Below, in pieces: positions 1 to 64,000 of a stretch of DNA of 64,000 nucleotides (the first letter of the stretch is position 1; each line of letters starts with the position of its first letter). Source of the stretch: Candidatus Anammoximicrobium sp. (lineage in GTDB: Bacteria > Planctomycetota > Planctomycetia > Pirellulales > Pirellulaceae); NCBI GenBank assembly GCA_012515235.1, contig JAAYYU010000075.1, positions 40,509-104,508 on the forward strand, given 5' to 3'. The position numbers were made by a program, and so were the translations under genes. The notes under the pieces are model-generated. The model was not told the DNA's origin, did no database searches, and worked only from the letters and a program-made list of their open reading frames with translations.

Positions 1-1018
1 TCACCGCCCGGCCGCCGCGCGCTGCGGCCGCGGCCGCGACGATCGAGGCACATTTCAGGTCGTAGACCACCGTCGGGCTGTCAAAGAAATGTCGGATCAA
101 CAGCACGGCCAGTTGTTCGGGCCGCACAACGCGCCCGGCGTGGTCGACGAAAAGGACGCGATCGCCGTCGCCGTCCAGGGCGATTCCCAAGTCGCTGCCC
201 CGTTCCAACACGGCCCCGATCAACGGCAGCAGGTTTTCATCGCGAGCCGGGTTGGGAGTTTGGGCCGAAAAATCCGGGTCGATGGCCGGCGTCAGCGCGG
301 TGACGGCGGCGCCGGCACGAGCCAGCACGCGGGGGGCGATGTGAGTGCATGCGCCGGCCATGGCGTCCAGAACCACCGCCAGGGACGGCTCCGGCCCTCG
401 TTCCCAGGCTCCCGCCTGGGAACGCACTGCCTCGCCGGCTCCGCCGGCCGGATGCGCGGCAAAGCCTTGCGATCCGTGGGGGACGGGGTGGAGTCCCGTC
501 ACCCGAGGGCTCCGACGCGCCGGTGAGCCAAGGCCAACGAATTCGCCGGCCTCCCGGAGCACCCAGTCCTCGTACTCTGTTCCCACTTCGTGGCAGATCA
601 CCGTGCCGCGGGGACCGGCGGCAGCAAGTGTTGCGCAACCGGCTTCCAGTTCTTGAACCAACGGCGGGACCGCCGGCCGGCCGGCCACCAGGAACTTGAT
701 CCCGTTGTCCCGAGCCGGGTTGTGCGAGGCCGTGACGACGGCGGCACTTCGACAACCCAGTCGCCGGGCGGCGAAGTAGACGACCGGCGTCGGTCGCTGA
801 CCGACGTCGTGAACCGCCAGGCCGGCGGCGAGCAAGCCTTCGATGAACTCCGACTTCAGGACCGGCGTGCTGCGGCGGAAGTCGCCGCCCACGCAGACCG
901 CAGCGTCGCCGCGCGCGAGAATCATCTGCCCCAGCGAACGGCCGATGCGGCGGGCCTCTTCCGACCCCCACTCCCGGCCTACCTCGCCGCGAACGTCACA
1001 AGCCTTGAAGATGCTCAC
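1..1018 (-). CDS. Phosphoglucomutase/phosphomannomutase-family protein (3' end outside window)
   Basis: Interconverts hexose 1- and 6-phosphates in the cytoplasm; the exact sugar is not decidable here. Reading from a GTG at 1018, the frame stays open to base 1, giving at least 339 residues. It shows the phosphoserine loop TASHNPARDNGIKF (residues about 96-109) and the metal loop LDGDGDR (about 281-287), in the order and spacing of alpha-D-phosphohexomutases. The C-terminal phosphate-binding domain lies beyond the window. The start overlaps the stop of the upstream FGGY kinase gene by 4 nt (GTGA), so translation is probably coupled. Oddity: residues about 164-211 (bases 386-531) are a low-complexity Gly/Pro/Arg insert between the first and second domains, encoded by a hairpin-rich repeat that keeps the frame open. 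Whether the protein is still active cannot be told from sequence. Confidence 0.88.
   Translation of the reverse strand, partial: MSIFKACDVRGEVGREWGSEEARRIGRSLGQMILARGDAAVCVGGDFRRSTPVLKSEFIEGLLAAGLAVHDVGQRPTPVVYFAARRLGCRSAAVVTASHNPARDNGIKFLVAGRPAVPPLVQELEAGCATLAAAGPRGTVICHEVGTEYEDWVLREAGEFVGLGSPARRSPRVTGLHPVPHGSQGFAAHPAGGAGEAVRSQAGAWERGPEPSLAVVLDAMAGACTHIAPRVLARAGAAVTALTPAIDPDFSAQTPNPARDENLLPLIGAVLERGSDLGIALDGDGDRVLFVDHAGRVVRPEQLAVLLIRHFFDSPTVVYDLKCASIVAAAAAARGGRAV
399..500. repeat. Hairpin-rich dispersed-type repeat inside the phosphohexomutase gene
   Basis: Three stem-loops lie in tandem. An 11-bp perfect inverted repeat, CGTTCCCAGGC at 399-409 and its complement at 414-424, has a 4-nt loop. 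A GCCGGC pair lies at 434-439 and 443-448. GACGGG at 482-487 pairs with CCCGTC at 495-500. The first motif resembles short palindromes I recall being dispersed in planctomycete genomes; I cannot confirm the copy number here. The segment coincides with the extra residues in the surrounding protein. Confidence 0.65.
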
Positions 1019-2463
1019 AGGTAGCCTCGCTCTCGCAACGCCGCTGGGAACTGTTCCCGCGACTCGGCGTAAGCGGCGACCAACTGCGGCTCCGGTTCCA
1101 CCGTCCGTCCCGGACGCACGATCGCCGCCACGGCTTCGCGGCAGCTGCCCGCGTGCGGCAGCGCGGCCAGCACCGCCGCCCCCACGGCACACTGCGGGTG
1201 CCTCGGCACCGCGTAGGTCCGGCCGCTGACCGCCGCACGGATCCGCAGCCACGTTTCCCCCGCCGCGGCGCCGCCGGTGGCATACACGGTCGGGCCGATC
1301 CGCAGGCCCAAGGCCTCCAGCCGATCGCTGGCCAAACGTTCCAGAAAAGCCGTTCCCTCCATGCCGGCGGCGAACCGGACGACGGAATCTCCGATCGGCT
1401 CCAGGCCAAACCCGGTGGCCGTCGCGCACGCGAACGGAAACCGCTCGCCAGTCTTGACCAGCGGATAGGCGATCCGCCGGGTGGGCAGCCGATCGGCCGC
1501 TTCTCGTCCCAAACGTTCCAAGTCCTCCCCGCGGAAGAACCTCTCGACCCAGTCCGCTCCCGTGCTGGACGCGGCGCCGGGCAAGTAGCCGCCCGCCGGA
1601 TGCCGGTGATTGTACACCACCGCGTCGGGATCGAGCAGCGGCTGCGGACTGATCGCCTTGAAAACCAAAGTGGTCCCCAACGTCACGTTCAGATCGCCCG
1701 GTTCCTTGGCTCCCGACGCCAGGCAGCCGGCGAGCCCGTCGGTGGCGCCGGCCACGACCGGCACGCTGGCCGGCAGGCCTGTCGCCGCGGCGGCCTCGGC
1801 CGTGACCCGCCCCACGGGCGTTCCCGGCAAGACCACCTCGGGCAACAGCCGGCGGGGAATTCCCAACCGGGATTCGAGCGCCGCCGGCCATTGCATCCGG
1901 CCCGGATCGACGCCCGTCTTCAACGCTGTCGAGACGTCCGTCACGTCGTACCGGCCGCAGAGCCCGCCGACGATCCAATCCGTCTGATGCACCACCCGGC
2001 GACAACGGCAAAACAGGTCGGGCTCGTGCCGCGCAAAGTGCAGCAGCTTGGACAACGCAAACGAGGCGGCCACATGAATGCCATACGGCGCCAGCACGTC
2101 GCGCACGGCTTCCGCAGCCTCTTCCGCCTCGGCCACGGCCCGCAGATCGCTGTACATCACACCCGGCGTCAGCGGCCGGTGGTTCTCGTCCACCAGCAGA
2201 AACGTGCCAGAGGTCGCGTCCACCGCGATGCCGGCGATCTCGCACCGAGCCGGCAACCGGGCGGTCACTTCGCGCAGCGCCGCGGCGGCCGCCGCCGTCC
2301 AGGCCAGCGGATCCTGCTCCACGCGCGGCCCCAGAACGCGGGCCGCCGCCGGCGGTAAATCCGCGCGCCCCTCGGCGAGCAATTGCCCGCGAAAATTCAT
2401 GGCCACGGCACGAGCACCGCCCGTGCCGACGTCCAAGCCGATACAGATCAGGTCTGGGGACAT
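1015..2463 (-). CDS. FGGY-family carbohydrate kinase, D-ribulokinase-like
   Basis: ATP-dependent phosphorylation of a free sugar or ketose. The 482-residue product has the N-terminal phosphate loop GLDVGTGGARA, a second motif VDATSGT, MYSDLRA, and the catalytic-Asp region VAGATDGLAG followed by LNVTLGTTLVFK. The motifs VDATSGT and MYSDLRA recall the XK-1/SePSK D-ribulose kinase group more than classical xylulokinase, but substrate assignment is inference. I chose ATG 2463 because GAGGGG lies about 6 nt upstream. A TTG at 2487 overlapping the phosphoglucomutase stop (TTGA) would add 8 residues. Middle gene of a three-gene minus-strand operon between two phosphohexomutases, consistent with funnelling a sugar into sugar-phosphate pools. 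Confidence 0.87.
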   Translation of the reverse strand: MSPDLICIGLDVGTGGARAVAMNFRGQLLAEGRADLPPAAARVLGPRVEQDPLAWTAAAAAALREVTARLPARCEIAGIAVDATSGTFLLVDENHRPLTPGVMYSDLRAVAEAEEAAEAVRDVLAPYGIHVAASFALSKLLHFARHEPDLFCRCRRVVHQTDWIVGGLCGRYDVTDVSTALKTGVDPGRMQWPAALESRLGIPRRLLPEVVLPGTPVGRVTAEAAAATGLPASVPVVAGATDGLAGCLASGAKEPGDLNVTLGTTLVFKAISPQPLLDPDAVVYNHRHPAGGYLPGAASSTGADWVERFFRGEDLERLGREAADRLPTRRIAYPLVKTGERFPFACATATGFGLEPIGDSVVRFAAGMEGTAFLERLASDRLEALGLRIGPTVYATGGAAAGETWLRIRAAVSGRTYAVPRHPQCAVGAAVLAALPHAGSCREAVAAIVRPGRTVEPEPQLVAAYAESREQFPAALRERGYL

Positions 2464-2483
2464 GGGGCGCCCCTCGCCGCAAC

Positions 2484-4748
2484 TCAACGCGGCGCGCGGA
2501 GGATCTCCCGCAACTCGTCCGCGATGGCCTTGGCGTCGGCCATCAGCTTCTGTTTCTTTTCGATCAGGTCAGTTTCCGTGGCCAGGTCGCGGAGTTGGAT
2601 GTGGAACCGCAACGAATTGCCGGTTCCCGACGGCCGAACCGTGACGTGATTGAAGGGCTTGCCGTCGTGGGTGGGGTCTTCCAGGTAGAACCGCACGCCC
2701 TCGTCCGGGAACTGGAAATCGTACGTCGGCGGGTAGATCGCGTCATACTTGCCCGTCCGGTAGATGCAGGCGGAAACTGCCCGGCGGCCCGCGATTTGGA
2801 AATCGTGGGCCATGGCCAGTTGGAAGAAGCCTAGGGCGCGGCGGAGGATCTCCTTCTTTTTCCGGTCGCCTTCGATCCCCGGATATTCGCCGTCCATCGG
2901 GTCCGGTTCGTAGTGGTTGACGAACAGTCCGATCGCCGGATCGAGGAAGACGTGTTTGTCGATCAACTCGAAGATCGTCGTTCCCTGCGACTTGGCCCAG
3001 GCGGCGACTTCGGCGACCAGCAGGGCCGCCAGCGTTCCGTCTTTGTCGCGGACATGACCGCCGACGCCCAGCGACCGATCATCCGGAGGCTGGCCGCCCA
3101 GGAGGGAGAAGCCGTTGCTCTGCTCCATCGCGCCGATGTTGAACGACCGCTGGCCGTTGTTCATGTCCTGGTATTCGCAGACGAACGGGTCGCACAGTTC
3201 CGCCGTCTTGCCCAGCCGGCCTTCGTCCAGCGCCGGGATCGGCTTGCCGTCCCACACGTCGCGGACAGCTGCTGCCAAAGCGGCAAAACCGACCCACGTC
3301 TTGATGACTCCCAAGCCGTGTTTGCGGGCCAACAGAACGATGCTGTCGGACGTGGTGTGCGACTGGACGATGAATCGTTTTTCGGCGTCCAAGGCCTGTC
3401 CGTGCAGCTCCGTCTCGCGGTGCAGCCGGTACCACAGCAGCAGCGCCCACATCGAGTCGGCCGGCAGCAGCATCCAATCCTGGCCACCGTACAGAGGACG
3501 CTGGGCGGGAGGCACCTTGACGACCACGCCGCAGCGGTCGGCGTCGGGGTCCGTGCCGATCAGAATATCGACGTCATCAAAGCTGCCGTATTCGGCTCGG
3601 AAGGCTTCGACTGCCGTCTTGGCCGCACGTGCGTCGCCGGGGTCCGGCTGCTGTTCGCGTCCGGGGTCGCTGCAAAACGACGGGAACAAGCCGTTCAGGT
3701 CATTCAGTCCCCCGTGCGTGATGACCTTGACGTCCGCAAAGCCGACGTCCTTCAGCAGTCGCGGGACCGCGCGCCGCCCGGCGCCGTGGAAAGCACAGTA
3801 GCCGATGTGCAGCGGTTCCGGCGCCGCTTGTTGCTGGGCCGCCAGGTCGGTCATCAGGAACGTCTTCACGTGCGCGGCGTGCTGCCCGTGCAGGTTCATC
3901 ACGCGGTCTTCCCGTCCGCAATAGTCGAACGTCGGAAGCCGCTCGTCGCCGCCCAGGAAGACCAGTCGCTCGGGCGGCGCTTCGGCAAACGGACACAATT
4001 TGACGGCGGACGTTTTCGCCTTGGCGATGTACTTATTGTACATCTCGTTGCGGGCGCTCGGATCGAATTGCGATCCGTTGGCGCACGAGAGCTTGTAGCC
4101 GTTGTATCGATAGTCGTTGTGACTTGCCGAAATCAGAATTCCGATATCGGCTTTGATGCCCTCGTACGGGATGGCGAAGGTCATTTCCGGATACGGGCAC
4201 GGCTCGTCGAAGAAGTAGACCGTGTAGTCGTAGGCCAGAAAAAGCTCCGCCACGATCTTGGCCAGATCGAACCCTCGCACGCGGCTGTCGTAGCCGATCA
4301 CGACCTTTTGGAACGGCGGATTCTGGCCTTTGCCGTATCGGGCGACGCCTGCCGAGGTCAGCAACAGGACCACTTCGTTGATTGTGTTGGGGCCTTTCAG
4401 GATCGGCGCCCCGATGCCTTCCGCGTGAAGGCGGACGACCGACTCGCGGTCAAAGGCCATCATGCCGCGGATGCCGCCCGTGCCGAATCGCGCTTGCTGC
4501 CGAAAGGCGTTGACCAGGTCCTCCCAACGCTCCTGCTGGATCGCCTCGCTCAGGCCCTCGACCAACTTGGGCGAGATCCGCCGCAGGTCCCGGTTCTTCA
4601 ACCAGCTCTTGATCGAAGAGAACGTGTTCTTGGCGGCCAAGGCATACGACTGCTCGTCAATTCGTCCTTCCTGCAACGCGCCCGTCAAGTAGTCGGTCAC
4701 GCCCTTCTCGACAGATTCAAGCAATGCGTCGATGGATACTTTTGCCAT
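2484..4748 (-). CDS. Phosphoglucomutase/phosphomannomutase, long form
   Basis: Alpha-D-phosphohexomutase of 754 residues, much longer than the usual 450-600. The N-terminal motif RFGTGGIRGMM matches the family substrate-entry loop. The catalytic serine loop is ISASHNDYRYNGYK and the metal loop is GTDPDADRCG. The C-terminal VRPSGTGNSLRF is the phosphate-binding loop. All four functional loops are intact, so an active enzyme is expected. The extra length comes from an N-terminal helical segment of about 95 residues and insertions in domains 2 and 3. ATG 4748 is preferred over the in-frame TTG at 4754 because AAAGGA lies about 7 nt before it. First gene of the operon with the FGGY kinase and the second mutase. 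Confidence 0.92.
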   Translation of the reverse strand: MAKVSIDALLESVEKGVTDYLTGALQEGRIDEQSYALAAKNTFSSIKSWLKNRDLRRISPKLVEGLSEAIQQERWEDLVNAFRQQARFGTGGIRGMMAFDRESVVRLHAEGIGAPILKGPNTINEVVLLLTSAGVARYGKGQNPPFQKVVIGYDSRVRGFDLAKIVAELFLAYDYTVYFFDEPCPYPEMTFAIPYEGIKADIGILISASHNDYRYNGYKLSCANGSQFDPSARNEMYNKYIAKAKTSAVKLCPFAEAPPERLVFLGGDERLPTFDYCGREDRVMNLHGQHAAHVKTFLMTDLAAQQQAAPEPLHIGYCAFHGAGRRAVPRLLKDVGFADVKVITHGGLNDLNGLFPSFCSDPGREQQPDPGDARAAKTAVEAFRAEYGSFDDVDILIGTDPDADRCGVVVKVPPAQRPLYGGQDWMLLPADSMWALLLWYRLHRETELHGQALDAEKRFIVQSHTTSDSIVLLARKHGLGVIKTWVGFAALAAAVRDVWDGKPIPALDEGRLGKTAELCDPFVCEYQDMNNGQRSFNIGAMEQSNGFSLLGGQPPDDRSLGVGGHVRDKDGTLAALLVAEVAAWAKSQGTTIFELIDKHVFLDPAIGLFVNHYEPDPMDGEYPGIEGDRKKKEILRRALGFFQLAMAHDFQIAGRRAVSACIYRTGKYDAIYPPTYDFQFPDEGVRFYLEDPTHDGKPFNHVTVRPSGTGNSLRFHIQLRDLATETDLIEKKQKLMADAKAIADELREILRAPR

Positions 4749-4817
4749 TCCCAATCCTTTCTCGTCACGGCGACTGCCTCGAACTCCCGCCCGGAAGGGC
4801 GCACTCCAAGCGCCTTC

Positions 4818-4846
4818 ATCATATCGGCCTGAAAGGCCGGTGACCA
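4818..4846 (-). promoter_or_regulatory. Candidate sigma70-type promoter for the phosphoglucomutase operon
   Basis: On the minus strand, TGGTCA (4846-4841) and TATGAT (4823-4818) are 17 bp apart. This places a transcript start about 60 nt before ATG 4748. The -10 is good and the -35 matches 4 of 6 positions. Planctomycete promoters are poorly defined, so this is tentative. Confidence 0.35.
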
Positions 4847-4975
4847 GACCCGGATGATCAACGCTGGCGAAGGCGTTATCGGATCAGCCGCGCGGCCAAA
4901 GCTTTGCCTCTGGGAACGACCGGGCTTCGACGAAACCAGGACCCGAGGCCTCGCGGTGCGTCGGCAACCCGGCGG

Positions 4976-5923
4976 TCATCGGCGCCTTCGCTGAACGGCT
5001 TTCTGTCCTTCGGACGCGGGGGTAAACATATCCGCCCGCGTGAGCCCCAACTCACCGGCCATGGCCAGCGAGTAATCGAGCTGGCCCATTTTCGGATAGC
5101 GACCGTTGGTGCCAAAGCAGAACTTCACGCCCTGCGCCTTGGCGACTTCCAGGAAACGGCGTTTGGGCAGTCGGTAACCGGAACTGATCTCGATCGCGAC
5201 CCCGTACTTGACCGCCGCGTTGGCGACACGGCGGATACGCGCTTCGGTCCAGTACAGGTCATAGTCCACGGCCAGCGGCGCGGGCAACCAGGAAACGTTG
5301 GCCAGAATGTCGATCGGCTGCTGTTCGAGGATGGCGACGTACCAGTCGACGTAGCGATCCATGAACGCCTGCTTGTCAGCCATGTCGACCCGCGTCTCGA
5401 CGTCCTTTTCCCAAAGCTTCACCCGCTGCCCGTCGCGGCCGGGGAACGTCATCGCATCGGTCAGAATGTAGTCCAAGCGGGCGAGCATCTTTTGCGAGAA
5501 GCAGCCGACCCAATCGGTCCACTCGGTCTGCACGCCTCGGTACACCGGCTTGCCGTCCAGCATCGCCAGGTAGCGGCCCAACTCGTCGTCGTTGCTCAGC
5601 ACCACCGGATACTTGTTTTCCTTCGTGCCGGCGTGTTCGACGATCCCGAACTTGACGCCGCGCTCTTCGGCCAGCTTCAGGACCTGGTCGATCGTGCTGT
5701 TGTCCAGGTGGACGTGCAGATCCAGCCGCGGGAGGTCGGCGGCAGGGGGGCCTGCCGGCGGCGTCGATTCGGCGCATCGTCCCGTGGCGGGACGGGCCGC
5801 CAACGCTCCCAGCCCGGCCAGACCCGCGGCGAGAAACCTGCGGCGGGGGAGCCCGCTGGACGAGAAGACGGCGGAGGCGTGCTCAGAGGGTTGACGGCGA
5901 GGGGAGCGAAGTGGGTTCGTCAT
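4976..5923 (-). CDS. Tat-exported PHP-domain metal-dependent hydrolase
   Basis: A 315-residue protein with a twin-arginine signal (LPRRRFLAAGLAGLG, about residues 24-38) followed by an Ala-rich cleavage region. The mature part begins with LDLHVHLDN, the DxHxH metal motif of PHP-domain phosphoesterases. GIVEHAG and a C-terminal FGTNGRYPKMG follow, the latter in the place where histidinol-phosphatase-like PHP proteins carry late metal ligands (usually GSDAH-like). No biosynthetic role is implied, because the protein is exported. ATG 5923 is chosen for the AAGGAAAC ribosome site about 7 nt upstream. An upstream in-frame ATG (6028) would hide the Tat signal. The gene stands alone, separated by 227 nt from the phosphoglucomutase operon. 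The true substrate is unknown. Confidence 0.8.
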   Translation of the reverse strand: MTNPLRSPRRQPSEHASAVFSSSGLPRRRFLAAGLAGLGALAARPATGRCAESTPPAGPPAADLPRLDLHVHLDNSTIDQVLKLAEERGVKFGIVEHAGTKENKYPVVLSNDDELGRYLAMLDGKPVYRGVQTEWTDWVGCFSQKMLARLDYILTDAMTFPGRDGQRVKLWEKDVETRVDMADKQAFMDRYVDWYVAILEQQPIDILANVSWLPAPLAVDYDLYWTEARIRRVANAAVKYGVAIEISSGYRLPKRRFLEVAKAQGVKFCFGTNGRYPKMGQLDYSLAMAGELGLTRADMFTPASEGQKAVQRRRR

Positions 5924-6321
5924 GGTGAGGTTTCCTTCGGTTGGACGGTGCAAGACAGGGATGGCCGTCGGCGCCGGCAGCCAGTCGAGCCGAAGCCGTG
6001 GAATCAACCAGGCAAGCCGGATCGCCAACCCCGCTTATCGTAGCGGAGCCCCGCCAGTCCTGCCACGCGGGGTCCAAGGCGGCGGGGGCCAGCCTGGTCC
6101 CTGGCCGGGGAAACCAGGCGGCCTTGGCAACCGGGCGGCCGCTACCATCGCTTCCGGCCGCCGCGGTTGCCGCCGTCCAACGAGTTACTGCCGATTCCGG
6201 TCTGCCTTTGCCGTAGTCGCTGCGAGCTCCCCCGCTCCTTGCTACCGGTCGATTGATCTGCCGCTTACAATGGCATACGATTCTGGCCATCGTCAAGCTG
6301 CAATGTCAGGCGGGAGGGACA
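5924..6321. other. Divergent intergenic region between PHP gene and DNA methyltransferase
   Basis: Nearly 400 bases without a supported gene. It holds leader sequence for two divergent genes, including the methyltransferase promoter candidate at 6253-6281. The small palindrome CCGCT...AGCGG near 6031-6046 could be a regulatory stem. Nothing else is recognised. Confidence 0.5.
6253..6281 (+). promoter_or_regulatory. Candidate promoter of the DNA methyltransferase gene
   Basis: TTGATC (6253-6258) and TACGAT (6276-6281) are 17 bp apart, each matching 4 of 6 consensus positions. The leader to ATG 6322 would be about 34 nt. Its position also argues against translation starting at 6253. Confidence 0.35.
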
Positions 6322-8076
6322 ATGGTGGGGCTGCCGATCAATACCATCCATCAAGGGGACTGCGTCGAGATGCTGCGCCGGCTGGCGCCGGGTTCGGTGC
6401 ATCTTGCATTTGCCGATCCGCCGTTCAACATCGGGTACAAGTACGACGTGTACGACGACCGAAGGCGAGCCGACGAATACCTTGACTGGTCGCGGGATTG
6501 GATCACGGGCGTTCATCGGGCACTGCGGCCCAGCGGCACGTTCTGGCTGGCGATTGGGGACGAGTTTGCCGCCGAACTGAAGCTGATCGCCCAGAGGGAC
6601 ATCGGTTTCAGCTGCCGGACCTGGGTCATCTGGTACTATACGTTTGGCGTCAACTGCCGCCGGGGTTTCAGCCGGTCGCACACGCACCTGTTTCACTTCG
6701 TCAAGGATCCGCGGGATTTCACCTTCAACGAAAGCAATCCGGCCGCCCGTGTCCCGTCGGCCCGGCAGTTGGTGTACGCCGACTTGCGCGCCAATCCGCG
6801 CGGGCGACTGCCGGACAACACGTGGATTCTGCGGCCGCAGGATGCGCCGCGCAGTTTTGCTCCCGATCACGACACGTGGTACTTTCCCCGCGTTGCCGGA
6901 ACGTTCAAGGAGCGCGAGGGATTTCACGGCTGTCAGATGCCCGAACAACTGCTGGGCCGGATCATCCGCCTCTGTTCCAACCCGATGGACGTGGTCCTCG
7001 ATCCGTTTGGGGGCAGCGGCACGACCCTGGCCGTCGCCAAAAAACTTGGCCGGCAATGGATCGGGATTGAATTATCGGCCGAGTACGTCGACCGCGTCCG
7101 CACTCGTCTGGAGCAGGCCCAAGTCGGCGCCCCGTTGGACGGCGCGGAAGACCCCCGAAAAAGCGCGCCCACGACGAAACGCGGGAAACAGCAGAAGAAA
7201 CTGGTCGCGAGTCTGCCTACGTTCAAAAACAACCGTCCCACGATCCCCGCCGGCGAGCGTGCGGAGTTGACGCGGGCGGTGATCCAAGCGTACCAATTCC
7301 TGCCCGGCGGTTACTCGGCCGACTATGTGCTCGCCGATCCGGAGTTGAATGCGTCGTTCATCGCCGAATGCGAGCGGCAACAGGTGCCGGGCGATCCCGT
7401 CATCTGGAACCAGATGCTGCTGAGAGTCCGCAAGCAGGGCAAGCTGCCGCGGATTGCCAAACGCCGGTCGGGGCGGACCGCGGACGAGGCGGACGATTAC
7501 GCCTTTGCCAGCGAAGTGGCCCTGCATCGGCTGAGCGTCGATTTTGACACCACACTGGACGGCGTTTTGTGCGATCCGGCGTTGGCCCAACGGTTCGACG
7601 ACATCGCGGCCCTGTTCGACCCCGGACAGCACTCGCCGCTGGAATATCGCTGGGCAGCCCTGTCGCTGCGCAAGCGCGCCAAGTGGGCCAAGCGGTTGGC
7701 GACCCGGTTCGAGTCGTGGCGGAGCCAGGAACTGCCGCCGCCGGTGCCGCTGGCCAAGTGGAATGCGGACAAGGCGGCCGAGTACGCCGTTTCGGGTGTC
7801 TATGCCCTGCTCACGCGCCAACGGCATTGTCTGTTCATCGGGACGACCGTGGACGTGGGGCGGCAGATTCAACAGATCCTGCAAACCGCGTCCTGGAAGG
7901 AGTTGGAGCCCACTGCGGCCCACATCGTCCAAGCCAAAAAGGCCGGTATCTTGGGACTGAAGGCCGTCTTGATCCAACGCCTGCACCCGCTGATGAACTC
8001 GCAACTGCTGTTTCCGCAGACAGCCACCGAGACCACAGACGACCTGGTTACCGATCCGCAAATGCTTTTGGGGTAA
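6322..8076 (+). CDS. Orphan beta-class DNA methyltransferase with degenerate GIY-YIG-like C-terminus
   Basis: Transfers a methyl group from S-adenosylmethionine to the exocyclic amino group of adenine or cytosine. The catalytic motif DPPFNIGYKYD (residues about 32-42) precedes the AdoMet motif DPFGGSGTT (about 227-235). This is the beta-class order of N6-adenine or N4-cytosine enzymes. Residues about 300-480 form an unrecognised helical region. Residues about 490-575 read SGVYALL...HCLFIG...VLIQRLHPLMN, which follows the GIY-YIG nuclease layout, but the usual catalytic Glu before LI seems replaced, so nuclease activity is doubtful. No restriction enzyme gene lies beside it. ATG 6322 is chosen because GGGAGGG lies 4-5 nt upstream. 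Total 584 residues. Confidence 0.85.
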   Translation: MVGLPINTIHQGDCVEMLRRLAPGSVHLAFADPPFNIGYKYDVYDDRRRADEYLDWSRDWITGVHRALRPSGTFWLAIGDEFAAELKLIAQRDIGFSCRTWVIWYYTFGVNCRRGFSRSHTHLFHFVKDPRDFTFNESNPAARVPSARQLVYADLRANPRGRLPDNTWILRPQDAPRSFAPDHDTWYFPRVAGTFKEREGFHGCQMPEQLLGRIIRLCSNPMDVVLDPFGGSGTTLAVAKKLGRQWIGIELSAEYVDRVRTRLEQAQVGAPLDGAEDPRKSAPTTKRGKQQKKLVASLPTFKNNRPTIPAGERAELTRAVIQAYQFLPGGYSADYVLADPELNASFIAECERQQVPGDPVIWNQMLLRVRKQGKLPRIAKRRSGRTADEADDYAFASEVALHRLSVDFDTTLDGVLCDPALAQRFDDIAALFDPGQHSPLEYRWAALSLRKRAKWAKRLATRFESWRSQELPPPVPLAKWNADKAAEYAVSGVYALLTRQRHCLFIGTTVDVGRQIQQILQTASWKELEPTAAHIVQAKKAGILGLKAVLIQRLHPLMNSQLLFPQTATETTDDLVTDPQMLLG

Positions 8077-8209
8077 TTGCTTGCGTCATGCCGAGGAGCC
8101 GTGCGGGCAGGCCTTGATCGATAAAGTCGGGGCAATAACTACTCGGATGCTCGGCGAACAGTTTGAGTACTTTTCGGTCTCTCGTTCGCTTAAGTGATTG
8201 TGGCGGCAG

Positions 8210-8731
8210 ATGGAAACGGCGACGACGCCAGACACGACAGGCTTCGATCCTGCGCAACTGATCGAGAAGTATCAAGTTGGCGTGTGGCGTTATCTGCGGG
8301 CCCTGGGCTGTGAGCCGGCGTTGGCGGACGACTTGACCCAGGAGACGTTTCTGTCGGTGCTGCGGCATCCCTTTACGGATTTTGGCGCCCCAGCGACTGC
8401 GGCTTACCTGCGCAAGATCGCCCACAACGAGTTCATTTCCTCGCGGCGGAGGGCGGGCAAGGTCATTGCGGTCGAGAACATCGAGGAGTTCGATCAGGCC
8501 TGGGAGCAGTGGGCCGGAGACGACGATGGAGAGGCAAAAGTGGAGGCCTTGCGTGAATGCCTCCAGGAGTTGACGCCACGGGCTCGACTGGCACTGGACC
8601 TGCGGTTCCAGAAGCGGGAGTCGCGGGCGAACATTGCAGCAGCGTTGGGCATTTCCGAACACGGCGCAAAGAACCTGATGCAGCGGGCTAAACAAGCGTT
8701 GCGAAAGTGCATCGAGGGCAGAGCACGGTGA
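8210..8731 (+). CDS. ECF-type RNA polymerase sigma factor
   Basis: A 173-residue sigma70-family factor. Region 2 includes YLRALGCEPALADDLTQETF, with the DDLTQETF core typical of ECF factors, and AYLRKIAHNEFISSRRR. Region 4 is LTPRARLALDLRF followed by the helix-turn-helix NIAAALGISEHGAKNLMQRA. ATG 8210 is preferred; a TTG at 8198 is in frame, and neither has a strong ribosome site. The stop overlaps the GTG start of the next gene (GTGA at 8728-8731), which encodes a membrane protein with an anti-sigma-like N-terminus. The pair is therefore probably a sigma/anti-sigma module co-translated from one message. Confidence 0.9.
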   Translation: METATTPDTTGFDPAQLIEKYQVGVWRYLRALGCEPALADDLTQETFLSVLRHPFTDFGAPATAAYLRKIAHNEFISSRRRAGKVIAVENIEEFDQAWEQWAGDDDGEAKVEALRECLQELTPRARLALDLRFQKRESRANIAAALGISEHGAKNLMQRAKQALRKCIEGRAR

Positions 8732-10890
8732 ACGCGGAGTACGACGATCGAATCCTGGAGGCGGGCCTGGAGGAGGTCCTGGGCGGCCATTATCCGCCCG
8801 ACCTCACGTCTGCCATCCTGCAGACGTGGGAAGCCCGGCAGCAGGCGGCCATGCGGGCCGCCTCGGCGGCGGAGGACGATGCACTGCCACGACTCGCTGC
8901 CGCGGCCGTCCTGCCGGTCGCGCCCCCCGTGCATTCGCTCACCGAGCCTGAACCACCTCCACGGAACGGCACGGCGAGCCTACCGTTGGCGCCAAGCCTT
9001 CGCGCCCGACAAGATGCCCGCCACCACTGGCTGCCGCTGGCCTTGGCAATCAGTCTGCTGGCGGCGGCGGTGCTCCTGGGCGTCTATGCAGCGCGGCAGC
9101 TGGGAGAGGTTCCCGGTCGGCCGCTGGCCCAGCCCGGTGTTAGCGGCCAGCCTGGTGTTAGCGGCCAGCCTGACGGGAACGGCTCCGATGCTGGCATGAC
9201 CGCGATCGAGCGTCCCGAACTCGCAGTCACGCCGAGGTCGCGCGACCAGGACGCGCCGAGTTTCCACCTGGAGCGTCCGGATGGACCCGTCAGCCAGCCG
9301 GAATTGGCGGTTACGCCCTCCGCGGTCTTGCCTCGCGCCGCCATCGAATCCCCGGCGGACGCCCCGCAACCGGCGCCCCAGCCGCGCAAGCCCTCGGCCG
9401 ACGCCGACGTGATTGCCTCGATCAACGACGTGCTGCGGCAGGCCTGGCGAGACCACAGCGTGACACCGGCGCCGGCCCTGGCGGATGAAGACTGGTGTGA
9501 ACGAGTGTATCTGAAGTTGGCCCGACGGCGTCCCTCCAGCGACGAACTGAAGCAGTTTGCGCGGGACAAGCAGAAGGACCAGACGCATCGCCGAGCACTG
9601 ATCGACCGCTTGCTGGCGAGCGAGGAATTCGCCCGGCACTGGGCGCAATTGTGGTCCGACTCGCTAACGGGGCCTGCCGGGAACGACGCCGACGGCAGCC
9701 GGTTCAGCCGGGAGGCCTTGACGGGCTACTTGGCGGCGGCGATCCAGGCGGACAAACCGCAAGCGCAAATCGTGTTTGAGTTGTTGGCCGCCAGCGGTGC
9801 GAACCGGCCGGACGCGGCAGACTTCAACGGAGCGGTCAATTTCATCTTGGCGGGAGCCAATCAACAGGCCAAGGAAGCGACCGACCGCACCGCCCGCGTC
9901 TTTTTGGGCAAGCAGTTGGTCTGCACCAGCTGCCACGATCATCCGCACGGCGGCGGGGAACAGGGCGACTTCTGGAAACTCAACGCCTTCTTCCGCCAGT
10001 TGCGGATCGAGCGCGGCACCGACTCGGAAGTGCTCGTCCTGTCGGATACGGATTTTCCGGGCGCGAGCGGGGCCGTCAAGGATGCGGAGCTGTTCTATCG
10101 TCTGCCGGACGGCCGCTTGGGAATGGCCTATCCGGAGTTGAACGGTCAAGCCATCCCGCACAGCGGCTTGCTGAGCGACGTCAATCGGCGGCGTGAGTTG
10201 GCCAAGCTGGTCGTGACTTCGAAAGATTTTCGCCGGGCCGCGGTCAACCGCGTTTGGAGTTGGCTGTTCGGCTACGGATTCACCCAGCCGGTGGACGACA
10301 TGGGTCCGCACAATCCCCCGTCGCACCCCGAGTTGCTGGAGCGGTTGGCCGATGAGTTCGCGGCTCATGACTTCAACACCAAGGGGCTTGTCCGCTGGAT
10401 CGTGCTCAGCGAGCCGTTCGGTTTGTCGGGCAAGCGGATGCCCGAAAGCTGGTTGGATGCTCCGGAAACGGGCGGGGCTCCGTTGTTCGCCCGCTACTAC
10501 GCACCTGGGGCCGGCGATCGGGACGTGTACAAGCTGTTGGTTCAAGCCGCCCACCGGCGGCCGGTCGCGGAATATGCGTCGACCAGCGCGATGGCCCGCC
10601 GGTCGTGGCTGAGGCCGAGCGTGGAACCGCCCCAGATCATCGCCGCGCTGCCCGACAGCCAGTGGCCCGGCCCGGCTTGGCTTCCCAAGCTGGCCCGCAG
10701 CCGCCTGGCGCCGGAGAAGAAGATCGAGCACGTGTTCTTGTCCGTCTTGGACCGCAGTCCCACGGCGCGGGAAATGACCGCCGCCAAACTCGTCCTGGCG
10801 GATCGGCTGGGCGATCCATCCGCGATCCGGGAAATCTGGCGGACGCTGCTCGCCAGCCGCCCGGCAGCGCCTGCTCCCGGTCAGTTCTGA
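8728..10890 (+). CDS. Anti-sigma-like membrane protein fused to DUF1549/DUF1553 (PSCyt2-PSD1) domains
   Basis: A 720-residue protein. The N-terminus (DRILEAGLEEVLGG..PPDLTSAIL) looks like the short cytoplasmic segment of planctomycete anti-sigma proteins. One transmembrane helix lies at about residues 98-118 (WLPLALAISLLAAAVLLGVY). A Pro-rich linker follows, containing two copies of an 18-nt repeat. The external part carries DUF1549 (about 235-430), with CTSCHDHPHGG resembling a CxxCH site, and DUF1553 (about 480-590), with RAAVNRVWSWLFGYG. These domains are abundant in planctomycetes and their biochemical role is unresolved. GTG 8728 overlaps the sigma stop, with GAGGG upstream. I infer that the outer domain senses something and the inner part restrains the sigma factor. 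Confidence 0.85.
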   Translation: MNAEYDDRILEAGLEEVLGGHYPPDLTSAILQTWEARQQAAMRAASAAEDDALPRLAAAAVLPVAPPVHSLTEPEPPPRNGTASLPLAPSLRARQDARHHWLPLALAISLLAAAVLLGVYAARQLGEVPGRPLAQPGVSGQPGVSGQPDGNGSDAGMTAIERPELAVTPRSRDQDAPSFHLERPDGPVSQPELAVTPSAVLPRAAIESPADAPQPAPQPRKPSADADVIASINDVLRQAWRDHSVTPAPALADEDWCERVYLKLARRRPSSDELKQFARDKQKDQTHRRALIDRLLASEEFARHWAQLWSDSLTGPAGNDADGSRFSREALTGYLAAAIQADKPQAQIVFELLAASGANRPDAADFNGAVNFILAGANQQAKEATDRTARVFLGKQLVCTSCHDHPHGGGEQGDFWKLNAFFRQLRIERGTDSEVLVLSDTDFPGASGAVKDAELFYRLPDGRLGMAYPELNGQAIPHSGLLSDVNRRRELAKLVVTSKDFRRAAVNRVWSWLFGYGFTQPVDDMGPHNPPSHPELLERLADEFAAHDFNTKGLVRWIVLSEPFGLSGKRMPESWLDAPETGGAPLFARYYAPGAGDRDVYKLLVQAAHRRPVAEYASTSAMARRSWLRPSVEPPQIIAALPDSQWPGPAWLPKLARSRLAPEKKIEHVFLSVLDRSPTAREMTAAKLVLADRLGDPSAIREIWRTLLASRPAAPAPGQF
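9136..9171 (+). repeat. Two tandem 18-nt units in the linker of the DUF1549 protein
   Basis: The unit GGTGTTAGCGGCCAGCCT occurs at 9136-9153 and again at 9154-9171 without mismatch, encoding Gly-Val-Ser-Gly-Gln-Pro twice just after the transmembrane helix. It keeps the frame and could vary in copy number between strains. Confidence 0.85.
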
Positions 10891-11218
10891 CCGTTGCGGC
10901 GGGAATCTCGTCACGAAAGACGCTAAACTGCTTTAGCCAGTTTTCAGGTGCCACACATGAGCCCTCCGGACGAGTCAACCCCGCCGCCAACCGCCGGCAT
11001 GGCAGCGGAGGAGGCGCAAGCCTATGGAACGGATTCGTCGGTGGGTGAGCGAGTTTGCCGAGGTTTTGGAATCTCCTGAACTGTTTGAAGACTTGCAGGC
11101 GATCCTGCTTCGGCACGGAAAGCCGCGCGGGCGCAGGAGGCGTCGGAAGTGATGTCGTCCTGCATGGCGAGGCAAGACCATGCTGGTCGCCAGCACGGTT
11201 CAGGCTAGTTTGCGCACA
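10891..11218. other. Intergenic region with one small ORF
   Basis: Between the DUF1549 gene and the convergent DUF447 gene. A short stem AAACTG (10925-10930)/CAGTTT (10938-10943) followed by TT may be a weak terminator of the sigma/anti-sigma operon. The small frame at 11024-11152 is the only coding candidate. A competing 40-codon frame starts at ATG 10957. Confidence 0.4.
11024..11152 (+). CDS. Small hypothetical basic protein
   Basis: A 42-residue frame starting ATG 11024, with GGAGGAGG about 9 nt upstream, the best ribosome site in this gap. The product starts MERIRRWVSEFAEVLE, an amphipathic helix, and ends in a run of Arg/Lys (RGRRRRRK). No family is recognised. It could be a real small protein expressed after the DUF1549 gene. 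An overlapping frame from 10957 (40 residues, Pro-rich start) is an alternative, and both could be chance. Confidence 0.35.
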   Translation: MERIRRWVSEFAEVLESPELFEDLQAILLRHGKPRGRRRRRK

Positions 11219-11785
11219 TCACAGGTTCAGTTGGTGCGCCACGTACTCGTCCAGGAACTGAAACGCGCGGCGTTCCTGCTCGCCGGCCGTCTTTTCCACC
11301 AGCACGGCCAACCGGCGAAACTCGGCGCAGATCTCCTGCGGCGGCACGTGCTCAAGACGTGTGGCCAGGATCGCGGCTTCCAGCACCGCATGTTTGGCCC
11401 GATTGAATCCGAAGAAATCGCGGATGCGGCCTTTCGCCACCACGTCACAGGCGATCGTAGTCCGCGCGGCGCGATCGTCCAGCGACGTGACCTGGAACTC
11501 GTACCAGCGGCAGGCCTCCGCGATCACGAACCCCTGCACCTTTTTGGCTTTGACCAGCCGCGGCAGGGGTGCCAATTGGTGTACCGCTGCCCGCGCCAGC
11601 ATCTCGACGTCGTCCGTCACGTGCAACACGCCCTGAGCCGTGCGTTTCAGGTTGTCATAGGTGCCCGATGTCTGGTACGGGCGAAGCACGAATTGACGCA
11701 TCTGCGGGTCGACCAGCGGTCCCATCGGCGCGATGTCAGGCGTGCCGTCGGCGTTGATCGTGGTCACGAGCGATTCGAGGATCAT
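11219..11785 (-). CDS. DUF447 family protein
   Basis: A 188-residue protein beginning MILESLVTTINADG.PDIAPMGP, the hallmark start of DUF447, a family with a flavin-reductase-like split-barrel look. The C-terminal half (AEFRRLAVLVEKTAGEQERR) is helical. The start at 11785 overlaps the pabA stop by 4 nt (ATGA), so it is translated in the same operon as pabB and pabA; an ATG at 11809 is less likely. Its biochemical role is not established. Its link to p-aminobenzoate genes fits a place in pterin cofactor metabolism (folate or, in planctomycetes, tetrahydromethanopterin); that link is inference. Confidence 0.8.
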   Translation of the reverse strand: MILESLVTTINADGTPDIAPMGPLVDPQMRQFVLRPYQTSGTYDNLKRTAQGVLHVTDDVEMLARAAVHQLAPLPRLVKAKKVQGFVIAEACRWYEFQVTSLDDRAARTTIACDVVAKGRIRDFFGFNRAKHAVLEAAILATRLEHVPPQEICAEFRRLAVLVEKTAGEQERRAFQFLDEYVAHQLNL

Positions 11786-12414
11786 GCTGAGGTTCCCTGT
11801 TCCTGCCATTCATTATCTATTCCCGGCAGCACTTCGGGAACCGTTTCCCCGCAGCGCCGCAGGAATCTGGCCAGCAGCACGTAGCCGCAAGCGGTGAGAA
11901 TCGCTTCCGGGTGAAACTGCAGGCCGATCAACGGCAGTGCCCGGTGCCGCAGAGCCATCACCACGCCGTCCGCCGTGCGGGCCGTCACGGCCAGGCTGGG
12001 CGGCAAGCTGGCTTCGTCCACGACCAGCGAGTGATAGCGGCAGGCCGGAAACGGATTCGGCAAGCCGCCGAACTCATCCTGCCCGTCGTGAAACACGGGG
12101 CTGATGCGTCCGTGCATCGGCTCCGGGGCCCGGACGATCTCCGCGCCCAACGCCGCCGCCAGGGTTTGGTGCCCCAGGCAGACGCCCAGCATGGGGATCG
12201 TCGCGTGAAATTGCCGGACCAGTTCCAGCGAACAGCCCGCTTCGCGCGGCGTACACGGGCCGGGCGAGAGCACGATCGCGCGGGGCTGACACCGCGGGAC
12301 TTCGTCCAGACGGATCGCGTCGTTTCGCACCACGACCGTCTCCTGGCCCAGCCGCCGGAAATAACGGGCCAGGTTGTGGACGAAGCTGTCGTAGTTGTCG
12401 ATCAGCAGAATCAC
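11782..12414 (-). CDS. pabA: Aminodeoxychorismate/anthranilate synthase component II (glutamine amidotransferase)
   Basis: Hydrolyses glutamine and passes ammonia to component I. The product has 210 residues starting MILLIDNYDSFVHNLARYF, the standard class I amidotransferase opening. The catalytic Cys is in MLGVCLGHQTLA (about residue 79) and the His-Glu pair in GLQFHPEA. LSPGPCTP is the oxyanion-hole motif. The GTG start at 12414 overlaps the pabB stop (GTGA). Amidotransferases of folate and tryptophan synthesis look alike, so the pab assignment rests on the partner gene. Confidence 0.9.
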   Translation of the reverse strand: MILLIDNYDSFVHNLARYFRRLGQETVVVRNDAIRLDEVPRCQPRAIVLSPGPCTPREAGCSLELVRQFHATIPMLGVCLGHQTLAAALGAEIVRAPEPMHGRISPVFHDGQDEFGGLPNPFPACRYHSLVVDEASLPPSLAVTARTADGVVMALRHRALPLIGLQFHPEAILTACGYVLLARFLRRCGETVPEVLPGIDNEWQEQGTSA

Positions 12415-13895
12415 CGCAACGCCTTGATCAGGCCCGTGGCCTTGTCCCAGGTTTCCTCGTATTCCGCCTGCGGCTTCGATTGGGCGACGATGCCGCCGCC
12501 GACCGGCAGCTGCCACCAGCCGCGTCCCGCCGTAATCGTCCGGATCAGGATACTCAGGTCCATCGAACCATCAAAGCCCAAGTAGCCCAGACAGCCGCAA
12601 TAGGGCCCCCGCGCCGTCGGCTCCAACTCGGCGATGATCTCCATCGCCCGCACCTTGGGCGCCCCCGTGATCGAGCCGCCGGGGAAGGCCGCGCGCAGCA
12701 AATCCAGCGGCGTGCGGCCGACGTCCAATTGACCGCACACCGCCGAGACCAGGTGCTGGACGTACGGATAGACCTCCAGCCCGCACAACTGCGTGACGCG
12801 CACGCTGTCCGGCGTACAGACGCGGGACAGATCGTTGCGGAGCAAGTCGACGATCATGACGTTCTCCGCGCGGTCCTTCTCGCTGCGGAGCAACTCGTCG
12901 CCCGCGTACAGGTCCGACTCGGGGTGCAACGTCCGCCGCCGCGTGCCCTTGATGGGCCGCGTTTCCACTTGTCCCTGACGAACCTGCAAGAATCGTTCCG
13001 GCGACGCGCTGACGATTTGAAACGTGCCCAAGTCGAAATAGCCCGCGAACGTGGCCGGGTTGCGCTGCCGCAGCCGCAGGTACAACGACACGGAGTCCGT
13101 CGCGGCAGGATAGAGCAGCCGTTGCGCCAGATTGACTTGGAACGTATCGCCGGCGTAAATGTAGTCGATCACTCGCTGGACAGCCCGCCGATACTCGTCC
13201 GCTGTGAAATTGCTGGTCAGACCTCCCAGGCTGGCAACAGGGTACTGCTGGGCGAGTTGGCCGGGCCGCACCGCCATCGGGAACGAATCGGCAATCCGTC
13301 CGGCATGATCGGTCGCGTTGCGCCCTTCGACGAGCGCGGCGCGAAACTGGGCCAGCCTCGCTTCGGCGCGTCGCCGGCGGGCGGCAGGGTCTGACTCCGG
13401 CAATCCCTGCGAAATCAACCACGCCCGTTGCGCGACATGATCCCAGGCGAGCACGACGTCGTAGAAGCCTACGGCCAGTGCCGGGACGCCGAACTCGTCG
13501 AACCGAGGTCGCGGCAGCCGTTCCAGACCGCGGTTCAGATCGTAGCTGAACAGCCCCGCCACCCCGCCTTGAAACGGCGGCAAATCGGGAGCCGTCGGGG
13601 CCGTCAGCCCAGCCACTCGCCGGGCCAGCGTTGCGAACGCATCGGCCTCGTCTGCCGACATCGCAAAGGACTCGAACGGATCGGCCGCCAGAAAGGAAAA
13701 CCTTCCCAACTGCGGATGCCGCAACGCGCTGTCCAGAAACAGACAGTGAGGCAACCGGCTGAATGCCGCAAACGCGGCCTCCACGTCCGGCGGCGGGCGC
13801 AGTTCTTCGATGTCCGGTTGAAAGGCGTCCAAAGGCGACGGTTCCTGAACGTGGTCCGGTGGGACTCCCCAGCCCCAGCTCGTTCGGCAAAGCAC
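12411..13895 (-). CDS. pabB: Aminodeoxychorismate synthase component I
   Basis: Converts chorismate and ammonia to 4-amino-4-deoxychorismate, the precursor of p-aminobenzoate. The product has 494 residues. The C-terminal chorismate-binding domain shows ETRPIKGTRRR, GSITGAPKVRAMEII, and VGGGIVAQSKPQAEYEET. The Lys of PIKGT is the residue that separates aminodeoxychorismate synthase from anthranilate synthase, which has PIAGT. The N-terminal half (SRLPHCLFLDSA...GGVAGLFSYDL) is the tryptophan-binding-like domain. Start GTG 13895 has no strong ribosome site, and a downstream start is possible. First gene of pabB-pabA-DUF447, joined by two 4-nt overlaps. No pabC lyase gene is next to it. Confidence 0.9.
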   Translation of the reverse strand: MLCRTSWGWGVPPDHVQEPSPLDAFQPDIEELRPPPDVEAAFAAFSRLPHCLFLDSALRHPQLGRFSFLAADPFESFAMSADEADAFATLARRVAGLTAPTAPDLPPFQGGVAGLFSYDLNRGLERLPRPRFDEFGVPALAVGFYDVVLAWDHVAQRAWLISQGLPESDPAARRRRAEARLAQFRAALVEGRNATDHAGRIADSFPMAVRPGQLAQQYPVASLGGLTSNFTADEYRRAVQRVIDYIYAGDTFQVNLAQRLLYPAATDSVSLYLRLRQRNPATFAGYFDLGTFQIVSASPERFLQVRQGQVETRPIKGTRRRTLHPESDLYAGDELLRSEKDRAENVMIVDLLRNDLSRVCTPDSVRVTQLCGLEVYPYVQHLVSAVCGQLDVGRTPLDLLRAAFPGGSITGAPKVRAMEIIAELEPTARGPYCGCLGYLGFDGSMDLSILIRTITAGRGWWQLPVGGGIVAQSKPQAEYEETWDKATGLIKALR

Positions 13896-14001
13896 GAAAA
13901 CCGCGAGCGATGTCGGGGACGAGGCGAGCCTCTCGAGACATTTGAGCGGGCGGCAGTTGCCGCAGGCAAGTGCCCGAGCGGGACTTCGGCAAGAAAACAG
14001 G

Positions 14002-14032
14002 AAAGCCCGGCCTCGTCGGAAGGCCGAGCTTT
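14002..14032 (-). terminator. Intrinsic terminator of the secreted-protein gene
   Basis: On the minus strand, AAAGCTCGGCCT (14032-14021) pairs with AGGCCGGGCTTT (14013-14002) through one G-U wobble, with a 7-nt loop, followed by a T-rich stretch (CCTGTTTTCTT). It lies 27 nt past the stop at 14059. The stem is also nearly symmetric on the plus strand. Confidence 0.75.
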
Positions 14033-14058
14033 GGCAGCCGCGTTTCTGCCTGATCCGC

Positions 14059-14730
14059 TCAGCTGGCCAGCGCGATCAGCAGTTGTTTGGCGTCCACGTA
14101 CTCTTGGGGCGAGCAACTGCGGATGCGGTTCTTCAATTCGCCGGCCATCGCCCGGCTAGCCTGGGTCAGCGTCGAGCGTTCTTGGTCCGACAGGCCTCCG
14201 CGCTGGTAGTTCTTGGCCACCAGCCGTTCCACAACGTGCCGGTAGCTGGCGAACGGCTCGTCCTGCAAGGCTTTCGGCCAGCAGACCACCCCCTTGGTCA
14301 CGCCCGCCGTCTCCAGCGGCGAGCGGCGAGACGCAGCGGGGCGAGGAGCGGCGGGGCGGGGCTGCGTTTGGCCCACGACCGGCATTCTCGGCACACTGGG
14401 TGCATGACTGCCAAACCGCGTCTGTCGGTTGAGGTCCCGCATCTTGAAGTACGCTTCCGTCCGGGCGACTTCGTTGGCCACTTGCAGCCGGTAGGCTTCG
14501 GCCTGACAGACTCGGGCTTGCTCGGTCATCAAGTTGTACAGTGCCCTTGCTCGGGCTACGTCGGCCCATCCTCGGAGGATGCCTTCCTCGGCCGTCGAGG
14601 CATGATGCTGGGAGACGATCGTGTGCGGCCCGCACGCGGGATGCGGTTGGCCGCGGTAAGGTGCTTGGGCCTGGGCGAACGCGGCGGTCAGACTGAAATA
14701 CACAGCGACGGCGAGAACGGATCGGCTCAT
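14059..14730 (-). CDS. Secreted hypothetical protein
   Basis: A 223-residue protein whose start at 14730 is fixed by AAGGAG 6-7 nt upstream. Residues 1-23 (MSRSVLAVAVYFSLTAAFAQA) are a signal peptide with an AQA cleavage site. The mature protein begins with a Pro/His-rich stretch. A helix rich in Ala and Arg (WADVARARALYNLMTEQARVCQAEAYRLQ) follows, then a Pro/Arg linker (about 118-135) and a helical C-terminus. Three Cys (CGPH, RVCQ, VCWP) and a fourth near the end (RSCSPQ) are present. No family is recognised. It is transcribed alone, divergently from the ECF sigma gene, and has its own terminator. Confidence 0.7.
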   Translation of the reverse strand: MSRSVLAVAVYFSLTAAFAQAQAPYRGQPHPACGPHTIVSQHHASTAEEGILRGWADVARARALYNLMTEQARVCQAEAYRLQVANEVARTEAYFKMRDLNRQTRFGSHAPSVPRMPVVGQTQPRPAAPRPAASRRSPLETAGVTKGVVCWPKALQDEPFASYRHVVERLVAKNYQRGGLSDQERSTLTQASRAMAGELKNRIRSCSPQEYVDAKQLLIALAS

Positions 14731-14983
14731 CTTCTTCTCCTTCTTGCACTTGATTTGGGGTTGTCGCTTGCCTTCACCGAGAACTAGCCGGCGGACGGTT
14801 CGACCTAACAAGAAGGAGCAGGAATTCTCCAATTTCTTTGGAAGGCAGCGTTCGCGCGCGAAAAGCAGGCCTTCAGCATTTGCCGCAGCCTCTTCTAGCC
14901 AGCCGAGTGCGGGGGTAAGATAATATCGAATTCGGTATGCAACATGGGGCTTAGGCACGTCCACACCGGACTGGAGGCAAGGC

Positions 14984-15562
14984 ATGATTGGCCAGGCTTC
15001 TGCAGGTCCCGTCACAAGCGCGACGCTGCTGGACCGCATCCGGGACCTGAAGAACCAGCAGGACTGGGAGCGGTTCATCGCCATCTATGGCTCGTTCCTG
15101 ACGCGGTTCCTGCGCCGCCGGGGGCTCACGCACGACGACGCGCTGGATGTCGTCCAAGAAACCTTTGTGACGCTCGTCGACCACATCGGCGATTTCCGGT
15201 ACGATCCGGAGAAGCGGTTCCGCGGCTGGCTGGCCACGGTCGCCCTGCGCAAGGCCTGGCGTTATCTCGATCGCCAGGGCCGGGAACCCGCCGGCGCGGG
15301 CGGCACGACGCACCAGGCGATCGTGGAGGGCATCCCCGGCCGCGACGGGGACGATCGGACCGAGCGACTGGAGGCCGTGCTCGATCGGGTCCGCGCCGAA
15401 GTTCCGCCGCTGGAATGGGACGTGTTCCGGCTGACGGTGCTGGAAGACATCGCGTCAAAGGTGGCGGCCGAACAACTGCACATCGAGATCGGCTACCTGT
15501 ACGTCTGCCGCTCGCGGGTCAAGCGGGTGCTGCGGCGCATTCTGGAGCAAGGCGATGAGTGA
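14984..15562 (+). CDS. ECF-type RNA polymerase sigma factor heading the kinase/caspase cluster
   Basis: A 192-residue sigma factor. Region 2 carries DDALDVVQETFVTLVDHIGDFRYDPEKRFRGWL, a form seen in planctomycete ECF factors, and region 4 ends IEIGYLYVCRSRVKRVLRRIL. ATG 14984 follows GGAGGCAAGG. The stop lies 8 nt inside the next gene (ATGAGTGA), a kinase with a zinc-finger-like N-terminus, so the two are co-translated. In planctomycetes such sigma/kinase neighbours may have the kinase replace a classical anti-sigma factor; that is inference here. Confidence 0.9.
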   Translation: MIGQASAGPVTSATLLDRIRDLKNQQDWERFIAIYGSFLTRFLRRRGLTHDDALDVVQETFVTLVDHIGDFRYDPEKRFRGWLATVALRKAWRYLDRQGREPAGAGGTTHQAIVEGIPGRDGDDRTERLEAVLDRVRAEVPPLEWDVFRLTVLEDIASKVAAEQLHIEIGYLYVCRSRVKRVLRRILEQGDE

Positions 15563-17282
15563 TCCGCAAATCGAACTTGCTGAGGGCTGTCCGTCGCTGG
15601 CCACGTTGCGCTGGGTCTGCGAGCGCCGCGAGGGAGACAACGAGCTGGCCGCGGCGGTGATGCGGCACCTGAGTCGCTGCGAGCAGTGCCGTCAGCGGCT
15701 GGACTCGCTGGAGCCCCTGCCGCCGCAGATCGACAGTCTGCGCACGGCTTGGAACCACAGTCCGGTCATCGACGTGGACACGCTGCGCTCGCGGTGTACG
15801 CCCTGTCTTCCGCAGTGGACTTCTCACGGCGACGCCGTCGAGTTGGAGGCGGGTTTGCGGCTAGCCCCGCCGCGCGAGCCGCCGTTCCTGGCCCGCCTGG
15901 GCAAGTTTGATGTAGCGTCCTTGCTGGGCCGGGGCGGGATGGGATTCGTGCTGGAGGGGTACGACCCGGTGCTCCGCCGCAGCGTGGCATTGAAGGTCAT
16001 CAAGCCCGATCTGGCAGCCGATCCGCACAGCCGGGAACTCCTGCTGGAGGAAGCCCGCGCGGCCGCCGAACTCCAGCACCCGCACGTGGTCATCGTGCAC
16101 GACATCTGCTTCGACCACGAACCACCGTTTCTGGTCATGGAGCACATCCGCGGCCGCTCGCTGGCCTCGCTGATCGACGCCGAAGGCCGCCTGGCGGCCG
16201 ATCGCGCCGCCCGGCTGGGAATCGAAATCCTCTCCGCGCTGGGCTACGCGCATGACCGGGGCATTGTCCACCGGGACGTGAAGCCGTCGAACGTGATGTT
16301 AGACGGCCGCATCGACCTCGCCAAATTGGCCGACTTCGGCTTGGCCCGACGGTTTGTCGCGGGCTCCGAAAACCAGACTCGTGAGATCGCCGGGACCGCC
16401 GCGTACATGTCGCCGGAACAGGTTTCCGGTTCCCCGCAGTGCGACGGGCGCGCCGACTTGTTCGCCATGGGCGTGGTCCTGTTCCAGATGCTCACGGGCC
16501 ACCTGCCGTTCACGGGATCGACGAAACGCGAGGTCATGCAGGCGATCTGCGATCGGCCCCCGGCCAACCCGCGGCAGTTCTGCGCCAACCTTCCCGCGAC
16601 GCTGGTCCGGGTCGTCGAGCGCGCCTTGCAGAAGCCGCCCGGACAGCGTTATCCGACGGCCGCCGCGTTCAGCGAGGATTTGCAGGCCTTCGTGGACGAC
16701 CACCGCGAGGCCGCCGAGTCGTCCACCGAGACTTGGACCCTGGGCCAGCCATCGACCGACACACAAACGGTGCTGCAAGCGCTGCTGGAAGTGACTCAGC
16801 CGAAGGCCCCGTTCCGGGCTCGCGTGTGGATCGACCGCCGTAACCTGGGGCTTACCCGCGACATCCTGACCGTGGCCCGCGACAGCCGGGACTGCTGCCG
16901 GATCGGCGAACGATTCACCTTGAGCGTCCAGGCCAGTGTGGACTGTTACGTGACGCTGATCGACGTGGGCACCAGCGGCGCCGTGGTGTTGCTGCTGCAA
17001 AACCTGCCGTTGCGGGCCAACGCTCCGGTGATCTTGTCGGGGCCGGACGACGAACGCGAATGGGTCGTCGGCGAGCCGCCCGGCGTGGAGCAGATCAAGG
17101 CGTTGTTCACCAGGCACCCCTTGGCGCTGTTTCCGGACACGGGACCGTTTCAGCCCTTAACCCGGACAAGGCACACCCGCGATATCGTGACCAGAATTCG
17201 GCACGCGGCTGCCAAGCTGCAAGAAATGCCCGCCGATTCCTGGGTCGATGCGACCTGCCGTTTCCTGGTCGAAGCCGTTTGA
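15555..17282 (+). CDS. Serine/threonine protein kinase with zinc-finger-like N-terminus and DUF4384
   Basis: A 575-residue soluble kinase. Residues 36-47 (RHLSRCEQCRQR) form the HxxxCxxC motif of anti-sigma zinc fingers. The Hanks-type kinase domain spans about 115-385: LGRGGMGFV (ATP loop), VALKVI (Lys), HRDVKPSNVML (catalytic loop), DFGLA and YMSPEQ. Residues about 425-510 (ARVWIDRRNLG...VQASVDCYVTLIDV) match DUF4384, a beta-rich domain often fused to kinases and caspases. No transmembrane helix is seen. Its start overlaps the sigma gene and its stop is 13 nt before the caspase gene. I infer that the zinc finger tethers the sigma factor and phosphorylation releases it. Confidence 0.9.
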   Translation: MSDPQIELAEGCPSLATLRWVCERREGDNELAAAVMRHLSRCEQCRQRLDSLEPLPPQIDSLRTAWNHSPVIDVDTLRSRCTPCLPQWTSHGDAVELEAGLRLAPPREPPFLARLGKFDVASLLGRGGMGFVLEGYDPVLRRSVALKVIKPDLAADPHSRELLLEEARAAAELQHPHVVIVHDICFDHEPPFLVMEHIRGRSLASLIDAEGRLAADRAARLGIEILSALGYAHDRGIVHRDVKPSNVMLDGRIDLAKLADFGLARRFVAGSENQTREIAGTAAYMSPEQVSGSPQCDGRADLFAMGVVLFQMLTGHLPFTGSTKREVMQAICDRPPANPRQFCANLPATLVRVVERALQKPPGQRYPTAAAFSEDLQAFVDDHREAAESSTETWTLGQPSTDTQTVLQALLEVTQPKAPFRARVWIDRRNLGLTRDILTVARDSRDCCRIGERFTLSVQASVDCYVTLIDVGTSGAVVLLLQNLPLRANAPVILSGPDDEREWVVGEPPGVEQIKALFTRHPLALFPDTGPFQPLTRTRHTRDIVTRIRHAAAKLQEMPADSWVDATCRFLVEAV

Positions 17283-17295
17283 GGCCGTGAGAGCC

Positions 17296-19155
17296 ATGAC
17301 CGATCCGCTGCTTCCTGTCCGCGATATCCTGTCACGGTCGAAACCGTGTGTCGGACGGGCAGCGGGCGGTTCTTCGTCTCGGCTGATTGCCGTCATCGTG
17401 GGGATCGATGCGTATTCGACCGGCGCGGAGCCGGGCTTCATCCGCGGGTTGTCCTGCGCGGCAAACGACGCGGAAACCGTGGCCAGCACGATCCGCCAGT
17501 CCCATCCTGCGGCCGACCTGGACCTGACGCTGCTCACCAGTCCGGCCCGCGCGGGCAGTTCGGCCAGTCCCACGCGCGCGGCGATTGTCGAGGCGTTGCG
17601 CCGGGCCGCAGCCGTCGCGGAACCGGACGACACGGTGGTGTTCTATTTCGCCGGTCACGGCGGCATGCTCGGCGGCCGGCCGACCCTCTTTCCGGCCGAC
17701 GTGCAACTGACGGCCGATGGCAGCGGGCTGTGTGAAGAAACCGTCTTGGCGGTGGGCGAATTGCAGGCGTTGTTCAACGACGCTCGCTGCCTGCGACGCG
17801 TGATGTTCCTCGACTGCTGCCAGAATGCGTGTGCGGCGAGTGCCGCTGCCGGCGGCGCGAGTGTGCCGCCGTTGGCCGGGAGCTGCCGCGGTCTTCAGTG
17901 GCGAACGGGACTGCCGGCGTCCGACGACCTCGTCCAAGCGTTGCGCGTCTTGCCTCACAGCTGGTCGGTGCTCCTGTCTTGCGGCCCTAACGAGTTCTCG
18001 CTGGAAGATCCGGAGGTGGGAGAACACGGCATTTTTTCTCACTTCCTGGCCGAGGGACTCGGCGGCAAGGCCGATCTGGACCGCGACGGCGTGGTGTCGC
18101 TGGCGGAATTGGCCCAGTACCTGGGCCGCCGGGTGGCCGGTCAAGCGCGGGCCGTGATCGAGGAAGACCGCGACCGGCCGGACGGCCGTCCCGGCAATCG
18201 AGGCGACCGACAGCCGGATCGCAAAGAGGACGGGAGTGGCACGGCACACTCGGTGGCCGTGCCGGGCAACGGAGGTGACCAAGGGGCGATCCGTCAAGCG
18301 AGCCAAACCCCGACGCTGTTTTGGGCCGGCCCGATGGAGTTCCCCTTGACGCGCGTTCTGGTCGGCGGACGGCGCGATTTTCAGCCTGAGATCTTCACCC
18401 AGATGCGGCGTTACGTGTTCGGCAAACTGCCCTATCCGTTGCCCCTGGTGGACATGATGCGTTACGGGATGGCGGCCCTGTGGGGGCTGGCGATGGCGCT
18501 GAGCGTTTTGCGATTCTCGCCTTCGCCGCAAACGCTCGGATGGCTTGCCTGGGCGGCCGGCGTCGCGTTGATCAGCGGCGGACTCTGGCTGCTGATGGTG
18601 GCCTTTGCCGCGGCGTCCAACGAAGCAGGCTGGCACGCCGGCGGTTACATGACCGGCAGCGCCGCGGCCAGTTGGCATCTGGTCGTCTTTATCGCCACGG
18701 TCGTCATCGGCGTCGCGGATGCCGGTTGGCCCGCCGTGGCCGGGGAGATTTTTCCGCTCGCCGTCGCCCTCGCCGGAACCTTGTCGCTGGTGATCCTCTT
18801 TGGCTGTAATGAGGTCCAGTCCGCGATCGCGTTGGGGGACCTCGTCAAGCGAGACGAGCGCGTTGTGTTGCGGCGAGCCTTCCGCGATCTCGACCAGCGC
18901 TGGCTGCAGGCGCGTTTGGAGAACCGGCTGGCCATGGTCTCCGCGCACCCGCTGGTCTATCAGATCCTGGCGCTGGCCCTGTGCGGCGCTGTCCTCGGCC
19001 ACGCGATCTACGTCTGGTTCTCAAGTCCGCTGGCTCCCGGACCGGCCCTCAGTCTGGCTCGCGACGTTGTGCTGATCGTGCTCATTCTCTGGCAAGCTCA
19101 ATGGTATCCTGGCGCGTATCACTCCTTGTATCGCGCCGTTCTCCCGGACAAGTGA
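17296..19155 (+). CDS. Membrane-anchored caspase-family peptidase
   Basis: A 619-residue protein. Residues about 28-290 are a caspase (peptidase C14) domain: VIVGIDAYS, then the catalytic His in VFYFAGHGGM (His about 121) and the catalytic Cys in MFLDCCQNA (Cys about 175), with VLLSCGPNE as the third conserved strand. A Gly/Arg/Asp-rich linker (about 291-340) leads to a C-terminal membrane module with several helices, for example MAALWGLAMALSVLRF, LAWAAGVALISGGLWLLMV, VVFIATVVIGVAD, LAVALAGTLSLVILFG and ILALALCGAVLGHAIYVWF. ATG 17296 is chosen over an upstream start inside the kinase gene. It probably acts at the membrane under control of the co-operonic kinase. Substrate unknown; both catalytic residues are present. 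Confidence 0.88.
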   Translation: MTDPLLPVRDILSRSKPCVGRAAGGSSSRLIAVIVGIDAYSTGAEPGFIRGLSCAANDAETVASTIRQSHPAADLDLTLLTSPARAGSSASPTRAAIVEALRRAAAVAEPDDTVVFYFAGHGGMLGGRPTLFPADVQLTADGSGLCEETVLAVGELQALFNDARCLRRVMFLDCCQNACAASAAAGGASVPPLAGSCRGLQWRTGLPASDDLVQALRVLPHSWSVLLSCGPNEFSLEDPEVGEHGIFSHFLAEGLGGKADLDRDGVVSLAELAQYLGRRVAGQARAVIEEDRDRPDGRPGNRGDRQPDRKEDGSGTAHSVAVPGNGGDQGAIRQASQTPTLFWAGPMEFPLTRVLVGGRRDFQPEIFTQMRRYVFGKLPYPLPLVDMMRYGMAALWGLAMALSVLRFSPSPQTLGWLAWAAGVALISGGLWLLMVAFAAASNEAGWHAGGYMTGSAAASWHLVVFIATVVIGVADAGWPAVAGEIFPLAVALAGTLSLVILFGCNEVQSAIALGDLVKRDERVVLRRAFRDLDQRWLQARLENRLAMVSAHPLVYQILALALCGAVLGHAIYVWFSSPLAPGPALSLARDVVLIVLILWQAQWYPGAYHSLYRAVLPDK

Positions 19156-19163
19156 CTTTCGCC

Positions 19164-19670
19164 ATGCCCGCTTCCCTACCGCCGCTCGACCGCCACCTCC
19201 TCGGACAATTCCTCCTGGCCAGCGTCGGCTTCGCCGCATTCGGCGTGTACAGCCGGTCCTGGAAGGATTGGGCGCATCTGGTCTATGACATTCCCGCCGG
19301 CCTGCTGGTGTTCTCGTTCATCGCGCAATGGGTGTTGGAAGCCCGGCACGCGGCCAGCGCGTACTGGCTGGCGCGGTTCGCCTTGCTCGTAGCCATGACG
19401 GTCGTCTGCACAGGGCGCGACTTCCTGCACTGGCCCATTTCCGGCCACCTCAGTTGCGTCCTGGCTGTGGCGATCGTTCAATTCCGGGACGTGCGTTTGC
19501 CGTTGGCCGAGCGCCTGCTGTACTGGTTTCCGCTGCCGATTGTGCTGGCCATCCGCTGGTGGATCTTCGACCAGGGCCAGCACGGCCAGACTTACCGAGC
19601 CGTGTTGTTCGCCGTGTCAGCCGCCGTGCCTGTGGTGCTCATCGCCCAGCGAGGCGGATGCGTGAAGTAA
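19164..19670 (+). CDS. Small integral membrane protein of the caspase cluster
   Basis: A 168-residue hydrophobic protein with four to five predicted helices, such as FLLASVGFAAFGVYS, IPAGLLVFSFIAQWVL, LARFALLVAMTVVC, LLYWFPLPIVLAIRWWIF and AVLFAVSAAVPVVLIAQ. It follows the caspase gene by 8 nt. An alternative GTG at 19152 overlaps the caspase stop (GTGA) and would add four residues. No family is recognised. Position and topology suggest a partner of the membrane part of the caspase protein. Confidence 0.7.
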   Translation: MPASLPPLDRHLLGQFLLASVGFAAFGVYSRSWKDWAHLVYDIPAGLLVFSFIAQWVLEARHAASAYWLARFALLVAMTVVCTGRDFLHWPISGHLSCVLAVAIVQFRDVRLPLAERLLYWFPLPIVLAIRWWIFDQGQHGQTYRAVLFAVSAAVPVVLIAQRGGCVK

Positions 19671-19893
19671 AGGGCCGCCTGACCAGGAGAGGGCAATGAC
19701 CGACCGGGCATGACATTTCTTTCCGGTCGGGCGGGGAAGAGCGAAGTTTATTTTACGTTTTTTGTTAGCTTTGTCCTTGTGTCGGCTAGTTTTCGTTGCG
19801 GGACCGACGCTGGCGTCCTATTGCGTCCCTGTGGACCGACAGACACACTTGAGGCGTTAGGGACGAACCAAAGAAGAACGGGAGGCTGCGGAG
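19671..19893 (+). promoter_or_regulatory. AT-rich leader before the zinc-ribbon cassette
   Basis: Bases 19740-19800 are clearly richer in T than the surroundings (TTTATTTTACGTTTTTTGTT and onward), which is unusual in this high-GC window. The region separates the caspase group from the seven-gene cassette, so it may hold a terminator and a new promoter. I could not define -35/-10 boxes with confidence. Confidence 0.3.
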
Positions 19894-22800
19894 ATGGCGA
19901 GCGGGTCTTCTTCTCTGGTGTGCGAAGGCTGCGGTCAGCCGGTGCAGGCGGGAGACCGCTTCTGCCGCAATTGTGGTCGGCCTCAGGCGCGGCCGCCAAG
20001 GCGGACGTCGGCCTCGGCGGCGTTCGTCCGGTATCTTCAGCAGGCCCGCCGGATCGCCGATGGCGAATCGGATTCGAAGCCGGAGCCGCCGAAATCTGTC
20101 CGCTTCGACGACGTGGCGGGGTTGGGCGATCTGAAACAGACGCTCCGGGAAATCGCGATGGTGGCGCAGGGCCGGGGACCGAAGGGGTTGCGCCCGTGGC
20201 GGGCCGTGATGCTGTTCGGGCCGCCCGGCACCGGGAAGACACTGATCGCTCGCGCGCTGGCGGGAGAGTTGGGCTGGTACTTCCGCGCCGCCTCCGGCAG
20301 CGATTTCAAATCGAAGTGGTACGGCGAATCGGAACAGAACATTCACAACCTGTTCGAGGACGCCCGCCAGCAAGCGCCCAGCGTGGTGTTTTGGGACGAG
20401 GTGGACAACGTTTCCGGGCAACGGACGGGAAACGCCGGCGACTCGGTCCTGACCCAACTGCTGCAGGAAATCGAGGGCTTCACGGTGTCGTCGAGTCCGG
20501 TGCTGCTGATGGCAGCCACCAATTTGCCCTGGGCGCTGGACGAAGCGTTTGTGTCGCGGATGGAGCGGCGGATTCTGGTTCCGTTGCCCGAGGCGGCAGG
20601 CCGCGAGGAAATCCTCCGCCTGTACACGCGCGAGTTTCCCTTGGAGGACGGCATGGACTTTGCCGATCTGGCGCAGCGGAGCGAGTGGCGTTCCGGACGC
20701 GAACTGGAACGGATTTGCCAGGACGCGGCCATCGAAGTCTGGCGCGAGTCCGCCTACGATCCGGAACGTGTCCGTCCCGTCGGCGCCCGCGATTTCCACC
20801 AGGCCATCGATCGCAACCCGCCGCTGACCACACGCGACTTGGTGCGCACGCACGAGCAGTGGGCGGAACGCTACGGAACCGACGGACGGAAGCCTGCGGA
20901 CGACGGTGCCGGACCCGTCCGCCGAATGGCGGCCCCGCCGAGCGCCGCGGGTCTGTCCGCTGTCGGGTCAAGCGGCGGCACGCTTGCCGAATGGACGGTC
21001 CCGGCCGGAGTTCTCCGCGAGCTGGTGGTGTCGTCGTTCGATCAGGCCCTGGAGTGCACTGCGGGCCTCTTGGCCGGCGCGGAGGGAACCGTCCGCCAGT
21101 TTGTTCCCGCAGCCCGCTTGGCCAAAGCGCCCAGCGACTCCCGGGGGATCGCGTTGATCCAGTACTTGGCCGGCCAGCCGTTGATGGACCGGTTCACCTT
21201 GCCGTTCGACCTCTGGCAACTGCCGGAGGACTTGGTCCGGGAGGGGCAGGTGTTCCTGCAGATGCTGTGCGTCCCCGGCGTCTTTTGCCAGGACGAAGTG
21301 CCGAGGGAACTGACTCGCGGTCCGCGCGAGCAGTGGCAGTTGACGGACCAGGACGTGTGGATGGCGTTGTTTGACTGCCCGCTGTCGGGCAAATCGGTTC
21401 GACCGCGTCTGCAGCGCCACCGGGAGTGGCTCCAACGCGTGCTGCCGCAACTGGCGGGACAGGAACAAGCAGAGATCCGGGAAATGCTGGAACGTCTGGA
21501 CCGCGTGCTCGCCCAGTTGCTCGACGGATCGCTTTCTCCGTTGGTTTGCGTGGCCTTCTTGCTTGGATCAGCCGGGCCGCTGTCCTGGCGGATCGGACCC
21601 GTCGGAACGTCCAGGACCCGCGTCCCAGGGCGGCCGCTGTCCGCTGCCCCGCTGGCGCGTGCCCTCGCGGGCGGCGACTGGGCGGCGAGGTGGTGGCGTC
21701 AAGATCCGGTGGCGCTGCACGGGTTCGTCACGGCCGTTGCGCGAGCGGCTGACCGTCGCCCCGCGCCCGCACCGCCGCCGGAGCGAGAAGTCCCGTTCCG
21801 CCCGCCGGCGGCGGCGCCGCCGCCCCCCGCCAGCTCCAAACCGGAAGGCCTGGACGAACGGATCCGAAGTCTGGAGTCACGGTTGCAGCAGCGCCTGAAC
21901 CGGCTCAGCGGGCAGGCGGCCAGCACGGGACCGCAACCGGCCGGACCGGCGGACAGCCGGTTCGAACGTCCCGCTCTGATCTCGGGTTCCCCGCCGCGCG
22001 AACGGATGGCAAGTCAAGCGGCTGGTCTGAGCGGGCTGTCCACCGCGCCGGCCTTCCGGCCGCTTGCCGGCTCAGGCCAAGACATCGAATTGTCGCTGTT
22101 TCCGGCCGAGTGGACGGGCCTCGTGCGGGCGTACCGCCAACAGCCGGAATTGCCCCAGGTTTCGTTGCGAACCTCCGGCATCCACCGCTTGGAGGACCTC
22201 CATCTGCGGCTGGAGATGGCCGACTTCAGCCATCCTCACGAAGAACTCATCCCGCGACTGGACCGACAGACCCCGGTCACCTTGACCGACGTGGCGCTGC
22301 CGCCGAAATTGGCTGCCTACCGGCAAGTATCCGAACGCGTGAGGGGGCGTCTTACCGCCACACTGACCGACGCGACAGGGCGTTTGCTGCAGGTCGCGCG
22401 TGCCGAGATCCCCGTGTTGGCCTACAACGAGTGTCCGATCTCGGCCGAAGAGGGCGAGTTGATTGCCTGTTTCGTCCAACCGAACGATCCCGGCGTGATC
22501 GAGGTCACGAAGTTGGCCGCGGCCCACGCGCGACAGCTGAACGGTTCGGCTGCCCTGTGTGGTTATCAACAACCGGATCCGCAGTTCATCGACAACATGG
22601 TCCAGGCCGTCTACTTGGCCGTGCAGAAGGATCTCCAGGTCACGTACATCAACCCGCCGCCCAGTTTCGAGGGCCGGCGGATGCTCCAGCGTTTGCGCAC
22701 GCCGGGCCAGATCGTGTTGCGGGAGCGTCAAGCCACTTGCTTCGACTTGGCGCTGTTGTTTGCCGCCTGCCTGGAGCACATCGGCCTGAATCCGTTGGTG

Positions 22801-23073
22801 TTCCTGATCCGTGGGCATGCGTTTTTCGGCTATTTTGTTTCGGAGAGCAATTACCCCTTGGCCGTCACCGACCGCTGGCCTCAGATCGACGAGTCGCTGC
22901 GACGCGGACAGTTGGTAGCCATCAATTCCACCAGTTTTTGCGAGGGCTGCGATTACGCTCAAAGCCGGGAGCACGGCGAACGCTGTCTGGCCGACGAGTC
23001 TCAGTTCGAGTTCGCCATTGACGTGGTCCAGGCGCGTCGGCGGCAATTGCTGCCCCTGCCGTTCGAAAGCTAG
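19894..23073 (+). CDS. Zinc-ribbon AAA+ ATPase with transglutaminase-like C-terminal domain
   Basis: A 1059-residue multidomain protein. A zinc ribbon (CEGCGQPVQAG.RFCRNCG) lies at about 10-28. An AAA+ ATPase follows at about 70-310 with Walker A GPPGTGKT (about 109-116), Walker B VVFWDEVD (about 165-172) and MAATNLP sensor 1; the WDEVD form is of the FtsH/p97/katanin-like group. The middle (about 370-640) is unrecognised and a Pro-rich linker lies near 620-740. The C-terminus has TCFDLALLFAACLEHIGLNP (Cys about 949) and RGHAFFGYF (His about 975), then an Asp about 993. This is the layout of transglutaminase-like domains found next to conflict-type helicases. ATG 19894 is supported by a GGGAGG box. 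It is the first gene of the cassette and likely its NTP-driven core. Confidence 0.85.
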   Translation: MASGSSSLVCEGCGQPVQAGDRFCRNCGRPQARPPRRTSASAAFVRYLQQARRIADGESDSKPEPPKSVRFDDVAGLGDLKQTLREIAMVAQGRGPKGLRPWRAVMLFGPPGTGKTLIARALAGELGWYFRAASGSDFKSKWYGESEQNIHNLFEDARQQAPSVVFWDEVDNVSGQRTGNAGDSVLTQLLQEIEGFTVSSSPVLLMAATNLPWALDEAFVSRMERRILVPLPEAAGREEILRLYTREFPLEDGMDFADLAQRSEWRSGRELERICQDAAIEVWRESAYDPERVRPVGARDFHQAIDRNPPLTTRDLVRTHEQWAERYGTDGRKPADDGAGPVRRMAAPPSAAGLSAVGSSGGTLAEWTVPAGVLRELVVSSFDQALECTAGLLAGAEGTVRQFVPAARLAKAPSDSRGIALIQYLAGQPLMDRFTLPFDLWQLPEDLVREGQVFLQMLCVPGVFCQDEVPRELTRGPREQWQLTDQDVWMALFDCPLSGKSVRPRLQRHREWLQRVLPQLAGQEQAEIREMLERLDRVLAQLLDGSLSPLVCVAFLLGSAGPLSWRIGPVGTSRTRVPGRPLSAAPLARALAGGDWAARWWRQDPVALHGFVTAVARAADRRPAPAPPPEREVPFRPPAAAPPPPASSKPEGLDERIRSLESRLQQRLNRLSGQAASTGPQPAGPADSRFERPALISGSPPRERMASQAAGLSGLSTAPAFRPLAGSGQDIELSLFPAEWTGLVRAYRQQPELPQVSLRTSGIHRLEDLHLRLEMADFSHPHEELIPRLDRQTPVTLTDVALPPKLAAYRQVSERVRGRLTATLTDATGRLLQVARAEIPVLAYNECPISAEEGELIACFVQPNDPGVIEVTKLAAAHARQLNGSAALCGYQQPDPQFIDNMVQAVYLAVQKDLQVTYINPPPSFEGRRMLQRLRTPGQIVLRERQATCFDLALLFAACLEHIGLNPLVFLIRGHAFFGYFVSESNYPLAVTDRWPQIDESLRRGQLVAINSTSFCEGCDYAQSREHGERCLADESQFEFAIDVVQARRRQLLPLPFES

Positions 23074-23087
23074 AAAGGGAGACTCCG

Positions 23088-25478
23088 ATGCCCGATCCCA
23101 GTGCGACTCAGAAATGTCCCCAATGCCAAAGCCCCCTCCACGCCGGGGACCGGTTCTGCGGCGTGTGTGGCGCGACGCTGGCCACCGGCCAGATTCCCTG
23201 CCCGAGCTGCGGACTAGACGTGCCGGCTAACAGCCAGTTTTGCGGACACTGTGGCCGGCCGATCCACGCTCCGAGTCCGGAAATTCGCCGGCATCGCTGG
23301 TGGCGTTCGCCGGAAGAGGTCGCGGTCCGCTTCGACGCGGCCAACTTGCCGGACCTGATCCACGGTTTCAAGGGCGTCGAGAAGCAGGGCTGGGTCGACT
23401 GGGGCAAGGAGAAAGCGGCTCGCCTGGGATTGCTGGAGACAGGCTTTGTGATCGAGGAGGGGACGCTGGCCGTGCTGTTCCAACATGGCGTGGCGGAAGT
23501 CTTCGGGCCGGGAAGCTACGGGGGCGGCGACCTGAACAACCGTCTGGCCCAGGTCCTGGCTGGCGAACCGATGGTGCTGGCCATGATGGACGGCGGTCCG
23601 GTCGAACTGCCCCTGGCGATCGATGACCTGCTGACGGCCGAATCGGTCAAGGTCGCGGTCCACTGCCGTCTCGTCGTCCAGATCAAGGACCCCGTGGTCT
23701 TTCAGACGGTGTGTGTCAAGGGTGTGAAGCGTGTGACTCGCCTGGAACTGGCCGAGCGGCTGAAGCCGGAAGTCCGGCTGGCCCTGCTGGACGGCCTCCG
23801 CGCGACACCGGCCAAATCGCTGCGCTCGGGCACCGAGTTACAGACGCAGTTGGAACAGCGGTTGGACGAGGATCTGCGGGCCGCTCTGCAGCCGTGGGGA
23901 CTCCGGCTCACCGACGTCCGCGGACTGACGGTCCGTGGAGAAGTCTTGGAGCGGTTCACGGGCCAGCAAGGCCAACTGTACGAGCGCGGCGCGCAACTGG
24001 ACTTCGAGATCCTGTCGGCAGCCCTCGATCAGCGGGAGTTGCGCCAGCAGGCGGCCCACAACCTGGAACGGGAGCGGGCGGGACACGAGTCGGACCGGGA
24101 CGCATTCCGCGAACAGGCCGCACACGAATTGGAGATGGAGCGTCTGCAGCAGGAACGCGAACAGTTGCGGCAGCAGGACGCGGTGGCGCACGCCGGACGC
24201 CTGGATCAGATCGACCGGCAATTGTCGGACCTCGAGGCTCGCCGGGAAGTCGCGGACCATCAGCGTCAGACCGTGACGCGGGTCGAAAAGACGGCCGTGG
24301 ATCTGGAAGGCGAGTTCCAGGAATCGGCGTTGGAAGTCGGGCAGGCGGAAAAACTGGCAGACCTGTACCGCCGGGCCGAGACCGTCAAGCTGGATCGGCT
24401 GCAAACCGAGGAAGACGTCGACAAGGTGGTCGCGGAACTGAACAAGAACAAAGCCCTGCGGGACGACGACGTCGAAACGCTGAAGCAGGGCCTGTTGGAC
24501 CGCCGCGAAGATCGCGAACTGGCCCGCAGCTATCTGCTCAAGAAGATCTCGCTGGAGCAGGAGTTGGAGCAGCAGCGGATCCGCTTGCAGGCCGGGCAGG
24601 AAATGGACGCCGCGGGGGTGGAGCACGAGTTGGCGTTGCGCCGCCGGCAATTCGAGTCGGCTCAAGCCGAGGAGCGCACCTTGCACGAACGGTCGGTGGC
24701 GGAGGAGCGAAATCGGATCAAATTGGCGGAGGAGGCGGATCAAGCGGACTTGCGGACCCTGGAGCAAATGCGCCGGCTGAACCAGTCCGACGCGGAACAC
24801 GCCCAGCGGATGGAGGCGGAACGCCTGAAGGCCCGCAGCGGCGCGTCGGTCGCCGCGCTGTTGAGCTTGATGCGCGAGCAGGGTGGCGCGGCCTCTGCCG
24901 AGGTCGATCAGACGCTGCGCGAACTGGCCCGCACCGAGCAGTTCAAGGGACTCAGCACCGACGCCATCCTGGCGATGCAAGCCGGCGAGTCCCCCGAGGT
25001 GGCCAAAATCTTCCAGGCGCGGGCCACCGCCGGGGGCTACGAGGAACTGATGCAGGCCCGCCTGGAAGAATCGCAAAAGGCCGTCGAGCAGGAACGTCGG
25101 CACTCCCAGGAGATGCGCGAGGTGTTCGAGAAGCACGCCCACGTCATGGGCGACTCCTCGGCCCAAGCGATGCAGCGGATCACCGACATCGCCCAAAGCG
25201 TGGCCGCCAGCAGCCGCGGCGAAACGGTGGTTGTCAATCCTCCGCCGGGCTCGTTCGCCGCCGGGGCGACCGTGGTCGGCCGGCAGCCGGGAAGCCCCGC
25301 GGAAGCCCTCGTCGCCTGCCCCGCCTGCCGTGCCATGCAGCGGAGTTCCGCGACGTTCTGCGACCACTGCGGCGCCCGCCTCAAGCCTCTGCCCGACGGC
25401 CGGCCTTGCGCCAACTGCGGAGCGCCGGTGCCGCCGGGCAATCGTTTTTGCCCCCAGTGTGGCGCGACGCTGGGGTGA
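23088..25478 (+). CDS. SPFH/coiled-coil protein with zinc ribbons at both ends
   Basis: A 796-residue protein with ribosome site AAAGGGAG. Two zinc ribbons open it (CPQCQ...CGVCG and CPSCG...CGHCG, about residues 10-60) and two close it (CPACR...CDHCG and CANCG...CPQCG, about 740-794). Residues about 95-300 (EEGTLAVLFQHGVAEVFGPG) resemble an SPFH/band-7 domain. Residues about 310-680 form a long charged coiled coil rich in Glu, Arg and Gln. A Pro/Gly linker precedes the last ribbons. No transmembrane helix is evident. Such proteins scaffold or oligomerise at membranes. It starts 14 nt after the ATPase gene, so the two are in one operon. The ribbons are probably the shared docking feature of the cassette. 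Confidence 0.75.
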   Translation: MPDPSATQKCPQCQSPLHAGDRFCGVCGATLATGQIPCPSCGLDVPANSQFCGHCGRPIHAPSPEIRRHRWWRSPEEVAVRFDAANLPDLIHGFKGVEKQGWVDWGKEKAARLGLLETGFVIEEGTLAVLFQHGVAEVFGPGSYGGGDLNNRLAQVLAGEPMVLAMMDGGPVELPLAIDDLLTAESVKVAVHCRLVVQIKDPVVFQTVCVKGVKRVTRLELAERLKPEVRLALLDGLRATPAKSLRSGTELQTQLEQRLDEDLRAALQPWGLRLTDVRGLTVRGEVLERFTGQQGQLYERGAQLDFEILSAALDQRELRQQAAHNLERERAGHESDRDAFREQAAHELEMERLQQEREQLRQQDAVAHAGRLDQIDRQLSDLEARREVADHQRQTVTRVEKTAVDLEGEFQESALEVGQAEKLADLYRRAETVKLDRLQTEEDVDKVVAELNKNKALRDDDVETLKQGLLDRREDRELARSYLLKKISLEQELEQQRIRLQAGQEMDAAGVEHELALRRRQFESAQAEERTLHERSVAEERNRIKLAEEADQADLRTLEQMRRLNQSDAEHAQRMEAERLKARSGASVAALLSLMREQGGAASAEVDQTLRELARTEQFKGLSTDAILAMQAGESPEVAKIFQARATAGGYEELMQARLEESQKAVEQERRHSQEMREVFEKHAHVMGDSSAQAMQRITDIAQSVAASSRGETVVVNPPPGSFAAGATVVGRQPGSPAEALVACPACRAMQRSSATFCDHCGARLKPLPDGRPCANCGAPVPPGNRFCPQCGATLG

Positions 25479-25797
25479 GTAGGACAAATTCACCGGGTGG
25501 CGCCGACGGCACCGCCCGTGGTGTCGAGTTTCGAGCCAACGTACACTCTCCTAAGCCGGGTCTTGATCTCCGCTCTTTCGCGCGTTAGCCTCCCTACCTA
25601 CGAAGATGTAGGCTCGAAGATATGCCTGAGTGGCTTCCACTCTGACAGGCGCGCACGACGAGCGGAAGCGGAATTTTGGCGGTCCTAGAACGAGGGAACA
25701 ACCGTTGCTTTTCAAACGTGATCCTGGGGCCTTGCGACGGAGGCCTTGGATCGCGATTCGAGCGTGGGTTTTTCCTTTGTGGAAGGTGTGTGGTGAC
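25479..25797. other. Intergenic region inside the cassette
   Basis: About 320 bases without a supported gene. An open frame continues upstream of the next gene to 25630, but its residues look unlike protein and lack a ribosome site. A secondary promoter could lie here; no convincing -35/-10 pair was found. Confidence 0.4.
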
Positions 25798-28263
25798 ATG
25801 GCCAACGACTTCCAGGAAGCAGACCCTCATCGCGGCGCCGGGACCTTGAACGAGGCCTCCTCGGATCGGCGATGCGGACAGTGCGGAGCCTCCGTCCGGG
25901 AGGGGACCAGGTTCTGCACGAAGTGCGGCAATCCGCTGGACGGCGCCGCATCCGCCGAGTGCCTTCCGGCCCGCGGGTCTGCCGTGTCGCCGGGCTCCGT
26001 GTGTGTGGAAGCGCCCCCGGCTGAAGGTTCGGCGAGCGTCCGGCAAGCGCCGCAGCGCGTCGTCGCGGGCGGGAACGTGACCTTCGTGCAAAACACCCAA
26101 ACCGTCGCCGGTCCGCGCCGGCTTGTCTGTGCGATCTGCGGGACGTCCCAGATTGAAGATGCGTGTTTCAAATGCCGCCGTTGCGGACGGTGGATCTGCC
26201 AGAGTCACCAGGACGTGGTCCACCTGACCTGTTGGGAATGCGCCCAGGTCTTGGAGGCGCAGAGCGTCCCGAACGCCGCGGCCAGGGGCCAGACGGCGGT
26301 TCCAGGCCAGGCATTGGCCAGTTCCGTCTCGTCGCAGGTTGCAGCCGCGGTGCGCCCCGTAGCGCGCCCCACGCAGCGTGTGTCGCCGCCTGCCGGCCCC
26401 GCCGTCATTTCGACCACGGCCACGTTGAGTATTCGCTCGGACCCGGCGGACGCAGAGGTCCTTGTCGACTCGCGGTTGGTAGGCCACACGCCGCTGGACT
26501 ACCCTGTGGACTTGGGCGTCCTGCACCAACGTCAGGTGGAGGTATTGATCCGCAAAGAACGCCATCAGAGCCAGGCGGCTCTGATTCACATGCGCCGCGG
26601 CGAGGTCAGCCAATGGCACGGGGTTGTGTTGACGCAGTCCACCGCGGCCGGCCTTCCCGATCCGACCGAGGTAGAGGTCAAGGACGTCCGCGTCGAGCCG
26701 CTGGAAGTCGAAGTCCAGCCGTGCGTCCAACCGTCGCCGCCGATCAAGGGCTTGCCTCCGCTGCCTGCGGAAATGCGGGAAATGGCCGGAGTGCTGGAGG
26801 GGCTCAGGCGGGCCATCACCAGGCTGCGGGACGGGACGCATCCGAGCCTGAAAAAGGCTCAGGCGGCCGTGCGTCAAGCGCAAGAACAACATCAGCAACT
26901 CCGCCGCGACTTGGAAGAGCACGGGCGCAGCTTGCCCAGCCACGTCCGCCGCCGGCTCCTCGACGAGGCGACTCGGAATCCCGCTTGCTCCGTCTCGCAG
27001 TTGGCTGCCCTCGCGCCGCAACTGTCCACGGACCTGGTGCTCCGCTGGCTGTGTGCGTTCCGCAACTCCCAGAACGCCAACCGCGTTGCGGACCAGGCGC
27101 AGGCGGCTTACGAACAAGCCCGGCAGGCCAAGATCGCCGAACTGCAAGAGCAAGCGAACGACATCGAACGTGATCTTCTGCCCCGTTTGGAACAGGATTT
27201 CACTCGAATTGCCCTGGCGTTGTTTGAGAAGACAGACGTCTCGTCGGGCTTTCCGGTGCAGGCCTGGCTGAAATTGGAGCCGCTGCTGGCTCAACGCTCC
27301 TACCCTTGGGACAACCGGACGCTGGTGATCAAGGCGGAAGCCCTGTTTCGGGACTGGCCCGATCATCGGGCGTGGCGCAAAGCGTGCAGAGCAAACACGG
27401 TCGAGGCCCTTCAAGAGTACTTGGCGGCCATGCCCCACGGCCGACACGCGGCCGAGGCGCGGGCACGCTGGGAACAGACGCGTTCGGCAGCGCCGGGTCA
27501 GCCTGACCGGAATCAGACGGCGGATTCCTGGTCCAGCGGCGTCGGGATGGTCTTCCAGCTGATCCCTGCCGGCCAATTCGAAATGGGAGCCTCCCCCGGC
27601 GACCGAACGGCTTCGGCCAACGAGAAGCCGGCGGAGACGGTCGTCATCGAGCGTCCGTTCTGGGCCGCTGCGTTTCCCCTGACCAACGCCATGCTCCGGC
27701 GGTTTTTGGAGGGCGACGATACCGTGGCAGGACGAGCCGCTCAACTGCGCGGGGATCGTTCATTTGCCCGTGCCGTTCGGGCGGGTAGTGTTCCTGACGA
27801 CTTGCCCGCCGTGGGGATCAATGCCTCGGACGCCGAAATCCTCTGTGAATGGCTTCGGGGTTTGGACGGCCGGCCCTATCGCTTGCCGACGGAAGCCGAG
27901 TGGGAATTCATGGCGCGCGCGGAGTCCACCGGAGCGTACTGGTGGGCGGACGAAGACGATCCTCAAAAGCGGGCCGTGGTTGGCAGCAGCGGTCCGGCGG
28001 CGGCAGATCCCCAGCGAGCGAATCCCTGGGGCCTCATCGACGTGCTGGGCAACGTGTGGGAGTGGACGAGCAGCACGTATGAACCGCTCGCTTCCGGGGC
28101 GGCGAGCCGGGCGGCCGGCCCGCTCAGCAGCGAAGCCCGCGTGGTGCGCGGCGGGAGTTGGCGGGTCAAAACCGCAAGCGATATCCGGGTCTTTCGGAGG
28201 CGTTCGATGTCGATGCGCACGCGGGCGGATGACTTGGGAGTACGTCTCGTGTGCGACGTGTAG
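25798..28263 (+). CDS. Zinc-ribbon, PEGA and formylglycine-generating-enzyme-like (SUMF1) protein
   Basis: An 821-residue protein, ATG 25798 preceded by GGAAGG. A zinc ribbon (CGQCGASVREG.RFCTKCG) lies at about 26-44. A second Cys/His cluster (CAICG, CFKCRRCGRWICQSH, CWECA, about 110-150) resembles a treble clef. A PEGA domain (TLSIRSDPADAEVLVDSRLVGHTPL) lies at about 203-265. A helical middle with coiled coils follows. The C-terminal part, about 585-820, is FGE-sulfatase-like: GMVFQLIPAGQFEMGA, RLPTEAEWEFMARA, NVWEWTSS and VRGGSWRV. The catalytic Cys pair of true formylglycine enzymes is not evident, so this is more likely a binding or scaffold version. It belongs to the six zinc-ribbon genes of the cassette. 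Confidence 0.8.
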   Translation: MANDFQEADPHRGAGTLNEASSDRRCGQCGASVREGTRFCTKCGNPLDGAASAECLPARGSAVSPGSVCVEAPPAEGSASVRQAPQRVVAGGNVTFVQNTQTVAGPRRLVCAICGTSQIEDACFKCRRCGRWICQSHQDVVHLTCWECAQVLEAQSVPNAAARGQTAVPGQALASSVSSQVAAAVRPVARPTQRVSPPAGPAVISTTATLSIRSDPADAEVLVDSRLVGHTPLDYPVDLGVLHQRQVEVLIRKERHQSQAALIHMRRGEVSQWHGVVLTQSTAAGLPDPTEVEVKDVRVEPLEVEVQPCVQPSPPIKGLPPLPAEMREMAGVLEGLRRAITRLRDGTHPSLKKAQAAVRQAQEQHQQLRRDLEEHGRSLPSHVRRRLLDEATRNPACSVSQLAALAPQLSTDLVLRWLCAFRNSQNANRVADQAQAAYEQARQAKIAELQEQANDIERDLLPRLEQDFTRIALALFEKTDVSSGFPVQAWLKLEPLLAQRSYPWDNRTLVIKAEALFRDWPDHRAWRKACRANTVEALQEYLAAMPHGRHAAEARARWEQTRSAAPGQPDRNQTADSWSSGVGMVFQLIPAGQFEMGASPGDRTASANEKPAETVVIERPFWAAAFPLTNAMLRRFLEGDDTVAGRAAQLRGDRSFARAVRAGSVPDDLPAVGINASDAEILCEWLRGLDGRPYRLPTEAEWEFMARAESTGAYWWADEDDPQKRAVVGSSGPAAADPQRANPWGLIDVLGNVWEWTSSTYEPLASGAASRAAGPLSSEARVVRGGSWRVKTASDIRVFRRRSMSMRTRADDLGVRLVCDV

Positions 28264-28288
28264 ACCAGTACGGATTGGGGAAGCATTT

Positions 28289-30103
28289 ATGGCCGCCTGT
28301 TTTGCGTGCGAAAGCCCGATTCCGGACGGGGTGAGCCAATGTCCCGTTTGCGGACTGCAGCTGGCAGTGTGCCGCAATCCGGACTGTGGCCAGTGTTATC
28401 CGGCCGAGGCGAGCTTCTGTCCGTTCTGCGGCGAGTCCGTCCAGGACGCTGCGCCTGCCCCGGTGGAACCGGCCGCGGTGGAGGGCCCAACAGGGACCGG
28501 CGTCGTGGGTTCGCCCGTACCCTTCGTGGCCGAAAACGGGCCTTCGCCCGAAGTCTTCGACCCGGCGACCGGTTCGCCGCCGGGTGCCGAGCCAGCCGGG
28601 AAGCCCGCCAGTCCGGGCACCTTCGATCAGATGCTGGCCCTGTTCCAGGAGGGCGAAGATGCCGGCCCGGGCCCGGCGGCAGCCAGTGCGGCGGCAGATC
28701 CGTACGCGCCGCCAGCCGCCGCGTCGGAGAAGGCGACCCTCGTGGGTGGGCTGCCCGCGGCCTTTCCCGCAGATCCTTCTCCGGGCGTGCCGATGATCGG
28801 CCTCCCCGGAACCGGTGTTGCCGACAGAGGGCTTGCCGCGATGGCGATGCCCGGCCTGGGTTTGCCCGGCCTGGGCGTGCCGACGGCCGCGATGAGCACG
28901 GCGCCGGTGACGTTGGAGGTCGAAACATCCGACAAGTATCGTCGCCATCAACAGGGGTTGCTGCGTCTGCGGGTGCGTGGAGACGGTTTGTCGTCCGACG
29001 CTTTGGTGGACGTGGGCATCAGTTCGGCTCTGTTCTCCGGCCCTACGGACTTCCACGTGCGTTTGGGCTTCAGCCAGACGCACGAGTTCGACGCCCTGCG
29101 GTTTGTGCCCCACGTTGCGGGAGCCGAACACGTGCGGATTTCGCTGACATTGAAGACTCCGGCCAGCGTGCCGTTAGGCCGGTGGTCGGCCGCCTGGCTG
29201 ATGCAGATCGAGGACGTGGAGAAGCAGGAGATTCACGCGGGCGGCGACGTGTTTATTGTGGGCGGAGTCCCTGCGGCGTCGCCCTCGCTGGGCCTGGACG
29301 GTTTCGGCGCGATGGGGGGCTGGCAACCGCTGCCGCTGCAAGCGGACCCCCACTTCAATCGGCGGCTGACCAACGCCTGCCCGGAAGCGGCTCTTGGCAC
29401 GCCGCCGCCGCTGGATCCGGGATCGGTTTGGCCCGCGGGAGCCCGCGCGCAGGCGGCGGTGTGTGTCGACGATCTCCAGACCGGGCTTTCCCAGGCCCTG
29501 GCCGTGGTCTGCGGCAATTCAGCCAACCTGGGCCGCGGCGGCGACCCGGCCGTGTCGTGGTGGCTGCAACCGTCGCCGTTCGATGCCCACCAGCACGGCC
29601 GGCTGTCGCGCCGGCACGTGTCCCTGGAACTTCGCGACGGCCGAGCCTGGGGCAGCGACTGGAGCACCAACGGCACGTGGCTGAACGGCGAGCGAGTCGC
29701 GAAATCCGAGTTGCAGCTGCTGGCCGACGAAGACCGCTTGGAGCCGGCGCAGGTCGTCCCGTTCCACGTGACGCTGTTGGCCCGCGAGGGGCAAGTCCAC
29801 GCGATCTGGCTGCGCCGTCAGGACGCGCTCCGCGAGCAGTTAAGCTACCTGCTGACCGACGGCCAGACTCCGCTCCCCGTGCTGGTGCCCGGACAGTCCG
29901 CGCCCGTCGCGTGGCTGGCCTGGCGGCGCACGCCTAACCAAGGGCCGGAACTGATGGCTTGTGCAGCGGAGGCCGGGAGGTGGGAACCGCTGGGGCCTCA
30001 GCAGCAGCGCGTCCTGGCGGACCGCTACCGCCTGTCGTGGCAACTCTTGCTTGCCCCGGTCGATCAGGCGACGTACCTGGGAGCCATTTGTGCCCAGACT
30101 TAA
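28289..30103 (+). CDS. Zinc-ribbon FHA-domain protein
   Basis: A 604-residue protein. The start MAACFACESPIPDG.SQCPVCG (about residues 1-22) and CGQCYPAEASFCPFCG (about 33-48) give two zinc ribbons. A long Pro/Ala/Gly linker (about 55-205) precedes a beta-rich region (about 210-325). An FHA domain at about 400-475 shows NLGRGGD, RLSRRHVSLEL and STNGTWLNGERV, the Gly-Arg, Ser-x-x-His and Asn-Gly residues needed to bind phosphothreonine. It would read out phosphorylation by the kinase two genes downstream. ATG 28289 lies 25 nt after the previous stop; an upstream in-frame extension lies inside that gene and is not credible. No enzyme domain is seen. Confidence 0.82.
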   Translation: MAACFACESPIPDGVSQCPVCGLQLAVCRNPDCGQCYPAEASFCPFCGESVQDAAPAPVEPAAVEGPTGTGVVGSPVPFVAENGPSPEVFDPATGSPPGAEPAGKPASPGTFDQMLALFQEGEDAGPGPAAASAAADPYAPPAAASEKATLVGGLPAAFPADPSPGVPMIGLPGTGVADRGLAAMAMPGLGLPGLGVPTAAMSTAPVTLEVETSDKYRRHQQGLLRLRVRGDGLSSDALVDVGISSALFSGPTDFHVRLGFSQTHEFDALRFVPHVAGAEHVRISLTLKTPASVPLGRWSAAWLMQIEDVEKQEIHAGGDVFIVGGVPAASPSLGLDGFGAMGGWQPLPLQADPHFNRRLTNACPEAALGTPPPLDPGSVWPAGARAQAAVCVDDLQTGLSQALAVVCGNSANLGRGGDPAVSWWLQPSPFDAHQHGRLSRRHVSLELRDGRAWGSDWSTNGTWLNGERVAKSELQLLADEDRLEPAQVVPFHVTLLAREGQVHAIWLRRQDALREQLSYLLTDGQTPLPVLVPGQSAPVAWLAWRRTPNQGPELMACAAEAGRWEPLGPQQQRVLADRYRLSWQLLLAPVDQATYLGAICAQT

Positions 30104-30121
30104 TCCCGTGAGGAATTCGCC

Positions 30122-32074
30122 ATGCAAAAGATCCAATGCCCGAAGTGCGGGAAAGAGACCTTCGACGGTAAGTATTGCATGCATTGTCAGGCCGACCTGC
30201 ATCCCGAACAGGTCGCAGGACGGAAGAAGGTCACGTGCCCGTCCTGCGGCAAGGAGACGTTCGAAGCCCGCTACTGCCTGTACTGCCGGGCAGATATGCA
30301 CAAGGACATCGTCCGACAGGAAAAAGTCATTTTGAAGGAAGACAAGGCAGGAATCCTCTTGAAGGCGCGGGCGATCCACAACGAGCAGCAAGCCGTGCCC
30401 ATCGTCCAGATCTCGGTGGCGGATCAGTTGCCGAACGGAACACTGCCCAACGTCAAGAAGCTGGTCGTCCAGCCGGGGACGTTCACTTTTGTGGTCTCGC
30501 AAATGCACAAGCTGGTGTATTTCAAGCCGGGGGAGTACGACGCCTCCCAACTGGCCCTGGGCGGCGAGGTGAAACCCAGCCTCGGCGGCCCCGCGGAAAT
30601 CTGTCCCGTCTTTCTTTGTACCATCAGCCAGCGTCCGATCGTCACGACGGTCTTCCTGCCGGACTGGGACGCGCTGTTCCGAGAGAGCGGCGACAGCGCC
30701 GTCGCCGAGCAAGGCAACTGGGATGTCGAGGGCGCCATTCAGCAGTTGAGCCTGCGGACTGCGGACAATCTTTTGGGCGGGGCCAGCGCCCAAATGGTCC
30801 TCCGGTGCATGAATCCCGCCCAGTTGCTCGACATGTTCATCCAGCGAAAACTAAGTCAGCTGGACCTCGCGGAACGCGGCCAACTGGGGCTCTTGTCGGA
30901 CGAACAACAGGCCGCCCTTCCCGACGAGCAACGCCTGGCGTTGGGAATCCCCAAAACGAAGCCCAAGCAGCGGTACGAAGGTCTGTTTGGGAAATACATC
31001 GGCGTGCCCGTCAAGGCCCTCTGGCAAACGGTCTTCGGCGTTCAGGTCGAATCGTCGCCGCTGCCGCAGACGGTGAGCATCACGATGCTGGACTTCTATC
31101 GGCAAATCCGCATGGAATTCGCCGCGGCGATCATCGAGGCCATCCGCAACGACACGGCGGAGCAGTTGTACAACACGGTCGAACTCCGCGAACGCATCGC
31201 CGAAGACATCCAGCGCGTGATGTCGCAATCGTTCGAGATGTACGGGCTGAAAATCGAACGCGTCTCCGCCTTCCGCTTCATCTGTCCAAAGTATGAAGAA
31301 GTGCTGAAGCGCCGCGGCGATATTGCGCTCGACCGCGAGCAACTTACGGATCGAAAAAAGGAGATGGACATTGGCCGCGAACAGCGGCGGATGGCGGTAG
31401 AAGAAGCCCGTGACGTGTCCACGGTCGAGACCGAGTTGCAGACGCAACTCGCCTCGGACGATGCGCTGCTGGAGCGGCACAAGCTCAAAGAAGCCCGCGA
31501 AACCGAACACGACCGGGACCTGTTGCGGGCGGAACAACTGCAGCGTCAGCTGGCGCTGGACGCCGAGGCGCATCGGGCCAAGCTGGAGATGGAAGAGCAG
31601 CAGCACGAACTGGAGATGCGCAAGGAGCGGCGGCGGTTGGAGTTGCAGGCCGAAAAAATGCAACTGGCGCTGGGCTTTCAGCAGCAGGCCCTGGAGATGC
31701 AGAACCAGCAGCAGAACTTGCTCCTGGAACGCCGCATCAAGATGCTCGAACAGTATGCCAGACTCCCCAAAGAATCCATCCTCACCATCGCCCTGGCCGA
31801 GAATCCCCAATTGGCGGCAGCCTACTCGGCTTCCGTGCAGGCCCAGAGTCAGCAGGAGCAACTCCAGATGCAGGAAAAGTTCCGTTCGGAGTTGTCTCAA
31901 GCCTATGCCGGCAACAACGCTCAATTCACCCGGTTGCTGCAAGAGGCGGTCAAGCAATGGGGCCAGTACCAGGCCGCCAAGGTGCAGGAAAGAGGCAGAG
32001 CGCAACAAGTGATCAACGTCGGCGCCCAGGGCAACCTGCCGCCGCCAAGCGGTTCTCTCCCGGAAGAGAAATGA
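30122..32074 (+). CDS. Second zinc-ribbon SPFH-like/coiled-coil protein
   Basis: A 650-residue protein with GAGGAA 8 nt before ATG 30122. Two tandem zinc ribbons (CPKCGKETFDGKYCMHC and CPSCGKETFEARYCLYC) occupy residues about 6-60. The body to about 420 includes MEFAAAIIEAIRN...GLKIERVSAFRF, which has the pattern of the second half of an SPFH domain. Residues about 425-570 form a Glu/Gln/Arg-rich coiled coil, with a Gln-rich tail. It is distantly parallel in design to the other SPFH-like cassette protein but not close in sequence. It is packed tightly between the FHA and kinase genes. Function unknown; oligomeric membrane scaffold is the best guess. Confidence 0.7.
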   Translation: MQKIQCPKCGKETFDGKYCMHCQADLHPEQVAGRKKVTCPSCGKETFEARYCLYCRADMHKDIVRQEKVILKEDKAGILLKARAIHNEQQAVPIVQISVADQLPNGTLPNVKKLVVQPGTFTFVVSQMHKLVYFKPGEYDASQLALGGEVKPSLGGPAEICPVFLCTISQRPIVTTVFLPDWDALFRESGDSAVAEQGNWDVEGAIQQLSLRTADNLLGGASAQMVLRCMNPAQLLDMFIQRKLSQLDLAERGQLGLLSDEQQAALPDEQRLALGIPKTKPKQRYEGLFGKYIGVPVKALWQTVFGVQVESSPLPQTVSITMLDFYRQIRMEFAAAIIEAIRNDTAEQLYNTVELRERIAEDIQRVMSQSFEMYGLKIERVSAFRFICPKYEEVLKRRGDIALDREQLTDRKKEMDIGREQRRMAVEEARDVSTVETELQTQLASDDALLERHKLKEARETEHDRDLLRAEQLQRQLALDAEAHRAKLEMEEQQHELEMRKERRRLELQAEKMQLALGFQQQALEMQNQQQNLLLERRIKMLEQYARLPKESILTIALAENPQLAAAYSASVQAQSQQEQLQMQEKFRSELSQAYAGNNAQFTRLLQEAVKQWGQYQAAKVQERGRAQQVINVGAQGNLPPPSGSLPEEK

Positions 32075-32118
32075 AGTCCGCCCACCTTGAACGGTTCAAC
32101 CTTCTGAGGGCCTGAGTC

Positions 32119-34155
32119 ATGAACGAGCGCACGATCAGCGACGCCGACCAAGGAGTCCCCCGCACGGCGACCCCGCCGCCTCAAGACAACTACGGAGCGA
32201 CCTGCGCGGACGCCGGCACGGGAAGCACGGTCCCGCTGAGCAACCGCCGCAGCGTGGCGGCCCGCGACGTGTATCAAGTCGTACATCTGATCGGCAAGGG
32301 GGGGATGGGATCGGTGAGCCTCGCGCAAGACGTGCGCCTCCGCCGCTGGGTGGCCCTGAAGCGGCTGTCCGAACAATACGCCCACGACTCCCGGCTGTTG
32401 GCGCGGTTCCACACCGAAGCCCAATCGGTCGCCGCCCTGTCGCACTTTCATATTGTCCAGGTGTACGCCATGGACGAGGACGACGAGGGGCCTTATATCG
32501 CCATGGAGTACGTGGCGGGGCCGGGCAAGGTCGCCCGCGAAGGATGGCCCGGCAACCTGCCGCCTCCCCCGATGGACCTGGAAGACATGGTCAAAACCCA
32601 GGGCGTCCTGAAGGTCGCAGAAGCGGCCAAACTTGGCATCAAGCTGTGCAGCGCCGTCGGCTACGCCCACAAGCGCGGCGTGATCCACCGCGATATCAAA
32701 CCGGCCAACATCCTGCTGAACGAGGAAGGCGAACCCAAGCTGGCCGACTTCGGCCTGGCGCGGCAAGTCAACGCGCAGCACGAAGGCATGACCATGGCCG
32801 GCGCCCAACTGTTGACGTTGGGCTACGGCGCGCCCGAGCAAGAAACCGACGCCTCGCGGGTCGACGAACGGGCGGACCTGTATGCCTTGGGCGCTACGCT
32901 GTGGTTCGCCATCACCGGTCAAAACCCGCGGTTTTTCCGCGAGAGCGAAGTTCCAGGTCCCTTGCGGCCGATCCTGTCCAAGGCGCTGGAAAAAGACCGG
33001 GAAAAGCGGTTCCAGTCGGCTGCGGAGTTCGAGCAGGCGTTGAGCAAGTTGGATCCGCGGGCCCGGTTCGTGCCCCAGGCCACGGCCATCGACGGCCTGC
33101 TGCCGGGCTGCTGCCCGAAGTGCGGCCACCAGCACGACTTGGGCGACAAGGCGAGCGCGAAACGCAAGTTCTGCGAGAGTTGCGGCACGGCGCTTCTGGA
33201 ACCCTGCTTGAAATGCGGGGCCGAAAACGGCGTGTGGGCGAAGTTCTGCGGGCCTTGCGGCGCGGACCTGAACACCACCCTGAACGCCGAAATCGAGCGA
33301 CTCCAGGCGGAACGCGATCGCTTCGAGGTGTGCCACAAGTCGTACCAGTTCGAGGAGGCGATCGAGATCCTGACGCCGATGGCCGCCGTGAAACATCCGC
33401 GCTTGAAGGTGTTCCACGACTGGGCGGCCGAGTTCCTCCCCCGCGTGCGCGCGGAATTCGAGGCGGCCCAACAACAGCGGGACGAAGCGCTGCAGAAAGC
33501 CCAATCACTGGCGACGATGTGCGAGTACCGCGATGTGTTTCCCGTGCTCGAAAACGTGCCCAAGCCGCTGTGGACGCCCACGATGGAAAAACTGCACCGC
33601 GTGTCGCGGGAATTGTACACGCGGGCCAGCCAGCTGCGCAAGGAAGTCGCGGACCAAATCGCCGCCAAGGACTACGACACGCTCAAAGCCAAAGTCCTGG
33701 AGCTGCTGAAGATCAATCCCAATGACGCGGAAGTGCAAAAACTGCTGCAGCAACTCGAAAAACGCGAGGAGAGACTGCGCGAAGCTTCGTGGCAGGCGGT
33801 CCGCAAACACCCGACCGTGCGAAACTGCCAGGAATACATCGCCAACTATCCCGCCGGACCCCACGTGTCTCAGGTCCAGGCGCTGCTTGCCCCGTTGTTG
33901 CGGGACTCGCTGGTCGACCGGCCCCGAGATGCGACGGTGCGCCAGCAATATGTGGCGATCCGCACGCCCCAACTGCAGAAACTGGATGAAAAACTAGCGC
34001 GGCAGGGCTGCCAGATTGTCGACGCGATCGGCGGCGCGCTGGCAGGCGCCGTGCTGGGCGCGCTGGTCGGGGGCGTCGGCGGCTGGATCGGCGGGATCCT
34101 CGGCGGAGTGATCGCCGGAGTGGCGCTGGGGATCGTGTTAGAAAACAAAGCGTGA
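32119..34155 (+). CDS. Serine/threonine kinase with zinc ribbons, coiled coil and glycine-zipper tail
   Basis: A 678-residue Hanks-type kinase. The kinase domain at about 53-315 has IGKGGMGSVSL, WVALKRL, HRDIKPANILL and DFGLARQ, with LGYGAPEQE in the activation segment. Two zinc ribbons follow (CPKCGHQ...CESCG and CLKCGAE...CGPCG, about 332-390). A helical, TPR-like segment (about 395-600) comes next. The C-terminus at about 630-672 is hydrophobic and glycine-zippered (GGALAGAVLGALVGGVGGW), suited to membrane insertion or pore-like packing. It is the likely writer for the FHA reader two genes upstream. Its stop is 11 nt before the start of the small membrane protein. Confidence 0.9.
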   Translation: MNERTISDADQGVPRTATPPPQDNYGATCADAGTGSTVPLSNRRSVAARDVYQVVHLIGKGGMGSVSLAQDVRLRRWVALKRLSEQYAHDSRLLARFHTEAQSVAALSHFHIVQVYAMDEDDEGPYIAMEYVAGPGKVAREGWPGNLPPPPMDLEDMVKTQGVLKVAEAAKLGIKLCSAVGYAHKRGVIHRDIKPANILLNEEGEPKLADFGLARQVNAQHEGMTMAGAQLLTLGYGAPEQETDASRVDERADLYALGATLWFAITGQNPRFFRESEVPGPLRPILSKALEKDREKRFQSAAEFEQALSKLDPRARFVPQATAIDGLLPGCCPKCGHQHDLGDKASAKRKFCESCGTALLEPCLKCGAENGVWAKFCGPCGADLNTTLNAEIERLQAERDRFEVCHKSYQFEEAIEILTPMAAVKHPRLKVFHDWAAEFLPRVRAEFEAAQQQRDEALQKAQSLATMCEYRDVFPVLENVPKPLWTPTMEKLHRVSRELYTRASQLRKEVADQIAAKDYDTLKAKVLELLKINPNDAEVQKLLQQLEKREERLREASWQAVRKHPTVRNCQEYIANYPAGPHVSQVQALLAPLLRDSLVDRPRDATVRQQYVAIRTPQLQKLDEKLARQGCQIVDAIGGALAGAVLGALVGGVGGWIGGILGGVIAGVALGIVLENKA

Positions 34156-34166
34156 GGAGACAAAAA

Positions 34167-34445
34167 ATGGCACAAGAAGACCAAGGCTGCGCCAACGCTG
34201 GTTGCGGCTGTGTGGCGTTGATCGTGGTGGCCGGACTCCTGCTGGCTGGGATTGAGGCTTACGCGGCCGCCTTCGACGGGACCCGATTGATCATCGGCGC
34301 CTTTCTCGGCAGCCTGGCCGGCGCAGGCGGTGCGGTGCTCGTGCCGTTCTTCGGACAGGCACACCGGAAGAAGGCCGAAATCGGACCGCTTCGCTGGCAG
34401 GATTGCATTAACAGCGCCGCAAAGCTGCGCGAGAAATACCTGTAG
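34167..34445 (+). CDS. Small two-TM protein ending the zinc-ribbon cassette
   Basis: A 92-residue protein, ATG 34167 preceded by GAGGAG 7 nt away. A GTG at 34152 overlapping the kinase stop is possible but less likely. Residues about 10-32 (CGCVALIVVAGLLLAGIEAY) and about 42-62 (IIGAFLGSLAGAGGAVLVPFF) are transmembrane helices, the second glycine-rich like the tail of the kinase. The C-terminus is polar. No zinc ribbon and no known family. It probably pairs with the kinase tail in the membrane. Confidence 0.75.
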   Translation: MAQEDQGCANAGCGCVALIVVAGLLLAGIEAYAAAFDGTRLIIGAFLGSLAGAGGAVLVPFFGQAHRKKAEIGPLRWQDCINSAAKLREKYL

Positions 34446-34464
34446 CAACGGTGACCGAAATAAC
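34446..34464 (+). repeat. 19-nt dispersed motif, first copy
   Basis: CAACGGTGACCGAAATAAC at this position is identical to the reverse complement of 59353-59371. The flanks stay similar for several more bases (TTCCCGGATTTCGG against ATTCCGGTTTCGG). Both copies sit directly at the side of an inverted-repeat element. Confidence 0.8.
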
Positions 34465-34481
34465 TTCCCGGATTTCGGCTT

Positions 34482-34606
34482 CCACGCTGCTCGCCAGCGT
34501 GGAGCCATGTTCAGAACCAGCCCGCGTCCCAGACCGGCGCTCTTTTGGGCCACCACGCTGCTTGCCAGCGTGGAGCCATGTTCAGAACCAGCCGGCGTCC
34601 CAGACC
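34482..34606. repeat. Two direct copies of a 54-nt hairpin repeat (71-nt period)
   Basis: Copies at 34482-34535 and 34553-34606 differ at about two positions. Each starts with a self-complementary stem, CCACGCTG and CAGCGTGG around a 5-nt loop, and continues GAGCCATGTTCAGAACCAGC. A third, inverted partial copy is listed separately. Confidence 0.85.
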
Positions 34607-34639
34607 CAGCCGTCGTCCAGCCACTGCGTCCAGCATCTT

Positions 34640-34667
34640 GAACACCGCTCCACGCTGGCGAGCAGCG
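34640..34667 (-). repeat. Inverted partial copy of the 54-nt repeat
   Basis: The reverse complement of this stretch reads CGCTGCTCGCCAGCGTGGAG and then (CGGTGTTC) diverges slightly from the direct copies. Direct and inverted copies together give a composite structure. Confidence 0.75.
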
Positions 34668-34873
34668 AGGTGGCGAGGCAACCGATTTCGAGGAGATACC
34701 ACCCGCTGGACGCCCACACGGTTTTCGGACCCAGACGCTGCGGGAGGTTGACGTCGGTTGCATCGCGCCGGCCGTCGGGTAGAATCAGGGTACGGCTGGC
34801 GTTGACCGAGGGCGGAGCGTTGTGACAGGGGCGCCGGTCGGCTATGTCCTCACCAGCGGCGAAGGGGGGGCTC

Positions 34874-36337
34874 ATGTCCAAGGCAACGCGTCAGATCTTC
34901 AAGCGGATCGTGCTACACAACAAGCTGTTGGCCGAGCCGGAGGTGGACTCGCTGCTGGCCGAAGTGGATGATCCGGAGCACGCCATCCAGCGTCTGGTCG
35001 AACGCCACACGCTCAGCGCCAAGGCGGCGGAACAGTTCTTGGCGGTTTACAAGAAGCAGGCCGACAAACTGATCTTGGAGACACTGGGGGCGTTGGACGA
35101 GTTGGATGCCAAACCGGCCGCACCTGGGCCGGAGCCCGCGCCGGCAGCCGCGAAGAAGGAGCCGAAAAAGGAACCGCCGCCGGAGGCGAAGCTGGAAGTG
35201 GAGCCGGCGGTCGAGTTGGAAGTGGAGCCGGCGGTCGAGGGACCGCAGGGAGCGAAACCGCTGCCCCAGGCCGGCGCCGAACTTGTGCTCCAATTGCTGC
35301 GCGAGGCCCGCGGTCTGGGCGCCTCGGACTTGCACCTCAAGGCCGGCATGCGTCCCACCGTCCGCCTGCACGGCGCGCTGCAGGAGTTGCCGCATCCCGA
35401 ACTCGAGCCGGCGGCTTGTGAAAAGTCCCTGCTGGCGCTCCTCGACGACCAGCAGCGGGCCCAGTTTGACACGGACCAGGATCTCGATTTCTGCTACGAC
35501 GGCGGCCGCGGCATGGGACGCTTCCGCACCAACTACCTCCGCGAGCACCGCGGCCTTAACGCCATCTTCCGCCTGATTCCCGATCACGTGCCCAGTTTCG
35601 ACGAACTGCAGTTGCCGCCGCAGGTCAAACGGTTCACCGAGTACCGGGTCGGCATCGTGCTGGTCACCGGGCCCAAGGGCAGCGGCAAGACCACCACGCT
35701 GGCCGCCATGGTCGATATGATCAATTCCTCGCGCGCCGAGCACATCATTACCGTCGAGGACCCCATCGAGTTCGTCCAGCCGTGCAAGAAGGGGCACGTC
35801 AACCAGCGGCAGGTCGGGATCCACACCAAGTCGTTCAGCAACGCGCTGCGGTCGGCGCTCCGCGAAGCCCCGGACGTGATCATGGTCGGCGAGATGCGCG
35901 ACTTGGAGACCACCTCCTTGGCCATCACGGCCGCCGAGACCGGGCACCTGGTTCTGGCCACGCTGCACACGCCGGACGCCGTCCGCACGATCGGCCGCGT
36001 GCTGGACGTGTTCCCGCCCAAGGAACAGCCGCAGGTTCGTGCCATGCTCTCCGAATCGCTCCGCGGCATCGTCTCGCAACTGCTCGTGCCCGGCGCCGAC
36101 GGCCAGTCGATGGTGCTGGCTACTGAGATCCTGGTCAACACGCAAGCCATCGGCCACCTGATCCGGGAAGAAAAAGTCCATCAGATCCGCGGCCTGATGC
36201 AGACCGGCAAGCAGTACGGCATGGTGCTGATGGAGGAATCGCTGATCCGCCTGGCCAAGGAAGGCAAGATCACGAAAGAGACCGCGCTGGCCTGGGCCGA
36301 GGACGTCAAAATGGTCCAGCGCGGACTGCTGGATTAA
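34874..36337 (+). CDS. PilT-family twitching ATPase-like protein
   Basis: A 487-residue secretion ATPase of the GspE/PilT superfamily. Walker A GPKGSGKTTT, Asp box VEDPIEF, Walker B VIMVGEMRD and His box LVLATLHT are all intact. IGHLIREEKVHQI near the end matches the retraction-type PilT motif. Residues 1-60 form an extra helical domain unlike PilT, followed by a Pro/Ala/Glu linker (about 70-135) that contains a 24-nt tandem repeat. No pilin or pilC gene is in the window, so a role in pilus retraction is assumed from family only. ATG 34874 follows a G-rich ribosome site. Confidence 0.88.
   Translation: MSKATRQIFKRIVLHNKLLAEPEVDSLLAEVDDPEHAIQRLVERHTLSAKAAEQFLAVYKKQADKLILETLGALDELDAKPAAPGPEPAPAAAKKEPKKEPPPEAKLEVEPAVELEVEPAVEGPQGAKPLPQAGAELVLQLLREARGLGASDLHLKAGMRPTVRLHGALQELPHPELEPAACEKSLLALLDDQQRAQFDTDQDLDFCYDGGRGMGRFRTNYLREHRGLNAIFRLIPDHVPSFDELQLPPQVKRFTEYRVGIVLVTGPKGSGKTTTLAAMVDMINSSRAEHIITVEDPIEFVQPCKKGHVNQRQVGIHTKSFSNALRSALREAPDVIMVGEMRDLETTSLAITAAETGHLVLATLHTPDAVRTIGRVLDVFPPKEQPQVRAMLSESLRGIVSQLLVPGADGQSMVLATEILVNTQAIGHLIREEKVHQIRGLMQTGKQYGMVLMEESLIRLAKEGKITKETALAWAEDVKMVQRGLLD
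35193..35239 (+). repeat. 24-nt tandem duplication in the PilT linker
   Basis: TGGAAGTGGAGCCGGCGGTC (plus GAG) recurs with a period of 24 nt at 35193-35215 and 35217-35239, encoding a repeated Leu-Glu-Val-Glu-Pro-Ala-Val-Glu. In frame, inside the acidic linker. Confidence 0.85.
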
Positions 36338-36562
36338 ACCGCCGGGCGATGGGGCACCTCGCGGACAAGATCGCCGACCGCTGGACGCCGTCGGAGGGGC
36401 GGCCGCGGTGGCGGGCGGCAGCCATCGGCCGACGCGACGCCGCTACCCCCTCGAATGGAAGAACTCGCCATGCCCTGTACAGATTGAGGGATCGAACTAG
36501 AATAGTCGGGACGCGGTCCGAGGCGTCTGTTTTCAAACCGGGGCACAGGAGGGGCGACAAGC

Positions 36563-37558
36563 ATGACCAGAATCCCATCGGAAATGCCGGACCCGCCGGC
36601 GGGTCTGCCGCAGCTGGTGGCGGGAACCCTGCTGCTTGTGCTGATCGGCTACGCTGTGATGACGTCCTTTTATACCGTCTCGGCCGAATCCCAGGCGGTG
36701 GTGCTGCGTTTCGGCAAGATGATCAAGACGGTGGACCCCGGATTGCACTGGAAGCTGCCCTTGGGGATCGACCGGCATTATCCGGTGCAGGTGCGGCGGC
36801 AACTCAAGCAGGAGTTTGGCTTCGGCAGTGCCGGGGCGAGCAACCCGTGGCAGGCGACGGGGCCCGACGAGCAGGAAGCGGAGCGGAACATCGTCACGGG
36901 GGACTTGAATGCGGCCTTGGTCGAGTGGGTCGTCCAATACCGGATCGATGATCCGGAGCAGTATCTGTTCGCCGTGCGGAATCCGGATGCCACGTTGCGG
37001 CACTTGAGCGAAAGCGTGATGCGCGAGATGGTGGGCGACCGGACGGTGGACGAAGTCATCACGATTGGTCGGCAGGAAATCGAGGCCCAGGCGGTGGTCA
37101 AGCTGCAGGAGGTCACGCAGAGTTACGGCATGGGCCTTAAGATCGATCAAGTGCAACTCAAGAACGTGAATCCGCCGCAGAAGGTGCAAGCGAGCTTCAA
37201 CGAGGTGAATCAGGCGCAGCAAGAGAAGGAGAGCGCCATCAACGTCGCCACCGGCGAATACAACAAAGTCGTGCCGCGGGCCGAAGGCGAGGCGGACCAG
37301 AAGATCAGCGCGGCCCAGGGCTACGCCGTCAAGCGGACCAATGAGGCGGAGGGGGACGTGGCTGCGTTCGAGGCCCTGCTGGCGGAGTACGTGAAGGCAC
37401 CGGAGGTGACGCGGCGACGAATCTACCTGGAAACGATGTCCGAGATTCTGCCCAAGGTCGGCAAGACGGTGATCTTGGACGAGGATGCCCGGAATCTGCT
37501 CCCGCTGTTGAACCTGGGAGACGCGAAACCCCCGATCCAGACAGGAGGCCCGCGATGA
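36563..37558 (+). CDS. hflK: HflK-type SPFH/band-7 membrane protein
   Basis: A 331-residue member of the HflKC complex, which surrounds and regulates the FtsH protease in other bacteria. A transmembrane helix at about 17-37 (LVAGTLLLVLIGYAVMTSFY) is followed by the SPFH domain: ESQAVVLRFGKM, DPGLHWKLP, VEWVVQYRIDDPEQY, VNPPQKVQASFNEVNQAQQEKE. AGGAGGGG lies 9 nt upstream of ATG 36563. The stop overlaps the hflC start (ATGA). It is shorter than proteobacterial HflK, lacking the Gly-rich N-terminal extension. Confidence 0.9.
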   Translation: MTRIPSEMPDPPAGLPQLVAGTLLLVLIGYAVMTSFYTVSAESQAVVLRFGKMIKTVDPGLHWKLPLGIDRHYPVQVRRQLKQEFGFGSAGASNPWQATGPDEQEAERNIVTGDLNAALVEWVVQYRIDDPEQYLFAVRNPDATLRHLSESVMREMVGDRTVDEVITIGRQEIEAQAVVKLQEVTQSYGMGLKIDQVQLKNVNPPQKVQASFNEVNQAQQEKESAINVATGEYNKVVPRAEGEADQKISAAQGYAVKRTNEAEGDVAAFEALLAEYVKAPEVTRRRIYLETMSEILPKVGKTVILDEDARNLLPLLNLGDAKPPIQTGGPR

Positions 37559-38559
37559 CGGCGAGATACTCCGTCCCCGCCGCGCTGCTGCTGGCCGTTG
37601 CCGCCGTCATCCTGTTGGCCGGCGTCTATACGGTCGATCCCACCGAGCAGGTGATCGTCACCCAGTTTGGCGAACCGCGGGGCGAGCCCGTCCAGCAAGC
37701 CGGGCTGCACTTCAAGGTCCCCTTCATCCAGCACGTGAACCGCGTCCCGAAGCTCATCTTGCCCTGGGACGGGCAAGCGAACGAGATGCCCACCAAGGAC
37801 AAACTGTACATCCGGGTGGACACCTTCGGGCGGTGGCGCGTGACCGATCCTCTCGAGTACTTCCGCCGGATGCGGGACGAGCGCAGTGCGCTGTCGCGGC
37901 TCGAGGATATCCTGGGCAGTGAAACCCGGAACGCGGTGGCCAAGCACGACCTGATCGAAATCGTCCGCACCGACCGGGAACGGCAGCCGCTGGTCGACGA
38001 GGCGCTGGAGGAAATGTCCGACGCCGTTTCGGGGCGGATCGGCGTCCTGACGCCGATCCGCAAGGGGCGGAGCGCGATCGAGGCGGAAATCCAGAAGGCA
38101 GCCAAGGCCAAATTGGCCGAGTTCGGCATCGAGTTGCTGGACCTGCGTTTCAAACGCATTAACTACAATCCCAGTGTCGTGGAGAAAATCTACGAGCGGA
38201 TGGTTTCCGAACGCCAGCAGATCGCCTCGAAGTTCCGCGCCGAGGGCGAGGGCGAGGCGGCCCGCATCCTGGGAAACAAAGAGCGGGACCTCGACAAGAT
38301 CGAGTCGGAGGCTTACCGCGAAGTGCAGATCATCCGCGGGACGGCCGACGCCAAAGCGACCGAAATCTACGCGCGGGCCTACAACCAGACGCCCGAAGCG
38401 GCGGCACTGTACGAGTTCGTCAAGTCGATGGAGACGTACAAGAGCGTGATCGGCCAGGACGCCACCCTGGTCCTCTCGACCGACACCGATCTGTTCCGTT
38501 TTCTGAAGTGTGCCGAAGGCAACGGTGCGGGCCCCGGCCCCGCTGCGACGCCGCCGTGA
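37555..38559 (+). CDS. hflC: HflC-type SPFH/band-7 membrane protein
   Basis: A 334-residue partner of HflK. An N-terminal membrane helix (PAALLLAVAAVILLAGVY) is followed by DPTEQVIVTQFGEPRGEPVQQAGLHFKVPFIQ and the C-terminal QIASKFRAEGEGEAARI and AYNQTPEAAALYEFVKSMETY, close to the HflC pattern. ATG 37555 overlaps the hflK stop by 4 nt. The gene ends 21 nt from the convergent TPR gene, with no obvious hairpin terminator between them. Confidence 0.9.
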   Translation: MTARYSVPAALLLAVAAVILLAGVYTVDPTEQVIVTQFGEPRGEPVQQAGLHFKVPFIQHVNRVPKLILPWDGQANEMPTKDKLYIRVDTFGRWRVTDPLEYFRRMRDERSALSRLEDILGSETRNAVAKHDLIEIVRTDRERQPLVDEALEEMSDAVSGRIGVLTPIRKGRSAIEAEIQKAAKAKLAEFGIELLDLRFKRINYNPSVVEKIYERMVSERQQIASKFRAEGEGEAARILGNKERDLDKIESEAYREVQIIRGTADAKATEIYARAYNQTPEAAALYEFVKSMETYKSVIGQDATLVLSTDTDLFRFLKCAEGNGAGPGPAATPP

Positions 38560-38580
38560 TTCTCCGGCAGCAGGCCGCGG

Positions 38581-41535
38581 TTACGGGGCGAATCGGGTCA
38601 GAAACGTCCGGGCGCGTTCGCGCTTCTTGGGAGGCAACGTGGGGTCGGTCTTGTCGAGCGCCTGCTGGAAGCAGGCCGCCGCTTCGCGGTTGCGGCCCAC
38701 GTGGTGAAAGACGACGCCGCGGTTGTAGTGCAGCCAGGCGTTGTCAGGGGCGTCCCGGAACGAGCGGTCGAAGTCCCGCAGGGCATCCTCCAGCCGCCCC
38801 AAGCCGGCCAGGACCAACGCGCGACCGTTGTAGGCATACGCCAGGCCGGTCTTGCCGCCGCGCTTCAAGCCCAAGCTGATGGCGCGGTTCAAGTCGGCCA
38901 GGGCCAGGTCGAATTCGCCCAGTTCGGCGTACACCTGGCCGCGTCCGGCCAGCGCGTGGAAATCGTCTTCGTTCTCCTCGATCAGCCGGGTGAAATCGTC
39001 GATGGCCTCCACCCGCTGCTCGGAATACCAGTGCGCTCCGGCGCGCAGGGCGTAGGCCGGCAAGCACTCCTCGTCCAACTCGATCGCCTCCGTCGCGCGG
39101 CCGACGGCCTCGTCGAATTCCTCGCGGCGGCCGTGGTAGGCGGCCTCCAGCAACAGCCGTTCCACCGCGAAGGCTTCGGCCATGCCGGGTTCGCAGACGA
39201 CGGCCTGCTGGAAATCGGCGTCCGCCTTGTCGGGCTCGCCCTTCTGAATCCAGACGCTGCCGCGACTGCTGTAGGCGGCGGCCAGATCCGGGACCAGTTC
39301 GATCACGCGGTCGAAATCCTGCAGGGCTTCGTCATAGTTGCCCTGCTGCAAGTGCAGCCGGCCGCGGTGGAACCAGGCCGGCGCGAGATCGGGTTGCAGC
39401 CGCAAGGCTTCGTTCAAATCGGCCAGCGCCGCCTCGTACTCCTCCCGCCGCGTCCGCAGCCAGGCGCGTTCCACGTAGGCCCCGGCCAGGTCGGGGGCGA
39501 GCCGCAGCGCGGCCGCGAAATCCTCCAGCGATTTTTCGTCCTCCTGCTGGTCCGCCCAGGCCAGAGCGCGGTTCAGATACGCGAAGACCAATTGCGAATC
39601 CAACTCCAACGCCCGGCTGTATTCGCGGACGGCCCCCTCGTTGTCGCCGCGGGCGCGGCAGGCGTTGCCTCGATTGGCGTAGGGCATGGCCCACGTCGGC
39701 TGCATCCGGATCGCCGTCTCGAAGTCCTCCGCCGCCTCGTCCACTTCGCCCATCTTCAGCCGCAAGGTGCCACGCAGGTTGCAGGCCACGGCGTCCTGCG
39801 AATCCAATTCCAGGGCGGCCTCGCAGTCGCTCAACGCCTCGTCCATGTTTTCCAAGTCGTCCTGGGCAAAGGCGCGGGCGAGGTACACGTCGCCCGAGGC
39901 CGTGTTGTGTTCGATCGCCGCCGTGCAGTCTTCGATCGCGTGGGCCGAGTCGCCCAACCGCTGGCGGGCGATCCCTCGCAAGGCGTACGCTTCCCCGGAC
40001 TCCGGCTCGCGGGCCAGCACAAAGCCGCAGTCCGCCGCGGCGCCCGCGAAGTCGCCCGCGCCCAACCGGATCTCGGCCCGATACAGATGATAGCCGACGT
40101 GGTCCGGCTGGATCTCGATCGCCTTGTCGAAATCGGCCAGCATCGCCTGAATCGCCTCGTCGCTCGGAGTGGCGGTCGCACGCCGCCGGGCTAACGCCCG
40201 CCAGGCGTGAGCGGCGTCGTGGTGCGGGTCCAAACGCAGCGCCTGGGTCAGCGTCTCGACGGCGCGGGAATAATCGCCGCGGGCGATCAACACCCGCCCG
40301 CGGTGCAGTTGCAGCGACGGATTACGCCGGTCGCGAACGATGGCCGCATCAAAGTCGGCCAGGGCTTGCTCCCAGGCGCCCAACTGCAGATAGATCATCC
40401 CGCGGCCCACGAGGGCGGCGACGTGCGCCGGATCCAACTGCAAGGCGGCGGTGAGATCTTTCAAGCCCTGCGCATGGCAGCCGGCCGCACAGCAGGCCGT
40501 CGCCCGGCGGGAGTAAATCTCCGGCTGGCCGGGCCGCAGGCCCAGCCACGCCGTGTAGTCCTCGACCGCCCGCTCGTATTCCTCCCGCTGCTCGAACAAC
40601 TCGGCCCGCAAAGCATACAGCGGGGCATACCGCGGATACCGCCCGATCAGTTCCGTCAGTTCCTCGAGCGTGTAGCCGCGGGCCGGATCGGCCGGATCGG
40701 GAATCGGCAGCGACTCGTCCGGGGACGCCGCAACCGGAGCTGACCGCGCCGGCTCTGCGGACCGTACGCCGGCACCGCCCAGCCAGCGTTTGGCACGCCG
40801 CCAAGCGGAAAGCAGGACGCCGCTCCACTTTCCCCAAGCGGCCATCGCACTGCGCCCGGCAATCCGCTCGCCGGATGCCAGCCCTGCCGCCTCCATCAGC
40901 AACTGATCGAACGACCCGGCCTCTCGGGTGAACTGCCGCGTGAACGGAAACAGGAACGGAGGGTGCTGATCGGCCGCCCCGCCCCAGAGCATCGTGCGGC
41001 AGCAAAAACTGACGGGCCCGCCCTCGATCGGCGGTTGTCGCAGCTCTTCCAGTTCCATCCGTAACTCGGCCACGATGTGCGGTGGGAGCGTCTCCGGGCG
41101 AATCTGCAGATCGATCAGACGCTGGTCGCCGGGAAACATGGCGTACCCGATTTGGACGTCGACGCCTTGCTGGGCTTCCGTCTTGCGGACAAAGGACTTC
41201 AGCGTCCGGTCGAAGGCCGCCACAAAGTGGACGAAAGCTTCCTGATGCACGCGCTGGGCGATGACATGGTCGGGAGCCAGAATCATGAAAAACTCGCGGG
41301 GCACGTCCTCGCTGGCCACGTCCTCGCCGGCCACGTCCGCGTCCGCGTCCCTGTCTGTCGGTCGCTCGCGGTACTCCTCGGCATCGCACGCCTGCTCCGC
41401 GTCCGCCGCTTTCCGTAATTCCGACAGGGGGGGTACGACGACCGTCCGGCCGCAGGCGCACGGCAGCAGTGTGCCGGCACGTCCCGCCGAGACGTCCAGC
41501 GTTTGACCGCACACACATCGGATCGAAAAAGTCAT
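38581..41535 (-). CDS. Large TPR-repeat protein with zinc-binding-like N-terminus
   Basis: A 984-residue protein, ATG 41535 with GAGG 6 nt upstream. Residues about 6-30 (IRCVCGQTLDVSAGRAG..LPCACG) form a paired CxC motif common in planctomycete regulators. Residues about 75-260 are an unrecognised domain (FMILAPDHVIAQRVHQEAFVHFV). From about residue 310 to the end there are roughly eighteen tetratricopeptide repeats, each with the A..W/Y..G.....G....A..D...A pattern. TPRs mediate protein contact, and the partners are unknown. A well-formed promoter lies 145 nt upstream. The gene converges with hflC. Confidence 0.85.
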   Translation of the reverse strand: MTFSIRCVCGQTLDVSAGRAGTLLPCACGRTVVVPPLSELRKAADAEQACDAEEYRERPTDRDADADVAGEDVASEDVPREFFMILAPDHVIAQRVHQEAFVHFVAAFDRTLKSFVRKTEAQQGVDVQIGYAMFPGDQRLIDLQIRPETLPPHIVAELRMELEELRQPPIEGGPVSFCCRTMLWGGAADQHPPFLFPFTRQFTREAGSFDQLLMEAAGLASGERIAGRSAMAAWGKWSGVLLSAWRRAKRWLGGAGVRSAEPARSAPVAASPDESLPIPDPADPARGYTLEELTELIGRYPRYAPLYALRAELFEQREEYERAVEDYTAWLGLRPGQPEIYSRRATACCAAGCHAQGLKDLTAALQLDPAHVAALVGRGMIYLQLGAWEQALADFDAAIVRDRRNPSLQLHRGRVLIARGDYSRAVETLTQALRLDPHHDAAHAWRALARRRATATPSDEAIQAMLADFDKAIEIQPDHVGYHLYRAEIRLGAGDFAGAAADCGFVLAREPESGEAYALRGIARQRLGDSAHAIEDCTAAIEHNTASGDVYLARAFAQDDLENMDEALSDCEAALELDSQDAVACNLRGTLRLKMGEVDEAAEDFETAIRMQPTWAMPYANRGNACRARGDNEGAVREYSRALELDSQLVFAYLNRALAWADQQEDEKSLEDFAAALRLAPDLAGAYVERAWLRTRREEYEAALADLNEALRLQPDLAPAWFHRGRLHLQQGNYDEALQDFDRVIELVPDLAAAYSSRGSVWIQKGEPDKADADFQQAVVCEPGMAEAFAVERLLLEAAYHGRREEFDEAVGRATEAIELDEECLPAYALRAGAHWYSEQRVEAIDDFTRLIEENEDDFHALAGRGQVYAELGEFDLALADLNRAISLGLKRGGKTGLAYAYNGRALVLAGLGRLEDALRDFDRSFRDAPDNAWLHYNRGVVFHHVGRNREAAACFQQALDKTDPTLPPKKRERARTFLTRFAP

Positions 41536-41893
41536 GCTCGCCTCAGACGCAGGATTCGCTTCCGGAGCGCGGAAGCCGAAACCTGGGAAACCTCGACTTT
41601 CCAGCGCTTTGCGGTTTTCCGGCGTCCCGCCGTCGCCCCCGCCGGCCTGCGCCGCGGGGACCTTGCGTTCCTGATTACCCCTATGATTATACGCCTGCCG
41701 CCTTCTTTCCTTCAATTGGCCGGCAAAATCGCTACTGCCGAAAAATTCCGTCCCCACCGGCACCGGTTACCCAATCTACGGCATCGGCGGAACTGGACTG
41801 ACGCCTTTTATCACGCAGAATTCCAAAGAGCATCATTTCTGAAAGACCGTCGTCCTGTCCGTCAAGCTCATCTGGATCGCAGAGGAGACAACG
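41536..41893. other. Divergent intergenic region, TPR gene and small secreted protein
   Basis: About 360 bases with no gene. It contains the TPR gene's promoter at 41686-41715 and presumably one for the plus-strand gene at 41894, whose boxes I could not identify. Confidence 0.5.
41686..41715 (-). promoter_or_regulatory. Sigma70-type promoter of the TPR gene
   Basis: On the minus strand, TTGAAG (41715-41710) and a perfect TATAAT (41691-41686) are 18 bp apart. The expected start near 41679 gives a leader of about 145 nt. This is the best housekeeping-type promoter seen in the window. Confidence 0.6.
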
Positions 41894-42163
41894 ATGAGAA
41901 AATGGATTCTGGGGTTGCTGGTTGCCGCCAGTCTCATGTGCGTGTGCTCGACCGCCGCCGCTCAAGAGCCCGGCTGGTCGGCCAATATCATCGCCTTTGG
42001 TCAGCAGCGCGCCCGGATCGAGGCCACGCCCATCGTCCAGCGGAGTTATCGGCCGCTTCATTTCTACGGGAATACGGTCCGGCGACGTTACTACCACGGC
42101 TCGGCCCTGGTCCGCGGGCGAACCACGGTCCGCAGCTCGGCCTCGCCCGCCGGTGGCCAATAG
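41894..42163 (+). CDS. Small secreted hypothetical protein
   Basis: An 89-residue protein with GAGGAG 7 nt before ATG 41894. Residues 1-23 (MRKWILGLLVAASLMCVCSTAAA) are a signal peptide ending in an AAA-Q cleavage site. The mature part is basic and Tyr/Arg-rich (HFYGNTVRRRYYHGSALVRG). No family is recognised. It stands alone, converging with the GH42-like gene 38 nt away. Confidence 0.75.
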   Translation: MRKWILGLLVAASLMCVCSTAAAQEPGWSANIIAFGQQRARIEATPIVQRSYRPLHFYGNTVRRRYYHGSALVRGRTTVRSSASPAGGQ

Positions 42164-42201
42164 TGCGCCGTCCGGCCACAGCCGGTTTCCTTCTTCATGC
42201 T

Positions 42202-44886
42202 TCATTCGGCGACACGCAAGATGCGCGTGTCGCCCTTCTTCAGGTCCAGGGTCGCCTGGGCGTCTCGGCCGACTGCTTGGCCGCTCAACAGATCGACGAT
42301 CTTGCCGCGGCGGCCCGTGTCGACGACCAAGGGGCCGTCCTGGGCGGCGTGCAGCACGAGGTAGGGACCGTTGGCGCAGACGTTGCAGTCCTGCTGGGTG
42401 AACAGGTGGACGCCGGCCTTGCGGGCCGCCAGACGCGCCAGCTCAGACGTGAGGCCCGGCGGTCCGACGAACAGCGACCAGCCGTCGGCGGTCTGTCGCA
42501 GGGCGACGGCGGCGGAGCCGTCCGGCCAGGTTGCCAGCGTCTCGGCGGGCGTGGCGTCTGCCGCGGCAAACAGCGGGGTGACTGGCTGCTTGACGCCCAA
42601 GCCTTCCTGAAATCCCAGCGTCTTGGCCGCCTCGGTCGGTTCGGCCCACGCGGCCTGACCGGCGACGGAGGTCAGCTTGAATCCCGTCAGTTCCTGCATC
42701 GCGTCCAGCGACGTGCCGCGCTCCTCATGATAGCCCGGCGCGTAGCACCAGACGCGCAGGCGGCCGCGCGTCGCGGCAAGCAGTTCGCGCCGCTGCTGGG
42801 GCGACAGGCGCCAGGAGGTGAGCAGCACGACCATCCGGGCCGGCACTCGTCCGGCCAGCAGATCGTCCTGCAGGTACTGGCCGTACGGCGCGCCCAGGCG
42901 GCCCAGCGCCCGGCGGACCTCGTACACGCCGGGCACCGTCACGACGTGCCCGCCGGCTGCGACGCGGCACATGCTGGGCTCGTCGATCACCGCCGCCACC
43001 TCCGGGCGGAACGGCAACGGCCGCTCCAGCAGCGGCTCGTCGAGCGCCTTCAGCCGCTCCATCTCCGCCCACATCCGCGGATCGTCAAACCAGCCGGTGG
43101 CGCCCAGATCCATCCACCACGTGCCGAAGTTGCGGACGGCGCATTGGCCCGTGTTCCGCAGCAGCAGCCGATTGGTGTCCTCGATCGTCGAGACGCCGTC
43201 ACTCCAGCCGGGGAACCGGCCGCTGCCCAGGTAGGTCCGCGTATCGTCCTCGTACAACCACATCTTGCCCGCCAGGGCGACGCTTTCCGCCGCAGTCATC
43301 GCCGGCCCGCTTTGCCCCAAGCCGCGGTCGAAATAGGAGATCGGCGAGCAGAGCACGTCGATGTCGGGGCAGTCCAGCACGCGCCGCAACGCGTAATGCC
43401 CGGCGGTGGCCGGACCGTTGCGGACCGCGCCGAATTCGAACACGTAGCCGTAGAAAAAGACCACCAGCTTGCGGCCCCGCGAAGCCTCCCGCGCCGCGCC
43501 AGCCAAGGCGCACACACAGTCGGCCATCATCTGCTGCTGGAACTCGGCAAAGTCGATCAGCGACCGGGCGGCCTGCGGGTCGTGCAGGATGCCTGCCGGG
43601 GCGGCGCGGCGTGACGCGGGCGTCGGAACGGCGGCCGAGGCGAGCGTGACCTGCGGGTCGCGCCACGCGGCCTGCAAGGCGGCATCGCCGTGATACCGGT
43701 CGGCCAGCCAGTCCCGCCAGGCACGCAAGTCGCCCGACGCATAGCCGTTCAACGCCGGCCCCCACGTCTCCTGATAAAACCACTCGCCCGTGTTCTGGCC
43801 GCAGGGATGATAGCCCGCGGTGCGGTCGCCGAATTTGTCCTCCAGATGGGCGATCAGGGCGGCCAGACGCGCTGCGGCAGCGCGGCGGTAGGCGGGCGAG
43901 GCCACGACCGCGCCGGTGTGCTTCTGCGGCCCCCGGTCCCAGACCATCACGTCGTCCGGATTCGCCTCCCGCCACCAGGCCGGCGGCTCCATGCCGATCC
44001 GCGGCAGGAGCAGCGCTCGAGGATTGGCCTTCAGCACGGTCTGGCATTGCGCGTCGGGGCCTGTCCAGTCCTCCGGTTGGCCGGGCTTGGGCCACGGCAG
44101 ATGGACCGGGAAGCTGACGAAGTCCACGCCTACGTCCGCCGCCAGTTGGATCTGCCGCGAGAACGGACTGGGCGGACCACCCAGATACGTAAACGTCTGT
44201 CCCGGGCGATAGAAGGCCAGCGTGAGATCGCGAGCCGGTTCCGCCCGAGCCCACAGACGGACGCGGTAGCGGTGGCCGGAGCGGAGCGCGAGATTGGCAT
44301 GGTGGTAGATGTGAAAGTCCGGCCAGCGGCCGTCCGGCGGATTCTTCAAGGTGACGCACAGGGCGGCGGATTTCTCGCGTCCCTGGCCGGGCTTGACGTC
44401 GATGGTTCCGACGGTGTTTTGCTCGCCGGGCGGCCAGAACGTCCAGGACCGCGTGAAGCTCTCCAGGCCCGACTCGAAGTCCTGGAGCGGCAGCACGTCC
44501 CGGCCCGTGGTCAGATCCACGACTCGGAGGTCGTCCAGGCAGACAACGCCGGGCGTCTGTCCGAAGCGAAGGTGCATGGTCGCGCGGGCCGGTTCGTCCT
44601 GGGCGGGAGAGAATTCAAACTCGATGTCCTGGCCGGCAGTCGCCAGCGGCAGCGGCCGCGAACCCGGCGCGCCCCAGAACATCCGCGCCCGAACCGGACG
44701 CCCGTCGACGACGATCCGCGGCGCGCCGGAGGCCGCATCGACGCGCACGGTCTCGACCGCTGCCGCCGGCTGCGCGAGCCACAGCAACAATCCGCCCGCA
44801 AGCCCCAGGTTCCAGATTCGGGCAACCGAGAATTTCTCCCCGGTTCCCTGCCAGCGACACGCCCGTCCGCCTCCAACGCCTTGCAT
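42202..44886 (-). CDS. Secreted GH42-like glycoside hydrolase
   Basis: An 894-residue protein whose start ATG 44886 is set by GGAGGGG 6 nt upstream. After a basic leader, the hydrophobic stretch LGLAGGLLLWLAQPAAA (about 28-44) acts as a signal peptide or anchor. Residues about 45-230 look like a carbohydrate-binding beta sandwich. The central part reads like a beta-galactosidase TIM barrel of the GH42/GH-A clan: CGQNTGEWFYQETWGPALNGY, YLGGPPSPFSRQ and LCSPISYFDRGLG. The C-terminal part has a Rossmann-like segment (VVLLTSWRLSPQQRRELL) as in GH42 trimerisation domains. The catalytic Glu pair was not proven by alignment. Periplasmic or cell-surface sugar release is expected. Confidence 0.75.
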   Translation of the reverse strand: MQGVGGGRACRWQGTGEKFSVARIWNLGLAGGLLLWLAQPAAAVETVRVDAASGAPRIVVDGRPVRARMFWGAPGSRPLPLATAGQDIEFEFSPAQDEPARATMHLRFGQTPGVVCLDDLRVVDLTTGRDVLPLQDFESGLESFTRSWTFWPPGEQNTVGTIDVKPGQGREKSAALCVTLKNPPDGRWPDFHIYHHANLALRSGHRYRVRLWARAEPARDLTLAFYRPGQTFTYLGGPPSPFSRQIQLAADVGVDFVSFPVHLPWPKPGQPEDWTGPDAQCQTVLKANPRALLLPRIGMEPPAWWREANPDDVMVWDRGPQKHTGAVVASPAYRRAAAARLAALIAHLEDKFGDRTAGYHPCGQNTGEWFYQETWGPALNGYASGDLRAWRDWLADRYHGDAALQAAWRDPQVTLASAAVPTPASRRAAPAGILHDPQAARSLIDFAEFQQQMMADCVCALAGAAREASRGRKLVVFFYGYVFEFGAVRNGPATAGHYALRRVLDCPDIDVLCSPISYFDRGLGQSGPAMTAAESVALAGKMWLYEDDTRTYLGSGRFPGWSDGVSTIEDTNRLLLRNTGQCAVRNFGTWWMDLGATGWFDDPRMWAEMERLKALDEPLLERPLPFRPEVAAVIDEPSMCRVAAGGHVVTVPGVYEVRRALGRLGAPYGQYLQDDLLAGRVPARMVVLLTSWRLSPQQRRELLAATRGRLRVWCYAPGYHEERGTSLDAMQELTGFKLTSVAGQAAWAEPTEAAKTLGFQEGLGVKQPVTPLFAAADATPAETLATWPDGSAAVALRQTADGWSLFVGPPGLTSELARLAARKAGVHLFTQQDCNVCANGPYLVLHAAQDGPLVVDTGRRGKIVDLLSGQAVGRDAQATLDLKKGDTRILRVAE

Positions 44887-45000
44887 GGAATCCCCTCCGT
44901 CCAGCCAATCCTCGATGGTCACACCCGCGGTCAGGCTACCGGAACCGGCCTGATTTTGAAACCGGGGGAAGCGTTTCCGTCTCGCCCGCCGGTCACGCGA

Positions 45001-48000
45001 TCAGGGGGAAAGGCGAAAGACGTACAGCGTCTGGCCCGCAGCGCTGGGGACGGCGGCGACCAGCGTGCCGTCGGGCGAGACGGCCATGGTCTGGACGTAC
45101 AGAACGGTTCCCAGCGAGATGCAGGCGGTCTGTTGGCCGGTCTGGATTTCCCAGACGCGGAAGTTCCCCTGACCGCCGGAGAGGAGCCGGCGGCCGTCGG
45201 GCGTAAACACGAGGCTCCATTGGATTTCGTGCTTTCCCGTCTCCAGCGAACGCATCCGCGAAGTCTCTGTCTCCCAGACACTGATCGCGTAGCTGTGGCT
45301 GCAGGCAATCTGCGAACCGTCCTGGGCAAGGGAAACCGCGTGGACGGTCGATGGGGCCAAGGACAGCTTGCGAGTGATCGTGGAGGTCTGCAAATCGACC
45401 CACACCAACTCCTTGCCATCGCTGGCCAAGGCGACTTCGCCGTCGGACGTCAGGCGGATGGCCCGGATCGATTGTTCGAGCGAAGCCAGCGTCCGCGCCT
45501 GGAACGTCGGCCCCGGTCGCTGCCAGGCCAGGCGGTTGTCTTCGCCGCCCGTGACGAGGAAGCTCCCGTCAGGGGCGGGGGCGATGCAGCGGACCGCCTT
45601 CTGATGGACGCTCAGGGAGTCGGACATGCCGGCCGATTCCAGCAGGCCGCCCGCGCCCAGATGCCACACCTGAATCATCCCGGACGACCCGCCCAACATC
45701 AGACGCAGGCCGTCCGGAGTGAAGCTCAAGGCCGTGATTTGTCCCAACGGTCTCAAGTTGGTCTGCTCCGACAAACGGCGTCCGGATGGGACCTCGAAGA
45801 GGATGACCGCCGAGTCCATCTTGCCCACCGCCAGGACTCGGCCGTCGGGCGAGAAGGCCAGGGAAGTGACGTTCCAACCCAAGTCCGAAAAACGCTGAAC
45901 CACCCGTTCCGAATCGAGAGGTGCGACGTCCGGGGCGGAGGCGGGAAGCGGCATGAACTCGACAACGGCGGGGGGACCGACCTCGCTCCGGGGCACTGGC
46001 TGCGCGGCCCGATCGCGGGCCGGCGGGAAAGATCGCGTGCTGGAGATCGCGGGCGTGCGCGGGGGCACTGGCTGCGCGGCCCGATCGCGGGCCGGCGGGG
46101 GCGCCGGGAGCGGTCGCGGCCCATCGCCCGCTGGACGCGAATTCACCGGCACCTCGAGGGGACGCAGCGGCGAGTCCGGCGACGCGCGATCGGCTTTCGG
46201 CCTGCCCGGCCAAAGGATGATCGCGGCGTTGATGGCAAGAACACCCGCCGCAACGAGAACGACAATCCACGCCGCCGCCGACACGGGGGTTCGAGTGCGT
46301 TTCGCAGGCCCGCCAGCCACCTGGATTCTGGCCTGGGCGACCTTCCAGCGAGCATGGAGCAGATCCCGTTGGCTGCGGATCTTTTGCAGCGTGGCGTTGA
46401 CCTGGGCCAAGCGCACGCGCATGGTCTCCAGTTCCCGCTGCTGCTCCGCGATGTCGTCCGCCAAGTGGTCGCCGGCTTGCCGGCACGAGGTTTCTTCCTG
46501 CTCTGCCTGCCGGACGTGGTCTTCGTCGGTGGCAGAGTCGGCTCGGCGGCGCGCCGCGGCCGCCGCGCGGCGCTGATCGGCAAACTGCCGCTTCAACTCT
46601 TCCAGAACTTCTTCGGCCTCCGTCACCAACTGCTGCAGGCTGGCGTGACGGCGTTCGTATTCGGCGACTGCGCCGTCGACTTGCTGCTGTGTGTCCTGCC
46701 AACGCTGGACGAATTGGGGAGTGCGTCCCCGCGTCAAGCCAAACAACCAGCTGCGTACCCGTTGGCCGCGATCGCGCGCCGCGCCGGCCAGTCGTTGCCA
46801 GCCCCTGACGGGAGCCTCGCCCTGGTCCAGGTCGGCGGGCCACGGCGGCGACTCCACGAACACCGGGGCCTGGATAATCACCGTCCTGGGCCGGCTACGG
46901 GCAACGGGCGCGACGCCCGCGGGCTTCGGGTCGGACGACACCGCTTGGCTGGCCCGGAAAGCCCGCAGGTCGGCGAGCGTTTCTTCGGCGGTCTGGGGGC
47001 GGTCCGCAGGCGACTTGGCCAGCAACCGGTGGACGATCCTGCAGAGCGAGTCGGGAACTTGCGGCGCCGCATCGCACAGCGGCGGGGGCGGCTCGTACAC
47101 GTGCTGAAAGATCATCGCCGTGGGGCTGTCGGCCTCGAACGGCAGTTTTCCGCTCAACATCTGATACATCAAGACGCCGATCGAATACAGGTCGGACCGG
47201 GCGTCCAAAACCTGGCCTCGGCCTTGTTCCGGCGAGATGTAATCCACCGTACCCATGACGACGCCGGTGGCGGTCATCTTGGTTCCGGCGACGACCGACT
47301 TGACCAAACCGAAGTCGGCCAGCAGCGCGCGGCGGTTCACGCGATCCAGGAGGATATTGGCGGGCTTGACGTCGCGGTGGACGATCCCCTGCTTGTGCGC
47401 CGCCGCCAATCCGGCCAGCGTCTGCTCGACGATGGCCAGCGTCTGCTCGACGCTCAAACGCTTGCAGCGGGCCAGCAGTTCGGCCAGCGATTCGCCTTCG
47501 ACGCACTGCATGGCGAAGAAGTGCAAGCCTTGGTCTTCGCCGATGAAGTGGATTTGCACCACGTTGGGATGCGTCAGCCTGGCGACGGCGGCGGCCTCGG
47601 CCCGAAATCGCCGAACGAAATCCTCCTGCCGCGCCAACTCCGGGGGCAGCACCTTGATCGCCACCTTCCGTTCCAGCGCCGGATCGTAGCCCTGGTACAC
47701 GTCACCCATGCCGCCGCGGCCAAGTCGGGCGACGATCTGAAAGTGCCCCAACGATGAGAAGGGCAGAGCCTCGTCCGCGTTCTTCCCCAGTCCGGTCGCC
47801 GGCCCCTCGCTGGGGCAATCACCCACTGCTTGCCGGACGGCGGACGCAAATTGGCTCACCGCCGTAAAGCGGGCGTCCTCCTGATAGCCCAGCGCGCGGT
47901 CGATCAGTGTCCGGACCGCGTGGGGAACCGCAGCCTTCGTCCGCGGGCTGCTCAGATAGGCGGAGACCGGTTCGCCGGTGCCCAGACGGCACAGCAGCGT

Positions 48001-48387
48001 TCCAAGCTGGTAGAGGTCGATCGAGACCGGGTCCAAGGAGATGCGCGCGTCGGAGAGGACTTGGCGCGCCGCATTGGCCTCCGTGGGAAGTTCGATCACG
48101 CGGCGGCGGCGCAGCGGCGGAGGACAGTGGTCCGGGGCGGAGAAAGGACCGCCGAACGAGCACGAGGCGCCGGGCGACGCCAACGTGACGGCTTGCGATG
48201 ACACGTCGGCGCGGACGGCCGCCATCGAGATCGTCCCGTGCAGCCGTCCGGATTCGTGCAGCGTTCGGACGCTCTGGGCGGCGCCCAAGACAATCTGCAA
48301 GGCCACCGTCCAAGGGAGTTGTCCCTGTGCCTGCAGCAACGACGACGCGGCGGCGAGTTGCGGCTGCTCGTTGAGCTTCTCCGGCAT
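45001..48387 (-). CDS. Pseudokinase-kinase-WD40 transmembrane signalling protein
   Basis: A 1128-residue protein, ATG 48387 preceded by GGGAG. Residues about 20-200 are a degenerate kinase lobe: LHESGRLHGTISMAAVRAD sits where HRDLKPxN would be, without catalytic residues. Residues about 210-480 are a full Hanks kinase with RLGRGGMGDVYQGYD, VAIKVLP, HRDVKPANILLD, DFGLVKS and YISPEQ. A coiled coil (about 565-680) and a transmembrane helix (IVVLVAAGVLAINAAIILW, about 710) follow, then a Pro/Arg linker with a 38-nt duplication. Residues about 805-1125 form about seven WD40-like blades (VTSLAFSPDGRVLAVGKMD). The WD40 propeller would lie outside the membrane as sensor. It lies downstream of the pspA gene. 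Confidence 0.88.
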   Translation of the reverse strand: MPEKLNEQPQLAAASSLLQAQGQLPWTVALQIVLGAAQSVRTLHESGRLHGTISMAAVRADVSSQAVTLASPGASCSFGGPFSAPDHCPPPLRRRRVIELPTEANAARQVLSDARISLDPVSIDLYQLGTLLCRLGTGEPVSAYLSSPRTKAAVPHAVRTLIDRALGYQEDARFTAVSQFASAVRQAVGDCPSEGPATGLGKNADEALPFSSLGHFQIVARLGRGGMGDVYQGYDPALERKVAIKVLPPELARQEDFVRRFRAEAAAVARLTHPNVVQIHFIGEDQGLHFFAMQCVEGESLAELLARCKRLSVEQTLAIVEQTLAGLAAAHKQGIVHRDVKPANILLDRVNRRALLADFGLVKSVVAGTKMTATGVVMGTVDYISPEQGRGQVLDARSDLYSIGVLMYQMLSGKLPFEADSPTAMIFQHVYEPPPPLCDAAPQVPDSLCRIVHRLLAKSPADRPQTAEETLADLRAFRASQAVSSDPKPAGVAPVARSRPRTVIIQAPVFVESPPWPADLDQGEAPVRGWQRLAGAARDRGQRVRSWLFGLTRGRTPQFVQRWQDTQQQVDGAVAEYERRHASLQQLVTEAEEVLEELKRQFADQRRAAAAARRRADSATDEDHVRQAEQEETSCRQAGDHLADDIAEQQRELETMRVRLAQVNATLQKIRSQRDLLHARWKVAQARIQVAGGPAKRTRTPVSAAAWIVVLVAAGVLAINAAIILWPGRPKADRASPDSPLRPLEVPVNSRPAGDGPRPLPAPPPARDRAAQPVPPRTPAISSTRSFPPARDRAAQPVPRSEVGPPAVVEFMPLPASAPDVAPLDSERVVQRFSDLGWNVTSLAFSPDGRVLAVGKMDSAVILFEVPSGRRLSEQTNLRPLGQITALSFTPDGLRLMLGGSSGMIQVWHLGAGGLLESAGMSDSLSVHQKAVRCIAPAPDGSFLVTGGEDNRLAWQRPGPTFQARTLASLEQSIRAIRLTSDGEVALASDGKELVWVDLQTSTITRKLSLAPSTVHAVSLAQDGSQIACSHSYAISVWETETSRMRSLETGKHEIQWSLVFTPDGRRLLSGGQGNFRVWEIQTGQQTACISLGTVLYVQTMAVSPDGTLVAAVPSAAGQTLYVFRLSP
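45990..46099. repeat. 38-nt direct duplication in the kinase-WD40 linker
   Basis: The stretches 45990-46027 and 46062-46099 are identical over 38 bases (starting GGGGCACTGGCTGCGCGGCC) with a 72-nt period, an exact 24-codon step. They encode Pro-Ala-Arg-Asp-Arg-Ala-Ala-Gln-Pro-Val-Pro twice. Confidence 0.9.
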
Positions 48388-48548
48388 GGCGGCTCCCGGA
48401 AACCAAACAGGATTGTGCGAAAGGAGGCACAGGCCTCCTTTTGTGCGAAGCACCTCACGGGCCGTTCCGGCAAGAGGTTCCTGTGGCCTTTTCACGCAGC
48501 CGGAGACCGCAGTGTCTTGCCGGCCCTGCGCCGGGCAAGGGAGTCGCT

Positions 48549-48565
48549 ATCTCGCATTGCGAGAT
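48549..48565. repeat. Short hairpin downstream of pspA
   Basis: ATCTCGC and GCGAGAT with a 3-nt loop, 31 nt after the pspA stop on the minus strand. There is no T-tract, so it is more likely an RNA-stabilising or partial terminator stem. Confidence 0.45.
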
Positions 48566-48595
48566 GATTCTCTTGCTGTCCGCAGCGCGAAAGGG

Positions 48596-49285
48596 CTACT
48601 TTTTCCTCTTCAGTTTTTTCTTCAGTTCCAGCAGTTCGGCTTCGGTATCCGAGAACTCGCCACTGGACTCGATGTCGTCTGCGACGTCCTCGGCCTGGCG
48701 CTCGTTGCGGGCGAGTTCCGAGAACGCCTCGGCTTCGGCTTCGGCCATTTCCACTTTGCGGGCCAGGCGGTCGAACTTGTCGAACGCGTCTTGCTTCAGC
48801 TCCGGTGTCAAGCCGGCCTGCGACTGAGCGGCTTTCGCCCGCACCTGCGCCGCTTTCTGCCGGGCGGTCAGCGTGCCCAGACGCCGCTGCGCATCCTTCA
48901 GCTTGGCCTGCATGGCCTCCAGTTGTCGCCGCAGCGTTTGGCTGGCCTCCACCGCCGCCTCGTGCTGGTCGCGGAGGGCGGCCGCGATCTTCTCGTATTC
49001 TCGCTTGCGGGTGATCGCCTTGCGAGCCAGATCGTCGTCGCCCGCCTTGACGGCGGTCTCGGCGCGATCCGTCCAGACGGTGACTTGGGCCTCGTTCGAG
49101 GCGAGTTCCTTGGCGACGTTTTTTTCGCTCGCCATGGCCCGCACCACGTCGGGCTTCGCGGTGGCAATCGCGTCCTCCATCTCGCGGATCGCCTGCCTGA
49201 GCATCTTCTCAGGGTCTTCGTATCCTTCGACCATGTCATTGAAATTCGCAGAAATAATGTCGGAAATTCGTTTGAAGAGTCCCAT
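48596..49285 (-). CDS. pspA: PspA/IM30-family membrane-stress protein
   Basis: A 229-residue coiled-coil protein, ATG 49285 with GGGAG 8 nt upstream. The start MGLFKRISDIISANFNDMVEGYEDPEKMLRQAIREMEDAI is typical of PspA/Vipp1, including the amphipathic N-terminal helix and the DPEKM..Q...EM segment. The rest is a helical hairpin ending in a Lys-rich tail (ELKKKLKRKK). These proteins coat damaged inner membranes. An ECF-like sigma gene lies upstream and the kinase-WD40 gene downstream on the same strand, separated by gaps of 350 and 208 nt, so co-transcription is uncertain. Confidence 0.92.
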   Translation of the reverse strand: MGLFKRISDIISANFNDMVEGYEDPEKMLRQAIREMEDAIATAKPDVVRAMASEKNVAKELASNEAQVTVWTDRAETAVKAGDDDLARKAITRKREYEKIAAALRDQHEAAVEASQTLRRQLEAMQAKLKDAQRRLGTLTARQKAAQVRAKAAQSQAGLTPELKQDAFDKFDRLARKVEMAEAEAEAFSELARNERQAEDVADDIESSGEFSDTEAELLELKKKLKRKK

Positions 49286-49637
49286 GTTCGTGCTCCCGGT
49301 ACGTGTGGCTGAAGTGCAAGACGTTGAACGTGAGTTTCCCTGACGGCAGCCCCGGTCACAGCAGCGCGGCTCTTGCGAGCAGCCGTGGCTCTTGTCGCCG
49401 GGAAGAGCTTTCCCCGATATTCCCCTGCCTGTCGGTATTCCCCTGACTGTCACTTTCTTGATGTAGCGAGAACCGTCGTCCAGTAAGCCCGTTGGTCTGC
49501 CACGCGGAAATTTCTGCCTGGCAGGATTCCCCGGCTGCGGCCGGGAGCGAGTTGACCTGGTGCCGTAACCATAAGGTATCGTGGTGTTTGCAACGACGCA
49601 AGATTTCGCCGCTCGCGTTGAACGTCCCGCTTTGGGT
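49286..49637. other. Intergenic region between pspA and the sigma factor gene
   Basis: 350 bases with no gene. It has two near-identical 16-nt blocks, TATTCCCCTGCCTGTC (49418-49433) and TATTCCCCTGACTGTC (49436-49451), at an 18-nt step just before the pspA leader. Their placement suggests a binding site for a regulator; no protein is known. Confidence 0.4.
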
Positions 49638-50492
49638 TCATGTGCCCGTTGGGCTGGTCGTGGCTACCGCAGCGATCAGCATGGCCGCCGTGTCGGCCCG
49701 GGCCTGGGAATCTGGAGACGGATGCGTCCCGGAGACCGTGCGCTGATGACATTCCCGCACAGCCTTCTCGATGCCGCCATGTGCCCGCAGATAGTCAGAC
49801 AGTTGGCTCCACTCGGCGCGGAATTCGTCGTCCTCGGCTCCTTCGCCGCCGTACTTCTGCACGTGCTGCCGCACCGCCCGTTCCAACTCGCGCGCCAGGC
49901 GTTTCGTAGCCGCCTTGTAGTAGTTCTCCGCCGTAGCCGCGGGAATCTGCAGCATCGAGGCGACTTGGGACAGCGGCAGCTCTTCGCACAGCCGGCCGTA
50001 CAGCACCCGGAAGTAATCGCCCTTTCCTGCCCCGTGCAGGTGCTCCAGCAGCGTCTGGACGCTACGTTCCAACAGGTCGTCGACCCACGCCTGATAGAAG
50101 ACATCCGCCTGTTCCTGAGACGGTTCGTGCGCAGGGAGGATGGAGGGCGGCAAGTCGTCCGCGGGGCCTTGGGCCAGCCCGCGCAGCACGCGGTTTCGCC
50201 CATGTTCCACCCGAGCCCGATTGGAGATGACATGGCGGGCCACGGAGCAAAGCAGGGTCCGCAGCCGCGCTGCCCGATGGGCCTGCCAGCGCGAGAGCAG
50301 TTGATTCCGGACAATCGCCTGCAGCGTCTCGGCCGCCACGTCTTCGGCATCGGCCAACGACAGTCTGCCCCAACGTCCGGCGAAGGCACACAAGGCCAGC
50401 CAATAGTCGTCCAAAAAGTCCAGCCAATCGGTGTCACTCCCGCCGCTGGACAGCCGCCGAATCAACGTCAGTCGCGTTTCGGGAAAAGTCAT
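49638..50492 (-). CDS. ECF-like RNA polymerase sigma factor with C-terminal extension
   Basis: A 284-residue protein starting ATG 50492. Region 2 (FLDDYWLALCAFAGRWG..LADAEDVAAETLQAIV) and region 4 (LPLSQVASMLQIPAATAENYYKAATKRL) are recognisable but diverged. About 100 residues beyond region 4 (QHVQKYGGEGAEDDEF...) form an unrecognised tail, ending with a Thr/Ala-rich stretch. Such extensions in planctomycete ECF factors are presumed regulatory. It lies upstream of pspA on the same strand, so a role in envelope stress is possible but not shown. Confidence 0.75.
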   Translation of the reverse strand: MTFPETRLTLIRRLSSGGSDTDWLDFLDDYWLALCAFAGRWGRLSLADAEDVAAETLQAIVRNQLLSRWQAHRAARLRTLLCSVARHVISNRARVEHGRNRVLRGLAQGPADDLPPSILPAHEPSQEQADVFYQAWVDDLLERSVQTLLEHLHGAGKGDYFRVLYGRLCEELPLSQVASMLQIPAATAENYYKAATKRLARELERAVRQHVQKYGGEGAEDDEFRAEWSQLSDYLRAHGGIEKAVRECHQRTVSGTHPSPDSQARADTAAMLIAAVATTSPTGT

Positions 50493-50691
50493 ACCAAGAA
50501 CCGGTTCCAGAGGGCGAATGCACCCCGACTATTGAAGCACCGGATACCGTTCCTGTCCAGAGTCAGACCGCCCCACTCGGAACGTCGGAAGCGGCTGATG
50601 CGAGTCAGGCCAAGATTCTCTGCACGATCGGGACCCAGGAGAACCATTCCCGGAAGAAGGCTCAACTCTTCCAGGACTTCTTGCCAGCGGC

Positions 50692-50904
50692 GTGTTGCTG
50701 CGGCTTCCGGAGCCGATGCGGCGCGCCCGGACGTTGGAGATCGGGATGCAGAACGCCGGCCTGGGCGCAACGCTGGCGACCCAACTGTTCACCAGCGACG
50801 CCGTAGCTCTGACGCCGGCCATGTACGCCTTTGGCTGCATGTTGACCGGGACGCTGTTGGCCAAGCTCTGGTCCTACCGGCCTTCGGCTGATTTCCAGAT
50901 GTAG
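50692..50904 (+). pseudogene. C-terminal remnant of a bile-acid:sodium symporter (BASS) family transporter
   Basis: About 60 residues, RRARTLEIGMQNAGLGATLATQLF...ALTPAMYAFGCMLTGTLLAKLW, match the last helices of BASS transporters, including the conserved E-x-G-M-Q-N-x-G-L-x-x-x-L-A core. Full members have about 300 residues and around ten helices. The preceding 200 bases show no in-frame continuation that I can recognise, so only the 3' end survives. It is flanked by the sigma factor gene and a small lipoprotein gene on the opposite strand. Confidence 0.7.
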
Positions 50905-50917
50905 CCCGCACGCGGCA

Positions 50918-51103
50918 CTATTCGCCTGAGCCGCAATAAACGTGCCTGCCCACGCCGTACGGCGGCAGCAGGCGGTGCAGGACGACCGGGGCGGCGTTGC
51001 GATGGACGACGACCTCGCGGCCATTGCGGATCTCGACGTGTCTGCCTGTCGCTGCACAGCCGGGCAGAGCCAACAGCAGCAAGAGAAGCAACCAGTCTCT
51101 CAT
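50918..51103 (-). CDS. Small lipoprotein
   Basis: A 61-residue protein too short to stand out without its signals. ATG 51103 is preceded by AAGGAGGG 8 nt away. Residues 1-16 (MRDWLLLLLLLALPGC) form a lipoprotein signal with lipobox LPGC, cleaved before Cys16. The mature part contains HVEIRNGREVVVHRN and a Cys near the end. No family is recognised. It would be anchored to a membrane facing the periplasm or outside. Confidence 0.7.
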   Translation of the reverse strand: MRDWLLLLLLLALPGCAATGRHVEIRNGREVVVHRNAAPVVLHRLLPPYGVGRHVYCGSGE

Positions 51104-51457
51104 GGGTGAAACCCTCCTTGGCACTGCTGCGAACCGGGGCTTGCGGGTTCTTGACGCCCGTCCAGCCGCAGTGCTCTTGCTCCAGTCACGGGTGCAGAAT
51201 GGCGGCGTTTGCGTTTCGGATCGAATTTGGCGAGTGTGCCGAATCTGGCGGTTGCATCGCCGGGTGGGGAATTCGCGTCGCAAACAGTGACGCGAAACAC
51301 GCCGTCCGCCGCCTCTGCCCTCCCTGGATGTGTCTGTTCCCTTTTCTATTTCGGACGGAACCAAGGCGTTCTTTGGCCTTTGCCCAGGTTGCCGCCAGCG
51401 TCGCGGAACTGCAGCCACTTTACCTGCCACGAACGGTCTATCTTCCGGCGCGTTTTA
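51104..51457. other. Intergenic region upstream of the small lipoprotein gene
   Basis: About 350 bases with no supported gene. It is the leader of the lipoprotein gene and is followed by the 98-nt inverted-repeat element. Open frames here lack ribosome sites and protein-like composition. Confidence 0.4.
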
Positions 51458-51555
51458 GCATCGTTCGAGAAACAACTGTCCAGCGTTTCGTGCTGATCAT
51501 CCCACGGAGAGTGATGGCTACTCTGACAAGGCGACAGTTATTTCTCGAACGATGC
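51458..51555. repeat. 98-nt inverted-repeat element abutting the sialidase stop codon
   Basis: Arms of 23 nt, GCATCGTTCGAGAAACAACT (51458 onward) and the complement ending 51555, differ at one position. The loop is 52 nt and holds a smaller stem (AGAGT/ACTCT). The element ends one base before the sialidase gene's stop codon. It could terminate that transcript or be a non-autonomous mobile sequence. Confidence 0.8.
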
Positions 51556-52827
51556 TCACTTCACCAGGCCGTTGGGACGCGACCACTTGACCCGTCCCAG
51601 CCAGACGGTGCCATCGGCGCCGCGGGGATGGGGCTGGTTGCCGAACGCGAACTCGGCGTCCGTCACCCACGACTCGTGCGGCGTGACGGCGGCGGCGCCG
51701 AAGTTGCCCAGCATCACGCCGCGTTCCGGCAGCAGGGCCTTTTCGGTCCTGCGGATCACCTGCAACTTCAGCGGATCGACTTGAGCGATGAAGATGGGCG
51801 CCCGGTTCCGCGCGATGTGGTCGTTGTTCGCTCCGCGCCGGGTGTAGGTCAGGAACAGGCCGTCGCGGTGGACCAGCCAGTGCGTCTGGGTATTGTAGCT
51901 GCCGAGTTCCTGGCCGTCGTCGAAGGTCCACGCCCGGATCGGCTCGAAGTGCAGCCCGTCCGGGCTCGCGGTGACGTAACCCCGCGCGTCGTTGCGCAGC
52001 GTCAGGTAGTACTTGCCCTGGAAAAACGCCAACGAAGGCTCGCACAGGCCCCGGCCGCCTTGCAGCGCCAGTTCGTCGCCGTGCTTGACGTACTTCATCT
52101 CTCGGCCGTCAAACGAGCAGTGGAGCACCGTGCTCCGGTAATCCGAGCCCGTGGGGCCTCTGAAGTACACGGGCACCAGCAGCGTGCCGTCCGGCTGGAC
52201 CAGCCATTGCACGCAGCCCGGCGCGACCAGGAAGAACTTGCCGTCGGTCTCCGGCATCGCCAGCATTTTCCACGCCGTCCAACGGTTCGTTGGCGGGTCG
52301 AACGTGGCGTAGGCGCATTCGTGCGAGCGGGGCTGGTCGAGCAGCTGTCCGCCCTGGGGGCTGTAGCGGAGTTTGACGCCCACGGCGATCAACTTGCCGG
52401 TCGGGGCGTGCCAGCCGGGCGTGACGTCGCAGACCGCGATCGTTTCGTTGTTCGGCCCCGGCCGCCAGGCCAATTCGGGAATCTCCGTCGGGCCGGTCCA
52501 GGTCTTGCCCAGATCGTCGGTGCGGAGGAAGTACATGCCGGAGTAGTAATCGCTGACGACCAGGTGTTTTTGGATCGTCATGATCACCGCCGGCTGTCCG
52601 TCGCGGCCGAAACCGGGCAGAGCGGCGACGCGTGGATGGAACCAGCAGAAGTCCGGGGCCAAGTGCCGATGCGCGACATCGGCCCGGGCCTCGAAGGAGA
52701 GCGCCAGCGACTGGCCCGCTGCGTTCTCGGCGCCGCCGACCGACGCCCCACAGAGAGCGCAAAGAAAAGCGGCCCAGGCAACGATCAGGCCGTTTGCCGG
52801 GAGCGGTGTTTGGGGACGACGATTCAT
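51556..52827 (-). CDS. Secreted sialidase/BNR-repeat protein
   Basis: A 423-residue protein, ATG 52827 preceded by AAAGGATG. Residues 1-33 contain the hydrophobic signal LIVAWAAFLCALCGASVGGA. The body is a six-bladed propeller-like sequence with an Asp box (RTDDLGKTWTGP, about 104) and repeated blade edges (YVTASPDGLHFEPI, LRNDARG). This layout fits exo-alpha-sialidases and related planctomycete BNR proteins. A catalytic Arg triad was not verified. It is transcribed after the unknown exported protein gene, 38 nt away. Confidence 0.75.
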   Translation of the reverse strand: MNRRPQTPLPANGLIVAWAAFLCALCGASVGGAENAAGQSLALSFEARADVAHRHLAPDFCWFHPRVAALPGFGRDGQPAVIMTIQKHLVVSDYYSGMYFLRTDDLGKTWTGPTEIPELAWRPGPNNETIAVCDVTPGWHAPTGKLIAVGVKLRYSPQGGQLLDQPRSHECAYATFDPPTNRWTAWKMLAMPETDGKFFLVAPGCVQWLVQPDGTLLVPVYFRGPTGSDYRSTVLHCSFDGREMKYVKHGDELALQGGRGLCEPSLAFFQGKYYLTLRNDARGYVTASPDGLHFEPIRAWTFDDGQELGSYNTQTHWLVHRDGLFLTYTRRGANNDHIARNRAPIFIAQVDPLKLQVIRRTEKALLPERGVMLGNFGAAAVTPHESWVTDAEFAFGNQPHPRGADGTVWLGRVKWSRPNGLVK

Positions 52828-52865
52828 GACTGCATCCTTTTTCTGGTCAGATGGCCTTTTCCTGG

Positions 52866-54041
52866 TCAGATGTCGTTCAACAGGGCTTTCAGTTTCAACT
52901 CTGGCAATCCGCGCTCCCACTGGCCGATGGTCTTGGCCGCGTTGGCCTCGGCCATGATCGCCCCGGCGGAACCGGCATGAATCAGCTTCAATTGAGCGGT
53001 CAACTCCTGAGCCCAGCGTTGGTACCGGGCCGCGGCTTCCACGTCCTGCGGCAGCGAGGCCAGCGACTGCTGGAGCTCCGCCTGTTTCTGCGGCAGCGGC
53101 CAGTTGGCCAGGCTTGGATCGGTGAACGCAAACGCCGCCAGTTCCTGCCGCAGACGCTCGGCCCGTCCCCGCAACGCGGCCTTCGCCGCCTCGTTCTTCT
53201 GGCCGGCATAGTCGAAGAAGACAAAACGGAAATCCCGCCGGTCGGGCTTCAAGGTCAGCACCGTGTCGATGCCGTAGCTGGCCACGGTGAAGCCGGCCTT
53301 TTCGGTCTGGTCCGGGACCCACAGCATCGCGCACGGCCCGGCGCCGCGGTGCGTGGCGCTGATCGTCCCGGCGTCGTAGATGCGGTCGTAGTACAAGGTC
53401 CACCACTCCTTGGCGACGTCCAGTTCCGCACGCTGGCCCTGGGCGAGGTCCCGCCGAGGCGTCAGCACATGCCGCTCGGCGTCGCTCACAAACGCCGAAG
53501 GATAACAGCGGACCGAGACGCGCACGGACTGGATCGCCATCTTGGGCTCCAGCAACGCTTGCGCGTACAGGCAATCCCCGCCCGCCAGCGCGACGAAGCG
53601 GACGCGGACCACGGCCTGTGCAGTATCGAAGACGAAATCCGCGGTGCCGCGAGACGCGGAACCGCGCCCGGTCAGCGAATGGACCAGCGTCCTGCCGATG
53701 CTCTGCCCGTTGAGCTGGACGTCGAAGAACCCGCCGCCGTACCAGTTGCAGGAGACGGGCTGAGTCATGCCGATGTAGCCCTCGCCGGGAATGGCCGCCA
53801 GCGGGTTCTGCGGGTCCCGTGCGACCACATAACGCACGCCGTACGTGACGGCGCCGGTGTCCAGCGTGATGGCCTGACGATGACCTTGCAGGCCGATGGT
53901 GTGCCGGGGCGCTCCCGGACCGATCGTGACGGTCTCCACGCCGGAGTCGCTGACCAGCACCTGCGGCGACTCCTGGGCCAGCGACGCGTGGCCCAGGATG
54001 CCCGCCAGACACGAGACGGCGGCTAGTCGAAACAGCTTCAT
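52866..54041 (-). CDS. Exported protein of unknown function
   Basis: A 391-residue protein, ATG 54041 with GAGGG 8 nt upstream. Residues 1-22 (MKLFRLAAVSCLAGILGHASLA) are a signal peptide. Residues about 30-320 are beta-rich with motifs NWYGGGFFDVQLNGQSIG and RFVALAGGDCLYAQALLE. The last 90 residues are helical. It may bind carbohydrate, as the neighbours do, but I recognise no family. The 3' side has two CTGGTCAGATG copies (52843-52853 and 52862-52872), the second covering its stop codon. Confidence 0.65.
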   Translation of the reverse strand: MKLFRLAAVSCLAGILGHASLAQESPQVLVSDSGVETVTIGPGAPRHTIGLQGHRQAITLDTGAVTYGVRYVVARDPQNPLAAIPGEGYIGMTQPVSCNWYGGGFFDVQLNGQSIGRTLVHSLTGRGSASRGTADFVFDTAQAVVRVRFVALAGGDCLYAQALLEPKMAIQSVRVSVRCYPSAFVSDAERHVLTPRRDLAQGQRAELDVAKEWWTLYYDRIYDAGTISATHRGAGPCAMLWVPDQTEKAGFTVASYGIDTVLTLKPDRRDFRFVFFDYAGQKNEAAKAALRGRAERLRQELAAFAFTDPSLANWPLPQKQAELQQSLASLPQDVEAAARYQRWAQELTAQLKLIHAGSAGAIMAEANAAKTIGQWERGLPELKLKALLNDI

Positions 54042-54100
54042 GGGAACGCCCTCTGCAAACTCTGGAAACTCGAAACGGCGGGCAAGGAGAGTGGCCCCGG

Positions 54101-57100
54101 TCACCGCACTTCAAACCGCGACGTGGCCGTGGTCCCGGTGTACAACTCGGTCACGTGGACGGTCCATGTCCCCTGCGGGTCGTTGTACGCCACGGGCACA
54201 TTCACGACAACGCCCTGCTGGTCCGCGACCGCCACCGTGTCCACCCAATCCGCGGCGCTGCCGTCCGGCAGTCGGACTTGAACTTTGACCGCTTGCCGGC
54301 CCTCCGGCAAGGTCGCACGTACGGTCACCTGGTGAGCGCTTCCCGCCGACGCGGACGGCGCCGCGTTCAACGCCACGGCCTTCAGCGGCTGCGGCGACAG
54401 CGCGTAGAACATCGCCCGGTAGGGCGTGACCGTCAAGCTCACCGCTGGCTGCCGGCCAAGATCCTGGCGGGCCTTCAGGTCGTAAGCGTACATCGGCTGC
54501 GGCAACTCCAGCTTCGCGGCCTCGGACAATCCCTGATGGCGGAACACCGAAACGATCTGCACTGGCCCGTTCAACCAGCGGGTGAGCTCGACATTCCGCA
54601 CACGCTGGCCGTCGGCGCCGGACAAATTTAGCGGTGCGGCGACTCCCGCCTGGCCCAGCGTGTGCCGCAGCAATCGAGCCGCTGTTTCCGGCGTGCTTTC
54701 CGCCGTCAACGCCGGAAAGCTGGCCATCGCCAGGTTCAGCAGCAGTGTCCGCCCCTTGCCGAAACAGTGGCTCAAGAACAGGGGCGTCTGGCCGGCGGAG
54801 CCTGCCGCCGTGGCCTGTGCGGCCTGGACTCCGGCATCCGCTCGCACCGTCGTCACGTTCAGCGGCTCCGTTTTGCCGCCCGCTGCGGGCGTCTCGATCG
54901 CGCCGTCGCTGCTGACCGCCGGGGGGGAGCCCGTCCGCCGCACTCCGAACACGTCGTCCAACTGTCCGGCCGCCAGCGGCTTGACGTGGCCGTCGTAGAT
55001 CGCCGGACGCACGTCGGCGATCAGCATCCCGCCGTCGCGGACGTAGGCGCGGAGCATTTCCGCCTCCTGCCCGCCCAGCGCTTGGGTCATCGGCAGGATG
55101 ATCAGTTTGAATTCGTTCAGGTTCACTTCGCCCCGCCGCATCTGCCGGTCGGTGAAGTACAGGAAGTTCAGTCCCAACTCCCGCAGGGCTCTGTGGAAAG
55201 CCGTATGGCTGCCCTCGTAGCTGCCGAACGAGGGCGCGGCCTGCACCTTGGCCGCGTATCCGGAGGCCTGCGAGTACAGGATGCCGACGCCGTCGGTCTG
55301 CATCGTGGAGGCGAGCAGCAGGTCGCCCAGGCCGTCGCGCACGATTTGCGTGTCCCGCAGGATTTCCTGGACCGCGGGATACGGGTCCAAGCTGGGCGAG
55401 AGCCAGCCGTGGAAGCGGCCCAACGCATCCCACCGCCACCACCATACGCTGTCGCAGCCGCGGGTGATCATCCGCCAGTACTTTTCCAGCAGCGAATCGG
55501 CGTCCTTGGTGTAACCCATCCAGTTGGAACGCGGAAAATCGCGCGGGGCAAGCGAACGGACCACTTCGTCGGCCGTGCCCGGATAGGGCGACCAGAACGT
55601 GTTGTGACGCACAAAGCCGTCCAGGTCGTCGGCGCGGCCAAAGGTCCCCGCTCCTTCGAACCCGCAACGGCTGTCCGGATCGATGCGGCGGAAGCTGTCG
55701 CCGAACCGCGCGCAGAGTTGGCAGAAGTTGTGCGACTGGTACGCTTGGCGGTCGAACCAGCGGGGGAAGTTGCCGGATTGCAGCGCCTCGCCCTCGTCGT
55801 TGTCGTCGGGCTTGCCCAGTTGCACCTGGTCGAAGCTCGCGTAGCTGCTGCCCCACGAGGCATTCAGGGCCGCGATGTCCGCGTACTGGTGCTGGAGGTA
55901 CTGGCGATAGGCGGCCAGGCACGCGGGACTCAGACACGAGCCGCGCACGGCGATCTCATCGCCCAGCGAATACGCGAACACCCCGTGCTGGCGGGCCGGG
56001 AGGTGCTTTTCAGCGATGCCGTCTGCGTGGGCCTGGACCTGGGCCTCGTCGGCCCAGCAGACGGGCTTGCAGGCGGCGCTGAGGTGCGTCGTGTAGGGAA
56101 TCCAGGCCATCTCGTAAGCGGCCAGCTGCGGCGGCGGCGAGCCGTGTGCCAGGTGGACGGTCACCCCGGTGTCGGCCAAGGCTTGTTCCGCCCAGGGCGC
56201 GAGCGTCCCGTGCGGCGTGTCCCACATGACGAAATTGAACCGGCCGCGACGACGCTTGACGACACGGGCGAACTGCCAATCCGAGGCGACGTCCGCGGTT
56301 CCGGCCAGAAGCGTGGCGCGGACGGTCAACAGCATGGGAAACCACGGCTGGACGGCGAAGTGGAACGCTTGTCGGGCCGCGTCGGCCGGGCCCGTCTGCC
56401 GGGCGATTTCGCGTCCTCGCCGGTCCAGCAGACTGACGACCAAACGCTGGTTCGCCCCGCCCTCTCCCGCCAACTGCACCTTGCCCGAAAGCGTCTGGCC
56501 GATCTCGGCCCAGTCCCGATCCAGCGTCAGTTTTGGCTCGCCGCGGTCACTCGCCACGGCGAAACGCACATTCCCGAACCCCGCCACGCGGTCCCCGTCG
56601 CGGGCGATCACATCCAAATCGTACCGGCCGGAACGCACCAGCGGAATGTTCAGGTCCAGCGTGCCCTGGGCCTGGTTCAGCGGTTGCCTGGTCGCGTGGA
56701 CAATTTCCCCGTCGTCGCAGCGAAGCCGGACGTCCGCGACGCTGCCGGGCGCCGCGCCTTGCCATTGCAGCGTCGCCGCGGCGGCCGGCAGCGCCGCGCG
56801 CGCGATTTCCTTGCGCTTGGTTTGCAGGGTCAGGCTCAGCGTTGGCTCCTTGCCCGCGGCCCACAGAATCGCCTTGCCCGCGCGCATCGCCCACTGGTCA
56901 TAGTCCACGTACCAGCCGGGTCGATACGCGATGCCGGGACGTTTGGGCAGCCGCACGCCCCGCCCCTGCCGGATCGCAAAGGCCGCCGCGCCGTCGACGT
57001 CGCGGAGCAGCGGGGGCAGGTCCGGAAAGCGGTTCTTGTCCTTCAGCACGCGGCGATCGTCGCTGCCGATCAGCACCAGTCCGGCGCCGTCGGCCACGGC

Positions 57101-57529
57101 CTTGAGCAACGTGTACTGCTGCTCCACCGGCAGCATGTCCGGCGCGACATCCCGCACGCCGGGCGGCTCCGGCGACAGGAACACGAAGGCGTCCCATTTC
57201 TGAGTCAGCAGCCGCGCCATGCGTTGGATGCCCCGTTCGTCGCCGTGCCAAATCTCCTGGGTATGGTCGATGATCCGCGTCCAGAACACCATCTGGGGCT
57301 CGAGGTCGAACCGCTGTGCCAATTCGATGACTTCGCGAGGTTCCGTATCGCGGCCGCGGAGGAAGAACAACACGCGGGTTTTGCCCCGCGCGTAAGGCAC
57401 GGCCCAATCGGTGTGCGGCGTCGCGAACTCGGCTCGCACGTTGTGATCGACTTCGAGTTCGGCCAAATCCTGGCCCAGACACGTCCCGCCCAAGAGCGCG
57501 AGAGCCAACAGCTGAGAACGACAACGCAT
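54101..57529 (-). CDS. Secreted GH42-family (beta-galactosidase-like) protein
   Basis: A 1142-residue protein, ATG 57529 with AAGGAG 9 nt upstream. The signal peptide MRCRSQLLALALLGGTCLG ends near residue 19. Residues about 40-250 form a Rossmann-like N-domain (LVLIGSDDRRVLKD). Beta-sandwich modules (about 250-430) come next. A GH-A TIM barrel with AYSLGDEIAV and MGYTKDADSLLEKYWRMI, plus WWWRWDALGRFHGWL, occupies about 430-700. A GH42 trimerisation-like region (ILPMTQALGGQEAEMLRAYV) follows at about 760-830, then Ig-like sheets at the C-terminus. Catalytic Glu assignment needs alignment. Transcribed first of three minus-strand genes that appear to form a carbohydrate operon. Confidence 0.8.
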   Translation of the reverse strand: MRCRSQLLALALLGGTCLGQDLAELEVDHNVRAEFATPHTDWAVPYARGKTRVLFFLRGRDTEPREVIELAQRFDLEPQMVFWTRIIDHTQEIWHGDERGIQRMARLLTQKWDAFVFLSPEPPGVRDVAPDMLPVEQQYTLLKAVADGAGLVLIGSDDRRVLKDKNRFPDLPPLLRDVDGAAAFAIRQGRGVRLPKRPGIAYRPGWYVDYDQWAMRAGKAILWAAGKEPTLSLTLQTKRKEIARAALPAAAATLQWQGAAPGSVADVRLRCDDGEIVHATRQPLNQAQGTLDLNIPLVRSGRYDLDVIARDGDRVAGFGNVRFAVASDRGEPKLTLDRDWAEIGQTLSGKVQLAGEGGANQRLVVSLLDRRGREIARQTGPADAARQAFHFAVQPWFPMLLTVRATLLAGTADVASDWQFARVVKRRRGRFNFVMWDTPHGTLAPWAEQALADTGVTVHLAHGSPPPQLAAYEMAWIPYTTHLSAACKPVCWADEAQVQAHADGIAEKHLPARQHGVFAYSLGDEIAVRGSCLSPACLAAYRQYLQHQYADIAALNASWGSSYASFDQVQLGKPDDNDEGEALQSGNFPRWFDRQAYQSHNFCQLCARFGDSFRRIDPDSRCGFEGAGTFGRADDLDGFVRHNTFWSPYPGTADEVVRSLAPRDFPRSNWMGYTKDADSLLEKYWRMITRGCDSVWWWRWDALGRFHGWLSPSLDPYPAVQEILRDTQIVRDGLGDLLLASTMQTDGVGILYSQASGYAAKVQAAPSFGSYEGSHTAFHRALRELGLNFLYFTDRQMRRGEVNLNEFKLIILPMTQALGGQEAEMLRAYVRDGGMLIADVRPAIYDGHVKPLAAGQLDDVFGVRRTGSPPAVSSDGAIETPAAGGKTEPLNVTTVRADAGVQAAQATAAGSAGQTPLFLSHCFGKGRTLLLNLAMASFPALTAESTPETAARLLRHTLGQAGVAAPLNLSGADGQRVRNVELTRWLNGPVQIVSVFRHQGLSEAAKLELPQPMYAYDLKARQDLGRQPAVSLTVTPYRAMFYALSPQPLKAVALNAAPSASAGSAHQVTVRATLPEGRQAVKVQVRLPDGSAADWVDTVAVADQQGVVVNVPVAYNDPQGTWTVHVTELYTGTTATSRFEVR

Positions 57530-57546
57530 CACGGCAACTCCTTTCC

Positions 57547-57570
57547 TCCTCCTTCTTCTTCTTCTTCTCG
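57547..57570 (+). repeat. TTC-rich simple repeat
   Basis: CTCCTCCTTCTTCTTCTTCT-type sequence lies in the leader of the GH42 gene (on its own strand GAA/GGA-rich), just before the ribosome site. It may be slippery in replication and could alter ribosome-site spacing. Confidence 0.6.
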
Positions 57571-57657
57571 GCCCCAGGCGGCGCACCCGAAACTGAGCCT
57601 GGGAACACGGAATCGGGCCATCGTAGCGGGAACGCGCCCGCCTCGACTGCGTCCAGC

Positions 57658-57687
57658 AGTATATCTTGTTTGCGGACCGTCTGTGCA
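57658..57687 (-). promoter_or_regulatory. Candidate promoter of the GH42 gene
   Basis: TGCACA (57687-57682) and TATACT (57663-57658) are 18 bp apart on the minus strand. It lies back to back with the plus-strand promoter starting 57689. Confidence 0.4.
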
Positions 57688-57688
57688 A

Positions 57689-57718
57689 TTGACAGAGGCC
57701 GCCCCCAGTCCTTATTTT
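57689..57718 (+). promoter_or_regulatory. Candidate promoter of the Gfo/Idh/MocA gene
   Basis: A perfect TTGACA at 57689-57694 and TATTTT at 57713-57718 are 18 bp apart, giving a leader of about 84 nt to ATG 57809. A second TAAAAT at 57754-57759 is an alternative. Confidence 0.45.
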
Positions 57719-57808
57719 GCCGGCTGCGGATATTGGACGCCGCCCCCCTGGACTAAAATGGGCCTTTCGTTTCCTTGCCTTCCGTCGCTCTGCCCTGGAG
57801 GATTTGCC

Positions 57809-59194
57809 ATGCGTTCTCTTTCTCGCCGCACATTCCTGAAGAAGTCGGTCGCCGCACTCGGAACGGCCGCCGTGGCGCCCTACGTCGTTCCCGCCTCGGT
57901 GTTCGGAGCCCACGCGCCGAGCAACCGGATCGCGGTGGGCTTCATCGGCAACGGCAACCAGAGCACGATCGACCTGCCGGCTTTCCTGCAACAGGAGGAC
58001 GTGCAGGTCGTCGCCGTGTGCGACGTGAACACCGCCAGCTACGGCTACAAGACGCCGCAGCAATTCCTGGGGCGCAAGCCGGCACAGGACAAGGTCAACG
58101 CGTTCTATGCGGAGAAGCAGGGGGCTGGCCAGTACCGGGGCTGCGACGCCTATACCGATTTCCGCGACGTGCTCGCGCGCCGCGACATCGACGCCGTCGC
58201 CATTGTCGTTCCCGACCACTGGCACGGCTTGATGGTCGTCATGGCCGCCGAGGCCGGCAAGGACATGTACTGCGAAAAGCCCCTGTCGCTCACCGTGCGC
58301 CAAGGCCAGGCGATGGTCAAAGCCGTGCGCAAGCACCAACGGATTCTGCAGACCGGCAGCCACTACCGGTCCAGCCCCGCCAATCGGTTCGCGTGCGAAC
58401 TGGTCCGCAACGGCCGGATCGGCAAGGTCGAGCGGATCATCACCCAGGTGGCCGAGAACAACGCGGTGGATCCGGGTCCGGGCTGGCAGCCGATGCCCGT
58501 GCCGGAAGGGTTCGACTATGAAATGTGGCTGGGACCGGCCCCGCAGGCGCCCTACCATCTCGATCGCTGCCTGTACCGGTTCCGCTTTATCCTGGACTAT
58601 TCCGGCGGCCAGACTACGAACTTCGGCTGCCACTCGAACGACATCGCCCAATGGGGACTGGGCATGGACCGCAGCGGGCCGGTCGAATTCGAGGACACGG
58701 GCGCCGAGTGGCCGGCGCCGGGCGGGCTGTTCACCACGGCCACCAAGGTCAGCTTCCGCGCCCGCTATGCCAACGGCACGGAACTGATCTGCCAGACGGC
58801 CAAGCCCGGTTTCGGCACTCGGTTCGAAGGCACCGAGGGCTGGGTGGAATTCGGCTATCGGGGCGTCAAGACATCGCCCGAATCGCTCCAGACCACCCGG
58901 ATCGGTCCCCGCGAAATCCACTTGCCGGTCAGTAACCCGGCGCGGCAAGAGGACTCGTCGCGAAACTATATCCCGGATCACGTGCGGAACTTTATCGACG
59001 GTGTCAAGAGCCGCCAGGATCCGATCGAGTCGGTCGAAGTCGGCCACAGCACGGCGACGCTGTGCCACGTGGCCAACATCGCCATGAAGCTGCGCCGCAA
59101 GCTGCGCTGGGACCCCGCGGCCGAACAGTTCGTCGGCGACGACGAGGCCAACGCCCTGCTGGGGCGGCCGATGCGCGAACCGTGGACGCTGTAG
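57809..59194 (+). CDS. Tat-exported Gfo/Idh/MocA-family oxidoreductase
   Basis: A 461-residue NAD(P)-dependent sugar or polyol oxidoreductase. The N-terminal SRRTFLKKSVAALGTAAVAP is a textbook Tat signal, so the folded enzyme is exported with its cofactor. The nucleotide-binding motif is VGFIGNGNQS (about 43-52), and VVPDHWH and CEKPLS follow; the EKP Lys is the usual catalytic residue of the family. The C-terminal half (NFGCHSNDIAQWGLG) carries a substrate-binding His. GGAGG lies 8 nt before ATG 57809. It is divergent from the GH42 gene and probably oxidises or epimerises a sugar released by these hydrolases; substrate is unknown. Confidence 0.88.
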   Translation: MRSLSRRTFLKKSVAALGTAAVAPYVVPASVFGAHAPSNRIAVGFIGNGNQSTIDLPAFLQQEDVQVVAVCDVNTASYGYKTPQQFLGRKPAQDKVNAFYAEKQGAGQYRGCDAYTDFRDVLARRDIDAVAIVVPDHWHGLMVVMAAEAGKDMYCEKPLSLTVRQGQAMVKAVRKHQRILQTGSHYRSSPANRFACELVRNGRIGKVERIITQVAENNAVDPGPGWQPMPVPEGFDYEMWLGPAPQAPYHLDRCLYRFRFILDYSGGQTTNFGCHSNDIAQWGLGMDRSGPVEFEDTGAEWPAPGGLFTTATKVSFRARYANGTELICQTAKPGFGTRFEGTEGWVEFGYRGVKTSPESLQTTRIGPREIHLPVSNPARQEDSSRNYIPDHVRNFIDGVKSRQDPIESVEVGHSTATLCHVANIAMKLRRKLRWDPAAEQFVGDDEANALLGRPMREPWTL

Positions 59195-59235
59195 CAGCGA
59201 GTGGGGAAAGAATCTGGCGTTTTCGTCCACCGGCT

Positions 59236-59331
59236 GGGGTCAGGCTTACAGATTTCAATTTTCGCGGTCGCAGGCGTTTTCCAAGTGTTAAGTCCTGCCC
59301 CGCGAAAATTGAAATCTGTAAGCCTGACCCC
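59236..59331. repeat. 96-nt element with perfect 32-bp inverted repeats
   Basis: GGGGTCAGGCTTACAGATTT (and 12 more bases, ending CGCGG) at 59236-59267 is exactly matched in reverse complement at 59300-59331, around a 32-nt spacer. The arms are too perfect for chance. The sequence resembles short palindromic elements I associate with REP-type (Y1) transposases; the element itself has no gene. Confidence 0.9.
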
Positions 59332-59352
59332 TTGCCCTGCCGAAACCGGAAT

Positions 59353-59371
59353 GTTATTTCGGTCACCGTTG
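59353..59371 (-). repeat. 19-nt dispersed motif, second copy
   Basis: Reverse complement of 34446-34464. It lies 21 nt beyond the 32-bp inverted repeat, suggesting that it is part of the same repeat family. Confidence 0.8.
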
Positions 59372-59425
59372 CTGGGAGAGGTCTGAAGGATGCGGGATGC
59401 AAGCGAGTTAGAGGGGAGCAACACG

Positions 59426-61441
59426 ATGCAGAAGACCCGTTCACAACAGGGGCACTGGTTGGGCCTTGTCGTAGCTTTCGTTATCGTCTGGTCGGCGTCG
59501 TTCGCCGTGGCGGGCGATGCCGGGGCGATCACCACGAAATCGCTGCTGGCCGAGATGACGGACCTGGCCGGCATGGCCCGGTTTCCCGCGCCGGCCTACA
59601 CCTGCCGCCAGTTCTCGTCGTACGACCGGGCGGCAGTATCGCCGAAGGAAAACTGGTTCGCCAACGCCGACTACGGCCAGTTCCTCCGCGTCGAGGAGCG
59701 GGACGGCCGCAAAGAGCACGTCATGATGGACGCAGACGGTCCCGGCGCGATCGTCCGCATCTGGTCGGCCAACCCGGCGGGAACGCTGCGGATCTACATC
59801 GACGGCGCCCCGCGACCCGCGCTGGAAGCCGAAATGGCCGTCCTGCTGGGCGGCAACTATCCCGGCCTGCCTCGTCCGATCGCGGGCGAGTACAGCAAGG
59901 GCTGGAACCTGTACTTCCCGATTCCCTACGCCAGGCACTGCAAAGTGACCAGCGACCAGCCCAAGTTCTACTATCACGTCAACTACCGGACCTATCCCCA
60001 GGGCACGCCGGTCGCGTCGTTTGCCGCCGACCAGATCGCGACTTGGAAGTCGGACCTCGAGGCGACCATCGCGCGGCTGGACTCGCCGGGCCAGGCGGCG
60101 GACAAGGCGGGGACGGAGACCAAGCCGTTCGAGGTCCAGGTCCCGCCCGGAGGAACCGCCGAACTGGCGCGTCTGGCTGGTCCGCGGGCGATCAGTCGCC
60201 TGCGCGTCCAGTGGACGGCGTCCGAGGACCGCGACCAACCCGCGCTGCGGTCCACGGTCCTGGAGATGGACTTCGACGGCCAGACCACGGTCGCGGCCCC
60301 GCTGGGCGATTTCTTCGGGACCGCGCCGGGACTCAACCCTTACGAGTCGCTGCCGCTGAGCGTGACGAAGGACGGCCGGCTGGAATCCCGCTGGTTCATG
60401 CCGTTCCAGACCGCGGCCGACGTCCGCGTCCGCAACCACGGCGGCCAGCCCGTAACCGTGCGGGGCGAGATCGCCAGCCAACCGCACGCCTGGACGGACG
60501 CCACGATGCTGTTCCACGCCAAATGGCGGGCCGAGTTTCACGTGCCGACGGAACCGAAGATCGACTGGAACTACCTGACCGCCCGGGGCCAGGGCGTGTT
60601 CGCGGGCGTGGCCTTTGCGATCGACAACCCGGTCAAAGCCTGGTGGGGCGAGGGCGACGAGAAGATCTACGTCGACGGCGAGACGTTTCCCAGCCACTTC
60701 GGCACGGGCACCGAGGATTACTACGGCTACGCCTGGTGCTTCCCCGGCCTGTTCACCCACGCCTACCACAATCAATCGCGATGCGACGGGCCGGGCAACT
60801 TCGGCCGGACCAGCGTCAACCGCTGGCACATCCTGGACCGCATCCCGTTTACTCAGGACTTCCGTTTCGACATGGAACTGTGGCACTGGAAGAAGTGCCT
60901 GGTGAACCTGTTTGTGATCGATTACTGGTACGCCAGGCCGGGCGGCCAGGACACGTTCCAGCCGCTGCAGCCGGCCGACCTCGCCGTGCGCCCGCTGGAG
61001 GCGTACCAGGCGCCCCGAGTGGCGGGCGCGATCGAGGGCGAATCCCTGAAGATCTTGCGGAAGACCGGCAAGGTGGAACCGCAGGAATGGGACGGGACCA
61101 GCGGCGGCTATCACCTGTGGTGGAAGGGCGGCCAGAAACCGGGAGAGACGCTGACGCTGGGATTCCCGGTCGAAAAGGCGGGCAAGTACAAGGTCACCGC
61201 CCAGTTCCTGAAAGCGGTCGACTACGGCATCGCCCAGGTCGCGATCAACGGGGCCGCAGCAGGCGAGCCGATCGACTTCTTCAACAAACGGGTGATCGTG
61301 ACGGGCCCGGTTGCGTTGGGAACGTTCGACCTGCAGGCGGGCGAGAACACGATCGCCTTCACGATCACCGGGGCCAACGCCCAGGCCGTCCGTTCGTACA
61401 TGGTGGGCTTGGATTACCTGCGGTTGGACGCGGCAAAGTAG
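59426..61441 (+). CDS. Secreted GH172/DUF2961-family protein
   Basis: A 671-residue protein, ATG 59426 with GAGGGGAG upstream. Residues 1-28 contain the signal helix WLGLVVAFVIVWSASFAVA. The body carries the DUF2961 pattern: SSYDRAAVSPKENWFANAD, MMDADGPGAIVRIW, NYPGLPRPIAGEYSKGWNLYFPIPYARHC and the late GTGTEDYYGYAW with a conserved Glu-Asp. DUF2961 is now glycoside hydrolase family 172, trimeric enzymes acting on fructo- or arabino-furanosides. The C-terminal 120 residues (about 545-671) look like a carbohydrate-binding jelly roll. It follows the Tat oxidoreductase and the inverted repeat. Confidence 0.85.
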   Translation: MQKTRSQQGHWLGLVVAFVIVWSASFAVAGDAGAITTKSLLAEMTDLAGMARFPAPAYTCRQFSSYDRAAVSPKENWFANADYGQFLRVEERDGRKEHVMMDADGPGAIVRIWSANPAGTLRIYIDGAPRPALEAEMAVLLGGNYPGLPRPIAGEYSKGWNLYFPIPYARHCKVTSDQPKFYYHVNYRTYPQGTPVASFAADQIATWKSDLEATIARLDSPGQAADKAGTETKPFEVQVPPGGTAELARLAGPRAISRLRVQWTASEDRDQPALRSTVLEMDFDGQTTVAAPLGDFFGTAPGLNPYESLPLSVTKDGRLESRWFMPFQTAADVRVRNHGGQPVTVRGEIASQPHAWTDATMLFHAKWRAEFHVPTEPKIDWNYLTARGQGVFAGVAFAIDNPVKAWWGEGDEKIYVDGETFPSHFGTGTEDYYGYAWCFPGLFTHAYHNQSRCDGPGNFGRTSVNRWHILDRIPFTQDFRFDMELWHWKKCLVNLFVIDYWYARPGGQDTFQPLQPADLAVRPLEAYQAPRVAGAIEGESLKILRKTGKVEPQEWDGTSGGYHLWWKGGQKPGETLTLGFPVEKAGKYKVTAQFLKAVDYGIAQVAINGAAAGEPIDFFNKRVIVTGPVALGTFDLQAGENTIAFTITGANAQAVRSYMVGLDYLRLDAAK

Positions 61442-61534
61442 CCTTGCGCGAGCCTTCGCCCGCGCCGGGGCCGACGTCGCCCGGTGCGGTTTTCGTGTTA
61501 CTTCACCCGACCTTCGCGTCTGTGTGGACGGCAG

Positions 61535-62146
61535 ATGGCAAACGAAACTGAAAACGCTTGGGAAGCCAAATACCAAACCGGCGACACGCCGTGGGAAATG
61601 GCCGGCGAGTGCGACCGTCTGGCCGGGCTGGTTCAGGCGGGCCTGATCCGCCCCTGCCACGCCCTGGAATTGGGCTGTGGCAGCGGCGCCGTGGCCGTCC
61701 ACATGGCCCAGTTAGGGTTCCAGGTCACGGCCTTGGACATCGCGCCTACCGCCATCGAACAAGCGCGGCGACTGGCTGCCAACAGCGGCCTGGAGGTGAA
61801 CTTCGTCTGCGCCGACGTCACCCAGTGGCCGGGCGAGGGCGAGCCCTTTGATTTCGTCTACGACCGCGGTTGCTACCACGTCATCCGCCGCGACAGCGGG
61901 GCGGGCTATCTGGCCACCCTTGTTCGAGTTACCAGGCCCGGATCGCAAGTGCTGCTGCTGGCTGGCAACGCGGCTGAACCATCGGGCATCCGGGGCGGTC
62001 CGCCGGGAGTGACGGAGGACGAGATCCGCACCGACTTCGCCCCCTGGTTCGACATCGTAACTTTGGAGCCCTTTCACCTCCAAGGCCGCCAGGGCCAACA
62101 GGGCCCGTTATTCTGGTCCTGCCGGATGGTGCGCGTCTGCCGTTGA
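61535..62146 (+). CDS. Class I SAM-dependent methyltransferase
   Basis: A 203-residue Rossmann-fold methyltransferase. NAWEAKYQTGDTPWE at the start is typical of the thiopurine/TehB-like group. Motif I is ALELGCGSGAVAVHMA, followed by VTALDIAP and FDFVYDRGCYHVI. The protein ends with the beta strand FWSCRMVRVC. Start ATG 61535 lacks a strong ribosome site, and a longer frame from 61484 is less protein-like. Substrate unknown. It lies 93 nt after the GH172 gene on the same strand. Confidence 0.85.
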   Translation: MANETENAWEAKYQTGDTPWEMAGECDRLAGLVQAGLIRPCHALELGCGSGAVAVHMAQLGFQVTALDIAPTAIEQARRLAANSGLEVNFVCADVTQWPGEGEPFDFVYDRGCYHVIRRDSGAGYLATLVRVTRPGSQVLLLAGNAAEPSGIRGGPPGVTEDEIRTDFAPWFDIVTLEPFHLQGRQGQQGPLFWSCRMVRVCR

Positions 62147-62298
62147 CTCGCTTGCCGCGAACGGCCAACGAGGCCCGGTTCGCTCCGCCCCGCCCCAGTG
62201 TCTTGCCCGCGTGGGAAACGGTCTGATTGGTCCAGCCGGCGCAATGAAAAAACCCCCTATTTTCGCCAGGATTCCTTGCATCGGCGATTTCGGGCCCT

Positions 62299-62318
62299 AA
62301 GCTACCTTTGAGTAGCTT
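62299..62318. terminator. Possible terminator or stem-loop
   Basis: A 7-bp perfect stem with loop CTTTGA, 153 nt after the methyltransferase stop, followed by only two or three T. Weak as a terminator. Confidence 0.3.
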
Positions 62319-62830
62319 TCGGACACGCTTCAATCGGAACTCAGCCGAGTTTGAGGAGGGATCTGCCAAGACCCTTCGCCCGTTGCCTGCAGAAGACGCC
62401 GGGGCGTTTTCCAACCTAGACCTTCGGAACATCCGGAGAGCACTCGCCCCGGTTTTAGCCGCAAAAAATGGGGCTATCGCCCTCCGGCCGATTGGTTCCA
62501 GCCCAGTTTTACGGATGACAACGCACTCAGCCCAAGGATGGCACACGGACGCTGTCGAGATGTTCAGGCGGCGTCGATGGCGGCTGTCCGAGTGACTACG
62601 ACAGCAACTGTGCCACTTGCCGCTCGACCAACAGTCCACGTTGGCAAACCCTGCCAATTTACTCTCCTAGGCTGATTCCACCGCCAGATTCGGTGCCCAA
62701 TCCTAGGAATGACAGAGAATGTGAAAAGGGGGAAAAGTCGAAAACTGTAGAAGTCAGAGAGTTCAGGAATCACGGCTACCATTACTCAGGCCTGCCAGAG
62801 TCTTTCCTCGATCTTTCGACCTGTTAGCCT

Positions 62831-62870
62831 TTTGACTTATTGACCCATTGACTTGTCGACCACTGACCAC
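62831..62870 (+). repeat. 8-nt phased GAC-containing repeat
   Basis: Successive octamers TTTGACTT, ATTGACCC, ATTGACTT, GTCGACCA, CTGACCAC place GAC (or TGAC) at a nearly constant phase. It ends 15 nt before the next gene's start. Several units also resemble TTGAC-type -35 boxes. Confidence 0.65.
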
Positions 62871-62885
62871 CGTTCACCAATCGAG

Positions 62886-64000
62886 ATGTTGACCATGACC
62901 AGCCGTAAGAACATGCTGACGTTGCGGCACAGAAACCAGTCGAGGAAGTTGCGCAGCCGCAAACTGCGGCTTGAACCGTTGGAGGATCGGCGACTGCTGG
63001 CCGCCGACCTGAGTTCGCTGCCGTACGAACCGTTTCCGAACTCGGACGACGGGCTTTCCTCCGATCCCGTGCTCATCGCCGACGGATGTTGCGCCGCGTT
63101 GTTCGGCGATCTTGGCAGTCTGGCCTTCGAAGCGGATAACATCACGGGCGATGTCTTCCTTGTTTCGCTCAGCAGTGCGACCACGGGCGTGTCGGTCGTC
63201 GGAGACGATTTGCTCATCGCCGACAGCAGCGGGGGCGACACCGACAACCAGTTCAAGCTGTCCACCGACGGCACGTCCCTGTTCGTTCACGATGCGAACA
63301 ATCTCCTTACGACGGCGATTCTCGGCGCCGACGGGAACGGCACGAACACCGTCACGATTCCCCTGACGGCGTTTTCCGGTGGGATTGTGGTCAACGCGCT
63401 GGCGGGCAACGACACGTTGACGGTGGACTTCAGCGGCGGCAATCCGATCCCCCAAGGCGGGCTGAGTTTTCATGGCGGCAATCCGACGAGCGGGCCGCCG
63501 GGTGACGCCCTGGTCCTGGACACGGGGACCTGGAGCGGTTCGTTCCACACGATCACGCACACGTTCCTGAACGAGAGCGACGGCGGCATCAGCCTGGACC
63601 TTGACGGCTCCGACGGGGACCCGGCCTCGACGATCAGCTACACGGGCCTGGAACCGGTCGGCGACAATCTGGACGCCGCTCACCGCGTCTTCACTTTCAA
63701 CGTCGGGGCCGAAACGATTACGCTGCAGGACATCGTGGACGCGGGCGGAAACCAGATGCAGATCGATTCGAGTGTGGGCGGCGAGACGGTCCAGTTCGCC
63801 AACCCCAGCGGGTCGCTGACGATCAACGCCGGATCGGGCAACGACGTCGTGGTGGTGGCGAGCGTCGATTCGGCCTACGGCGCGTCGCTGATCATCAACG
63901 GCGACGGCGGCAACGATGCGGTGAACCTGAATGCTGACATCACGTTCGCCAGCGGGAATTTCTTGGACGTCGACCTGGCAAACGACGCCTCGGCGGGAGA
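62886..64000 (+). CDS. LEPR-XLL-type planctomycete surface protein (partial, runs off the right edge)
   Basis: The frame opens at ATG 62886 (MLTMTSRKN; an ATG at 62895 is also possible) and stays open for 371 codons to the window end. Residues about 27-40 (KLRLEPLEDRRLLA) are the LEPR-XLL signature found near the N-terminus of very large planctomycete exported proteins, preceded by a basic Arg/Lys stretch. The rest is a Gly/Asp/Thr-rich, beta-repeat sequence (GNDTLTVDFSGGNP, INAGSGNDVVVVA, INGDGGNDAVNLN) resembling Ca-binding RTX-like or adhesin repeats. The total length cannot be known. Likely attached to the cell surface or secreted. Confidence 0.88.
   Translation, partial: MLTMTSRKNMLTLRHRNQSRKLRSRKLRLEPLEDRRLLAADLSSLPYEPFPNSDDGLSSDPVLIADGCCAALFGDLGSLAFEADNITGDVFLVSLSSATTGVSVVGDDLLIADSSGGDTDNQFKLSTDGTSLFVHDANNLLTTAILGADGNGTNTVTIPLTAFSGGIVVNALAGNDTLTVDFSGGNPIPQGGLSFHGGNPTSGPPGDALVLDTGTWSGSFHTITHTFLNESDGGISLDLDGSDGDPASTISYTGLEPVGDNLDAAHRVFTFNVGAETITLQDIVDAGGNQMQIDSSVGGETVQFANPSGSLTINAGSGNDVVVVASVDSAYGASLIINGDGGNDAVNLNADITFASGNFLDVDLANDASAG

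What the first reader, a model, noticed from the sequence alone, without database searches (positions are those of the whole stretch)
19894..34445. Seven-gene zinc-ribbon cassette as a candidate undescribed signalling or conflict system
Seven consecutive plus-strand genes encode: AAA+ with a transglutaminase-like tail; SPFH/coiled coil; PEGA plus FGE-like; FHA; second SPFH-like/coiled coil; Hanks kinase; two-TM protein. Six of them carry CxxC zinc ribbons (about a dozen in all). A kinase writer and an FHA reader sit in one set with an ATPase core and membrane scaffolds. I know of AAA/kinase/FGE-rich conflict systems in multicellular-like bacteria, but not this exact assembly. The shared ribbons suggest a common docking code.
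Basis: partly seen in the sequence, partly recalled or inferred. Interest (0 to 1): 0.9.

Follow-up and report, generated by a model that had tools for sequence, protein, structure and literature searches.

The report
Kinase-tail, FHA, SPFH signalling cassette
A rare bacterial gene cassette keeps four genes in the same order in two planctomycetes of different families, and likely encodes a membrane-tethered complex in which a protein kinase would tag its own tail so that a partner protein can dock, possibly as part of a cell-defence system.

Summary
In detail: seven co-directional genes at 19894-34445, six carrying 14 four-cysteine zinc ribbons, against none in 28 other gene models of the window. 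It is not chance clustering: FGE-FHA-SPFH-kinase recurs in the same order, 33-44% identical, in Planctomycetales bacterium 10988. Six of 12 database SPFH relatives sit on contigs whose length equals that of an FHA relative's contig, and the two families co-diverge (rho 0.86). Relatives of the AAA-transglutaminase and first SPFH genes are absent from the 37 kb examined there, so the unit is a four-gene core plus an add-on pair. The second genome puts a TIR domain where the window has ribbon-PEGA. The FHA domain is Rad53-FHA1-like; the kinase tail carries conserved TxxD motifs, a canonical FHA ligand type, and its DxYGATxxD motif occurs in 1 of 40 kinase tails read from this genome. I read it as a self-phosphorylating kinase docking an FHA adaptor on an SPFH scaffold, with exchangeable outputs, plausibly defensive. 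Defence is untested; a ribbon 'docking code' is unsupported. The core is very rare: 2 of 397 class genomes.

The parts
19894..23073 (+). AAA-TG: N-terminal zinc ribbon, Cdc48-class AAA ATPase, middle region without a Pfam domain, C-terminal transglutaminase-like domain (1059 aa)
20206..20586 (+). AAA domain; Walker A GPPGTGKT, Walker B DE, SRMERR arginine-finger candidate
22144..23064 (+). transglutaminase-like domain related to the N-terminal part of anti-phage ProA and to DUF4011 proteins; Cys in ATCFDLA, His in GHAF
23088..25478 (+). first SPFH-like coiled-coil protein with four zinc ribbons (two at each end)
   Evidence: distant relative two genes before an FHA gene in G051
25798..28263 (+). 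zinc ribbons, PEGA, helical region, FGE-family protein
   Evidence: counterpart in G431 carries TIR instead
27559..28251 (+). FGE domain; only one cysteine (683) inside it and one just after (819), so no C-terminal Cys pair
28289..30103 (+). two zinc ribbons, Ig-like domain, FHA domain, beta-rich C-terminus (604 aa)
29531..29740 (+). FHA domain, Rad53-FHA1-like, with invariant R-L-S-R and His
30122..32074 (+). second SPFH protein: two zinc ribbons, SPFH fold, long coiled coil (650 aa)
32119..34155 (+). Ser/Thr kinase with N-terminal TxxD tail, double zinc ribbon, helical region, glycine-rich hydrophobic C-terminus
32131..32142 (+). TISD motif in kinase tail (predicted FHA ligand)
32185..32211 (+). 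DNYGATCAD motif in kinase tail (predicted FHA ligand)
34009..34146 (+). glycine-rich hydrophobic segment of the kinase (predicted membrane anchor)
34152..34445 (+). small protein with two predicted TM helices; overlaps the kinase stop; no BLAST counterpart in the 37 kb of G431

Best explanation
Four of the seven genes (FGE, FHA, SPFH, kinase) keep the same order in a second planctomycete, and likely act as one membrane-tethered complex in which the kinase is predicted to phosphorylate TxxD threonines in its own N-terminal tail that the FHA protein would then bind. Shown: gene order, co-divergence, intact kinase motifs, conserved FHA ligand-pocket residues, tail motifs in conserved sequence, and an SPFH fold in the predicted model. 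Inferred: the kinase sits on the membrane by its glycine-rich C-terminal segment; the SPFH protein oligomerises into a ring or cage there, as flotillin and HflK/C do; the FHA adaptor links phosphorylated kinase to the SPFH scaffold and to the FGE protein through its ribbons and Ig-like domain. The FGE protein is the exchangeable sensor/output end (TIR in one genome, ribbon-PEGA in the other). In the window a Cdc48-type AAA unfoldase carrying a transglutaminase-like protease has been added upstream with its own SPFH-like partner and would remodel or cut targets. The most likely purpose is a stress- or phage-triggered conflict response.
For: Same four-gene order in G431 = CP043547.1, BLAST identities 44, 36, 33 and 40% (kinase 42%). 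Six of 12 SPFH relatives share contig length and source with FHA relatives; co-divergence Spearman 0.86 over eight loci, reached by 2 of 5000 permutations. Kinase G-loop, VALK, HRD, DFG and APE present. Tail TxxD: 2 in the window, 3 in G431, in aligned context (score 77 against a maximum of 56 in 2000 shuffles); the DxYGATxxD pattern in 1 of 40 own-genome kinase tails, the cassette's; the 39 other tails, last 110 residues, hold 16 TxxD in 3733 aa, 1 of them with 2 or more. FHA R416, R438, L439, S440, R441, H443, N461, G462 in 16 of 16 rows; closest solved relative by sequence Rad53 FHA1; pTxxD named as the canonical FHA motif, bound by Rad53 FHA1 (PMC6375734, passages). SPFH fold. TIR-FGE in G431. 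Transglutaminase-like domain near that of anti-phage-named ProA. Patchy: 2 of 397 class, 2 of 396 order genomes for the SPFH, 1 of 241 family genomes for full-length FHA.
Against: No phosphorylation, binding or phage data. Within the window alone two TxxD are not rare for the tail's composition (shuffle P 0.09); the strength lies in G431 (P 0.002) and in conservation. Taking whole tails instead of the last 110 residues, 3 of the 39 other kinases have two or more TxxD, in tails of 108, 400 and 666 residues. Only two kinases of this family were seen. No FHA or SPFH relative was found in viral contigs or (FHA only) plasmids. PADLOC matches are confined to single domains: AAA to IetA and TRIP13, kinase to PD-T4-6 and others, the G431 TIR to TIR models. 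AAA-TG and the first SPFH gene are not linked to the core elsewhere. Neither SPFH protein has a hydrophobic membrane segment of its own. The recalled role of Rad53 Arg83 in reading the +3 Asp was looked for in PMC3146460 and not found.
Confidence: 0.5

Rival explanations
1. Envelope-stress or membrane protein quality-control module: an SPFH scaffold with a Cdc48-type unfoldase and protease, like HflK/C-FtsH, tuned by phosphorylation; no role in defence.
For: SPFH fold with best matches among HflK/C, flotillin and prohibitin; AAA of the Cdc48 class; two further Band_7 genes and a PspA gene in the same window.
Against: A housekeeping module would be expected in more than 2 of 397 class genomes; the 37 kb around the G431 core has a TIR domain and no relative of the AAA-TG gene.
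Confidence: 0.25
2. Member of the multi-gene conflict systems of Kaur et al. 2020, with FGE as effector and TIR, kinase and caspase-type parts.
For: FGS and TIR domains recur there as effectors, planctomycetes are among the hosts, and FHA domains occur sporadically (PMC7159879, passages).
Against: None of their defining hubs (MoxR-vWA, DO-GTPase/GAP1) is among the Pfam hits of the seven proteins or ten neighbours; SPFH occurs once in that paper's main text, in the reference list.
Confidence: 0.15
3. The FGE protein is a diversity-generating-retroelement target, so the cassette is a hypervariable sensor.
For: FGE family; the genome has 9 reverse-transcriptase matches. One RT locus (L015) has a 47-base, 74% identical stretch (E 1.3e-4).
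Against: No template-repeat-like copy of the FGE C-terminus in the assembly: by E-value the best non-self match is 25 bases at 92%, and the longest listed is about 50 bases at 74%.
Confidence: 0.03
4. Chance clustering of common planctomycete domains.
For: Kinase domains are common in this genome (63 matches).
Against: Conserved order in G431, shared contig lengths and co-divergence.
Confidence: 0.04

Closest known systems
NTP-dependent conflict systems of Kaur et al. 2020 (vWA-MoxR ternary and GTPase-centric systems; PMC7159879, passages read)
   Same: Multi-gene sets, planctomycetes included, with FGE (FGS), TIR, peptidase and zinc-ribbon parts around a constant core; swappable effectors
   Different: Core here is FHA-SPFH-kinase; no MoxR-vWA or DO-GTPase/GAP1 hub among the Pfam hits of the seven proteins
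Archaeal ESCRT loci of the Halo_FHA and Meth_adaptin types (PMC10936438, passages read)
   Same: A Vps4 AAA, FHA, Ser/Thr kinase, and SPFH with coiled coil and zinc ribbon occur in them
   Different: Those parts are spread over different archaeal groups; no ESCRT-III-type Pfam hit among the seven proteins; no transglutaminase or FGE in the passages read
Rad53 FHA1 with pTxxD ligands (PMC6375734, passages read; PDB 1g6g)
   Same: Aligned RLS..H and STNGTWLNG stretches; TxxD ligand type
   Different: Bacterial; the partner is predicted to be the kinase's own tail; FHA carried with ribbons and an Ig-like domain
Anti-phage ProA (NCBIfam NF058533) and DUF4011 proteins
   Same: Transglutaminase-like domain
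   Different: Here fused to a Cdc48-type AAA, not to the helicase-type domains of DUF4011 proteins; no description of ProA as a defence protein seen in the listings (one listed review was not opened)
HflK/C-FtsH and flotillin assemblies
   Same: SPFH fold with long coiled coil; an AAA protease partner in HflK/C-FtsH
   Different: Zinc ribbons stand where the N-terminal membrane part would be; kinase and FHA included

Membership tests
Kaur et al. conflict systems (vWA-MoxR or GTPase-centric) | MoxR-vWA pair or DO-GTPase/GAP1 in the gene set | tested here: not met
   None among Pfam hits of the seven proteins or of ten neighbours. G431 has a MoxR-like and a DUF58-like gene upstream, judged by eye from their first 60 residues only
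Kaur et al. conflict systems (vWA-MoxR or GTPase-centric) | Exchangeable effector domain next to a constant core | tested here: met
   TIR against ribbon-PEGA on the FGE protein; two loci only
SPFH superfamily (second SPFH protein) | SPFH/Band 7 fold followed by coiled coil | tested here: met
SPFH superfamily (first SPFH protein) | Band 7 sequence signature | tested here: inconclusive
   E 0.005, below the gathering score; no model made; its G051 relative has no Pfam hit
Phosphothreonine-binding FHA domain | Conserved Arg, SxxH, N-G | tested here: met
   16 of 16 rows for R416, S440, H443, N461, G462
Phosphothreonine-binding FHA domain | Binds phosphothreonine | not testable with these tools
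   needs protein
Active Hanks-type kinase | G-loop, VAIK Lys, HRD, DFG, APE | tested here: met
Formylglycine-generating enzyme | C-terminal cysteine pair (recalled) | tested here: not met
   Cysteines 683 and 819 only in the region 588-821
Known anti-phage system in PADLOC | System-specific set of proteins | tested here: not met
   Matches confined to the AAA domain of AAA-TG and the kinase domain; none for the other five proteins
DGR target | Template repeat in the genome | tested here: not met
   assembly incomplete (94.9%)

The most novel reading that the evidence does not exclude
A bacterial phospho-immune relay: a membrane kinase writes pTxxD marks on its own tail, a Rad53-like FHA adaptor reads them and assembles an SPFH cage, and the cage arms a swappable output, a TIR enzyme in one lineage and a Cdc48-transglutaminase 'unfold-and-cut' machine in another.
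Probability: 0.2. Interest if true: 0.85.

Novelty: new variant of a known kind. Interest (0 to 1): 0.62.

Why it matters
If true, bacteria would use a writer-reader phospho-switch of the checkpoint-kinase type to build a membrane cage and trigger an immune-like output. It gives a concrete short motif (DxYGATxAD) and a partner domain that can be tested in a tube, and it links SPFH membrane scaffolds to TIR and transglutaminase-type effectors.

Tried and rejected
Diversity-generating retroelement: no template repeat. Mobile element, phage or plasmid origin: no FHA or SPFH relative confirmed in viral contigs (two peptide patterns each), no FHA match in plasmids. Ribbon 'docking code': ribbons match generic models and their number varies between relatives, so no code was pursued. 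The transglutaminase-like domain matches in 39 of 294 phylum genomes, own included; 30 of the 41 matches lie in open frames of 1700-2500 aa, which were not scanned for domains. Of the 24 proteins, 9 have an AAA domain (own included), 11 have PF13195, 1 has PF12770 and 3 have none. Genome-contig scans: the first found nothing, the second only CP043547.1. Family-wide FHA search: own genome plus two 53-position FHA-only matches. Family of G431: one genome held, G431 itself. Paper searches for ProA gave nothing usable. VIA-align rows for the FHA model cover residues 200-311 for the most part, so its C-terminus stays unassigned. The genome samples overlap and are not independent. Each protein search scored only the roughly 8000 candidates sharing most words.

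Full report
WHAT IS THERE. The window lies in a 9.67 Mb, 417-contig assembly (94.9% complete, 7.6% contamination) of the same order as Planctomycetales bacterium 10988. Seven plus-strand genes run from 19894 to 34445: AAA-TG 19894-23073, first SPFH 23088-25478, ribbon-PEGA-FGE 25798-28263, FHA 28289-30103, second SPFH 30122-32074, kinase 32119-34155, two-TM 34152-34445. Gaps are 14, 319, 25, 18 and 44 bases, then an overlap of 4. The one wide gap splits the set into a pair and a block of five. Fourteen four-cysteine ribbons lie in six proteins; 28 other gene models of the window have none (five short or end-cut models left out).

THE CONSERVED CORE. An FHA search of 60 relatives found a full-length relative (38%) in G431, which is Planctomycetales bacterium 10988, CP043547.1. 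The 37 kb around it holds FGE, FHA, SPFH and kinase, in this order and on one strand, with BLAST identities of 44, 36, 33 and 40% (42% for the kinase). AAA-TG and first-SPFH queries hit only ribbons there. The G431 FGE protein starts with a TIR domain (5.6e-22). In the 5.8-billion-protein set the second SPFH has 12 relatives and FHA 14, besides the window's own. That these are the same contigs is inferred from length and source; the contigs were not read. Over eight loci (window, six pairs, G431; unpaired rows left out) the two families' identities correlate (rho 0.86; 2 of 5000 permutations as high). Species history alone could also give this, so it shows joint inheritance and not interaction.

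DISTRIBUTION. Second SPFH: 1 of 392 phylum, 2 of 396 order, 2 of 397 class genomes. Full-length FHA: 1 of 241 family genomes. First SPFH: own plus one weak match in 199 phylum genomes. That match, in G051 (24% over 207 residues, E 4e-16; no Pfam hit), lies two genes before a protein with an FHA domain (1e-8) and an N-terminal cysteine cluster, so a pairing of this SPFH-like type with FHA recurs elsewhere. Its contig starts just upstream, so a kinase there cannot be judged.

THE SWITCH. The cassette kinase has the catalytic motifs and a 51-residue tail with TISD and DNYGATCAD. The G431 tail, counted from an inner start, has TFSD, DDYGATFAD and DEYGATFAD. Tail alignment scores 77 against a maximum of 56 in 2000 shuffles. 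In 40 kinase tails of this genome the DxYGATxxD pattern is found once, here. The other 39 tails (last 110 residues) hold 16 TxxD in 3733 residues, 1 of them with two or more; over whole tails 3 of 39 have two or more. Against: in the window tail alone two TxxD arise in 9% of shuffles; in G431 three arise in 0.2%. The FHA domain's nearest solved relative by sequence is Rad53 FHA1, with RLS..H and STNGTWLNG aligned; R438, L439, S440, R441 and H443 are invariant in 16 of 16 rows. pTxxD is described as the canonical FHA motif, bound by Rad53 FHA1 (PMC6375734, passages). That the Arg before L-S selects the +3 Asp in Rad53 is recalled; PMC3146460 (passages) has no mention of Arg83 or R83. Hence the prediction that the FHA protein docks on the autophosphorylated tail.

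WHAT IT IS FOR. Leads to defence: TIR exchange, the transglutaminase-like domain of an anti-phage-named family, extreme patchiness, and a caspase-fold gene with His and Cys in place just upstream. Leads away: only domain-level PADLOC matches, no relative found in viral contigs or plasmids. The defence reading is inference.

KNOWN SYSTEMS. Of the papers that hold most of the domain words, Kaur et al. 2020 (passages) and the ESCRT survey (passages) share parts but, in the passages I read, not this set. The searches cover only the held open-access library.

Noticed in passing
window 14984-19155: ECF-type sigma factor, kinase-DUF4384 and a caspase-fold protein (His137 and a DCC motif, five predicted hydrophobic segments) just upstream on the same strand; may form a linked module.
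   Followed up: partly
window 36563-38559: Two adjacent Band_7/SPFH genes after a T2SSE-type ATPase gene (34844-36337), downstream of the cassette.
   Followed up: no
window 48596-49453: PspA/IM30 family gene beside a kinase-WD40 gene (45001-48495); an SPFH protein is needed to localise PspA in another bacterium (PMC10936438, passage).
   Followed up: no
L048 (G051:C93) 165-4757: SPFH-like coiled-coil gene, FlgO-like gene (weak) and a gene with an FHA domain and an N-terminal cysteine cluster in another member of the phylum.
   Followed up: partly
proteins P0044-P0047, P0051, P0052: Shorter AAA-transglutaminase-like proteins (740-777 aa), one in Chitinilyticum aquatile; neighbourhoods not read. 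P0062 combines the domain with PF12770 (CHAT, name recalled).
   Followed up: no
window 25798-28263 and 32119-34155: The FGE and kinase proteins share a short motif of the type 'YLxxxPxGxHxxxA'; by eye.
   Followed up: no
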